Below are positions 1-64,000 of a stretch of 64,000 nt of DNA, one piece after another. Origin of the DNA: Loxodes magnus. Lineage: Eukaryota > Ciliophora > Karyorelictea > Loxodida > Loxodidae. Position numbers and translations under genes: made by a program. Where the stretch lies: NCBI GenBank assembly GCA_946699065.1, contig CAMPDV010001534.1:1-64000 (forward strand), read 5' to 3'. Under the pieces are notes generated by a model. It did not search any database, was not told the DNA's origin, and saw only the letters and a program-made list of their open reading frames with translations. How positions within the stretch are numbered: position 1 is the stretch's first letter; each line of letters begins with the position of its first letter.

Positions 1-330
1 ATTTCTTTTATTATTTTAATTCTTCTTCTACTTATACTCATTTTACCGTTTTGGTTCCAGAAACCTAAACTCATTATCATAAAATTTCGAAACTTAGTTA
101 AAACTTAAAACCGTTTATAAAACTTGTTTATTTTTACTCTTTTTATCACATATTTGTCCTTCTATCTCTTTTTTACTTACAAATCTCATTTTTTCATACC
201 CTAAAATATAACTCATTTATTTTCATACACTTATTTACAAAATTACCATATTAATTATTTAAACATTTTACACACCTTTTTATTAATAAAATTATTTCTT
301 AAAAAATTATATTGTTCTGCTATCCACTCA
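1..330 (-). promoter_or_regulatory. Spacer at the left edge
   Basis: This is the 5' flank of a further copy whose ATG is cut by the window edge (bases 1-2 are its first two sense positions on the complement), joined to the 3' flank of copy 1. It has the same elements as the reference spacer at 59263-59590. No ORF with coding character was found here. Confidence 0.85.
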
Positions 331-1429
331 TCATTCCCATTCCTCATACACTTCATCAAAATCAAATCTTCTTTCACCTTCTCCATCAAAATCACTTTCT
401 CTTCTTTCTTCTCTGTCACTTCTTCTACCTTCATTTCTTCTATCTTACTCTCCATCATGATCTCTTCTGTCATGTTCTCTTCTTCCATCATGTTCTCTCC
501 TTTCATCATTGTCTCTTCTTTCATCATGATCTCTTCTTCCTTCTCTTCTTCCATGTTCACTTCCATTTTCTCTTCTTCCTTCATGTTCTCCTCCTTTCAT
601 CATTGTCTCTTCTTTCATCATGATCTCTTCTTCCTTCTCTTCTTCCATGTTCACTTCCATTTTCTCTTCTTCCTTCATGTTCTCTCCTTTCATCATTGTC
701 TCTTCTTTCATCATGATCTCTTCTACCATGTTCTCTTCTTCCATGTTCGCTTCCATTTTCTCTTCTTCCTTCATGTTCTCTCCTTTCATCATTGTCTCTT
801 CTTCCTTCTCTTCTTTCATCATGATCTCTTCTTCCATGTTCGCTTCCATTTTCTCTTCTTCCTTCTCTCCTTTCATCATGATCTCTTCTACCATGTTCTC
901 TTCTTCCATCATTGTCTCTTCTTTCATCTTCAACATCAGTATCTCTTCTATCTCTTCTATCTTGTTCACCATTATCTCTTTCATCTCTTCTTCCATCATT
1001 GTCTCTTCTACCATGTTCTCTTCCTCCATCATTATCATTACGTTCTCCTTACTCTCTTTACTCAAGGAAGTTATATCCATTCTATTATCCTTAGAATTAT
1101 TACTAACCATTCTAACCTTATTATGGCTATTACCATCCACCTTATTGCTATCCGTTTTATCCTTCATATCCATTTTATTACTAACCTTATTATGGCTATT
1201 ACCATCCACCTTATTACTAACCTTATTATGGCTATTACCATCCACCTTATTACTAACCTTATTATGGCTATTACCATCCACCTTATTGCTATCCGTTTTA
1301 TCCTTCCTATCCATTTTATCCTACTTATCCATTTTATCCTTCTTATCCATACTGTCTCAACTTATTCTTTAACAAAGCACATTGAGCACATAACAAAGCA
1401 GCTAACACAAGACACACTGTTGTTTTCAT
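331..1429 (-). pseudogene. Copy 1, frame broken by a 1-base insertion
   Basis: It starts at the same signal-peptide ATG as the reference copy (58267-59262). One extra C near 590-593 moves the reading frame so that TGA at 581-583 ends the protein after about 282 residues, about 83 short. Without that base the gene would have 366 codons, one of the longer variants. It carries the extra RRD triplet also found in copies 2-6, 20-25 and 27. A sequencing error is as likely as a true mutation. Confidence 0.75.
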
Positions 1430-1757
1430 TTCTTTTATTATTTTAATTCTTCTTCTACTTATACTCATTTTACCGTTTTGGTTCCAGAAACCTAAACTCA
1501 TTATCATAAAATTTCGAAACTTAGTTAAAACTTAAAACCGTTTATAAAACTTGTTTATTTTTACTCTTTTTATCACATATTTGTCCTTCTATCTCTTTTT
1601 TACTTACAAATCTCATTTTTTCATACCCTAAAATATAACTCATTTATTTTCATACACTTATTTACAAAATTACCATATTAATTATTTAAACATTTTACAC
1701 ACCTTTTTATTAATAAAATTATTTCTTAAAAAATTATATTGTTCTGCTATCCACTCA

Positions 1758-2788
1758 TCATTCCCATTCCTCATACACTTCATCAAAATCAAATCTTCTT
1801 TCACCTTCTCCATCAAAATCACTTTCTCTTCTTTCTTCTCTGTCACTTCTTCTACCTTCATTTCTTCTATCTTACTCTCCATCATGATCTCTTCTGTCAT
1901 GTTCTCTTCTTCCATCATGTTCTCTCCTTTCATCATTGTCTCTCTTTCATCATGATCTCTTCTTCCTTCTCTTCTTCCATGTTCACTTCCATTTTCTCTT
2001 CTTCCTTCATGTTCTCTCCTTTCATCATTGTCTCTTCTTTCATCATGATCTCTTCTACCATGTTCTCTTCTTCCATGTTCGCTTCCATTTTCTCTTCTTC
2101 CTTCATGTTCTCTCCTTTCATCATTGTCTCTTCTTCCATGTTCGCTTCCATTTTCTCTTCTTCCTTCTCTCCTTTCATCATGATCTCTTCTTCCATGTTC
2201 GCTTCCATTTTCTCTTCTTCCTTCTCTCCTTTCATCATGATCTCTTCTACCATGTTCTCTTCTTCCATCATTGTCTCTTCTTTCATCTTCAACATCAGTA
2301 TCTCTTCTATCTCTTCTATCTTGTTCACCATTATCTCTTTCATCTCTTCTTCCATCATTGTCTCTTCTACCATGTTCTCTTCCTCCATCATTATCATTAC
2401 GTTCTCCTTACTCTCTTTACTCAAGGAAGTTATATCCATTCTATTATCCTTAGAATTATTACTAACCATTCTAACCTTATTATGGCTATTACCATCCACC
2501 TTATTGCTATCCGTTTTATCCTTCATATCCATTTTATTACTAACCTTATTATGGCTATTACCATCCACCTTATTACTAACCTTATTATGGCTATTACCAT
2601 CCACCTTATTACTAACCTTATTATGGCTATTACCATCCACCTTATTGCTATCCGTTTTATCCTTCCTATCCATTTTATCCTACTTATCCATTTTATCCTT
2701 CTTATCCATACTGTCTCAACTTATTCTTTAACAAAGCACATTGAGCACATAACAAAGCAGCTAACACAAGACACACTGTTGTTTTCAT
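1758..2788 (-). pseudogene. Copy 2, frame broken by a 1-base deletion
   Basis: A T is missing near 1943 compared with the other copies. The last third of the charged domain is then read in the Met/Glu/Lys-rich frame, which runs past the normal stop into the spacer before a TGA. The signal peptide and Gln/Trp domain are intact. The charged domain has two tandem GRRENGSEHGRR-type blocks in place of the usual arrangement (also in copies 3 and 5). Confidence 0.75.
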
Positions 2789-3116
2789 TTCTTTTATTAT
2801 TTTAATTCTTCTTCTACTTATACTCATTTTACCGTTTTGGTTCCAGAAACCTAAACTCATTATCATAAAATTTCGAAACTTAGTTAAAACTTAAAACCGT
2901 TTATAAAACTTGTTTATTTTTACTCTTTTTATCACATATTTGTCCTTCTATCTCTTTTTTACTTACAAATCTCATTTTTTCATACCCTAAAATATAACTC
3001 ATTTATTTTCATACACTTATTTACAAAATTACCATATTAATTATTTAAACATTTTACACACCTTTTTATTAATAAAATTATTTCTTAAAAAATTATATTG
3101 TTCTGCTATCCACTCA

Positions 3117-4149
3117 TCATTCCCATTCCTCATACACTTCATCAAAATCAAATCTTCTTTCACCTTCTCCATCAAAATCACTTTCTCTTCTTTCTTCTCT
3201 GTCACTTCTTCTACCTTCATTTCTTCTATCTTACTCTCCATCATGAATCTCTTCTGTCATGTTCTCTTCTTCCATCATGTTCTCTCCTTTCATCATTGTC
3301 TCTTCTTTCATCATGATCTCTTCTTCCTTCTCTTCTTCCATGTTCACTTCCATTTTCTCTTCTTCCTTCATGTTCTCTCCTTTCATCATTGTCTCTTCTT
3401 TCATCATGATCTCTTCTACCATGTTCTCTTCTTCCATGTTCGCTTCCATTTTCTCTTCTTCCTTCATGTTCTCTCCTTTCATCATTGTCTCTTCTTCCAT
3501 GTTCGCTTCCATTTTCTCTTCTTCCTTCTCTCCTTTCATCATGATCTCTTCTTCCATGTTCGCTTCCATTTTCTCTTCTTCCTTCTCTCCTTTCATCATG
3601 ATCTCTTCTACCATGTTCTCTTCTTCCATCATTGTCTCTTCTTTCATCTTCAACATCAGTATCTCTTCTATCTCTTCTATCTTGTTCACCATTATCTCTT
3701 TCATCTCTTCTTCCATCATTGTCTCTTCTACCATGTTCTCTTCCTCCATCATTATCATTACGTTCTCCTTACTCTCTTTACTCAAGGAAGTTATATCCAT
3801 TCTATTATCCTTAGAATTATTACTAACCATTCTAACCTTATTATGGCTATTACCATCCACCTTATTGCTATCCGTTTTATCCTTCATATCCATTTTATTA
3901 CTAACCTTATTATGGCTATTACCATCCACCTTATTACTAACCTTATTATGGCTATTACCATCCACCTTATTACTAACCTTATTATGGCTATTACCATCCA
4001 CCTTATTGCTATCCGTTTTATCCTTCCTATCCATTTTATCCTACTTATCCATTTTATCCTTCTTATCCATACTGTCTCAACTTATTCTTTAACAAAGCAC
4101 ATTGAGCACATAACAAAGCAGCTAACACAAGACACACTGTTGTTTTCAT
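3117..4149 (-). pseudogene. Copy 3, truncated by a 1-base insertion
   Basis: An extra A near 3246 produces TGA at 3241-3243, giving about 302 residues and removing the last 41 or so, including the acidic tail. It has the same internal repeat pattern as copies 2 and 5. Confidence 0.75.
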
Positions 4150-4477
4150 TTCTTTTATTATTTTAATTCTTCTTCTACTTATACTCATTTTACCGTTTTG
4201 GTTCCAGAAACCTAAACTCATTATCATAAAATTTCGAAACTTAGTTAAAACTTAAAACCGTTTATAAAACTTGTTTATTTTTACTCTTTTTATCACATAT
4301 TTGTCCTTCTATCTCTTTTTTACTTACAAATCTCATTTTTTCATACCCTAAAATATAACTCATTTATTTTCATACACTTATTTACAAAATTACCATATTA
4401 ATTATTTAAACATTTTACACACCTTTTTATTAATAAAATTATTTCTTAAAAAATTATATTGTTCTGCTATCTACTCA

Positions 4478-5482
4478 TCATTCCCATTCCTCATACACTT
4501 CATCAAAATCAAATCTTCTTTCACCTTCTCCATCAAAATCACTTTCTCTTCTTTCTTCTCTGTCACTTCTTCTACCTTCATTTCTTCTATCTTACTCTCC
4601 ATCATGATCTCTTCTGTCATGTTCTCTTCTTCCATCATGTTCTCTCCTTTCATCATTGTCTCTTCTTTCATCATGATCTCTCTTCCTTCTCTTCTTCCAT
4701 GTTCACTTCCATTTTCTCTTCTTCCTTCATGTTCTCATCCTTTCATCATTGTCTCTTCTTTCATCATGATCTCTTCTACCATGTTCTCTTCTTCCATGTT
4801 CGCTTCCATTTTCTCTTCTTCCTTCATGTTCTCTCCTTTCATCATTGTCTCTTCTTCCTTCTCTTCTTTCATCATGATCTCTTCTTCCATGTTCGCTTCC
4901 ATTTTCTCTTCTTCCTTCTCTCCTTTCATCATGATCTCTTCTACCATGTTCTCTTCTTCCATCATTGTCTCTTCTTTCATCTTCAACATCAGTATCTCTT
5001 CTATCTCTTCTATCTTGTTCACCATTATCTCTTTCATCTCTTCTTCCATCATTGTCTCTTCTACCATGTTCTCTTCCTCCATCATTATCATTACGTTCTC
5101 CTTACTCTCTTTACTCAAGGAAGTTATATCCATTCTATTATCCTTAGAATTATTACTAACCATTCTAACCTTATTATGGCTATTACCATCCACCTTATTG
5201 CTATCCGTTTTATCCTTCATATCCATTTTATTACTAACCTTATTATGGCTATTACCATCCACCTTATTACTAACCTTATTATGGCTATTACCATCCACCT
5301 TATTACTAACCTTATTATGGCTATTACCATCCACCTTATTGCTATCCGTTTTATCCTTCCTATCCATTTTATCCTACTTATCCATTTTATCCTTCTTATC
5401 CATACTGTCTCAACTTATTCTTTAACAAAGCACATTGAGCACATAACAAAGCAGCTAACACAAGACACACTGTTGTTTTCAT
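4478..5482 (-). pseudogene. Copy 4, two compensating indels but truncated by TGA
   Basis: The total length is a multiple of three, yet an extra A near 4737 and a missing T near 4681 leave an out-of-frame segment. That segment contains TGA at 4727-4729, so the protein would end after about 251 residues. Its 3' flank carries the T variant six bases below the stop that marks copies 4 and 6-16. Confidence 0.7.
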
Positions 5483-5810
5483 TTCTTTTATTATTTTAAT
5501 TCTTCTTCTACTTATACTCATTTTACCGTTTTGGTTCCAGAAACCTAAACTCATTATCATAAAATTTCGAAACTTAGTTAAAACTTAAAACCGTTTATAA
5601 AACTTGTTTATTTTTACTCTTTTTATCACATATTTGTCCTTCTATCTCTTTTTTACTTACAAATCTCATTTTTTCATACCCTAAAATATAACTCATTTAT
5701 TTTCATACACTTATTTACAAAATTACCATATTAATTATTTAAACATTTTACACACCTTTTTATTAATAAAATTATTTCTTAAAAAATTATATTGTTCTGC
5801 TATCCACTCA

Positions 5811-6841
5811 TCATTCCCATTCCTCATACACTTCATCAAAATCAAATCTTCTTTCACCTTCTCCATCAAAATCACTTTCTCTCTTTCTTCTCTGTCACTT
5901 CTTCTACCTTCATTTCTTCTATCTTACTCTCCATCATGATCTCTTCTGTCATGTTCTCTTCTTCCATCATGTTCTCTCCTTTCATCATTGTCTCTTCTTT
6001 CATCATGATCTCTTCTTCCTTCTCTTCTTCCATGTTCACTTCCATTTTCTCTTCTTCCTTCATGTTCTCTCCTTTCATCATTGTCTCTTCTTTCATCATG
6101 ATCTCTTCTACCATGTTCTCTTCTTCCATGTTCGCTTCCATTTTCTCTTCTTCCTTCATGTTCTCTCCTTTCATCATTGTCTCTTCTTCCATGTTCGCTT
6201 CCATTTTCTCTTCTTCCTTCTCTCCTTTCATCATGATCTCTTCTTCCATGTTCGCTTCCATTTTCTCTTCTTCCTTCTCTCCTTTCATCATGATCTCTTC
6301 TACCATGTTCTCTTCTTCCATCATTGTCTCTTCTTTCATCTTCAACATCAGTATCTCTTCTATCTCTTCTATCTTGTTCACCATTATCTCTTTCATCTCT
6401 TCTTCCATCATTGTCTCTTCTACCATGTTCTCTTCCTCCATCATTATCATTACGTTCTCCTTACTCTCTTTACTCAAGGAAGTTATATCCATTCTATTAT
6501 CCTTAGAATTATTACTAACCATTCTAACCTTATTATGGCTATTACCATCCACCTTATTGCTATCCGTTTTATCCTTCATATCCATTTTATTACTAACCTT
6601 ATTATGGCTATTACCATCCACCTTATTACTAACCTTATTATGGCTATTACCATCCACCTTATTACTAACCTTATTATGGCTATTACCATCCACCTTATTG
6701 CTATCCGTTTTATCCTTCCTATCCATTTTATCCTACTTATCCATTTTATCCTTCTTATCCATACTGTCTCAACTTATTCTTTAACAAAGCACATTGAGCA
6801 CATAACAAAGCAGCTAACACAAGACACACTGTTGTTTTCAT
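5811..6841 (-). pseudogene. Copy 5, C-terminal frameshift
   Basis: A T is missing near 5882, so only about the last 25 codons change frame. The normal TGA TGA is bypassed and reading continues into the spacer. The rest of the protein is normal and of the copy 2/3 type. Confidence 0.75.
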
Positions 6842-7169
6842 TTCTTTTATTATTTTAATTCTTCTTCTACTTATACTCATTTTACCGTTTTGGTTCCAGA
6901 AACCTAAACTCATTATCATAAAATTTCGAAACTTAGTTAAAACTTAAAACCGTTTATAAAACTTGTTTATTTTTACTCTTTTTATCACATATTTGTCCTT
7001 CTATCTCTTTTTTACTTACAAATCTCATTTTTTCATACCCTAAAATATAACTCATTTATTTTCATACACTTATTTACAAAATTACCATATTAATTATTTA
7101 AACATTTTACACACCTTTTTATTAATAAAATTATTTCTTAAAAAATTATATTGTTCTGCTATCTACTCA

Positions 7170-8181
7170 TCATTCCCATTCCTCATACACTTCATCAAAA
7201 TCAAATCTTCTTTCACCTTCTCCATCAAAATCACTTTCTCTTCTTTCTTCTCTGTCACTTCTTCTACCTTCATTTCTTCTATCTTACTCTCCATCATGAT
7301 CTCTTCTGTCATGTTCTCTTCTTCCATCATGTTTCTCTCCTTTCATCATTGTCTCTTCTTTCATCATGATCTCTTCTTCCTTCTCTTCTTCCATGTTCAC
7401 TTCCATTTTCTCTTCTTCCTTCATGTTCTCTCCTTTCATCATTGTCTCTTCTTTCATCATGATCTCTTCTACCATGTTCTCTTCTTCCATGTTCGCTTCC
7501 ATTTTCTCTTCTTCCTTCATGTTCTCTCCTTTCATCATTGTCTCTTCTTCCTTCTCTTCTTTCATCATGATCTCTTCTTCCATGTTCGCTTCCATTTTCT
7601 CTTCTTCCTTCATGTTCTCTCCTTTCATCATGATCTCTTCTACCATGTTCTCTTCTTCCATCATTGTCTCTTCTTTCATCTTCAACATCAGTATCTCTTC
7701 TATCTCTTCTATCTTGTTCACCATTATCTCTTTCATCTCTTCTTCCATCATTGTCTCTTCTACCATGTTCTCTTCCTCCATCATTATCATTACGTTCTCC
7801 TTACTCTCTTTACTCAAGGAAGTTATATCCATTCTATTATCCTTAGAATTATTACTAACCATTCTAACCTTATTATGGCTATTACCATCCACCTTATTGC
7901 TATCCGTTTTATCCTTCATATCCATTTTATTACTAACCTTATTATGGCTATTACCATCCACCTTATTACTAACCTTATTATGGCTATTACCATCCACCTT
8001 ATTACTAACCTTATTATGGCTATTACCATCCACCTTATTGCTATCCGTTTTATCCTTCCTATCCATTTTATCCTACTTATCCATTTTATCCTTCTTATCC
8101 ATACTGTCTCAACTTATTCTTTAACAAAGCACATTGAGCACATAACAAAGCAGCTAACACAAGACACACTGTTGTTTTCAT
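7170..8181 (-). pseudogene. Copy 6, truncated by a 1-base insertion
   Basis: An extra T near 7331-7334 (three Ts where other copies have two) gives TGA at 7327-7329, ending the protein after about 284 residues. It is the last copy before the main block that lacks the extra RRD triplet. Confidence 0.75.
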
Positions 8182-8509
8182 TTCTTTTATTATTTTAATT
8201 CTTCTTCTACTTATACTCATTTTACCGTTTTGGTTCCAGAAACCTAAACTCATTATCATAAAATTTCGAAACTTAGTTAAAACTTAAAACCGTTTATAAA
8301 ACTTGTTTATTTTTACTCTTTTTATCACATATTTGTCCTTCTATCTCTTTTTTACTTACAAATCTCATTTTTTCATACCCTAAAATATAACTCATTTATT
8401 TTCATACACTTATTTACAAAATTACCATATTAATTATTTAAACATTTTACACACCTTTTTATTAATAAAATTATTTCTTAAAAAATTATATTGTTCTGCT
8501 ATCTACTCA

Positions 8510-9511
8510 TCATTCCCATTCCTCATACACTTCATCAAAATCAAATCTTCTTTCACCTTCTCCATCAAAATCACTTTCTCTTCTTTCTTCTCTGTCACTT
8601 CTTCTACCTTCATTTCTTCTATCTTACTCTCCATCATGATCTCTTCTGTCATGTTCTCTTCTTCCATCATGTTCTCTCCTTTCATCATTGTCTCTTCTTT
8701 CATCATGATCTCTTCTTCCTTCTCTTCTTCCATGTTCACTTCCATTTTCTCTTCTTCCTTCATGTTCTCTCCTTTCATCATTGTCTCTTCTTTCATCATG
8801 ATCTCTTCTACCATGTTCTCTTCTTCCATGTTCGCTTCCATTTTCTCTTCTTCCTTCATGTTCTCTCCTTTCATCATTGTCTCTTCTTTCATCATGATCT
8901 CTTCTTCCTTCTCTTCTTCCATGTTCACTTCCATTTTCTCTTCTTCCTTCATGTTCTCTCCTTTCATCATGATCTCTTCTACCATGTTCTCTTCTTCCAT
9001 CATTGTCTCTTCTTTCATCTTCAACATCAGTATCTCTTCTATCTTGTTCACCATTATCTCTTTCATCTCTTCTTCCATCATTGTCTCTTCTACCATGTTC
9101 TCTTCCTCCATCATTATCATTACGTTCTCCTTACTCTCTTTACTCAAGGAAGTTATATCCATTCTATTATCCTTAGAATTATTACTAACCATTCTAACCT
9201 TATTATGGCTATTACCATCCACCTTATTGCTATCCGTTTTATCCTTCATATCCATTTTATTACTAACCTTATTATGGCTATTACCATCCACCTTATTACT
9301 AACCTTATTATGGCTATTACCATCCACCTTATTACTAACCTTATTATGGCTATTACCATCCACCTTATTGCTATCCGTTTTATCCTTCCTATCCATTTTA
9401 TCCTACTTATCCATTTTATCCTTCTTATCCATACTGTCTCAACTTATTCTTTAACAAAGCACATTGAGCACATAACAAAGCAGCTAACACAAGACACACT
9501 GTTGTTTTCAT
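8510..9511 (-). CDS. Copy 7, secreted Gln/Trp and Arg/Asp/Glu repeat protein, 333 aa
   Basis: Intact when TAA and TAG are read as Gln. This 1002-bp type is shared with copies 9 and 12-15. It differs from the 331-aa reference in having two segments with the AGT serine variant of the GSEH motif and two GRRE-extended blocks. There is no RRD duplication. Confidence 0.8.
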
Positions 9512-9839
9512 TTCTTTTATTATTTTAATTCTTCTTCTACTTATACTCATTTTACCGTTTTGGTTCCAGAAACCTAAACTCATTATCATAAAATTTCGAA
9601 ACTTAGTTAAAACTTAAAACCGTTTATAAAACTTGTTTATTTTTACTCTTTTTATCACATATTTGTCCTTCTATCTCTTTTTTACTTACAAATCTCATTT
9701 TTTCATACCCTAAAATATAACTCATTTATTTTCATACACTTATTTACAAAATTACCATATTAATTATTTAAACATTTTACACACCTTTTTATTAATAAAA
9801 TTATTTCTTAAAAAATTATATTGTTCTGCTATCTACTCA

Positions 9840-10839
9840 TCATTCCCATTCCTCATACACTTCATCAAAATCAAATCTTCTTTCACCTTCTCCATCAAAA
9901 TCACTTTCTCTTCTTTCTTCTCTGTCACTTCTTCTACCTTCATTTCTTCTATCTTACTCTCCATCATGATCTCTTCTGTCATGTTCTCTTCTTCCATCAT
10001 GTTCTCATCCTTTCATCATTGTCTCTTCTTTCATCATGATCTCTTCTTCCTTCTCTTCTTCCATGTTCACTTCCATTTTCTCTTCTTCCTTCATGTTCTC
10101 TCCTTTCATCATTGTCTCTTCTTCCTTCTCTTCTTTCATCATGATCTCTTCTTCCATGTTCGCTTCCATTTTCTCTTCTTCCTTCATGTTCTCTCCTTTC
10201 ATCATTGTCTCTTCTTCCTTCTCTTCTTTCATCATGATCTCTTCTTCCATGTTCGCTTCCATTTTCTCTTCTTCCTTCATGTTCTCTCCTTTCATCATGA
10301 TCTCTTCTACCATGTTCTCTTCTTCCATCATTGTCTCTTCTTTCATCTTCAACATCAGTATCTCTTCTATCTTGTTCACCATTATCTCTTTCATCTCTTC
10401 TTCCATCATTGTCTCTTCTACCATGTTCTCTTCCTCCATCATTATCATTACGTTCTCCTTACTCTCTTTACTCAAGGAAGTTATATCCATTCTATTATCC
10501 TTAGAATTATTACTAACCATTCTAACCTTATTATGGCTATTACCATCCACCTTATTGCTATCCGTTTTATCCTTCATATCCATTTTATTACTAACCTTAT
10601 TATGGCTATTACCATCCACCTTATTACTAACCTTATTATGGCTATTACCATCCACCTTATTACTAACCTTATTATGGCTATTACCATCCACCTTATTGCT
10701 ATCCGTTTTATCCTTCCTATCCATTTTATCCTACTTATCCATTTTATCCTTCTTATCCATACTGTCTCAACTTATTCTTTAACAAAGCACATTGAGCACA
10801 TAACAAAGCAGCTAACACAAGACACACTGTTGTTTTCAT
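9840..10839 (-). pseudogene. Copy 8, truncated by a 1-base insertion
   Basis: An extra A near 10007, the same lesion as in copy 4, gives TGA at 9997-9999 after about 280 residues. The charged domain has two successive copies of the block that occurs once in copy 11. Confidence 0.75.
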
Positions 10840-11167
10840 TTCTTTTATTATTTTAATTCTTCTTCTACTTATACTCATTTTACCGTTTTGGTTCCAGAAA
10901 CCTAAACTCATTATCATAAAATTTCGAAACTTAGTTAAAACTTAAAACCGTTTATAAAACTTGTTTATTTTTACTCTTTTTATCACATATTTGTCCTTCT
11001 ATCTCTTTTTTACTTACAAATCTCATTTTTTCATACCCTAAAATATAACTCATTTATTTTCATACACTTATTTACAAAATTACCATATTAATTATTTAAA
11101 CATTTTACACACCTTTTTATTAATAAAATTATTTCTTAAAAAATTATATTGTTCTGCTATCTACTCA

Positions 11168-12169
11168 TCATTCCCATTCCTCATACACTTCATCAAAATC
11201 AAATCTTCTTTCACCTTCTCCATCAAAATCACTTTCTCTTCTTTCTTCTCTGTCACTTCTTCTACCTTCATTTCTTCTATCTTACTCTCCATCATGATCT
11301 CTTCTGTCATGTTCTCTTCTTCCATCATGTTCTCTCCTTTCATCATTGTCTCTTCTTTCATCATGATCTCTTCTTCCTTCTCTTCTTCCATGTTCACTTC
11401 CATTTTCTCTTCTTCCTTCATGTTCTCTCCTTTCATCATTGTCTCTTCTTTCATCATGATCTCTTCTACCATGTTCTCTTCTTCCATGTTCGCTTCCATT
11501 TTCTCTTCTTCCTTCATGTTCTCTCCTTTCATCATTGTCTCTTCTTTCATCATGATCTCTTCTTCCTTCTCTTCTTCCATGTTCACTTCCATTTTCTCTT
11601 CTTCCTTCATGTTCTCTCCTTTCATCATGATCTCTTCTACCATGTTCTCTTCTTCCATCATTGTCTCTTCTTTCATCTTCAACATCAGTATCTCTTCTAT
11701 CTTGTTCACCATTATCTCTTTCATCTCTTCTTCCATCATTGTCTCTTCTACCATGTTCTCTTCCTCCATCATTATCATTACGTTCTCCTTACTCTCTTTA
11801 CTCAAGGAAGTTATATCCATTCTATTATCCTTAGAATTATTACTAACCATTCTAACCTTATTATGGCTATTACCATCCACCTTATTGCTATCCGTTTTAT
11901 CCTTCATATCCATTTTATTACTAACCTTATTATGGCTATTACCATCCACCTTATTACTAACCTTATTATGGCTATTACCATCCACCTTATTACTAACCTT
12001 ATTATGGCTATTACCATCCACCTTATTGCTATCCGTTTTATCCTTCCTATCCATTTTATCCTACTTATCCATTTTATCCTTCTTATCCATACTGTCTCAA
12101 CTTATTCTTTAACAAAGCACATTGAGCACATAACAAAGCAGCTAACACAAGACACACTGTTGTTTTCAT
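11168..12169 (-). CDS. Copy 9, secreted repeat protein, 333 aa
   Basis: Intact. Same internal pattern as copy 7. Confidence 0.8.
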
Positions 12170-12497
12170 TTCTTTTATTATTTTAATTCTTCTTCTACTT
12201 ATACTCATTTTACCGTTTTGGTTCCAGAAACCTAAACTCATTATCATAAAATTTCGAAACTTAGTTAAAACTTAAAACCGTTTATAAAACTTGTTTATTT
12301 TTACTCTTTTTATCACATATTTGTCCTTCTATCTCTTTTTTACTTACAAATCTCATTTTTTCATACCCTAAAATATAACTCATTTATTTTCATACACTTA
12401 TTTACAAAATTACCATATTAATTATTTAAACATTTTACACACCTTTTTATTAATAAAATTATTTCTTAAAAAATTATATTGTTCTGCTATCTACTCA

Positions 12498-13403
12498 TCA
12501 TTCCCATTCCTCATACACTTCATCAAAATCAAATCTTCTTTCACCTTCTCCATCAAAATCACTTTCTCTTCTTTCTTCTCTGTCACTTCTTCTACCTTCA
12601 TTTCTTCTATCTTACTCTCCATCATGATCTCTTCTGTCATGTTCTCTTCTTCCATCATGTTCTCTCCTTTCATCATTGTCTCTTCTTTCATCATGATCTC
12701 TTCTTCCTTCTCTTCTTCCATGTTCACTTCCATTTTCTCTTCTTCCTTCATGTTCTCTCCTTTCATCATTGTCTCTTCTTCCTTCTCTTCTTTCATCATG
12801 ATCTCTTCTTCCATGTTCGCTTCCATTTTCTCTTCTTCCTTCATGTTCTCTCCTTTCATCATGATCTCTTCTACCATGTTCTCTTCTTCCATCATTGTCT
12901 CTTCTTTCATCTTCAACATCAGTATCTCTTCTATCTTGTTCACCATTATCTCTTTCATCTCTTCTTCCATCATTGTCTCTTCTACCATGTTCTCTTCCTC
13001 CATCATTATCATTACGTTCTCCTTACTCTCTTTACTCAAGGAAGTTATATCCATTCTATTATCCTTAGAATTATTACTAACCATTCTAACCTTATTATGG
13101 CTATTACCATCCACCTTATTGCTATCCGTTTTATCCTTCATATCCATTTTATTACTAACCTTATTATGGCTATTACCATCCACCTTATTACTAACCTTAT
13201 TATGGCTATTACCATCCACCTTATTACTAACCTTATTATGGCTATTACCATCCACCTTATTGCTATCCGTTTTATCCTTCCTATCCATTTTATCCTACTT
13301 ATCCATTTTATCCTTCTTATCCATACTGTCTCAACTTATTCTTTAACAAAGCACATTGAGCACATAACAAAGCAGCTAACACAAGACACACTGTTGTTTT
13401 CAT
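12498..13403 (-). CDS. Copy 10, secreted repeat protein, short form, 301 aa
   Basis: Intact. It lacks 32 residues of the charged domain compared with its neighbours, an exact in-frame loss of one long internal repeat. The signal peptide, Gln/Trp domain and acidic tail are unchanged. Confidence 0.8.
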
Positions 13404-13731
13404 TTCTTTTATTATTTTAATTCTTCTTCTACTTATACTCATTTTACCGTTTTGGTTCCAGAAACCTAAACTCATTATCATAAAATTTCGAAACTTAGTT
13501 AAAACTTAAAACCGTTTATAAAACTTGTTTATTTTTACTCTTTTTATCACATATTTGTCCTTCTATCTCTTTTTTACTTACAAATCTCATTTTTTCATAC
13601 CCTAAAATATAACTCATTTATTTTCATACACTTATTTACAAAATTACCATATTAATTATTTAAACATTTTACACACCTTTTTATTAATAAAATTATTTCT
13701 TAAAAAATTATATTGTTCTGCTATCTACTCA

Positions 13732-14733
13732 TCATTCCCATTCCTCATACACTTCATCAAAATCAAATCTTCTTTCACCTTCTCCATCAAAATCACTTTC
13801 TCTTCTTTCTTCTCTGTCACTTCTTCTACCTTCATTTCTTCTATCTTACTCTCCATCATGATCTCTTCTGTCATGTTCTCTTCTTCCATCATGTTCTCTC
13901 CTTTCATCATTGTCTCTTCTTTCATCATGATCTCTTCTTCCTTCTCTTCTTCCATGTTCACTTCCATTTTCTCTTCTTCCTTCATGTTCTCTCCTTTCAT
14001 CATTGTCTCTTCTTTCATCATGATCTCTTCTACCATGTTCTCTTCTTCCATGTTCGCTTCCATTTTCTCTTCTTCCTTCATGTTCTCTCCTTTCATCATT
14101 GTCTCTTCTTCCTTCTCTTCTTTCATCATGATCTCTTCTTCCATGTTCGCTTCCATTTTCTCTTCTTCCTTCATGTTCTCTCCTTTCATCATGATCTCTT
14201 CTACCATGTTCTCTTCTTCCATCATTGTCTCTTCTTTCATCTTCAACATCAGTATCTCTTCTATCTTGTTCACCATTATCTCTTTCATCTCTTCTTCCAT
14301 CATTGTCTCTTCTACCATGTTCTCTTCCTCCATCATTATCATTACGTTCTCCTTACTCTCTTTACTCAAGGAAGTTATATCCATTCTATTATCCTTAGAA
14401 TTATTACTAACCATTCTAACCTTATTATGGCTATTACCATCCACCTTATTGCTATCCGTTTTATCCTTCATATCCATTTTATTACTAACCTTATTATGGC
14501 TATTACCATCCACCTTATTACTAACCTTATTATGGCTATTACCATCCACCTTATTACTAACCTTATTATGGCTATTACCATCCACCTTATTGCTATCCGT
14601 TTTATCCTTCCTATCCATTTTATCCTACTTATCCATTTTATCCTTCTTATCCATACTGTCTCAACTTATTCTTTAACAAAGCACATTGAGCACATAACAA
14701 AGCAGCTAACACAAGACACACTGTTGTTTTCAT
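13732..14733 (-). CDS. Copy 11, secreted repeat protein, 333 aa
   Basis: Intact. Same length as copy 7, but one AGT-type block is replaced by an AGC-type block followed by an extra DHDERREGRR segment. It is an intermediate between the copy 7 and copy 16 patterns. Confidence 0.8.
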
Positions 14734-15061
14734 TTCTTTTATTATTTTAATTCTTCTTCTACTTATACTCATTTTACCGTTTTGGTTCCAGAAACCTAAA
14801 CTCATTATCATAAAATTTCGAAACTTAGTTAAAACTTAAAACCGTTTATAAAACTTGTTTATTTTTACTCTTTTTATCACATATTTGTCCTTCTATCTCT
14901 TTTTTACTTACAAATCTCATTTTTTCATACCCTAAAATATAACTCATTTATTTTCATACACTTATTTACAAAATTACCATATTAATTATTTAAACATTTT
15001 ACACACCTTTTTATTAATAAAATTATTTCTTAAAAAATTATATTGTTCTGCTATCTACTCA

Positions 15062-16063
15062 TCATTCCCATTCCTCATACACTTCATCAAAATCAAATCT
15101 TCTTTCACCTTCTCCATCAAAATCACTTTCTCTTCTTTCTTCTCTGTCACTTCTTCTACCTTCATTTCTTCTATCTTACTCTCCATCATGATCTCTTCTG
15201 TCATGTTCTCTTCTTCCATCATGTTCTCTCCTTTCATCATTGTCTCTTCTTTCATCATGATCTCTTCTTCCTTCTCTTCTTCCATGTTCACTTCCATTTT
15301 CTCTTCTTCCTTCATGTTCTCTCCTTTCATCATTGTCTCTTCTTTCATCATGATCTCTTCTACCATGTTCTCTTCTTCCATGTTCGCTTCCATTTTCTCT
15401 TCTTCCTTCATGTTCTCTCCTTTCATCATTGTCTCTTCTTTCATCATGATCTCTTCTTCCTTCTCTTCTTCCATGTTCACTTCCATTTTCTCTTCTTCCT
15501 TCATGTTCTCTCCTTTCATCATGATCTCTTCTACCATGTTCTCTTCTTCCATCATTGTCTCTTCTTTCATCTTCAACATCAGTATCTCTTCTATCTTGTT
15601 CACCATTATCTCTTTCATCTCTTCTTCCATCATTGTCTCTTCTACCATGTTCTCTTCCTCCATCATTATCATTACGTTCTCCTTACTCTCTTTACTCAAG
15701 GAAGTTATATCCATTCTATTATCCTTAGAATTATTACTAACCATTCTAACCTTATTATGGCTATTACCATCCACCTTATTGCTATCCGTTTTATCCTTCA
15801 TATCCATTTTATTACTAACCTTATTATGGCTATTACCATCCACCTTATTACTAACCTTATTATGGCTATTACCATCCACCTTATTACTAACCTTATTATG
15901 GCTATTACCATCCACCTTATTGCTATCCGTTTTATCCTTCCTATCCATTTTATCCTACTTATCCATTTTATCCTTCTTATCCATACTGTCTCAACTTATT
16001 CTTTAACAAAGCACATTGAGCACATAACAAAGCAGCTAACACAAGACACACTGTTGTTTTCAT
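15062..16063 (-). CDS. Copy 12, secreted repeat protein, 333 aa
   Basis: Intact, copy 7 type. First of four successive copies (12-15) with an exact 1330-bp period and no difference that I could see. Confidence 0.8.
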
Positions 16064-16391
16064 TTCTTTTATTATTTTAATTCTTCTTCTACTTATACTC
16101 ATTTTACCGTTTTGGTTCCAGAAACCTAAACTCATTATCATAAAATTTCGAAACTTAGTTAAAACTTAAAACCGTTTATAAAACTTGTTTATTTTTACTC
16201 TTTTTATCACATATTTGTCCTTCTATCTCTTTTTTACTTACAAATCTCATTTTTTCATACCCTAAAATATAACTCATTTATTTTCATACACTTATTTACA
16301 AAATTACCATATTAATTATTTAAACATTTTACACACCTTTTTATTAATAAAATTATTTCTTAAAAAATTATATTGTTCTGCTATCTACTCA

Positions 16392-17393
16392 TCATTCCCA
16401 TTCCTCATACACTTCATCAAAATCAAATCTTCTTTCACCTTCTCCATCAAAATCACTTTCTCTTCTTTCTTCTCTGTCACTTCTTCTACCTTCATTTCTT
16501 CTATCTTACTCTCCATCATGATCTCTTCTGTCATGTTCTCTTCTTCCATCATGTTCTCTCCTTTCATCATTGTCTCTTCTTTCATCATGATCTCTTCTTC
16601 CTTCTCTTCTTCCATGTTCACTTCCATTTTCTCTTCTTCCTTCATGTTCTCTCCTTTCATCATTGTCTCTTCTTTCATCATGATCTCTTCTACCATGTTC
16701 TCTTCTTCCATGTTCGCTTCCATTTTCTCTTCTTCCTTCATGTTCTCTCCTTTCATCATTGTCTCTTCTTTCATCATGATCTCTTCTTCCTTCTCTTCTT
16801 CCATGTTCACTTCCATTTTCTCTTCTTCCTTCATGTTCTCTCCTTTCATCATGATCTCTTCTACCATGTTCTCTTCTTCCATCATTGTCTCTTCTTTCAT
16901 CTTCAACATCAGTATCTCTTCTATCTTGTTCACCATTATCTCTTTCATCTCTTCTTCCATCATTGTCTCTTCTACCATGTTCTCTTCCTCCATCATTATC
17001 ATTACGTTCTCCTTACTCTCTTTACTCAAGGAAGTTATATCCATTCTATTATCCTTAGAATTATTACTAACCATTCTAACCTTATTATGGCTATTACCAT
17101 CCACCTTATTGCTATCCGTTTTATCCTTCATATCCATTTTATTACTAACCTTATTATGGCTATTACCATCCACCTTATTACTAACCTTATTATGGCTATT
17201 ACCATCCACCTTATTACTAACCTTATTATGGCTATTACCATCCACCTTATTGCTATCCGTTTTATCCTTCCTATCCATTTTATCCTACTTATCCATTTTA
17301 TCCTTCTTATCCATACTGTCTCAACTTATTCTTTAACAAAGCACATTGAGCACATAACAAAGCAGCTAACACAAGACACACTGTTGTTTTCAT
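16392..17393 (-). CDS. Copy 13, secreted repeat protein, 333 aa
   Basis: Intact. Apparently identical to copy 12. Confidence 0.8.
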
Positions 17394-17721
17394 TTCTTTT
17401 ATTATTTTAATTCTTCTTCTACTTATACTCATTTTACCGTTTTGGTTCCAGAAACCTAAACTCATTATCATAAAATTTCGAAACTTAGTTAAAACTTAAA
17501 ACCGTTTATAAAACTTGTTTATTTTTACTCTTTTTATCACATATTTGTCCTTCTATCTCTTTTTTACTTACAAATCTCATTTTTTCATACCCTAAAATAT
17601 AACTCATTTATTTTCATACACTTATTTACAAAATTACCATATTAATTATTTAAACATTTTACACACCTTTTTATTAATAAAATTATTTCTTAAAAAATTA
17701 TATTGTTCTGCTATCTACTCA

Positions 17722-18723
17722 TCATTCCCATTCCTCATACACTTCATCAAAATCAAATCTTCTTTCACCTTCTCCATCAAAATCACTTTCTCTTCTTTCT
17801 TCTCTGTCACTTCTTCTACCTTCATTTCTTCTATCTTACTCTCCATCATGATCTCTTCTGTCATGTTCTCTTCTTCCATCATGTTCTCTCCTTTCATCAT
17901 TGTCTCTTCTTTCATCATGATCTCTTCTTCCTTCTCTTCTTCCATGTTCACTTCCATTTTCTCTTCTTCCTTCATGTTCTCTCCTTTCATCATTGTCTCT
18001 TCTTTCATCATGATCTCTTCTACCATGTTCTCTTCTTCCATGTTCGCTTCCATTTTCTCTTCTTCCTTCATGTTCTCTCCTTTCATCATTGTCTCTTCTT
18101 TCATCATGATCTCTTCTTCCTTCTCTTCTTCCATGTTCACTTCCATTTTCTCTTCTTCCTTCATGTTCTCTCCTTTCATCATGATCTCTTCTACCATGTT
18201 CTCTTCTTCCATCATTGTCTCTTCTTTCATCTTCAACATCAGTATCTCTTCTATCTTGTTCACCATTATCTCTTTCATCTCTTCTTCCATCATTGTCTCT
18301 TCTACCATGTTCTCTTCCTCCATCATTATCATTACGTTCTCCTTACTCTCTTTACTCAAGGAAGTTATATCCATTCTATTATCCTTAGAATTATTACTAA
18401 CCATTCTAACCTTATTATGGCTATTACCATCCACCTTATTGCTATCCGTTTTATCCTTCATATCCATTTTATTACTAACCTTATTATGGCTATTACCATC
18501 CACCTTATTACTAACCTTATTATGGCTATTACCATCCACCTTATTACTAACCTTATTATGGCTATTACCATCCACCTTATTGCTATCCGTTTTATCCTTC
18601 CTATCCATTTTATCCTACTTATCCATTTTATCCTTCTTATCCATACTGTCTCAACTTATTCTTTAACAAAGCACATTGAGCACATAACAAAGCAGCTAAC
18701 ACAAGACACACTGTTGTTTTCAT
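17722..18723 (-). CDS. Copy 14, secreted repeat protein, 333 aa
   Basis: Intact. Apparently identical to copies 12 and 13. Confidence 0.8.
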
Positions 18724-19051
18724 TTCTTTTATTATTTTAATTCTTCTTCTACTTATACTCATTTTACCGTTTTGGTTCCAGAAACCTAAACTCATTATCA
18801 TAAAATTTCGAAACTTAGTTAAAACTTAAAACCGTTTATAAAACTTGTTTATTTTTACTCTTTTTATCACATATTTGTCCTTCTATCTCTTTTTTACTTA
18901 CAAATCTCATTTTTTCATACCCTAAAATATAACTCATTTATTTTCATACACTTATTTACAAAATTACCATATTAATTATTTAAACATTTTACACACCTTT
19001 TTATTAATAAAATTATTTCTTAAAAAATTATATTGTTCTGCTATCTACTCA

Positions 19052-20053
19052 TCATTCCCATTCCTCATACACTTCATCAAAATCAAATCTTCTTTCACCT
19101 TCTCCATCAAAATCACTTTCTCTTCTTTCTTCTCTGTCACTTCTTCTACCTTCATTTCTTCTATCTTACTCTCCATCATGATCTCTTCTGTCATGTTCTC
19201 TTCTTCCATCATGTTCTCTCCTTTCATCATTGTCTCTTCTTTCATCATGATCTCTTCTTCCTTCTCTTCTTCCATGTTCACTTCCATTTTCTCTTCTTCC
19301 TTCATGTTCTCTCCTTTCATCATTGTCTCTTCTTTCATCATGATCTCTTCTACCATGTTCTCTTCTTCCATGTTCGCTTCCATTTTCTCTTCTTCCTTCA
19401 TGTTCTCTCCTTTCATCATTGTCTCTTCTTTCATCATGATCTCTTCTTCCTTCTCTTCTTCCATGTTCACTTCCATTTTCTCTTCTTCCTTCATGTTCTC
19501 TCCTTTCATCATGATCTCTTCTACCATGTTCTCTTCTTCCATCATTGTCTCTTCTTTCATCTTCAACATCAGTATCTCTTCTATCTTGTTCACCATTATC
19601 TCTTTCATCTCTTCTTCCATCATTGTCTCTTCTACCATGTTCTCTTCCTCCATCATTATCATTACGTTCTCCTTACTCTCTTTACTCAAGGAAGTTATAT
19701 CCATTCTATTATCCTTAGAATTATTACTAACCATTCTAACCTTATTATGGCTATTACCATCCACCTTATTGCTATCCGTTTTATCCTTCATATCCATTTT
19801 ATTACTAACCTTATTATGGCTATTACCATCCACCTTATTACTAACCTTATTATGGCTATTACCATCCACCTTATTACTAACCTTATTATGGCTATTACCA
19901 TCCACCTTATTGCTATCCGTTTTATCCTTCCTATCCATTTTATCCTACTTATCCATTTTATCCTTCTTATCCATACTGTCTCAACTTATTCTTTAACAAA
20001 GCACATTGAGCACATAACAAAGCAGCTAACACAAGACACACTGTTGTTTTCAT
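19052..20053 (-). CDS. Copy 15, secreted repeat protein, 333 aa
   Basis: Intact. Last member of the identical 1330-bp run. Confidence 0.8.
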
Positions 20054-20381
20054 TTCTTTTATTATTTTAATTCTTCTTCTACTTATACTCATTTTACCGT
20101 TTTGGTTCCAGAAACCTAAACTCATTATCATAAAATTTCGAAACTTAGTTAAAACTTAAAACCGTTTATAAAACTTGTTTATTTTTACTCTTTTTATCAC
20201 ATATTTGTCCTTCTATCTCTTTTTTACTTACAAATCTCATTTTTTCATACCCTAAAATATAACTCATTTATTTTCATACACTTATTTACAAAATTACCAT
20301 ATTAATTATTTAAACATTTTACACACCTTTTTATTAATAAAATTATTTCTTAAAAAATTATATTGTTCTGCTATCTACTCA

Positions 20382-21377
20382 TCATTCCCATTCCTCATAC
20401 ACTTCATCAAAATCAAATCTTCTTTCACCTTCTCCATCAAAATCACTTTCTCTTCTTTCTTCTCTGTCACTTCTTCTACCTTCATTTCTTCTATCTTACT
20501 CTCCATCATGATCTCTTCTGTCATGTTCTCTTCTTCCATCATGTTCTCTCCTTTCATCATTGTCTCTTCTTTCATCATGATCTCTTCTTCCTTCTCTTCT
20601 TCCATGTTCACTTCCATTTTCTCTTCTTCCTTCATGTTCTCTCCTTTCATCATTGTCTCTTCTTTCATCATGATCTCTTCTACCATGTTCTCTTCTTCCA
20701 TGTTCGCTTCCATTTTCTCTTCTTCCTTCATGTTCTCTCCTTTCATCATTGTCTCTTCTTCCTTCTCTTCTTTCATCATGATCTCTTCTTCCATGTTCGC
20801 TTCCATTTTCTCTTCTTCCTTCTCTCCTTTCATCATGATCTCTTCTACCATGTTCTCTTCTTCCATCATTGTCTCTTCTTTCATCTTCAACATCAGTATC
20901 TCTTCTATCTTGTTCACCATTATCTCTTTCATCTCTTCTTCCATCATTGTCTCTTCTACCATGTTCTCTTCCTCCATCATTATCATTACGTTCTCCTTAC
21001 TCTCTTTACTCAAGGAAGTTATATCCATTCTATTATCCTTAGAATTATTACTAACCATTCTAACCTTATTATGGCTATTACCATCCACCTTATTGCTATC
21101 CGTTTTATCCTTCATATCCATTTTATTACTAACCTTATTATGGCTATTACCATCCACCTTATTACTAACCTTATTATGGCTATTACCATCCACCTTATTA
21201 CTAACCTTATTATGGCTATTACCATCCACCTTATTGCTATCCGTTTTATCCTTCCTATCCATTTTATCCTACTTATCCATTTTATCCTTCTTATCCATAC
21301 TGTCTCAACTTATTCTTTAACAAAGCACATTGAGCACATAACAAAGCAGCTAACACAAGACACACTGTTGTTTTCAT
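20382..21377 (-). CDS. Copy 16, secreted repeat protein, 331 aa
   Basis: Intact. First copy with the 996-bp pattern that is commonest in the array. It is the last copy with the T variant in its 3' flank, so it joins the left-block flank to the right-block gene type and probably marks a recombination junction. Confidence 0.8.
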
Positions 21378-21705
21378 TTCTTTTATTATTTTAATTCTTC
21401 TTCTACTTATACTCATTTTACCGTTTTGGTTCCAGAAACCTAAACTCATTATCATAAAATTTCGAAACTTAGTTAAAACTTAAAACCGTTTATAAAACTT
21501 GTTTATTTTTACTCTTTTTATCACATATTTGTCCTTCTATCTCTTTTTTACTTACAAATCTCATTTTTTCATACCCTAAAATATAACTCATTTATTTTCA
21601 TACACTTATTTACAAAATTACCATATTAATTATTTAAACATTTTACACACCTTTTTATTAATAAAATTATTTCTTAAAAAATTATATTGTTCTGCTATCC
21701 ACTCA

Positions 21706-22701
21706 TCATTCCCATTCCTCATACACTTCATCAAAATCAAATCTTCTTTCACCTTCTCCATCAAAATCACTTTCTCTTCTTTCTTCTCTGTCACTTCTTC
21801 TACCTTCATTTCTTCTATCTTACTCTCCATCATGATCTCTTCTGTCATGTTCTCTTCTTCCATCATGTTCTCTCCTTTCATCATTGTCTCTTCTTTCATC
21901 ATGATCTCTTCTTCCTTCTCTTCTTCCATGTTCACTTCCATTTTCTCTTCTTCCTTCATGTTCTCTCCTTTCATCATTGTCTCTTCTTTCATCATGATCT
22001 CTTCTACCATGTTCTCTTCTTCCATGTTCGCTTCCATTTTCTCTTCTTCCTTCATGTTCTCTCCTTTCATCATTGTCTCTTCTTCCTTCTCTTCTTTCAT
22101 CATGATCTCTTCTTCCATGTTCGCTTCCATTTTCTCTTCTTCCTTCTCTCCTTTCATCATGATCTCTTCTACCATGTTCTCTTCTTCCATCATTGTCTCT
22201 TCTTTCATCTTCAACATCAGTATCTCTTCTATCTTGTTCACCATTATCTCTTTCATCTCTTCTTCCATCATTGTCTCTTCTACCATGTTCTCTTCCTCCA
22301 TCATTATCATTACGTTCTCCTTACTCTCTTTACTCAAGGAAGTTATATCCATTCTATTATCCTTAGAATTATTACTAACCATTCTAACCTTATTATGGCT
22401 ATTACCATCCACCTTATTGCTATCCGTTTTATCCTTCATATCCATTTTATTACTAACCTTATTATGGCTATTACCATCCACCTTATTACTAACCTTATTA
22501 TGGCTATTACCATCCACCTTATTACTAACCTTATTATGGCTATTACCATCCACCTTATTGCTATCCGTTTTATCCTTCCTATCCATTTTATCCTACTTAT
22601 CCATTTTATCCTTCTTATCCATACTGTCTCAACTTATTCTTTAACAAAGCACATTGAGCACATAACAAAGCAGCTAACACAAGACACACTGTTGTTTTCA
22701 T
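21706..22701 (-). CDS. Copy 17, secreted repeat protein, 331 aa
   Basis: Intact, reference type. From here rightwards the 3' flank has the C variant. Confidence 0.8.
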
Positions 22702-23030
22702 TTCTTTTATTATTTTAATTCTTCTTCTACTTATACTCATTTTACCGTTTTGGTTCCAGAAACCTAAACTCATTATCATAAAATTTCGAAACTTAGTTAA
22801 AACTTAAAACCGTTTATAAAACTTGTTTATTTTTACTCTTTTTATCACATATTTGTCCTTCTATCTCTTTTTTACTTACAAATCTCATTTTTTCATACCC
22901 TAAAAATATAACTCATTTATTTTCATACACTTATTTACAAAATTACCATATTAATTATTTAAACATTTTACACACCTTTTTATTAATAAAATTATTTCTT
23001 AAAAAATTATATTGTTCTGCTATCCACTCA

Positions 23031-24026
23031 TCATTCCCATTCCTCATACACTTCATCAAAATCAAATCTTCTTTCACCTTCTCCATCAAAATCACTTTCT
23101 CTTCTTTCTTCTCTGTCACTTCTTCTACCTTCATTTCTTCTATCTTACTCTCCATCATGATCTCTTCTGTCATGTTCTCTTCTTCCATCATGTTCTCTCC
23201 TTTCATCATTGTCTCTTCTTTCATCATGATCTCTTCTTCCTTCTCTTCTTCCATGTTCACTTCCATTTTCTCTTCTTCCTTCATGTTCTCTCCTTTCATC
23301 ATTGTCTCTTCTTTCATCATGATCTCTTCTACCATGTTCTCTTCTTCCATGTTCGCTTCCATTTTCTCTTCTTCCTTCATGTTCTCTCCTTTCATCATTG
23401 TCTCTTCTTCCTTCTCTTCTTTCATCATGATCTCTTCTTCCATGTTCGCTTCCATTTTCTCTTCTTCCTTCTCTCCTTTCATCATGATCTCTTCTACCAT
23501 GTTCTCTTCTTCCATCATTGTCTCTTCTTTCATCTTCAACATCAGTATCTCTTCTATCTTGTTCACCATTATCTCTTTCATCTCTTCTTCCATCATTGTC
23601 TCTTCTACCATGTTCTCTTCCTCCATCATTATCATTACGTTCTCCTTACTCTCTTTACTCAAGGAAGTTATATCCATTCTATTATCCTTAGAATTATTAC
23701 TAACCATTCTAACCTTATTATGGCTATTACCATCCACCTTATTGCTATCCGTTTTATCCTTCATATCCATTTTATTACTAACCTTATTATGGCTATTACC
23801 ATCCACCTTATTACTAACCTTATTATGGCTATTACCATCCACCTTATTACTAACCTTATTATGGCTATTACCATCCACCTTATTGCTATCCGTTTTATCC
23901 TTCCTATCCATTTTATCCTACTTATCCATTTTATCCTTCTTATCCATACTGTCTCAACTTATTCTTTAACAAAGCACATTGAGCACATAACAAAGCAGCT
24001 AACACAAGACACACTGTTGTTTTCAT
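23031..24026 (-). CDS. Copy 18, secreted repeat protein, 331 aa
   Basis: Intact, reference type. The spacer to its left has one extra A in an A-run near 22905, which lies outside the gene. Confidence 0.8.
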
Positions 24027-24354
24027 TTCTTTTATTATTTTAATTCTTCTTCTACTTATACTCATTTTACCGTTTTGGTTCCAGAAACCTAAACTCATTA
24101 TCATAAAATTTCGAAACTTAGTTAAAACTTAAAACCGTTTATAAAACTTGTTTATTTTTACTCTTTTTATCACATATTTGTCCTTCTATCTCTTTTTTAC
24201 TTACAAATCTCATTTTTTCATACCCTAAAATATAACTCATTTATTTTCATACACTTATTTACAAAATTACCATATTAATTATTTAAACATTTTACACACC
24301 TTTTTATTAATAAAATTATTTCTTAAAAAATTATATTGTTCTGCTATCCACTCA

Positions 24355-25263
24355 TCATTCCCATTCCTCATACACTTCATCAAAATCAAATCTTCTTTCA
24401 CCTTCTCCATCAAAATCACTTTCTCTTCTTTCTTCTCTGTCACTTCTTCTACCTTCATTTCTTCTATCTTACTCTCCATCATGATCTCTTCTGTCATGTT
24501 CTCTTCTTCCATCATGTTCTCTCCTTTCATCATTGTCTCTTCTTTCATCATGATCTCTTCTTCCTTCTCTTCTTCCATGTTCACTTCCATTTTCTCTTCT
24601 TCCTTCATGTTCTCTCCTTTCATCATTGTCTCTTCTTTCATCATGATCTCTTCTACCATGTTCTCTTCTTCCATGTTCGCTTCCATTTTCTCTTCTTCCT
24701 TCATGTTCTCTCCTTTCATCATGATCTCTTCTACCATGTTCTCTTCTTCCATCATTGTCTCTTCTTTCATCTTCAACATCAGTATCTCTTCTATCTTGTT
24801 CACCATTATCTCTTTCATCTCTTCTTCCATCATTGTCTCTTCTACCATGTTCTCTTCCTCCATCATTATCATTACGTTCTCCTTACTCTCTTTACTCAAG
24901 GAAGTTATATCCATTCTATTATCCTTAGAATTATTACTAACCATTCTAACCTTATTATGGCTATTACCATCCACCTTATTGCTATCCGTTTTATCCTTCA
25001 TATCCATTTTATTACTAACCTTATTATGGCTATTACCATCCACCTTATTACTAACCTTATTATGGCTATTACCATCCACCTTATTACTAACCTTATTATG
25101 GCTATTACCATCCACCTTATTGCTATCCGTTTTATCCTTCCTATCCATTTTATCCTACTTATCCATTTTATCCTTCTTATCCATACTGTCTCAACTTATT
25201 CTTTAACAAAGCACATTGAGCACATAACAAAGCAGCTAACACAAGACACACTGTTGTTTTCAT
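24355..25263 (-). CDS. Copy 19, secreted repeat protein, short form, 302 aa
   Basis: Intact. An in-frame loss in the middle of the charged domain joins the first GRREHEGRRENGSEH-type block directly to the EHGRRDHDERR block. Confidence 0.8.
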
Positions 25264-25591
25264 TTCTTTTATTATTTTAATTCTTCTTCTACTTATACTC
25301 ATTTTACCGTTTTGGTTCCAGAAACCTAAACTCATTATCATAAAATTTCGAAACTTAGTTAAAACTTAAAACCGTTTATAAAACTTGTTTATTTTTACTC
25401 TTTTTATCACATATTTGTCCTTCTATCTCTTTTTTACTTACAAATCTCATTTTTTCATACCCTAAAATATAACTCATTTATTTTCATACACTTATTTACA
25501 AAATTACCATATTAATTATTTAAACATTTTACACACCTTTTTATTAATAAAATTATTTCTTAAAAAATTATATTGTTCTGCTATCCACTCA

Positions 25592-26503
25592 TCATTCCCA
25601 TTCCTCATACACTTCATCAAAATCAAATCTTCTTTCACCTTCTCCATCAAAATCACTTTCTCTTCTTTCTTCTCTGTCACTTCTTCTACCTTCATTTCTT
25701 CTATCTTACTCTCCATCATGATCTCTTCTGTCATGTTCTCTTCTTCCATCATGTTCTCTCCTTTCATCATTGTCTCTTCTTTCATCATGATCTCTTCTTC
25801 CTTCTCTTCTTCCATGTTCACTTCCATTTTCTCTTCTTCCTTCATGTTCTCTCCTTTCATCATTGTCTCTTCTTTCATCATGATCTCTTCTACCATGTTC
25901 TCTTCTTCCATGTTCGCTTCCATTTTCTCTTCTTCCTTCTCTCCTTTCATCATGATCTCTTCTACCATGTTCTCTTCTTCCATCATTGTCTCTTCTTTCA
26001 TCTTCAACATCAGTATCTCTTCTATCTCTTCTATCTTGTTCACCATTATCTCTTTCATCTCTTCTTCCATCATTGTCTCTTCTACCATGTTCTCTTCCTC
26101 CATCATTATCATTACGTTCTCCTTACTCTCTTTACTCAAGGAAGTTATATCCATTCTATTATCCTTAGAATTATTACTAACCATTCTAACCTTATTATGG
26201 CTATTACCATCCACCTTATTGCTATCCGTTTTATCCTTCATATCCATTTTATTACTAACCTTATTATGGCTATTACCATCCACCTTATTACTAACCTTAT
26301 TATGGCTATTACCATCCACCTTATTACTAGCCTTATTATGGCTATTACCATCCACCTTATTGCTATCCGTTTTATCCTTCCTATCCATTTTATCCTACTT
26401 ATCCATTTTATCCTTCTTATCCATACTGTCTCAACTTATTCTTTAACAAAGCACATTGAGCACATAACAAAGCAGCTAACACAAGACACACTGTTGTTTT
26501 CAT
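25592..26503 (-). CDS. Copy 20, secreted repeat protein, short form, 303 aa
   Basis: Intact. It carries the RRD duplication. It has a silent GGT to GGC glycine change (plus-strand A to G at 26330) in a Trp-containing 12-mer. The same change is found again only in copy 23. Confidence 0.8.
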
Positions 26504-26831
26504 TTCTTTTATTATTTTAATTCTTCTTCTACTTATACTCATTTTACCGTTTTGGTTCCAGAAACCTAAACTCATTATCATAAAATTTCGAAACTTAGTT
26601 AAAACTTAAAACCGTTTATAAAACTTGTTTATTTTTACTCTTTTTATCACATATTTGTCCTTCTATCTCTTTTTTACTTACAAATCTCATTTTTTCATAC
26701 CCTAAAATATAACTCATTTATTTTCATACACTTATTTACAAAATAACCATATTAATTATTTAAACATTTTACACACCTTTTTATTAATAAAATTATTTCT
26801 TAAAAAATTATATTGTTCTGCTATCCACTCA

Positions 26832-27834
26832 TCATTCCCATTCCTCATACACTTCATCAAAATCAAATCTTCTTTCACCTTCTCCATCAAAATCACTTTC
26901 TCTTCTTTCTTCTCTGTCACTTCTTCTACCTTCATTTCTTCTATCTTACTCTCCATCATGATCTCTTCTGTCATGTTCTCTTCTTCCATCATGTTCTCTC
27001 CTTTCATCATTGTCTCTTCTTTCATCATGATCTCTTCTTCCTTCTCTTCTTCCATGTTCACTTCCATTTTCTCTTCTTCCTTCATGTTCTCTCCTTTCAT
27101 CATTGTCTCTTCTTTCATCATGATCTCTTCTACCATGTTCTCTTCTTCCATGTTCGCTTCCATTTTCTCTTCTTCCTTCATGTTCTCTCCTTTCATCATT
27201 GTCTCTTCTTCCTTCTCTTCTTTCATCATGATCTCTTCTTCCATGTTCGCTTCCATTTTCTCTTCTTCCTTCTCTCCTTTCATCATGATCTCTTCTACCA
27301 TGTTCTCTTCTTCCATCATTGTCTCTTCTTTCATCTTCAACATCAGTATCTCTTCTATCTCTTCTATCTTGTTCACCATTATCTCTTTCATCTCTTCTTC
27401 CATCATTGTCTCTTCTACCATGTTCTCTTCCTCCATCATTATCATTACGTTCTCCTTACTCTCTTTACTCAAGGAAGTTATATCCATTCTATTATCCTTA
27501 GAATTATTACTAACCATTCTAACCTTATTATGGCTATTACCATCCACCTTATTGCTATCCGTTTTATCCTTCATATCCATTTTATTACTAACCTTATTAT
27601 GGCTATTACCATCCACCTTATTACTAACCTTATTATGGCTATTACCATCCACCTTATTACTAACCTTATTATGGCTATTACCATCCACCTATTGCTATCC
27701 GTTTTATCCTTCCTATCCATTTTATCCTACTTATCCATTTTATCCTCTTATCCATACTGTCTCAACTTATTCTTTAACAAAGCACATTGAGCACATAACA
27801 AAGCAGCTAACACAAGACACACTGTTGTTTTCAT
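26832..27834 (-). pseudogene. Copy 21, two 1-base deletions near the N-terminus
   Basis: A T is missing near 27746 and another near 27690. The frame is lost just after the signal peptide and first QxG triplets, and a TGA follows at about residue 122. The rest equals copy 22. It is the only broken copy outside the two damaged clusters; one base in the spacer at its left (near 26745) is also unique. Confidence 0.75.
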
Positions 27835-28162
27835 TTCTTTTATTATTTTAATTCTTCTTCTACTTATACTCATTTTACCGTTTTGGTTCCAGAAACCTAA
27901 ACTCATTATCATAAAATTTCGAAACTTAGTTAAAACTTAAAACCGTTTATAAAACTTGTTTATTTTTACTCTTTTTATCACATATTTGTCCTTCTATCTC
28001 TTTTTTACTTACAAATCTCATTTTTTCATACCCTAAAATATAACTCATTTATTTTCATACACTTATTTACAAAATTACCATATTAATTATTTAAACATTT
28101 TACACACCTTTTTATTAATAAAATTATTTCTTAAAAAATTATATTGTTCTGCTATCCACTCA

Positions 28163-29167
28163 TCATTCCCATTCCTCATACACTTCATCAAAATCAAATC
28201 TTCTTTCACCTTCTCCATCAAAATCACTTTCTCTTCTTTCTTCTCTGTCACTTCTTCTACCTTCATTTCTTCTATCTTACTCTCCATCATGATCTCTTCT
28301 GTCATGTTCTCTTCTTCCATCATGTTCTCTCCTTTCATCATTGTCTCTTCTTTCATCATGATCTCTTCTTCCTTCTCTTCTTCCATGTTCACTTCCATTT
28401 TCTCTTCTTCCTTCATGTTCTCTCCTTTCATCATTGTCTCTTCTTTCATCATGATCTCTTCTACCATGTTCTCTTCTTCCATGTTCGCTTCCATTTTCTC
28501 TTCTTCCTTCATGTTCTCTCCTTTCATCATTGTCTCTTCTTCCTTCTCTTCTTTCATCATGATCTCTTCTTCCATGTTCGCTTCCATTTTCTCTTCTTCC
28601 TTCTCTCCTTTCATCATGATCTCTTCTACCATGTTCTCTTCTTCCATCATTGTCTCTTCTTTCATCTTCAACATCAGTATCTCTTCTATCTCTTCTATTT
28701 TGTTCACCATTATCTCTTTCATCTCTTCTTCCATCATTGTCTCTTCTACCATGTTCTCTTCCTCCATCATTATCATTACGTTCTCCTTACTCTCTTTACT
28801 CAAGGAAGTTATATCCATTCTATTATCCTTAGAATTATTACTAACCATTCTAACCTTATTATGGCTATTACCATCCACCTTATTGCTATCCGTTTTATCC
28901 TTCATATCCATTTTATTACTAACCTTATTATGGCTATTACCATCCACCTTATTACTAACCTTATTATGGCTATTACCATCCACCTTATTACTAACCTTAT
29001 TATGGCTATTACCATCCACCTTATTGCTATCCGTTTTATCCTTCCTATCCATTTTATCCTACTTATCCATTTTATCCTTCTTATCCATACTGTCTCAACT
29101 TATTCTTTAACAAAGCACATTGAGCACATAACAAAGCAGCTAACACAAGACACACTGTTGTTTTCAT
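28163..29167 (-). CDS. Copy 22, secreted repeat protein, 334 aa
   Basis: Intact. This is the reference pattern plus one RRD triplet. It has a private C to T at 28699 (plus strand) that changes Asp GAT to Asn AAT in the QDRRDRRD stretch. Confidence 0.8.
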
Positions 29168-29495
29168 TTCTTTTATTATTTTAATTCTTCTTCTACTTAT
29201 ACTCATTTTACCGTTTTGGTTCCAGAAACCTAAACTCATTATCATAAAATTTCGAAACTTAGTTAAAACTTAAAACCGTTTATAAAACTTGTTTATTTTT
29301 ACTCTTTTTATCACATATTTGTCCTTCTATCTCTTTTTTACTTACAAATCTCATTTTTTCATACCCTAAAATATAACTCATTTATTTTCATACACTTATT
29401 TACAAAATTACCATATTAATTATTTAAACATTTTACACACCTTTTTATTAATAAAATTATTTCTTAAAAAATTATATTGTTCTGCTATCCACTCA

Positions 29496-30404
29496 TCATT
29501 CCCATTCCTCATACACTTCATCAAAATCAAATCTTCTTTCACCTTCTCCATCAAAATCACTTTCTCTTCTTTCTTCTCTGTCACTTCTTCTACCTTCATT
29601 TCTTCTATCTTACTCTCCATCATGATCTCTTCTGTCATGTTCTCTTCTTCCATCATGTTCTCTCCTTTCATCATTGTCTCTTCTTTCATCATGATCTCTT
29701 CTTCCTTCTCTTCTTCCATGTTCACTTCCATTTTCTCTTCTTCCTTCATGTTCTCTCCTTTCATCATTGTCTCTTCTTCCTTCTCTTCTTTCATCATGAT
29801 CTCTTCTTCCATGTTCGCTTCCATTTTCTCTTCTTCCTTCTCTCCTTTCATCATGATCTCTTCTACCATGTTCTCTTCTTCCATCATTGTCTCTTCTTTC
29901 ATCTTCAACATCAGTATCTCTTCTATCTCTTCTATCTTGTTCACCATTATCTCTTTCATCTCTTCTTCCATCATTGTCTCTTCTACCATGTTCTCTTCCT
30001 CCATCATTATCATTACGTTCTCCTTACTCTCTTTACTCAAGGAAGTTATATCCATTCTATTATCCTTAGAATTATTACTAACCATTCTAACCTTATTATG
30101 GCTATTACCATCCACCTTATTGCTATCCGTTTTATCCTTCATATCCATTTTATTACTAACCTTATTATGGCTATTACCATCCACCTTATTACTAACCTTA
30201 TTATGGCTATTACCATCCACCTTATTACTAGCCTTATTATGGCTATTACCATCCACCTTATTGCTATCCGTTTTATCCTTCCTATCCATTTTATCCTACT
30301 TATCCATTTTATCCTTCTTATCCATACTGTCTCAACTTATTCTTTAACAAAGCACATTGAGCACATAACAAAGCAGCTAACACAAGACACACTGTTGTTT
30401 TCAT
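29496..30404 (-). CDS. Copy 23, secreted repeat protein, short form, 302 aa
   Basis: Intact. It shares with copy 20 the silent GGC at 30231-30233 but has lost a different internal block. The two copies therefore share ancestry in the Gln/Trp domain and differ by later loss in the charged domain. Confidence 0.8.
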
Positions 30405-30732
30405 TTCTTTTATTATTTTAATTCTTCTTCTACTTATACTCATTTTACCGTTTTGGTTCCAGAAACCTAAACTCATTATCATAAAATTTCGAAACTTAGT
30501 TAAAACTTAAAACCGTTTATAAAACTTGTTTATTTTTACTCTTTTTATCACATATTTGTCCTTCTATCTCTTTTTTACTTACAAATCTCATTTTTTCATA
30601 CCCTAAAATATAACTCATTTATTTTCATACACTTATTTACAAAATTACCATATTAATTATTTAAACATTTTACACACCTTTTTATTAATAAAATTATTTC
30701 TTAAAAAATTATATTGTTCTGCTATCCACTCA

Positions 30733-31737
30733 TCATTCCCATTCCTCATACACTTCATCAAAATCAAATCTTCTTTCACCTTCTCCATCAAAATCACTTT
30801 CTCTTCTTTCTTCTCTGTCACTTCTTCTACCTTCATTTCTTCTATCTTACTCTCCATCATGATCTCTTCTGTCATGTTCTCTTCTTCCATCATGTTCTCT
30901 CCTTTCATCATTGTCTCTTCTTTCATCATGATCTCTTCTTCCTTCTCTTCTTCCATGTTCACTTCCATTTTCTCTTCTTCCTTCATGTTCTCTCCTTTCA
31001 TCATTGTCTCTTCTTTCATCATGATCTCTTCTACCATGTTCTCTTCTTCCATGTTCGCTTCCATTTTCTCTTCTTCCTTCATGTTCTCTCCTTTCATCAT
31101 TGTCTCTTCTTCCTTCTCTTCTTTCATCATGATCTCTTCTTCCATGTTCGCTTCCATTTTCTCTTCTTCCTTCTCTCCTTTCATCATGATCTCTTCTACC
31201 ATGTTCTCTTCTTCCATCATTGTCTCTTCTTTCATCTTCAACATCAGTATCTCTTCTATCTCTTCTATCTTGTTCACCATTATCTCTTTCATCTCTTCTT
31301 CCATCATTGTCTCTTCTACCATGTTCTCTTCCTCCATCATTATCATTACGTTCTCCTTACTCTCTTTACTCAAGGAAGTTATATCCATTCTATTATCCTT
31401 AGAATTATTACTAACCATTCTAACCTTATTATGGCTATTACCATCCACCTTATTGCTATCCGTTTTATCCTTCATATCCATTTTATTACTAACCTTATTA
31501 TGGCTATTACCATCCACCTTATTACTAACCTTATTATGGCTATTACCATCCACCTTATTACTAACCTTATTATGGCTATTACCATCCACCTTATTGCTAT
31601 CCGTTTTATCCTTCCTATCCATTTTATCCTACTTATCCATTTTATCCTTCTTATCCATACTGTCTCAACTTATTCTTTAACAAAGCACATTGAGCACATA
31701 ACAAAGCAGCTAACACAAGACACACTGTTGTTTTCAT
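30733..31737 (-). CDS. Copy 24, secreted repeat protein, 334 aa
   Basis: Intact. Reference pattern plus the RRD triplet, as in copies 22, 25 and 27. Confidence 0.8.
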
Positions 31738-32065
31738 TTCTTTTATTATTTTAATTCTTCTTCTACTTATACTCATTTTACCGTTTTGGTTCCAGAAACC
31801 TAAACTCATTATCATAAAATTTCGAAACTTAGTTAAAACTTAAAACCGTTTATAAAACTTGTTTATTTTTACTCTTTTTATCACATATTTGTCCTTCTAT
31901 CTCTTTTTTACTTACAAATCTCATTTTTTCATACCCTAAAATATAACTCATTTATTTTCATACACTTATTTACAAAATTACCATATTAATTATTTAAACA
32001 TTTTACACACCTTTTTATTAATAAAATTATTTCTTAAAAAATTATATTGTTCTGCTATCCACTCA

Positions 32066-33070
32066 TCATTCCCATTCCTCATACACTTCATCAAAATCAA
32101 ATCTTCTTTCACCTTCTCCATCAAAATCACTTTCTCTTCTTTCTTCTCTGTCACTTCTTCTACCTTCATTTCTTCTATCTTACTCTCCATCATGATCTCT
32201 TCTGTCATGTTCTCTTCTTCCATCATGTTCTCTCCTTTCATCATTGTCTCTTCTTTCATCATGATCTCTTCTTCCTTCTCTTCTTCCATGTTCACTTCCA
32301 TTTTCTCTTCTTCCTTCATGTTCTCTCCTTTCATCATTGTCTCTTCTTTCATCATGATCTCTTCTACCATGTTCTCTTCTTCCATGTTCGCTTCCATTTT
32401 CTCTTCTTCCTTCATGTTCTCTCCTTTCATCATTGTCTCTTCTTCCTTCTCTTCTTTCATCATGATCTCTTCTTCCATGTTCGCTTCCATTTTCTCTTCT
32501 TCCTTCTCTCCTTTCATCATGATCTCTTCTACCATGTTCTCTTCTTCCATCATTGTCTCTTCTTTCATCTTCAACATCAGTATCTCTTCTATCTCTTCTA
32601 TCTTGTTCACCATTATCTCTTTCATCTCTTCTTCCATCATTGTCTCTTCTACCATGTTCTCTTCCTCCATCATTATCATTACGTTCTCCTTACTCTCTTT
32701 ACTCAAGGAAGTTATATCCATTCTATTATCCTTAGAATTATTACTAACCATTCTAACCTTATTATGGCTATTACCATCCACCTTATTGCTATCCGTTTTA
32801 TCCTTCATATCCATTTTATTACTAACCTTATTATGGCTATTACCATCCACCTTATTACTAACCTTATTATGGCTATTACCATCCACCTTATTACTAACCT
32901 TATTATGGCTATTACCATCCACCTTATTGCTATCCGTTTTATCCTTCCTATCCATTTTATCCTACTTATCCATTTTATCCTTCTTATCCATACTGTCTCA
33001 ACTTATTCTTTAACAAAGCACATTGAGCACATAACAAAGCAGCTAACACAAGACACACTGTTGTTTTCAT
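32066..33070 (-). CDS. Copy 25, secreted repeat protein, 334 aa
   Basis: Intact. Long member of the first two-gene higher-order repeat (32066-34494). Confidence 0.8.
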
Positions 33071-33398
33071 TTCTTTTATTATTTTAATTCTTCTTCTACT
33101 TATACTCATTTTACCGTTTTGGTTCCAGAAACCTAAACTCATTATCATAAAATTTCGAAACTTAGTTAAAACTTAAAACCGTTTATAAAACTTGTTTATT
33201 TTTACTCTTTTTATCACATATTTGTCCTTCTATCTCTTTTTTACTTACAAATCTCATTTTTTCATACCCTAAAATATAACTCATTTATTTTCATACACTT
33301 ATTTACAAAATTACCATATTAATTATTTAAACATTTTACACACCTTTTTATTAATAAAATTATTTCTTAAAAAATTATATTGTTCTGCTATCCACTCA

Positions 33399-34166
33399 TC
33401 ATTCCCATTCCTCATACACTTCATCAAAATCAAATCTTCTTTCACCTTCTCCATCAAAATCACTTTCTCTTCTTTCTTCTCTGTCACTTCTTCTACCTTC
33501 ATTTCTTCTATCTTACTCTCCATCATGATCTCTTCTGTCATGTTCTCTTCTTCCATCATGTTCTCTCCTTTCATCATTGTCTCTTCTTTCATCATGATCT
33601 CTTCTTCCTTCTCTCCTTTCATCATGATCTCTTCTACCATGTTCTCTTCTTCCATCATTGTCTCTTCTTTCATCTTCAACATCAGTATCTCTTCTATCTT
33701 GTTCACCATTATCTCTTTCATCTCTTCTTCCATCATTGTCTCTTCTACCATGTTCTCTTCCTCCATCATTATCATTACGTTCTCCTTACTCTCTTTACTC
33801 AAGGAAGTTATATCCATTCTATTATCCTTAGAATTATTACTAACCATTCTAACCTTATTATGGCTATTACCATCCACCTTATTGCTATCCGTTTTATCCT
33901 TCATATCCATTTTATTACTAACCTTATTATGGCTATTACCATCCACCTTATTACTAACCTTATTATGGCTATTACCATCCACCTTATTACTAACCTTATT
34001 ATGGCTATTACCATCCACCTTATTGCTATCCGTTTTATCCTTCCTATCCATTTTATCCTACTTATCCATTTTATCCTTCTTATCCATACTGTCTCAACTT
34101 ATTCTTTAACAAAGCACATTGAGCACATAACAAAGCAGCTAACACAAGACACACTGTTGTTTTCAT
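33399..34166 (-). CDS. Copy 26, secreted repeat protein, shortest form, 255 aa
   Basis: Intact. It lacks 76 residues of the charged domain compared with the 331-aa type, in frame, leaving a single short stretch between the QDRRDTDVEDERR segment and the C-terminal part. The Gln/Trp domain and tail are complete, so the charged repeats seem tolerant of large length change. It has no RRD duplication although its neighbours do. Confidence 0.8.
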
Positions 34167-34494
34167 TTCTTTTATTATTTTAATTCTTCTTCTACTTATA
34201 CTCATTTTACCGTTTTGGTTCCAGAAACCTAAACTCATTATCATAAAATTTCGAAACTTAGTTAAAACTTAAAACCGTTTATAAAACTTGTTTATTTTTA
34301 CTCTTTTTATCACATATTTGTCCTTCTATCTCTTTTTTACTTACAAATCTCATTTTTTCATACCCTAAAATATAACTCATTTATTTTCATACACTTATTT
34401 ACAAAATTACCATATTAATTATTTAAACATTTTACACACCTTTTTATTAATAAAATTATTTCTTAAAAAATTATATTGTTCTGCTATCCACTCA

Positions 34495-35499
34495 TCATTC
34501 CCATTCCTCATACACTTCATCAAAATCAAATCTTCTTTCACCTTCTCCATCAAAATCACTTTCTCTTCTTTCTTCTCTGTCACTTCTTCTACCTTCATTT
34601 CTTCTATCTTACTCTCCATCATGATCTCTTCTGTCATGTTCTCTTCTTCCATCATGTTCTCTCCTTTCATCATTGTCTCTTCTTTCATCATGATCTCTTC
34701 TTCCTTCTCTTCTTCCATGTTCACTTCCATTTTCTCTTCTTCCTTCATGTTCTCTCCTTTCATCATTGTCTCTTCTTTCATCATGATCTCTTCTACCATG
34801 TTCTCTTCTTCCATGTTCGCTTCCATTTTCTCTTCTTCCTTCATGTTCTCTCCTTTCATCATTGTCTCTTCTTCCTTCTCTTCTTTCATCATGATCTCTT
34901 CTTCCATGTTCGCTTCCATTTTCTCTTCTTCCTTCTCTCCTTTCATCATGATCTCTTCTACCATGTTCTCTTCTTCCATCATTGTCTCTTCTTTCATCTT
35001 CAACATCAGTATCTCTTCTATCTCTTCTATCTTGTTCACCATTATCTCTTTCATCTCTTCTTCCATCATTGTCTCTTCTACCATGTTCTCTTCCTCCATC
35101 ATTATCATTACGTTCTCCTTACTCTCTTTACTCAAGGAAGTTATATCCATTCTATTATCCTTAGAATTATTACTAACCATTCTAACCTTATTATGGCTAT
35201 TACCATCCACCTTATTGCTATCCGTTTTATCCTTCATATCCATTTTATTACTAACCTTATTATGGCTATTACCATCCACCTTATTACTAACCTTATTATG
35301 GCTATTACCATCCACCTTATTACTAACCTTATTATGGCTATTACCATCCACCTTATTGCTATCCGTTTTATCCTTCCTATCCATTTTATCCTACTTATCC
35401 ATTTTATCCTTCTTATCCATACTGTCTCAACTTATTCTTTAACAAAGCACATTGAGCACATAACAAAGCAGCTAACACAAGACACACTGTTGTTTTCAT
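34495..35499 (-). CDS. Copy 27, secreted repeat protein, 334 aa
   Basis: Intact. Long member of the second round of the higher-order repeat, matching copy 25. Confidence 0.8.
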
Positions 35500-35827
35500 T
35501 TCTTTTATTATTTTAATTCTTCTTCTACTTATACTCATTTTACCGTTTTGGTTCCAGAAACCTAAACTCATTATCATAAAATTTCGAAACTTAGTTAAAA
35601 CTTAAAACCGTTTATAAAACTTGTTTATTTTTACTCTTTTTATCACATATTTGTCCTTCTATCTCTTTTTTACTTACAAATCTCATTTTTTCATACCCTA
35701 AAATATAACTCATTTATTTTCATACACTTATTTACAAAATTACCATATTAATTATTTAAACATTTTACACACCTTTTTATTAATAAAATTATTTCTTAAA
35801 AAATTATATTGTTCTGCTATCCACTCA

Positions 35828-36595
35828 TCATTCCCATTCCTCATACACTTCATCAAAATCAAATCTTCTTTCACCTTCTCCATCAAAATCACTTTCTCTT
35901 CTTTCTTCTCTGTCACTTCTTCTACCTTCATTTCTTCTATCTTACTCTCCATCATGATCTCTTCTGTCATGTTCTCTTCTTCCATCATGTTCTCTCCTTT
36001 CATCATTGTCTCTTCTTTCATCATGATCTCTTCTTCCTTCTCTCCTTTCATCATGATCTCTTCTACCATGTTCTCTTCTTCCATCATTGTCTCTTCTTTC
36101 ATCTTCAACATCAGTATCTCTTCTATCTTGTTCACCATTATCTCTTTCATCTCTTCTTCCATCATTGTCTCTTCTACCATGTTCTCTTCCTCCATCATTA
36201 TCATTACGTTCTCCTTACTCTCTTTACTCAAGGAAGTTATATCCATTCTATTATCCTTAGAATTATTACTAACCATTCTAACCTTATTATGGCTATTACC
36301 ATCCACCTTATTGCTATCCGTTTTATCCTTCATATCCATTTTATTACTAACCTTATTATGGCTATTACCATCCACCTTATTACTAACCTTATTATGGCTA
36401 TTACCATCCACCTTATTACTAACCTTATTATGGCTATTACCATCCACCTTATTGCTATCCGTTTTATCCTTCCTATCCATTTTATCCTACTTATCCATTT
36501 TATCCTTCTTATCCATACTGTCTCAACTTATTCTTTAACAAAGCACATTGAGCACATAACAAAGCAGCTAACACAAGACACACTGTTGTTTTCAT
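35828..36595 (-). CDS. Copy 28, secreted repeat protein, shortest form, 255 aa
   Basis: Intact. Matches copy 26 and is the short member of the second higher-order repeat. Confidence 0.8.
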
Positions 36596-36923
36596 TTCTT
36601 TTATTATTTTAATTCTTCTTCTACTTATACTCATTTTACCGTTTTGGTTCCAGAAACCTAAACTCATTATCATAAAATTTCGAAACTTAGTTAAAACTTA
36701 AAACCGTTTATAAAACTTGTTTATTTTTACTCTTTTTATCACATATTTGTCCTTCTATCTCTTTTTTACTTACAAATCTCATTTTTTCATACCCTAAAAT
36801 ATAACTCATTTATTTTCATACACTTATTTACAAAATTACCATATTAATTATTTAAACATTTTACACACCTTTTTATTAATAAAATTATTTCTTAAAAAAT
36901 TATATTGTTCTGCTATCCACTCA

Positions 36924-37919
36924 TCATTCCCATTCCTCATACACTTCATCAAAATCAAATCTTCTTTCACCTTCTCCATCAAAATCACTTTCTCTTCTTT
37001 CTTCTCTGTCACTTCTTCTACCTTCATTTCTTCTATCTTACTCTCCATCATGATCTCTTCTGTCATGTTCTCTTCTTCCATCATGTTCTCTCCTTTCATC
37101 ATTGTCTCTTCTTTCATCATGATCTCTTCTTCCTTCTCTTCTTCCATGTTCACTTCCATTTTCTCTTCTTCCTTCATGTTCTCTCCTTTCATCATTGTCT
37201 CTTCTTTCATCATGATCTCTTCTACCATGTTCTCTTCTTCCATGTTCGCTTCCATTTTCTCTTCTTCCTTCATGTTCTCTCCTTTCATCATTGTCTCTTC
37301 TTCCTTCTCTTCTTTCATCATGATCTCTTCTTCCATGTTCGCTTCCATTTTCTCTTCTTCCTTCTCTCCTTTCATCATGATCTCTTCTACCATGTTCTCT
37401 TCTTCCATCATTGTCTCTTCTTTCATCTTCAACATCAGTATCTCTTCTATCTTGTTCACCATTATCTCTTTCATCTCTTCTTCCATCATTGTCTCTTCTA
37501 CCATGTTCTCTTCCTCCATCATTATCATTACGTTCTCCTTACTCTCTTTACTCAAGGAAGTTATATCCATTCTATTATCCTTAGAATTATTACTAACCAT
37601 TCTAACCTTATTATGGCTATTACCATCCACCTTATTGCTATCCGTTTTATCCTTCATATCCATTTTATTACTAACCTTATTATGGCTATTACCATCCACC
37701 TTATTACTAACCTTATTATGGCTATTACCATCCACCTTATTACTAACCTTATTATGGCTATTACCATCCACCTTATTGCTATCCGTTTTATCCTTCCTAT
37801 CCATTTTATCCTACTTATCCATTTTATCCTTCTTATCCATACTGTCTCAACTTATTCTTTAACAAAGCACATTGAGCACATAACAAAGCAGCTAACACAA
37901 GACACACTGTTGTTTTCAT
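36924..37919 (-). CDS. Copy 29, secreted repeat protein, 331 aa
   Basis: Intact, reference type. First of four like copies (29-32) with a 1324-bp period. Confidence 0.8.
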
Positions 37920-38247
37920 TTCTTTTATTATTTTAATTCTTCTTCTACTTATACTCATTTTACCGTTTTGGTTCCAGAAACCTAAACTCATTATCATAAA
38001 ATTTCGAAACTTAGTTAAAACTTAAAACCGTTTATAAAACTTGTTTATTTTTACTCTTTTTATCACATATTTGTCCTTCTATCTCTTTTTTACTTACAAA
38101 TCTCATTTTTTCATACCCTAAAATATAACTCATTTATTTTCATACACTTATTTACAAAATTACCATATTAATTATTTAAACATTTTACACACCTTTTTAT
38201 TAATAAAATTATTTCTTAAAAAATTATATTGTTCTGCTATCCACTCA

Positions 38248-39243
38248 TCATTCCCATTCCTCATACACTTCATCAAAATCAAATCTTCTTTCACCTTCTC
38301 CATCAAAATCACTTTCTCTTCTTTCTTCTCTGTCACTTCTTCTACCTTCATTTCTTCTATCTTACTCTCCATCATGATCTCTTCTGTCATGTTCTCTTCT
38401 TCCATCATGTTCTCTCCTTTCATCATTGTCTCTTCTTTCATCATGATCTCTTCTTCCTTCTCTTCTTCCATGTTCACTTCCATTTTCTCTTCTTCCTTCA
38501 TGTTCTCTCCTTTCATCATTGTCTCTTCTTTCATCATGATCTCTTCTACCATGTTCTCTTCTTCCATGTTCGCTTCCATTTTCTCTTCTTCCTTCATGTT
38601 CTCTCCTTTCATCATTGTCTCTTCTTCCTTCTCTTCTTTCATCATGATCTCTTCTTCCATGTTCGCTTCCATTTTCTCTTCTTCCTTCTCTCCTTTCATC
38701 ATGATCTCTTCTACCATGTTCTCTTCTTCCATCATTGTCTCTTCTTTCATCTTCAACATCAGTATCTCTTCTATCTTGTTCACCATTATCTCTTTCATCT
38801 CTTCTTCCATCATTGTCTCTTCTACCATGTTCTCTTCCTCCATCATTATCATTACGTTCTCCTTACTCTCTTTACTCAAGGAAGTTATATCCATTCTATT
38901 ATCCTTAGAATTATTACTAACCATTCTAACCTTATTATGGCTATTACCATCCACCTTATTGCTATCCGTTTTATCCTTCATATCCATTTTATTACTAACC
39001 TTATTATGGCTATTACCATCCACCTTATTACTAACCTTATTATGGCTATTACCATCCACCTTATTACTAACCTTATTATGGCTATTACCATCCACCTTAT
39101 TGCTATCCGTTTTATCCTTCCTATCCATTTTATCCTACTTATCCATTTTATCCTTCTTATCCATACTGTCTCAACTTATTCTTTAACAAAGCACATTGAG
39201 CACATAACAAAGCAGCTAACACAAGACACACTGTTGTTTTCAT
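38248..39243 (-). CDS. Copy 30, secreted repeat protein, 331 aa
   Basis: Intact, reference type. No difference seen from copy 29. Confidence 0.8.
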
Positions 39244-39571
39244 TTCTTTTATTATTTTAATTCTTCTTCTACTTATACTCATTTTACCGTTTTGGTTCCA
39301 GAAACCTAAACTCATTATCATAAAATTTCGAAACTTAGTTAAAACTTAAAACCGTTTATAAAACTTGTTTATTTTTACTCTTTTTATCACATATTTGTCC
39401 TTCTATCTCTTTTTTACTTACAAATCTCATTTTTTCATACCCTAAAATATAACTCATTTATTTTCATACACTTATTTACAAAATTACCATATTAATTATT
39501 TAAACATTTTACACACCTTTTTATTAATAAAATTATTTCTTAAAAAATTATATTGTTCTGCTATCCACTCA

Positions 39572-40567
39572 TCATTCCCATTCCTCATACACTTCATCAA
39601 AATCAAATCTTCTTTCACCTTCTCCATCAAAATCACTTTCTCTTCTTTCTTCTCTGTCACTTCTTCTACCTTCATTTCTTCTATCTTACTCTCCATCATG
39701 ATCTCTTCTGTCATGTTCTCTTCTTCCATCATGTTCTCTCCTTTCATCATTGTCTCTTCTTTCATCATGATCTCTTCTTCCTTCTCTTCTTCCATGTTCA
39801 CTTCCATTTTCTCTTCTTCCTTCATGTTCTCTCCTTTCATCATTGTCTCTTCTTTCATCATGATCTCTTCTACCATGTTCTCTTCTTCCATGTTCGCTTC
39901 CATTTTCTCTTCTTCCTTCATGTTCTCTCCTTTCATCATTGTCTCTTCTTCCTTCTCTTCTTTCATCATGATCTCTTCTTCCATGTTCGCTTCCATTTTC
40001 TCTTCTTCCTTCTCTCCTTTCATCATGATCTCTTCTACCATGTTCTCTTCTTCCATCATTGTCTCTTCTTTCATCTTCAACATCAGTATCTCTTCTATCT
40101 TGTTCACCATTATCTCTTTCATCTCTTCTTCCATCATTGTCTCTTCTACCATGTTCTCTTCCTCCATCATTATCATTACGTTCTCCTTACTCTCTTTACT
40201 CAAGGAAGTTATATCCATTCTATTATCCTTAGAATTATTACTAACCATTCTAACCTTATTATGGCTATTACCATCCACCTTATTGCTATCCGTTTTATCC
40301 TTCATATCCATTTTATTACTAACCTTATTATGGCTATTACCATCCACCTTATTACTAACCTTATTATGGCTATTACCATCCACCTTATTACTAACCTTAT
40401 TATGGCTATTACCATCCACCTTATTGCTATCCGTTTTATCCTTCCTATCCATTTTATCCTACTTATCCATTTTATCCTTCTTATCCATACTGTCTCAACT
40501 TATTCTTTAACAAAGCACATTGAGCACATAACAAAGCAGCTAACACAAGACACACTGTTGTTTTCAT
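39572..40567 (-). CDS. Copy 31, secreted repeat protein, 331 aa
   Basis: Intact, reference type. No difference seen from copy 29. Confidence 0.8.
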
Positions 40568-40895
40568 TTCTTTTATTATTTTAATTCTTCTTCTACTTAT
40601 ACTCATTTTACCGTTTTGGTTCCAGAAACCTAAACTCATTATCATAAAATTTCGAAACTTAGTTAAAACTTAAAACCGTTTATAAAACTTGTTTATTTTT
40701 ACTCTTTTTATCACATATTTGTCCTTCTATCTCTTTTTTACTTACAAATCTCATTTTTTCATACCCTAAAATATAACTCATTTATTTTCATACACTTATT
40801 TACAAAATTACCATATTAATTATTTAAACATTTTACACACCTTTTTATTAATAAAATTATTTCTTAAAAAATTATATTGTTCTGCTATCCACTCA

Positions 40896-41891
40896 TCATT
40901 CCCATTCCTCATACACTTCATCAAAATCAAATCTTCTTTCACCTTCTCCATCAAAATCACTTTCTCTTCTTTCTTCTCTGTCACTTCTTCTACCTTCATT
41001 TCTTCTATCTTACTCTCCATCATGATCTCTTCTGTCATGTTCTCTTCTTCCATCATGTTCTCTCCTTTCATCATTGTCTCTTCTTTCATCATGATCTCTT
41101 CTTCCTTCTCTTCTTCCATGTTCACTTCCATTTTCTCTTCTTCCTTCATGTTCTCTCCTTTCATCATTGTCTCTTCTTTCATCATGATCTCTTCTACCAT
41201 GTTCTCTTCTTCCATGTTCGCTTCCATTTTCTCTTCTTCCTTCATGTTCTCTCCTTTCATCATTGTCTCTTCTTCCTTCTCTTCTTTCATCATGATCTCT
41301 TCTTCCATGTTCGCTTCCATTTTCTCTTCTTCCTTCTCTCCTTTCATCATGATCTCTTCTACCATGTTCTCTTCTTCCATCATTGTCTCTTCTTTCATCT
41401 TCAACATCAGTATCTCTTCTATCTTGTTCACCATTATCTCTTTCATCTCTTCTTCCATCATTGTCTCTTCTACCATGTTCTCTTCCTCCATCATTATCAT
41501 TACGTTCTCCTTACTCTCTTTACTCAAGGAAGTTATATCCATTCTATTATCCTTAGAATTATTACTAACCATTCTAACCTTATTATGGCTATTACCATCC
41601 ACCTTATTGCTATCCGTTTTATCCTTCATATCCATTTTATTACTAACCTTATTATGGCTATTACCATCCACCTTATTACTAACCTTATTATGGCTATTAC
41701 CATCCACCTTATTACTAACCTTATTATGGCTATTACCATCCACCTTATTGCTATCCGTTTTATCCTTCCTATCCATTTTATCCTACTTATCCATTTTATC
41801 CTTCTTATCCATACTGTCTCAACTTATTCTTTAACAAAGCACATTGAGCACATAACAAAGCAGCTAACACAAGACACACTGTTGTTTTCAT
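40896..41891 (-). CDS. Copy 32, secreted repeat protein, 331 aa
   Basis: Intact, reference type. Last of the 29-32 run. Confidence 0.8.
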
Positions 41892-42219
41892 TTCTTTTAT
41901 TATTTTAATTCTTCTTCTACTTATACTCATTTTACCGTTTTGGTTCCAGAAACCTAAACTCATTATCATAAAATTTCGAAACTTAGTTAAAACTTAAAAC
42001 CGTTTATAAAACTTGTTTATTTTTACTCTTTTTATCACATATTTGTCCTTCTATCTCTTTTTTACTTACAAATCTCATTTTTTCATACCCTAAAATATAA
42101 CTCATTTATTTTCATACACTTATTTACAAAATTACCATATTAATTATTTAAACATTTTACACACCTTTTTATTAATAAAATTATTTCTTAAAAAATTATA
42201 TTGTTCTGCTATCCACTCA

Positions 42220-43203
42220 TCATTCCCATTCCTCATACACTTCATCAAAATCAAATCTTCTTTCACCTTCTCCATCAAAATCACTTTCTCTTCTTTCTTC
42301 TCTGTCACTTCTTCTACCTTCATTTCTTCTATCTTACTCTCCATCATGATCTCTTCTGTCATGTTCTCTTCTTCCATCATGTTCTCTCCTTTCATCATTG
42401 TCTCTTCTTTCATCATGATCTCTTCTTCCATGTTCACTTCCATTTTCTCTTCTTCCTTCATGTTCTCTCCTTTCATCATTGTCTCTTCTTTCATCATGAT
42501 CTCTTCTACCATGTTCTCTTCTTCCATGTTCGCTTCCATTTTCTCTTCTTCCTTCATGTTCTCTCCTTTCATCATTGTCTCTTCTTCCTTCTCTTCTTTC
42601 ATCATGATCTCTTCTTCCATGTTCGCTTCCATTTTCTCTTCTTCCTTCTCTCCTTTCATCATGATCTCTTCTACCATGTTCTCTTCTTCCATCATTGTCT
42701 CTTCTTTCATCTTCAACATCAGTATCTCTTCTATCTTGTTCACCATTATCTCTTTCATCTCTTCTTCCATCATTGTCTCTTCTACCATGTTCTCTTCCTC
42801 CATCATTATCATTACGTTCTCCTTACTCTCTTTACTCAAGGAAGTTATATCCATTCTATTATCCTTAGAATTATTACTAACCATTCTAACCTTATTATGG
42901 CTATTACCATCCACCTTATTGCTATCCGTTTTATCCTTCATATCCATTTTATTACTAACCTTATTATGGCTATTACCATCCACCTTATTACTAACCTTAT
43001 TATGGCTATTACCATCCACCTTATTACTAACCTTATTATGGCTATTACCATCCACCTTATTGCTATCCGTTTTATCCTTCCTATCCATTTTATCCTACTT
43101 ATCCATTTTATCCTTCTTATCCATACTGTCTCAACTTATTCTTTAACAAAGCACATTGAGCACATAACAAAGCAGCTAACACAAGACACACTGTTGTTTT
43201 CAT
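42220..43203 (-). CDS. Copy 33, secreted repeat protein, 327 aa
   Basis: Intact. It lacks one GRRE tetrapeptide (12 bp) in the C-terminal half of the charged domain. This loss is shared by copies 33, 34 and 36-42 and defines that block. Confidence 0.8.
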
Positions 43204-43530
43204 TTCTTTTATTATTTTAATTCTTCTTCTACTTATACTCATTTTACCGTTTTGGTTCCAGAAACCTAAACTCATTATCATAAAATTTCGAAACTTAGTT
43301 AAAACTTAAAACCGTTTATAAAACTTGTTTATTTTTACTCTTTTTATCACATATTTGTCCTTCTATCTCTTTTTTACTTACAAATCTCATTTTTTCATAC
43401 CCTAAAATATAACTCATTTATTTTCATACACTTATTTACAAAATTACCATATTAATTATTTAAACATTTTACACACCTTTTTATTAATAAAATTATTTCT
43501 TAAAAATTATATTGTTCTGCTATCCACTCA

Positions 43531-44515
43531 TCATTCCCATTCCTCATACACTTCATCAAAATCAAATCTTCTTTCACCTTCTCCATCAAAATCACTTTCT
43601 CTTCTTTCTTCTCTGTCACTTCTTCTACCTTCATTTCTTCTATCTTACTCTCCATCATGATCTCTTCTGTCATGTTCTCTTCTTCCATCATGTTCTCTCC
43701 TTTCATCATTGTCTCTTCTTTCATCATGATCTCTTCTTCCATGTTCACTTCCATTTTCTCTTCTTCCTTCATGTTCTCTCCTTTCATCATTGTCTCTTCT
43801 TTCATCATGATCTCTTCTACCATGTTCTCTTCTTCCATGTTCGCTTCCATTTTCTCTTCTTCCTTCATGTTCTCTCCTTTCATCATTGTCTCTTCTTCCT
43901 TCTCTTCTTTCATCATGATCTCTTCTTCCATGTTCGCTTCCATTTTCTCTTCTTCCTTCTCTCCTTTCATCATGATCTCTTCTACCATGTTCTCTTCTTC
44001 CATCATTGTCTCTTCTTTCATCTTCAACATCAGTATCTCTTCTATCTTGTTCACCATTATCTCTTTCATCTCTTCTTCCATCATTGTCTCTTCTACCATG
44101 TTCTCTTCCTCCATCATTATCATTACGTTCTCCTTACTCTCTTTACTCAAGGAAGTTATATCCATTCTATTATCCTTAGAATTATTACTAACCATTCTAA
44201 CCTTATTATGGCTATTACCATCCACCTTATTGCTATCCGTTTTATCCTTCATATCCATTTTATTACTAACCTTATTATGGCTATTACCATCCACCTTATT
44301 ACTAACCTTATTATGGCTATTACCATCCACCTTATTACTAACCTTATTATGGCTATTACCATCCACCTTATTGCTATCCGTTTTTATCCTTCCTATCCAT
44401 TTTATCCTACTTATCCATTTTATCCTTCTTATCCATACTGTCTCAACTTATTCTTTAACAAAGCACATTGAGCACATAACAAAGCAGCTAACACAAGACA
44501 CACTGTTGTTTTCAT
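43531..44515 (-). pseudogene. Copy 34, frame broken near the N-terminus by a 1-base insertion
   Basis: An extra T in a T-run near 44385 shifts the frame at about residue 42, and a TGA follows at about residue 122. Homopolymer-length changes also occur in the flanks (one A fewer near 43505, one T more near 44555). This pattern suggests residual long-read error. Confidence 0.75.
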
Positions 44516-44845
44516 TTCTTTTATTATTTTAATTCTTCTTCTACTTATACTCATTTTTACCGTTTTGGTTCCAGAAACCTAAACTCATTATCATAAAATT
44601 TCGAAACTTAGTTAAAACTTAAAACCGTTTATAAAACTTGTTTATTTTTACTCTTTTTATCACATATTTGTCCTTCTATCTCTTTTTTACTTACAAATCT
44701 CATTTTTTTCATACCCTAAAATATAACTCATTTATTTTCATACACTTATTTACAAAATTACCATATTAATTATTTAAACATTTTACACACCTTTTTATTA
44801 ATAAAATTATTTCTTAAAAAATTATATTGTTCTGCTATCCACTCA

Positions 44846-45840
44846 TCATTCCCATTCCTCATACACTTCATCAAAATCAAATCTTCTTTCACCTTCTCCA
44901 TCAAAATCACTTTCTCTTCTTTCTTCTCTGTCACTTCTTCTACCTTCATTTCTTCTATCTTACTCTCCATCATGATCTCTTCTGTCATGTTCTCTTCTTC
45001 CATCATGTTCTCTCCTTTCATCATTGTCTCTTCTTTCATCATGATCTCTTCTTCCTTCTCTTCTTCCATGTTCACTTCCATTTTCTCTTCTTCCTTCATG
45101 TTCTCTCCTTTCATCATTGTCTCTTCTTTCATCATGATCTCTTCTACCATGTTCTCTTCTTCCATGTTCGCTTCCATTTTCTCTTCTTCCTTCATGTTCT
45201 CTCCTTTCATCATTGTCTCTTCTTCCTTCTCTTCTTTCATCATGATCTCTTCTTCCATGTTCGCTTCCATTTTCTCTTCTTCCTTCTCTCCTTTCATCAT
45301 GATCTCTTCTACCATGTTCTCTTCTTCCATCATTGTCTCTTCTTTCATCTTCAACATCAGTATCTCTTCTATCTTGTTCACCATTATCTCTTTCATCTCT
45401 TCTTCCATCATTGTCTCTTCTACCATGTTCTCTTCCTCCATCATTATCATTACGTTCTCCTTACTCTCTTTACTCAAGGAAGTTATATCCATTCTATTAT
45501 CCTTAGAATTATTACTAACCATTCTAACCCTATTATGGCTATTACCATCCACCTTATTGCTATCCGTTTTATCCTTCATATCCATTTTATTACTAACCTT
45601 TATTATGGCTATTACCATCCACCTTATTACTACCTTATTATGGCTATTACCATCCACCTTATTACTAACCTTATTATGGCTATTACCATCCACCTTATTG
45701 CTATCCGTTTTATCCTTCCTATCCATTTTATCCTACTTATCCATTTTATCCTTCTTATCCATACTGTCTCAACTTATTCTTTAACAAAGCACATTGAGCA
45801 CATAACAAAGCAGCTAACACAAGACACACTGTTGTTTCAT
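44846..45840 (-). pseudogene. Copy 35, several indels, frame lost at codon 3
   Basis: One T is missing next to the start (plus strand near 45835), so the signal peptide is lost from codon 3. There are further single-base changes near 45601 (extra T) and 45632 (missing A), and a substitution near 45530. It keeps the GRRE tetrapeptide that its neighbours lack. It is the most damaged copy. Confidence 0.75.
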
Positions 45841-46169
45841 TTCTTTTATTATTTTAATTCTTCTTCTACTTATACTCATTTTACCGTTTTGGTTCCAGAA
45901 ACCTAAACTCATTATCATAAAATTTCGAAACTTAGTTAAAACTTAAAACCGTTTATAAAACTTGTTTATTTTTACTCTTTTTATCACATATTATGTCCTT
46001 CTATCTCTTTTTTACTTACAAATCTCATTTTTTCATACCCTAAAATATAACTCATTTATTTTCATACACTTATTTACAAAATTACCATATTAATTATTTA
46101 AACATTTTACACACCTTTTTATTAATAAAATTATTTCTTAAAAAATTATATTGTTCTGCTATCCACTCA

Positions 46170-47171
46170 TCATTCCCATTCCTCATACACTTCATCAAAA
46201 TCAAATCTTCTTTCACCTTCTCCATCAAAATCACTTTCTCTTCTTTCTTCTCTGTCACTTCTTCTACCTTCATTTCTTCTATCTTACTCTCCATCATGAT
46301 CTCTTCTGTCATGTTCTCTTCTTCCATCATGTTCTCTCCTTTCATCATTGTCTCTTCTTCATCATGATCTCTTCTTCCATGTTCACTTCCATTTTCTCTT
46401 CTTCCTTCATGTTCTCTCCTTTCATCATTGTCTCTTCTTTCATCATGATCTCTTCTACCATGTTCTCTTCTTCCATGTTCGCTTCCATTTTCTCTTCTTC
46501 CTTCATGTTCTCTCCTTTCATCATTGTCTCTTCTTCCTTCTCTTCTTTCATCATGATCTCTTCTTTCATCATGATCTCTTCTTCCATGTTCGCTTCCATT
46601 TTCTCTTCTTCCTTCTCTCCTTTCATCATGATCTCTTCTACCATGTTCTCTTCTTCCATCATTGTCTCTTCTTTCATCTTCAACATCAGTATCTCTTCTA
46701 TCTTGTTCACCATTATCTCTTTCATCTCTTCTTCCATCATTGTCTCTTCTACCATGTTCTCTTCCTCCATCATTATCATTACGTTCTCCTTACTCTCTTT
46801 ACTCAAGGAAGTTATATCCATTCTATTATCCTTAGAATTATTACTAACCATTCTAACCTTATTATGGCTATTACCATCCACCTTATTGCTATCCGTTTTA
46901 TCCTTCATATCCATTTTATTACTAACCCTTATTATGGCTATTACCATCCACCTTATTACTAACCTTATTATGGCTATTACCATCCACCTTATTACTAACC
47001 TTATTATGGCTATTACCATCCACCTTATTGCTATCCGTTTTATCCTTCCTATCCATTTTATCCTACTTATCCATTTTATCCTTCTTATCCATACTGTCTC
47101 AACTTATTCTTTAACAAAGCACATTGAGCACATAACAAAGCAGCTAACACAAGACACACTGTTGTTTTCAT
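46170..47171 (-). pseudogene. Copy 36, two indels of opposite sign
   Basis: An extra C near 46928 and a missing T near 46358 restore the overall length but leave most of the protein out of frame, with TGA soon after the Gln/Trp domain. It has the DHDERR hexapeptide duplication seen also in copies 37, 41 and 42. Confidence 0.75.
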
Positions 47172-47500
47172 TTCTTTTATTATTTTAATTCTTCTTCTAC
47201 TTATACTCATTTTACCGTTTTGGTTCCAGAAACCTAAACTCATTATCATAAAATTTCGAAACTTAGTTAAAACTTAAAACCGTTTATAAAAACTTGTTTA
47301 TTTTTACTCTTTTTATCACATATTTGTCCTTCTATCTCTTTTTTACTTACAAATCTCATTTTTTCATACCCTAAAATATAACTCATTTATTTTCATACAC
47401 TTATTTACAAAATTACCATATTAATTATTTAAACATTTTACACACCTTTTTATTAATAAAATTATTTCTTAAAAAATTATATTGTTCTGCTATCCACTCA

Positions 47501-48503
47501 TCATTCCCATTCCTCATACACTTCATCAAAATCAAATCTTCTTTCACCTTCTCCATCAAAATCACTTTCTCTTCTTTCTTCTCTGTCACTTCTTCTACCT
47601 TCATTTCTTCTATCTTACTCTCCATCATGATCTCTTCTGTCATGTTCTCTTCTTCCATCATGTTCTCTCCTTTCATCATTGTCTCTTCTTTCATCATGAT
47701 CTCTTCTTCCATGTTCACTTCCATTTTCTCTTCTTCCTTCATGTTCTCTCCTTTCATCATTGTCTCTTCTTTCATCATGATCTCTTCTACCATGTTCTCT
47801 TCTTCCATGTTCGCTTCCATTTTCTCTTCTTCCTTCATGTTCTCTCCTTTCATCATTGTCTCTTCTTCCTTCTCTTCTTTCATCATGATCTCTTCTTTCA
47901 TCATGATCTCTTCTTCCATGTTCGCTTCCATTTTCTCTTCTTCCTTCTCTCCTTTCATCATGATCTCTTCTACCATGTTCTCTTCTCCATCATTGTCTCT
48001 TCTTTCATCTTCAACATCAGTATCTCTTCTATCTTGTTCACCATTATCTCTTTCATCTCTTCTTCCATCATTGTCTCTTCTACCATGTTCTCTTCCTCCA
48101 TCATTATCATTACGTTCTCCTTACTCTCTTTACTCAAGGAAGTTATATCCATTCTATTATCCTTAGAATTATTACTAACCATTCTAACCCTTATTATGGC
48201 TATTACCATCCACCTTATTGCTATCCGTTTTATCCTTCATATCCATTTTATTACTAACCTTATTATGGCTATTACCATCCACCTTATTACTAACCTTATT
48301 ATGGCTATTACCATCCACCTTATTACTAACCTTATTATGGCTATTACCATCCACCTTATTGCTATCCGTTTTATCCTTCCTATCCATTTTATCCTACTTA
48401 TCCATTTTATCCTTCTTATCCATACTGTCTCAACTTATTTCTTTAACAAAGCACATTGAGCACATAACAAAGCAGCTAACACAAGACACACTGTTGTTTT
48501 CAT
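47501..48503 (-). pseudogene. Copy 37, three single-base indels
   Basis: It has an extra T near 48438 just after the signal peptide, an extra C near 48188 and a missing T near 47987. Otherwise it has the copy 41/42 pattern with the hexapeptide duplication and the GRRE loss. Confidence 0.75.
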
Positions 48504-48832
48504 TTCTTTTATTATTTTAATTCTTCTTCTACTTATACTCATTTTACCGTTTTGGTTCCAGAAACCTAAACTCATTATCATAAAATTTCGAAACTTAGTT
48601 AAAACTTAAAACCGTTTATAAAACTTGTTTATTTTTACTCTTTTTATCACATATTTGTCCTTCTATCTCTTTTTTTACTTACAAATCTCATTTTTTCATA
48701 CCCTAAAATATAACTCATTTATTTTCATACACTTATTTACAAAATTACCATATTAATTATTTAAACATTTTACACACCTTTTTATTAATAAAATTATTTC
48801 TTAAAAAATTATATTGTTCTGCTATCCACTCA

Positions 48833-49816
48833 TCATTCCCATTCCTCATACACTTCATCAAAATCAAATCTTCTTTCACCTTCTCCATCAAAATCACTTT
48901 CTCTTCTTTCTTCTCTGTCACTTCTTCTACCTTCATTTCTTCTATCTTACTCTCCATCATGATCTCTTCTGTCATGTTCTCTTCTTCCATCATGTTCTCT
49001 CCTTTCATCATTGTCTCTTCTTTCATCATGATCTCTTCTTCCATGTTCACTTCCATTTTCTCTTCTTCCTTCATGTTCTCTCCTTTCATCATTGTCTCTT
49101 CTTTCATCATGATCTCTTCTACCATGTTCTCTTCTTCCATGTTCGCTTCCATTTTCTCTTCTCCTTCATGTTCTCTCCTTTCATCATTGTCTCTTCTTCC
49201 TTCTCTTCTTTCATCATGATCTCTTCTTCCATGTTCGCTTCCATTTTCCTCTTCTTCCTTCTCTCCTTTCATCATGATCTCTTCTACCATGTTCTCTTCT
49301 TCCATCATTGTCTCTTCTTTCATCTTCAACATCAGTATCTCTTCTATCTTGTTCACCATTATCTCTTTCATCTCTTCTTCCATCATTGTCTCTTCTACCA
49401 TGTTCTCTTCCTCCATCATTATCATTACGTTCTCCTTACTCTCTTTACTCAAGGAAGTTATATCCATTCTATTATCCTTAGAATTATTACTAACCATTCT
49501 AACCTTATTATGGCTATTACCATCCACCTTATTGCTATCCGTTTTATCCTTCATATCCATTTTATTACTAACCTTATTATGGCTATTACCATCCACCTTA
49601 TTACTAACCTTATTATGGCTATTACCATCCACCTTATTACTAACCTTATTATGGCTATTACCATCCACCTTATTGCTATCCGTTTTATCCTTCCTATCCA
49701 TTTTATCCTACTTATCCATTTTATCCTTCTTATCCATACTGTCTCAACTTATTCTTTAACAAAGCACATTGAGCACATAACAAAGCAGCTAACACAAGAC
49801 ACACTGTTGTTTTCAT
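48833..49816 (-). pseudogene. Copy 38, two compensating indels but TGA between them
   Basis: An extra C near 49248 and a missing T near 49161 cancel out, so the ends are in frame. The segment between is read in a frame that contains TGA at the GRRDHD motif. Otherwise it has the 327-aa pattern. Confidence 0.7.
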
Positions 49817-50144
49817 TTCTTTTATTATTTTAATTCTTCTTCTACTTATACTCATTTTACCGTTTTGGTTCCAGAAACCTAAACTCATTATCATAAAATT
49901 TCGAAACTTAGTTAAAACTTAAAACCGTTTATAAAACTTGTTTATTTTTACTCTTTTTATCACATATTTGTCCTTCTATCTCTTTTTTACTTACAAATCT
50001 CATTTTTTCATACCCTAAAATATAACTCATTTATTTTCATACACTTATTTACAAAATTACCATATTAATTATTTAAACATTTTACACACCTTTTTATTAA
50101 TAAAATTATTTCTTAAAAAATTATATTGTTCTGCTATCCACTCA

Positions 50145-51128
50145 TCATTCCCATTCCTCATACACTTCATCAAAATCAAATCTTCTTTCACCTTCTCCAT
50201 CAAAATCACTTTCTCTTCTTTCTTCTCTGTCACTTCTTCTACCTTCATTTCTTCTATCTTACTCTCCATCATGATCTCTTCTGTCATGTTCTCTTCTTCC
50301 ATCATGTTCTCTCCTTTCATCATTGTCTCTTCTTTCATCATGATCTCTTCTTCCATGTTCACTTCCATTTTCTCTTCTTCCTTCATGTTCTCTCCTTTCA
50401 TCATTGTCTCTTCTTTCATCATGATCTCTTCTACCATGTTCTCTTCTTCCATGTTCGCTTCCATTTTCTCTTCTTCCTTCATGTTCTCTCCTTTCATCAT
50501 TGTCTCTTCTTCCTTCTCTTCTTTCATCATGATCTCTTCTTCCATGTTCGCTTCCATTTTCTCTTCTTCCTTCTCTCCTTTCATCATGATCTCTTCTACC
50601 ATGTTCTCTTCTTCCATCATTGTCTCTTCTTTCATCTTCAACATCAGTATCTCTTCTATCTTGTTCACCATTATCTCTTTCATCTCTTCTTCCATCATTG
50701 TCTCTTCTACCATGTTCTCTTCCTCCATCATTATCATTACGTTCTCCTTACTCTCTTTACTCAAGGAAGTTATATCCATTCTATTATCCTTAGAATTATT
50801 ACTAACCATTCTAACCTTATTATGGCTATTACCATCCACCTTATTGCTATCCGTTTTATCCTTCATATCCATTTTATTACTAACCTTATTATGGCTATTA
50901 CCATCCACCTTATTACTAACCTTATTATGGCTATTACCATCCACCTTATTACTAACCTTATTATGGCTATTACCATCCACCTTATTGCTATCCGTTTTAT
51001 CCTTCCTATCCATTTTATCCTACTTATCCATTTTATCCTTCTTATCCATACTGTCTCAACTTATTCTTTAACAAAGCACATTGAGCACATAACAAAGCAG
51101 CTAACACAAGACACACTGTTGTTTTCAT
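50145..51128 (-). CDS. Copy 39, secreted repeat protein, 327 aa
   Basis: Intact, copy 33 type. First clean copy after the damaged cluster. Confidence 0.8.
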
Positions 51129-51457
51129 TTCTTTTATTATTTTAATTCTTCTTCTACTTATACTCATTTTACCGTTTTGGTTCCAGAAACCTAAACTCAT
51201 TATCATAAAATTTCGAAACTTAGTTAAAACTTAAAACCGTTTATAAAACTTGTTTATTTTTACTCTTTTTATCACATATTTGTCCTTCTATCTCTTTTTT
51301 ACTTACAAATCTCATTTTTTCATACCCTAAAATATAACTCATTTATTTTCATACACTTATTTACAAAATTACCATATTAATTATTTAAACATTTTACACA
51401 CCTTTTTATTAATAAAATTATTTCTTAAAAAAATTATATTGTTCTGCTATCCACTCA

Positions 51458-52441
51458 TCATTCCCATTCCTCATACACTTCATCAAAATCAAATCTTCTT
51501 TCACCTTCTCCATCAAAATCACTTTCTCTTCTTTCTTCTCTGTCACTTCTTCTACCTTCATTTCTTCTATCTTACTCTCCATCATGATCTCTTCTGTCAT
51601 GTTCTCTTCTTCCATCATGTTCTCTCCTTTCATCATTGTCTCTTCTTTCATCATGATCTCTTCTTCCATGTTCACTTCCATTTTCTCTTCTTCCTTCATG
51701 TTCTCTCCTTTCATCATTGTCTCTTCTTTCATCATGATCTCTTCTACCATGTTCTCTTCTTCCATGTTCGCTTCCATTTTCTCTTCTTCCTTCATGTTCT
51801 CTCCTTTCATCATTGTCTCTTCTTCCTTCTCTTCTTTCATCATGATCTCTTCTTCCATGTTCGCTTCCATTTTCTCTTCTTCCTTCTCTCCTTTCATCAT
51901 GATCTCTTCTACCATGTTCTCTTCTTCCATCATTGTCTCTTCTTTCATCTTCAACATCAGTATCTCTTCTATCTTGTTCACCATTATCTCTTTCATCTCT
52001 TCTTCCATCATTGTCTCTTCTACCATGTTCTCTTCCTCCATCATTATCATTACGTTCTCCTTACTCTCTTTACTCAAGGAAGTTATATCCATTCTATTAT
52101 CCTTAGAATTATTACTAACCATTCTAACCTTATTATGGCTATTACCATCCACCTTATTGCTATCCGTTTTATCCTTCATATCCATTTTATTACTAACCTT
52201 ATTATGGCTATTACCATCCACCTTATTACTAACCTTATTATGGCTATTACCATCCACCTTATTACTAACCTTATTATGGCTATTACCATCCACCTTATTG
52301 CTATCCGTTTTATCCTTCCTATCCATTTTATCCTACTTATCCATTTTATCCTTCTTATCCATACTGTCTCAACTTATTCTTTAACAAAGCACATTGAGCA
52401 CATAACAAAGCAGCTAACACAAGACACACTGTTGTTTTCAT
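51458..52441 (-). CDS. Copy 40, secreted repeat protein, 327 aa
   Basis: Intact, copy 33 type. One extra A near 51430 lies in its 3' flank and does not touch the gene, although it shifts the end of the overlapping Met/Glu-rich frame. Confidence 0.8.
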
Positions 52442-52769
52442 TTCTTTTATTATTTTAATTCTTCTTCTACTTATACTCATTTTACCGTTTTGGTTCCAGA
52501 AACCTAAACTCATTATCATAAAATTTCGAAACTTAGTTAAAACTTAAAACCGTTTATAAAACTTGTTTATTTTTACTCTTTTTATCACATATTTGTCCTT
52601 CTATCTCTTTTTTACTTACAAATCTCATTTTTTCATACCCTAAAATATAACTCATTTATTTTCATACACTTATTTACAAAATTACCATATTAATTATTTA
52701 AACATTTTACACACCTTTTTATTAATAAAATTATTTCTTAAAAAATTATATTGTTCTGCTATCCACTCA

Positions 52770-53771
52770 TCATTCCCATTCCTCATACACTTCATCAAAA
52801 TCAAATCTTCTTTCACCTTCTCCATCAAAATCACTTTCTCTTCTTTCTTCTCTGTCACTTCTTCTACCTTCATTTCTTCTATCTTACTCTCCATCATGAT
52901 CTCTTCTGTCATGTTCTCTTCTTCCATCATGTTCTCTCCTTTCATCATTGTCTCTTCTTTCATCATGATCTCTTCTTCCATGTTCACTTCCATTTTCTCT
53001 TCTTCCTTCATGTTCTCTCCTTTCATCATTGTCTCTTCTTTCATCATGATCTCTTCTACCATGTTCTCTTCTTCCATGTTCGCTTCCATTTTCTCTTCTT
53101 CCTTCATGTTCTCTCCTTTCATCATTGTCTCTTCTTCCTTCTCTTCTTTCATCATGATCTCTTCTTTCATCATGATCTCTTCTTCCATGTTCGCTTCCAT
53201 TTTCTCTTCTTCCTTCTCTCCTTTCATCATGATCTCTTCTACCATGTTCTCTTCTTCCATCATTGTCTCTTCTTTCATCTTCAACATCAGTATCTCTTCT
53301 ATCTTGTTCACCATTATCTCTTTCATCTCTTCTTCCATCATTGTCTCTTCTACCATGTTCTCTTCCTCCATCATTATCATTACGTTCTCCTTACTCTCTT
53401 TACTCAAGGAAGTTATATCCATTCTATTATCCTTAGAATTATTACTAACCATTCTAACCTTATTATGGCTATTACCATCCACCTTATTGCTATCCGTTTT
53501 ATCCTTCATATCCATTTTATTACTAACCTTATTATGGCTATTACCATCCACCTTATTACTAACCTTATTATGGCTATTACCATCCACCTTATTACTAACC
53601 TTATTATGGCTATTACCATCCACCTTATTGCTATCCGTTTTATCCTTCCTATCCATTTTATCCTACTTATCCATTTTATCCTTCTTATCCATACTGTCTC
53701 AACTTATTCTTTAACAAAGCACATTGAGCACATAACAAAGCAGCTAACACAAGACACACTGTTGTTTTCAT
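52770..53771 (-). CDS. Copy 41, secreted repeat protein, 333 aa
   Basis: Intact. Copy 33 pattern plus an 18-bp duplication that repeats DHDERR. The length equals copy 7 by coincidence; the composition differs. Confidence 0.8.
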
Positions 53772-54099
53772 TTCTTTTATTATTTTAATTCTTCTTCTAC
53801 TTATACTCATTTTACCGTTTTGGTTCCAGAAACCTAAACTCATTATCATAAAATTTCGAAACTTAGTTAAAACTTAAAACCGTTTATAAAACTTGTTTAT
53901 TTTTACTCTTTTTATCACATATTTGTCCTTCTATCTCTTTTTTACTTACAAATCTCATTTTTTCATACCCTAAAATATAACTCATTTATTTTCATACACT
54001 TATTTACAAAATTACCATATTAATTATTTAAACATTTTACACACCTTTTTATTAATAAAATTATTTCTTAAAAAATTATATTGTTCTGCTATCCACTCA

Positions 54100-55101
54100 T
54101 CATTCCCATTCCTCATACACTTCATCAAAATCAAATCTTCTTTCACCTTCTCCATCAAAATCACTTTCTCTTCTTTCTTCTCTGTCACTTCTTCTACCTT
54201 CATTTCTTCTATCTTACTCTCCATCATGATCTCTTCTGTCATGTTCTCTTCTTCCATCATGTTCTCTCCTTTCATCATTGTCTCTTCTTTCATCATGATC
54301 TCTTCTTCCATGTTCACTTCCATTTTCTCTTCTTCCTTCATGTTCTCTCCTTTCATCATTGTCTCTTCTTTCATCATGATCTCTTCTACCATGTTCTCTT
54401 CTTCCATGTTCGCTTCCATTTTCTCTTCTTCCTTCATGTTCTCTCCTTTCATCATTGTCTCTTCTTCCTTCTCTTCTTTCATCATGATCTCTTCTTTCAT
54501 CATGATCTCTTCTTCCATGTTCGCTTCCATTTTCTCTTCTTCCTTCTCTCCTTTCATCATGATCTCTTCTACCATGTTCTCTTCTTCCATCATTGTCTCT
54601 TCTTTCATCTTCAACATCAGTATCTCTTCTATCTTGTTCACCATTATCTCTTTCATCTCTTCTTCCATCATTGTCTCTTCTACCATGTTCTCTTCCTCCA
54701 TCATTATCATTACGTTCTCCTTACTCTCTTTACTCAAGGAAGTTATATCCATTCTATTATCCTTAGAATTATTACTAACCATTCTAACCTTATTATGGCT
54801 ATTACCATCCACCTTATTGCTATCCGTTTTATCCTTCATATCCATTTTATTACTAACCTTATTATGGCTATTACCATCCACCTTATTACTAACCTTATTA
54901 TGGCTATTACCATCCACCTTATTACTAACCTTATTATGGCTATTACCATCCACCTTATTGCTATCCGTTTTATCCTTCCTATCCATTTTATCCTACTTAT
55001 CCATTTTATCCTTCTTATCCATACTGTCTCAACTTATTCTTTAACAAAGCACATTGAGCACATAACAAAGCAGCTAACACAAGACACACTGTTGTTTTCA
55101 T
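54100..55101 (-). CDS. Copy 42, secreted repeat protein, 333 aa
   Basis: Intact. Matches copy 41. Confidence 0.8.
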
Positions 55102-55429
55102 TTCTTTTATTATTTTAATTCTTCTTCTACTTATACTCATTTTACCGTTTTGGTTCCAGAAACCTAAACTCATTATCATAAAATTTCGAAACTTAGTTAA
55201 AACTTAAAACCGTTTATAAAACTTGTTTATTTTTACTCTTTTTATCACATATTTGTCCTTCTATCTCTTTTTTACTTACAAATCTCATTTTTTCATACCC
55301 TAAAATATAACTCATTTATTTTCATACACTTATTTACAAAATTACCATATTAATTATTTAAACATTTTACACACCTTTTTATTAATAAAATTATTTCTTA
55401 AAAAATTATATTGTTCTGCTATCCACTCA

Positions 55430-56614
55430 TCATTCCCATTCCTCATACACTTCATCAAAATCAAATCTTCTTTCACCTTCTCCATCAAAATCACTTTCTC
55501 TTCTTTCTTCTCTGTCACTTCTTCTACCTTCATTTCTTCTATCTTACTCTCCATCATGATCTCTTCTGTCATGTTCTCTTCTTCCATCATGTTCTCTCCT
55601 TTCATCATTGTCTCTTCTTTCATCATGATCTCTTCTTCCTTCTCTTCTTCCATGTTCACTTCCATTTTCTCTTCTTCCTTCATGTTCTCTCCTTTCATCA
55701 TTGTCTCTTCTTTCATCATGATCTCTTCTACCATGTTCTCTTCTTCCATGTTCGCTTCCATTTTCTCTTCTTCCTTCATGTTCTCTCCTTTCATCATTGT
55801 CTCTTCTTCCTTCTCTTCTTTCATCATGATCTCTTCTTCCATGTTCACTTCCATTTTCTCTTCTTCCTTCATGTTCTCTCCTTTCATCATTGTCTCTTCT
55901 TTCATCATGATCTCTTCTACCATGTTCTCTTCTTCCATGTTCGCTTCCATTTTCTCTTCTTCCTTCATGTTCTCTCCTTTCATCATTGTCTCTTCTTCCT
56001 TCTCTTCTTTCATCATGATCTCTTCTTCCATGTTCGCTTCCATTTTCTCTTCTTCCTTCTCTCCTTTCATCATGATCTCTTCTACCATGTTCTCTTCTTC
56101 CATCATTGTCTCTTCTTTCATCTTCAACATCAGTATCTCTTCTATCTTGTTCACCATTATCTCTTTCATCTCTTCTTCCATCATTGTCTCTTCTACCATG
56201 TTCTCTTCCTCCATCATTATCATTACGTTCTCCTTACTCTCTTTACTCAAGGAAGTTATATCCATTCTATTATCCTTAGAATTATTACTAACCATTCTAA
56301 CCTTATTATGGCTATTACCATCCACCTTATTGCTATCCGTTTTATCCTTCATATCCATTTTATTACTAACCTTATTATGGCTATTACCATCCACCTTATT
56401 ACTAACCTTATTATGGCTATTACCATCCACCTTATTACTAACCTTATTATGGCTATTACCATCCACCTTATTGCTATCCGTTTTATCCTTCCTATCCATT
56501 TTATCCTACTTATCCATTTTATCCTTCTTATCCATACTGTCTCAACTTATTCTTTAACAAAGCACATTGAGCACATAACAAAGCAGCTAACACAAGACAC
56601 ACTGTTGTTTTCAT
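55430..56614 (-). CDS. Copy 43, secreted repeat protein, longest form, 394 aa
   Basis: Intact. It has 63 more residues than the 331-aa type because a long block of the charged domain is present twice. One block lacks the GRRE tetrapeptide, as in copies 33-42, and the other keeps it, as in copies 44-48. This copy sits exactly between those two blocks and looks like the product of unequal crossing-over between the two types. Confidence 0.8.
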
Positions 56615-56942
56615 TTCTTTTATTATTTTAATTCTTCTTCTACTTATACTCATTTTACCGTTTTGGTTCCAGAAACCTAAACTCATTATCATAAAATTTC
56701 GAAACTTAGTTAAAACTTAAAACCGTTTATAAAACTTGTTTATTTTTACTCTTTTTATCACATATTTGTCCTTCTATCTCTTTTTTACTTACAAATCTCA
56801 TTTTTTCATACCCTAAAATATAACTCATTTATTTTCATACACTTATTTACAAAATTACCATATTAATTATTTAAACATTTTACACACCTTTTTATTAATA
56901 AAATTATTTCTTAAAAAATTATATTGTTCTGCTATCCACTCA

Positions 56943-57938
56943 TCATTCCCATTCCTCATACACTTCATCAAAATCAAATCTTCTTTCACCTTCTCCATCA
57001 AAATCACTTTCTCTTCTTTCTTCTCTGTCACTTCTTCTACCTTCATTTCTTCTATCTTACTCTCCATCATGATCTCTTCTGTCATGTTCTCTTCTTCCAT
57101 CATGTTCTCTCCTTTCATCATTGTCTCTTCTTTCATCATGATCTCTTCTTCCTTCTCTTCTTCCATGTTCACTTCCATTTTCTCTTCTTCCTTCATGTTC
57201 TCTCCTTTCATCATTGTCTCTTCTTTCATCATGATCTCTTCTACCATGTTCTCTTCTTCCATGTTCGCTTCCATTTTCTCTTCTTCCTTCATGTTCTCTC
57301 CTTTCATCATTGTCTCTTCTTCCTTCTCTTCTTTCATCATGATCTCTTCTTCCATGTTCGCTTCCATTTTCTCTTCTTCCTTCTCTCCTTTCATCATGAT
57401 CTCTTCTACCATGTTCTCTTCTTCCATCATTGTCTCTTCTTTCATCTTCAACATCAGTATCTCTTCTATCTTGTTCACCATTATCTCTTTCATCTCTTCT
57501 TCCATCATTGTCTCTTCTACCATGTTCTCTTCCTCCATCATTATCATTACGTTCTCCTTACTCTCTTTACTCAAGGAAGTTATATCCATTCTATTATCCT
57601 TAGAATTATTACTAACCATTCTAACCTTATTATGGCTATTACCATCCACCTTATTGCTATCCGTTTTATCCTTCATATCCATTTTATTACTAACCTTATT
57701 ATGGCTATTACCATCCACCTTATTACTAACCTTATTATGGCTATTACCATCCACCTTATTACTAACCTTATTATGGCTATTACCATCCACCTTATTGCTA
57801 TCCGTTTTATCCTTCCTATCCATTTTATCCTACTTATCCATTTTATCCTTCTTATCCATACTGTCTCAACTTATTCTTTAACAAAGCACATTGAGCACAT
57901 AACAAAGCAGCTAACACAAGACACACTGTTGTTTTCAT
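56943..57938 (-). CDS. Copy 44, secreted repeat protein, 331 aa
   Basis: Intact, reference type. First of five like copies (44-48) at 1324-bp spacing. Confidence 0.8.
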
Positions 57939-58214
57939 TTCTTTTATTATTTTAATTCTTCTTCTACTTATACTCATTTTACCGTTTTGGTTCCAGAAAC
58001 CTAAACTCATTATCATAAAATTTCGAAACTTAGTTAAAACTTAAAACCGTTTATAAAACTTGTTTATTTTTACTCTTTTTATCACATATTTGTCCTTCTA
58101 TCTCTTTTTTACTTACAAATCTCATTTTTTCATACCCTAAAATATAACTCATTTATTTTCATACACTTATTTACAAAATTACCATATTAATTATTTAAAC
58201 ATTTTACACACCTT

Positions 58215-58220
58215 TTTATT
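58215..58220 (-). terminator. Candidate poly(A) signal of the reference copy
   Basis: AATAAA on the minus strand lies 47 bases beyond the TGA and is followed at once by AAGGTGTGT, a GT-rich element like those downstream of many eukaryotic cleavage sites. The same pair appears in the spacers examined throughout the array. Use of AATAAA in the likely host lineage is not certain. Confidence 0.5.
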
Positions 58221-58266
58221 AATAAAATTATTTCTTAAAAAATTATATTGTTCTGCTATCCACTCA

Positions 58267-59262
58267 TCATTCCCATTCCTCATACACTTCATCAAAATCA
58301 AATCTTCTTTCACCTTCTCCATCAAAATCACTTTCTCTTCTTTCTTCTCTGTCACTTCTTCTACCTTCATTTCTTCTATCTTACTCTCCATCATGATCTC
58401 TTCTGTCATGTTCTCTTCTTCCATCATGTTCTCTCCTTTCATCATTGTCTCTTCTTTCATCATGATCTCTTCTTCCTTCTCTTCTTCCATGTTCACTTCC
58501 ATTTTCTCTTCTTCCTTCATGTTCTCTCCTTTCATCATTGTCTCTTCTTTCATCATGATCTCTTCTACCATGTTCTCTTCTTCCATGTTCGCTTCCATTT
58601 TCTCTTCTTCCTTCATGTTCTCTCCTTTCATCATTGTCTCTTCTTCCTTCTCTTCTTTCATCATGATCTCTTCTTCCATGTTCGCTTCCATTTTCTCTTC
58701 TTCCTTCTCTCCTTTCATCATGATCTCTTCTACCATGTTCTCTTCTTCCATCATTGTCTCTTCTTTCATCTTCAACATCAGTATCTCTTCTATCTTGTTC
58801 ACCATTATCTCTTTCATCTCTTCTTCCATCATTGTCTCTTCTACCATGTTCTCTTCCTCCATCATTATCATTACGTTCTCCTTACTCTCTTTACTCAAGG
58901 AAGTTATATCCATTCTATTATCCTTAGAATTATTACTAACCATTCTAACCTTATTATGGCTATTACCATCCACCTTATTGCTATCCGTTTTATCCTTCAT
59001 ATCCATTTTATTACTAACCTTATTATGGCTATTACCATCCACCTTATTACTAACCTTATTATGGCTATTACCATCCACCTTATTACTAACCTTATTATGG
59101 CTATTACCATCCACCTTATTGCTATCCGTTTTATCCTTCCTATCCATTTTATCCTACTTATCCATTTTATCCTTCTTATCCATACTGTCTCAACTTATTC
59201 TTTAACAAAGCACATTGAGCACATAACAAAGCAGCTAACACAAGACACACTGTTGTTTTCAT
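58267..59262 (-). CDS. Copy 45 (reference copy): secreted Gln/Gly/Trp-rich and Arg/Asp/Glu-rich repeat protein, 331 aa, TAA/TAG read as Gln
   Basis: No known family was recognised. Residues 1-18 are a signal peptide (basic start, hydrophobic core, cleavage likely after AQCA). Residues 29-46 are QxG triplets. Residues 47-82 are three QQQGGWQQPQQG 12-mers, with a fourth at 94-105. Residues 106-134 are Gln/Gly/Asn-rich with NGYNFLE. Residues 135-331 are charged repeats built from GRRE, DHDERR and ENGSEHGRR, ending FDFDEVYEEWE. After the signal peptide there is no Cys and no obvious membrane segment. About 46 of 51 Gln codons are TAA or TAG; the gene ends at tandem TGA TGA. MKTT is preferred as start because it gives the best signal peptide; an in-frame ATG 13 codons upstream (59299-59301) is possible. 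Secretion follows from the signal peptide. A self-associating wall, matrix, cement or extrusome role is inference from composition and copy number. Confidence 0.82.
58270..58860 (-). repeat. Charged-domain repeats (reference copy)
   Basis: They encode residues 135-331. Short motifs GRRE, DHDERR, DNDERR, REHEGRR and ENGSEHGRR recur in irregular order. The coding strand is very rich in purines (AGA, GAA, GGA, GAT). Between motif copies the changes are mostly silent: GGA/GGT, AGA/AGG, GAT/GAC, AGT/AGC. All length variants between gene copies arise in this domain. Confidence 0.88.
58948..58983 (-). repeat. Separate fourth copy of the 36-bp Gln/Trp repeat (reference copy)
   Basis: It encodes residues 94-105, QQQGGWQQPQQG. 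Its second codon is CAA where two of the tandem copies have TAA, which supports reading TAA as Gln. It is set apart by a short NGYEGQNG spacer. Confidence 0.9.
59017..59124 (-). repeat. Three tandem 36-bp repeats encoding QQQGGWQQPQQG (reference copy)
   Basis: They cover residues 47-82. Seven of every twelve codons are TAA, TAG or (once) CAA. In the standard code this would be the densest possible run of stops; with TAA/TAG as Gln it is a regular low-complexity repeat. All complete units have three tandem copies here plus one separate copy. Confidence 0.92.
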
Positions 59263-59590
59263 TTCTTTTATTATTTTAATTCTTCTTCTACTTATACTCA
59301 TTTTACCGTTTTGGTTCCAGAAACCTAAACTCATTATCATAAAATTTCGAAACTTAGTTAAAACTTAAAACCGTTTATAAAACTTGTTTATTTTTACTCT
59401 TTTTATCACATATTTGTCCTTCTATCTCTTTTTTACTTACAAATCTCATTTTTTCATACCCTAAAATATAACTCATTTATTTTCATACACTTATTTACAA
59501 AATTACCATATTAATTATTTAAACATTTTACACACCTTTTTATTAATAAAATTATTTCTTAAAAAATTATATTGTTCTGCTATCCACTCA
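59263..59590 (-). promoter_or_regulatory. Reference inter-gene spacer (328 bp)
   Basis: It runs from the stop of copy 46 to the start of copy 45 and is repeated nearly unchanged between all copies. It is very AT-rich and has no ORF with coding character. Going upstream from the ATG there is an A-rich leader, TTCTGGAA at 59315-59322 (the TTCnnGAA arrangement of a minimal heat-shock element), the palindrome TTTCGAAA at 59345-59352 and TTTATAAA at 59374-59381. These are candidate promoter elements only; chance occurrence is likely in such AT-rich DNA. Every copy carries its own spacer, so each gene could have its own promoter. Confidence 0.5.
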
Positions 59591-60586
59591 TCATTCCCAT
59601 TCCTCATACACTTCATCAAAATCAAATCTTCTTTCACCTTCTCCATCAAAATCACTTTCTCTTCTTTCTTCTCTGTCACTTCTTCTACCTTCATTTCTTC
59701 TATCTTACTCTCCATCATGATCTCTTCTGTCATGTTCTCTTCTTCCATCATGTTCTCTCCTTTCATCATTGTCTCTTCTTTCATCATGATCTCTTCTTCC
59801 TTCTCTTCTTCCATGTTCACTTCCATTTTCTCTTCTTCCTTCATGTTCTCTCCTTTCATCATTGTCTCTTCTTTCATCATGATCTCTTCTACCATGTTCT
59901 CTTCTTCCATGTTCGCTTCCATTTTCTCTTCTTCCTTCATGTTCTCTCCTTTCATCATTGTCTCTTCTTCCTTCTCTTCTTTCATCATGATCTCTTCTTC
60001 CATGTTCGCTTCCATTTTCTCTTCTTCCTTCTCTCCTTTCATCATGATCTCTTCTACCATGTTCTCTTCTTCCATCATTGTCTCTTCTTTCATCTTCAAC
60101 ATCAGTATCTCTTCTATCTTGTTCACCATTATCTCTTTCATCTCTTCTTCCATCATTGTCTCTTCTACCATGTTCTCTTCCTCCATCATTATCATTACGT
60201 TCTCCTTACTCTCTTTACTCAAGGAAGTTATATCCATTCTATTATCCTTAGAATTATTACTAACCATTCTAACCTTATTATGGCTATTACCATCCACCTT
60301 ATTGCTATCCGTTTTATCCTTCATATCCATTTTATTACTAACCTTATTATGGCTATTACCATCCACCTTATTACTAACCTTATTATGGCTATTACCATCC
60401 ACCTTATTACTAACCTTATTATGGCTATTACCATCCACCTTATTGCTATCCGTTTTATCCTTCCTATCCATTTTATCCTACTTATCCATTTTATCCTTCT
60501 TATCCATACTGTCTCAACTTATTCTTTAACAAAGCACATTGAGCACATAACAAAGCAGCTAACACAAGACACACTGTTGTTTTCAT
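59591..60586 (-). CDS. Copy 46, secreted repeat protein, 331 aa
   Basis: Intact, reference type. No difference seen from copy 45. Confidence 0.8.
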
Positions 60587-60914
60587 TTCTTTTATTATTT
60601 TAATTCTTCTTCTACTTATACTCATTTTACCGTTTTGGTTCCAGAAACCTAAACTCATTATCATAAAATTTCGAAACTTAGTTAAAACTTAAAACCGTTT
60701 ATAAAACTTGTTTATTTTTACTCTTTTTATCACATATTTGTCCTTCTATCTCTTTTTTACTTACAAATCTCATTTTTTCATACCCTAAAATATAACTCAT
60801 TTATTTTCATACACTTATTTACAAAATTACCATATTAATTATTTAAACATTTTACACACCTTTTTATTAATAAAATTATTTCTTAAAAAATTATATTGTT
60901 CTGCTATCCACTCA

Positions 60915-61910
60915 TCATTCCCATTCCTCATACACTTCATCAAAATCAAATCTTCTTTCACCTTCTCCATCAAAATCACTTTCTCTTCTTTCTTCTCTGT
61001 CACTTCTTCTACCTTCATTTCTTCTATCTTACTCTCCATCATGATCTCTTCTGTCATGTTCTCTTCTTCCATCATGTTCTCTCCTTTCATCATTGTCTCT
61101 TCTTTCATCATGATCTCTTCTTCCTTCTCTTCTTCCATGTTCACTTCCATTTTCTCTTCTTCCTTCATGTTCTCTCCTTTCATCATTGTCTCTTCTTTCA
61201 TCATGATCTCTTCTACCATGTTCTCTTCTTCCATGTTCGCTTCCATTTTCTCTTCTTCCTTCATGTTCTCTCCTTTCATCATTGTCTCTTCTTCCTTCTC
61301 TTCTTTCATCATGATCTCTTCTTCCATGTTCGCTTCCATTTTCTCTTCTTCCTTCTCTCCTTTCATCATGATCTCTTCTACCATGTTCTCTTCTTCCATC
61401 ATTGTCTCTTCTTTCATCTTCAACATCAGTATCTCTTCTATCTTGTTCACCATTATCTCTTTCATCTCTTCTTCCATCATTGTCTCTTCTACCATGTTCT
61501 CTTCCTCCATCATTATCATTACGTTCTCCTTACTCTCTTTACTCAAGGAAGTTATATCCATTCTATTATCCTTAGAATTATTACTAACCATTCTAACCTT
61601 ATTATGGCTATTACCATCCACCTTATTGCTATCCGTTTTATCCTTCATATCCATTTTATTACTAACCTTATTATGGCTATTACCATCCACCTTATTACTA
61701 ACCTTATTATGGCTATTACCATCCACCTTATTACTAACCTTATTATGGCTATTACCATCCACCTTATTGCTATCCGTTTTATCCTTCCTATCCATTTTAT
61801 CCTACTTATCCATTTTATCCTTCTTATCCATACTGTCTCAACTTATTCTTTAACAAAGCACATTGAGCACATAACAAAGCAGCTAACACAAGACACACTG
61901 TTGTTTTCAT
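60915..61910 (-). CDS. Copy 47, secreted repeat protein, 331 aa
   Basis: Intact, reference type. No difference seen from copy 45. Confidence 0.8.
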
Positions 61911-62238
61911 TTCTTTTATTATTTTAATTCTTCTTCTACTTATACTCATTTTACCGTTTTGGTTCCAGAAACCTAAACTCATTATCATAAAATTTCGAAA
62001 CTTAGTTAAAACTTAAAACCGTTTATAAAACTTGTTTATTTTTACTCTTTTTATCACATATTTGTCCTTCTATCTCTTTTTTACTTACAAATCTCATTTT
62101 TTCATACCCTAAAATATAACTCATTTATTTTCATACACTTATTTACAAAATTACCATATTAATTATTTAAACATTTTACACACCTTTTTATTAATAAAAT
62201 TATTTCTTAAAAAATTATATTGTTCTGCTATCCACTCA

Positions 62239-63234
62239 TCATTCCCATTCCTCATACACTTCATCAAAATCAAATCTTCTTTCACCTTCTCCATCAAAAT
62301 CACTTTCTCTTCTTTCTTCTCTGTCACTTCTTCTACCTTCATTTCTTCTATCTTACTCTCCATCATGATCTCTTCTGTCATGTTCTCTTCTTCCATCATG
62401 TTCTCTCCTTTCATCATTGTCTCTTCTTTCATCATGATCTCTTCTTCCTTCTCTTCTTCCATGTTCACTTCCATTTTCTCTTCTTCCTTCATGTTCTCTC
62501 CTTTCATCATTGTCTCTTCTTTCATCATGATCTCTTCTACCATGTTCTCTTCTTCCATGTTCGCTTCCATTTTCTCTTCTTCCTTCATGTTCTCTCCTTT
62601 CATCATTGTCTCTTCTTCCTTCTCTTCTTTCATCATGATCTCTTCTTCCATGTTCGCTTCCATTTTCTCTTCTTCCTTCTCTCCTTTCATCATGATCTCT
62701 TCTACCATGTTCTCTTCTTCCATCATTGTCTCTTCTTTCATCTTCAACATCAGTATCTCTTCTATCTTGTTCACCATTATCTCTTTCATCTCTTCTTCCA
62801 TCATTGTCTCTTCTACCATGTTCTCTTCCTCCATCATTATCATTACGTTCTCCTTACTCTCTTTACTCAAGGAAGTTATATCCATTCTATTATCCTTAGA
62901 ATTATTACTAACCATTCTAACCTTATTATGGCTATTACCATCCACCTTATTGCTATCCGTTTTATCCTTCATATCCATTTTATTACTAACCTTATTATGG
63001 CTATTACCATCCACCTTATTACTAACCTTATTATGGCTATTACCATCCACCTTATTACTAACCTTATTATGGCTATTACCATCCACCTTATTGCTATCCG
63101 TTTTATCCTTCCTATCCATTTTATCCTACTTATCCATTTTATCCTTCTTATCCATACTGTCTCAACTTATTCTTTAACAAAGCACATTGAGCACATAACA
63201 AAGCAGCTAACACAAGACACACTGTTGTTTTCAT
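62239..63234 (-). CDS. Copy 48, secreted repeat protein, 331 aa
   Basis: Intact, reference type. Last complete copy in the window. Confidence 0.8.
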
Positions 63235-63562
63235 TTCTTTTATTATTTTAATTCTTCTTCTACTTATACTCATTTTACCGTTTTGGTTCCAGAAACCTAA
63301 ACTCATTATCATAAAATTTCGAAACTTAGTTAAAACTTAAAACCGTTTATAAAACTTGTTTATTTTTACTCTTTTTATCACATATTTGTCCTTCTATCTC
63401 TTTTTTACTTACAAATCTCATTTTTTCATACCCTAAAATATAACTCATTTATTTTCATACACTTATTTACAAAATTACCATATTAATTATTTAAACATTT
63501 TACACACCTTTTTATTAATAAAATTATTTCTTAAAAAATTATATTGTTCTGCTATCCACTCA

Positions 63563-64000
63563 TCATTCCCATTCCTCATACACTTCATCAAAATCAAATC
63601 TTCTTTCACCTTCTCCATCAAAATCACTTTCTCTTCTTTCTTCTCTGTCACTTCTTCTACCTTCATTTCTTCTATCTTACTCTCCATCATGATCTCTTCT
63701 GTCATTTTCTCTTCTTCCATCATGTTCTCTCCTTTCATCATTGTCTCTTCTTTCATCATGATCTCTTCTTCCTTCTCTTCTTCCATGTTCGCTTCCATTT
63801 TCTCTTCTTCCTTCATGTTCTCTCCTTTCATCATTGTCTCTTCTTCCTTCTCTTCTTTCATCATGATCTCTTCTTCCATGTTCGCTTCCATTTTCTCTTC
63901 TTCCTTCTCTCCTTTCATCATGATCTCTTCTACCATGTTCTCTTCTTCCATCATTGTCTCTTCTTTCATCTTCAACATCAGTATCTCTTCTATCTTGTTC
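63563..64000 (-). CDS. Copy 49, partial, C-terminal 145 codons
   Basis: The start and Gln/Trp domain lie beyond the right edge. The visible part is in frame to TGA at 63563-63565. It has a shortened charged domain compared with copy 48 and a private G to T at 63706 (plus strand) that changes His to Asn. It is therefore a distinct type and not part of the 44-48 run. Confidence 0.78.

Follow-up and report, generated by a model that had tools for sequence, protein, structure and literature searches.

A tandem array of near-identical genes with TGA as the apparent sole stop codon and a predicted secreted repeat protein as product

The window analysed here, a stretch of 64,000 bp, contains nothing but a head-to-tail tandem array. 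The repeated unit is probably a single intronless eukaryotic gene that ends in TGA, uses TAA and TAG as glutamine codons and would encode an abundant secreted matrix or adhesive protein. The array, the parts of one unit and the open reading frames competing with its gene are located as follows.

1..64000, minus strand: head-to-tail tandem array with 48 unit starts, extending past both ends of the window
58267..59262, minus strand: gene of one unit in NCBI table 6 (code 6), 331 codons with 46 TAA/TAG, stop TGA
58264..58269, minus strand: tandem stop TGA TGA
59185..59262, minus strand: leader, codons 1-26 (MKTTVCLVLAALLCAQCALLKNKLRQ), hydrophobic and signal-peptide-like (Kyte-Doolittle 11-residue mean up to 3.1)
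58882..59184, minus strand: Gln/Gly-rich repeat domain, codons 27-127 (GGWQQPQQGQQQ, EGQNGQ), with 45 of the 46 TAA/TAG codons
58270..58881, minus strand: charged repeat domain, codons 128-331 (RRDHDE, RRENGSEHG and similar)
57939..58266, minus strand: spacer to the ATG of the next unit, 328 bp with a G+C content of 21%, counted from behind the first TGA
58191..59147, minus strand: overlapping Met/Glu-rich standard-code ORF of 318 aa, not regarded as the gene
58248..59279, plus strand: standard-code ORF of 343 aa, starting from TTG
58393..59205, plus strand: standard-code ORF of 270 aa

Translation of the minus strand of 58267-59262 with table 6 revealed 33 in-frame TAA and 13 in-frame TAG codons and no internal TGA. 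A plus-strand reading of the same interval was discarded, as the gene is located on the minus strand. The first TAA/TAG is found at codon 29, which is why the frame ends there in the standard code. Both the 331 codons up to TGA TGA and the standard stop at codon 29, as given in the initial annotation, were thereby reproduced, and its hand count of about 46 TAA/TAG codons proved to be exact. The product had also been described as an ordered protein, which holds for a regularly repetitive sequence and not in any wider sense. In 2000 first-order Markov simulations based on these 996 bases, not a single TGA-free frame was obtained (mean of 17.6 TGA per frame). TGA is the sole terminator in 35 of the 48 units, all of them ending in TGA TGA, and these units represent one gene type only.

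Unit starts were accepted with at most three substitutions in the first 30 bases (47 of the 48 match the first 22 bases exactly), and unit numbers run from right to left across the window. The 47 spacings between unit starts range from 1096 to 1513 bp, with 1324 bp (11 times) and 1330 bp (10 times) as the commonest values. All copies are arranged head to tail on the same strand with short spacers and, as read from the open frame, without introns. Leader, frame, tail and TGATGA are intact in 35 units, which encode 13 distinct proteins of 255 to 394 amino acids with 46 TAA/TAG codons in each. The gene had been expected in every unit, an expectation to be restricted to these 35, since 13 of the 48 (units 10-14, 27, 40 and 42-47) are broken as assembled. 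Unit 13 does arrive at TGATGA, 331 codons on, but was scored as broken because of two 1-base indels of opposite sign. The nearly invariant spacer is 328 bp long in all units without a shift; the length changes are located in the repeat domain and not in the spacer. Nine types of indel between 3 and 228 bp long, each present in at least two units, as well as the 189-bp insertion of unit 5, are all multiples of three, partly because the internal repeats are themselves multiples of three in length. Long indels shared between units are absent from the spacer, which hence provides no control for this pattern.

Indels that are not multiples of three were tallied by hand in an alignment to unit 3. 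Of the 30 entries, 20 concern the gene, which makes up 75% of the unit length, and 10 the spacer; entries at unit edges (units 12, 13 and 47) may stem from the points at which the units were cut. Most of these indels are restricted to one unit each. A T inserted between GAAAGGA and GAGAACA was found in units 40 and 44 and also in unit 47, where its 94-bp insertion lies. At position 243, one extra base is present in unit 12 (G) and in unit 13 (A). The grouping of such indels in units 8-14 and 40-47 suggests residual sequencing or assembly errors, and part of them may be real decay. Among the eight leftmost units of the window (units 40-47, 581-10839), seven are not intact, unit 41 being the exception; this region is either a decaying edge of the array or a stretch of poor consensus.

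After masking of the indels that are not multiples of three and removal of the unit 13 substitutions, adjacent units share the same haplotype 18 times, compared to 4.6 times on average and at most 13 times in 20000 permutations. Such haplotype sharing by neighbours would be the trace expected of local unequal exchange or gene conversion. Units 20-24 (30733-36595) show a small higher-order pattern, in which short units of 1096 bp alternate with long ones of 1333 bp (haplotypes 4, 5, 4, 5 and 5).

The code-6 frame carries a clear coding signature and is highly likely to be coding, with TAA and TAG as sense codons. Codon-position composition, divergence of the internal repeats and the 35 intact units all argue for this and for the earlier proposal that TGA is the only stop codon. 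The G+C content at codon positions 1, 2 and 3 is 51, 41 and 15%, with 21% in the spacer. For position 3, the 26-codon leader has 35%, the Gln domain 24% and the charged domain 8%, so that the leader taken by itself lacks the coding pattern. Synonymous choices end in A or T in 281 of 325 cases in this frame (162.5 under uniform choice) and in 160 of 266 cases in the Met/Glu frame (135.5 under uniform choice). All 2364 repeat-paired bases within one unit were found at offsets divisible by three. The 227 paired repeat differences, which come from overlapping and hence not independent repeat pairs, fall on codon position 3 in 124, position 1 in 61 and position 2 in 42 cases. In the code-6 frame, 75 of them are silent, compared to 10 and 14 in the two remaining frames of this strand (5 to 8-fold fewer) and 15, 70 and 34 in the three frames of the opposite strand. 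Antisense frame 1, in which the 70 silent differences come near the code-6 count, is interrupted by 12 stop codons, six of which are TGA; its wobble positions presumably pair with those of the gene.

Glutamine is the most likely residue for TAA and TAG (UAR = Gln). Codons 48 and 95 are CAA where the sister repeats have TAA, and codon 156 (CAA) aligns with codon 294 (TAA) within GEQDRR. These CAA/TAA exchanges, which concern two separate positions of the repeats, favour glutamine, and so does the distribution of the code across protists. Glutamate was ruled out for TAA/TAG, as these codons are segregated by domain from GAA/GAG (45:5 against 1:41, Fisher 4e-19), and likewise for TAG alone (13:5 against 0:41, Fisher 2e-9). 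The same segregation test results in p values of 0.19 for glutamine and 0.16 for tyrosine and does not separate these two residues. The same gene with the same TGA stop could be decoded with tyrosine at TAA and TAG, as in Mesodinium, or with lysine at TAA and glutamate at TAG; the N-terminal domain would then be rich in tyrosine (GGWYYPYYG) or charged, and not rich in glutamine. Codes of both kinds exist (PMC10553269), and codon 41 (TAG) aligns with codon 88 (TAT) in equivalent repeat contexts, a difference that is silent under tyrosine only. In a wider repeat comparison, which provides thin evidence, the partners of TAA/TAG are CAA in four pairs (all with TAA), AAC in four and TAT in three (with TAA or TAG). 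These alternative decodings are nevertheless improbable: the CAA/TAA exchanges speak for glutamine, lysine/glutamate is contradicted by the rejection of glutamate for TAG, and tyrosine is reported from one ciliate genus, glutamine from several eukaryote groups (PMC5304391, PMC10553269). The initial assignment to glutamine is backed by the CAA/TAA exchanges, with the TAG/TAT exchange pointing to tyrosine instead. No tRNA gene was detected in the window by ARAGORN.

Codes with UAR = Gln and UGA as stop codon are described for some ciliates, ulvophytes, hexamitin diplomonads and oxymonads (PMC5304391). The array resembles this code (table 6) in its in-frame TAA/TAG codons, its TGA stop and the tandem TGA (PMC5304391, PMC6879139, PMC11437800), and also in TAA being the commonest glutamine codon (33 of 51). 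A second UGA behind the stop is reported to be enriched in UGA-only ciliates (PMC6879139, PMC10553269), which the TGA TGA of the array fits, while the one UGA-only diplomonad examined in the former source showed no preference for a second UGA (PMC6879139). TAA and TAG account for 46 of the 51 glutamine codons in the array gene, compared to 102 of 279 in highly expressed and 5273 of 8564 in weakly expressed genes of Spironucleus salmonicida (sums from Table 2 of PMC1805757). Under the codon use of the highly expressed genes, the log-likelihood per codon is -1.24, as opposed to -0.96 to -0.75 for 500 simulated genes; under that of the weakly expressed ones it is -0.93, above the simulated range of -1.20 to -1.07. 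The codon use of the array is therefore unlike that of highly expressed S. salmonicida genes and not unlike that of weakly expressed ones. Arginine is encoded by AGA in 57 of 62 cases, and CAG serves for only one of the 51 glutamines. A strong preference for AGA is usual in ciliates. A ciliate source seems slightly more probable than a hexamitid one.

The leader, a hydrophobic stretch following an N-terminal lysine right behind the ATG, predicts with good confidence that the protein is secreted. It contains all three cysteines of the protein (positions 6, 14 and 17). Residues 27-127 comprise 47 Gln and 25 Gly and consist of repeats of GGWQQPQQGQQQ, while in residues 128-331 there are 60 Arg, 77 Asp/Glu and 15 His. 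The protein carries three NGS sequons as well as 28 Arg-Arg steps, and its C-terminus reads FDFDEVYEEWE. No relatives of the protein were found in Pfam, NCBIfam or PDB, and one unit gave no relative by blastn against phages and plasmids. A pattern search yielded two pattern stretches in viral contigs, neither of which was confirmed, and no relative in prokaryote genome contigs. This lack of relatives says little, because the searched collections are not of protists. No RNA gene was identified in 57938-60700, where the only candidate was potC with 20.7 bits compared to a gathering score of 44.

Judged by composition alone, the protein may tentatively be assigned a structural or adhesive role in bulk, as a component of a matrix, coat, cyst or adhesive. 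A demand for large amounts of product would be in line with the dozens of near-identical gene copies for a predicted secreted protein of low complexity. Wheat glutenin-like proteins consist of Gln/Gly/Pro repeats with low complexity of the PQQGQQQ type. This repeat type is shared by the array protein, without a sequence match, and the latter has in addition a Trp per repeat and the long Arg/acidic domain. Another conceivable role is that of a secreted precursor, from which kexin-like cleavage at the 28 Arg-Arg dipeptides would release many short acidic peptides (DHDE, DNDE, ENGSEHG); repeat-type peptide precursors undergo comparable Arg-Arg processing into short peptides. Identical fragments recur between the Arg-Arg steps (DHDE four times, DNDE, ENGSEHG and EG three times each), and the gene copy number would raise the peptide output. 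However, the fragments are merely 2 to 13 residues long and of mixed kinds, the Arg-Arg steps may just offset the acidic charge, and no protease is known for the cleavage, all of which makes a precursor unlikely.

The array could also be taken for non-coding satellite DNA, in which an asymmetry of purines and pyrimidines between the strands leaves long open frames by chance. Such DNA would account for the regular array filling the window, for the GC skew of -0.66 to -0.76, for several overlapping open frames on both strands and for the lack of homologues in the collections searched, which do not cover protists. It would not account for the codon-position composition and silent repeat divergence in the code-6 frame, the signal-like leader directly after the ATG, the tandem TGA, the AT-rich 328-bp spacer and the intact state of 35 of 48 units, and is regarded as very improbable. 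The long ORFs of the plus strand can be explained by the pyrimidine-rich strand, on which stop codons are rarely formed. Both of them (343 and 270 aa) are disfavoured as the gene by composition and repeat divergence, and neither of them has a match in Pfam. They do affect what a standard-code annotation would yield: the Met/Glu-rich ORF predicted by the initial annotation to be reported instead of the gene does exist, but an annotator might not pick it, because the two plus-strand ORFs are on offer as well. That the 318-aa Met/Glu-rich ORF is the real product is hardly credible, since its ATG start and its length of at least 295 codons in most units (318 in the reference unit) are set against a codon-position G+C content of 40, 14 and 50%, odd for an AT-rich genome, silent repeat differences in only 10 of 227 cases, the lack of a signal-like leader and of a Pfam match, and the substitution G1002A, located behind the code-6 stop, which converts TGG to TAG in the Met/Glu frame of 12 units (32-42 and 44), the ORF having 295-297 codons in units 32-37, 39 and 41 compared to 318-320.

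For the preferred reading, a UAR = Gln gene multiplied in tandem, partial counterparts are found among other protists. The immobilization antigens of Ichthyophthirius, a ciliate with UAR = Gln (PMC6879139), are secretory proteins with internal repeats, whose genes are mostly adjacent in tandem arrays (PMC3341644). The array shares with them the internal repeats, the tandem genes and probably UAR = Gln, secretion of its protein being predicted. The antigens are characterized by periodic cysteines, GPI signals and 17 differing genes, whereas the array protein has its three cysteines in the leader and a charged C-terminus, and its gene copies are near-identical. Neither repeats with periodic cysteines nor a hydrophobic C-terminal anchor signal was found in the array protein. 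For Spironucleus, the description of a chromosome-scale genome (PMC9509377) names tandemly arrayed 5S rRNA and histone H4, cysteine-rich proteins in arrays and a repeat of 64 kbp that consists of two 33-kbp copies, none of which corresponds to the array unit. The genome of Hexamita inflata is reported to be large, rich in repeats and written in an alternative code (PMC11787283). In dinoflagellates, tandem blocks of single-exon genes encode peridinin-chlorophyll protein and ice-binding proteins, and the copies are proposed to enhance expression (PMC7245778). The array is similar to these blocks in its many single-exon copies in tandem on the same strand (PMC7245778) and differs in the protein, the genetic code, the near-invariance of its spacers and the confinement of length changes to the repeat domain. 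By analogy with the proposal for the dinoflagellate genes, its copy number would be best explained by a bulk demand for the product.

The signal-like leader would export the product, and the Gln/Gly/Trp/Pro repeats together with the Arg-Arg/acidic repeats would make it a matrix, coat or adhesive protein of low complexity that is required in large amounts. The many near-identical copies would increase the output, while unequal crossing-over or gene conversion might keep neighbouring units alike and alter the number of internal repeats. A literature search led to no description recognised as that of the array, which does not establish that the array is unpublished. The genetic code is already known; the array and its protein look new among tandem dosage arrays and low-complexity secreted proteins. 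It is possible, although doubtful, that this array, 64 kb or more in length, belongs to a UAR = Gln protist and encodes, in the form of a secreted two-part protein, a new kind of extracellular matrix or adhesive protein or a precursor cut at Arg-Arg. If so, copy number would act as the expression mechanism, and the load of reassigned codons would tie the output to the supply of suppressor tRNA, approximately 90% of the glutamines (46 of 51) being encoded by former stop codons. With 48 copies begun in 64 kb, the array illustrates that a heavily multiplied gene of a recoded protist can escape annotation under the standard code, and it offers a test case for gene dosage via tandem arrays and for translation at a very high density of reassigned stop codons.
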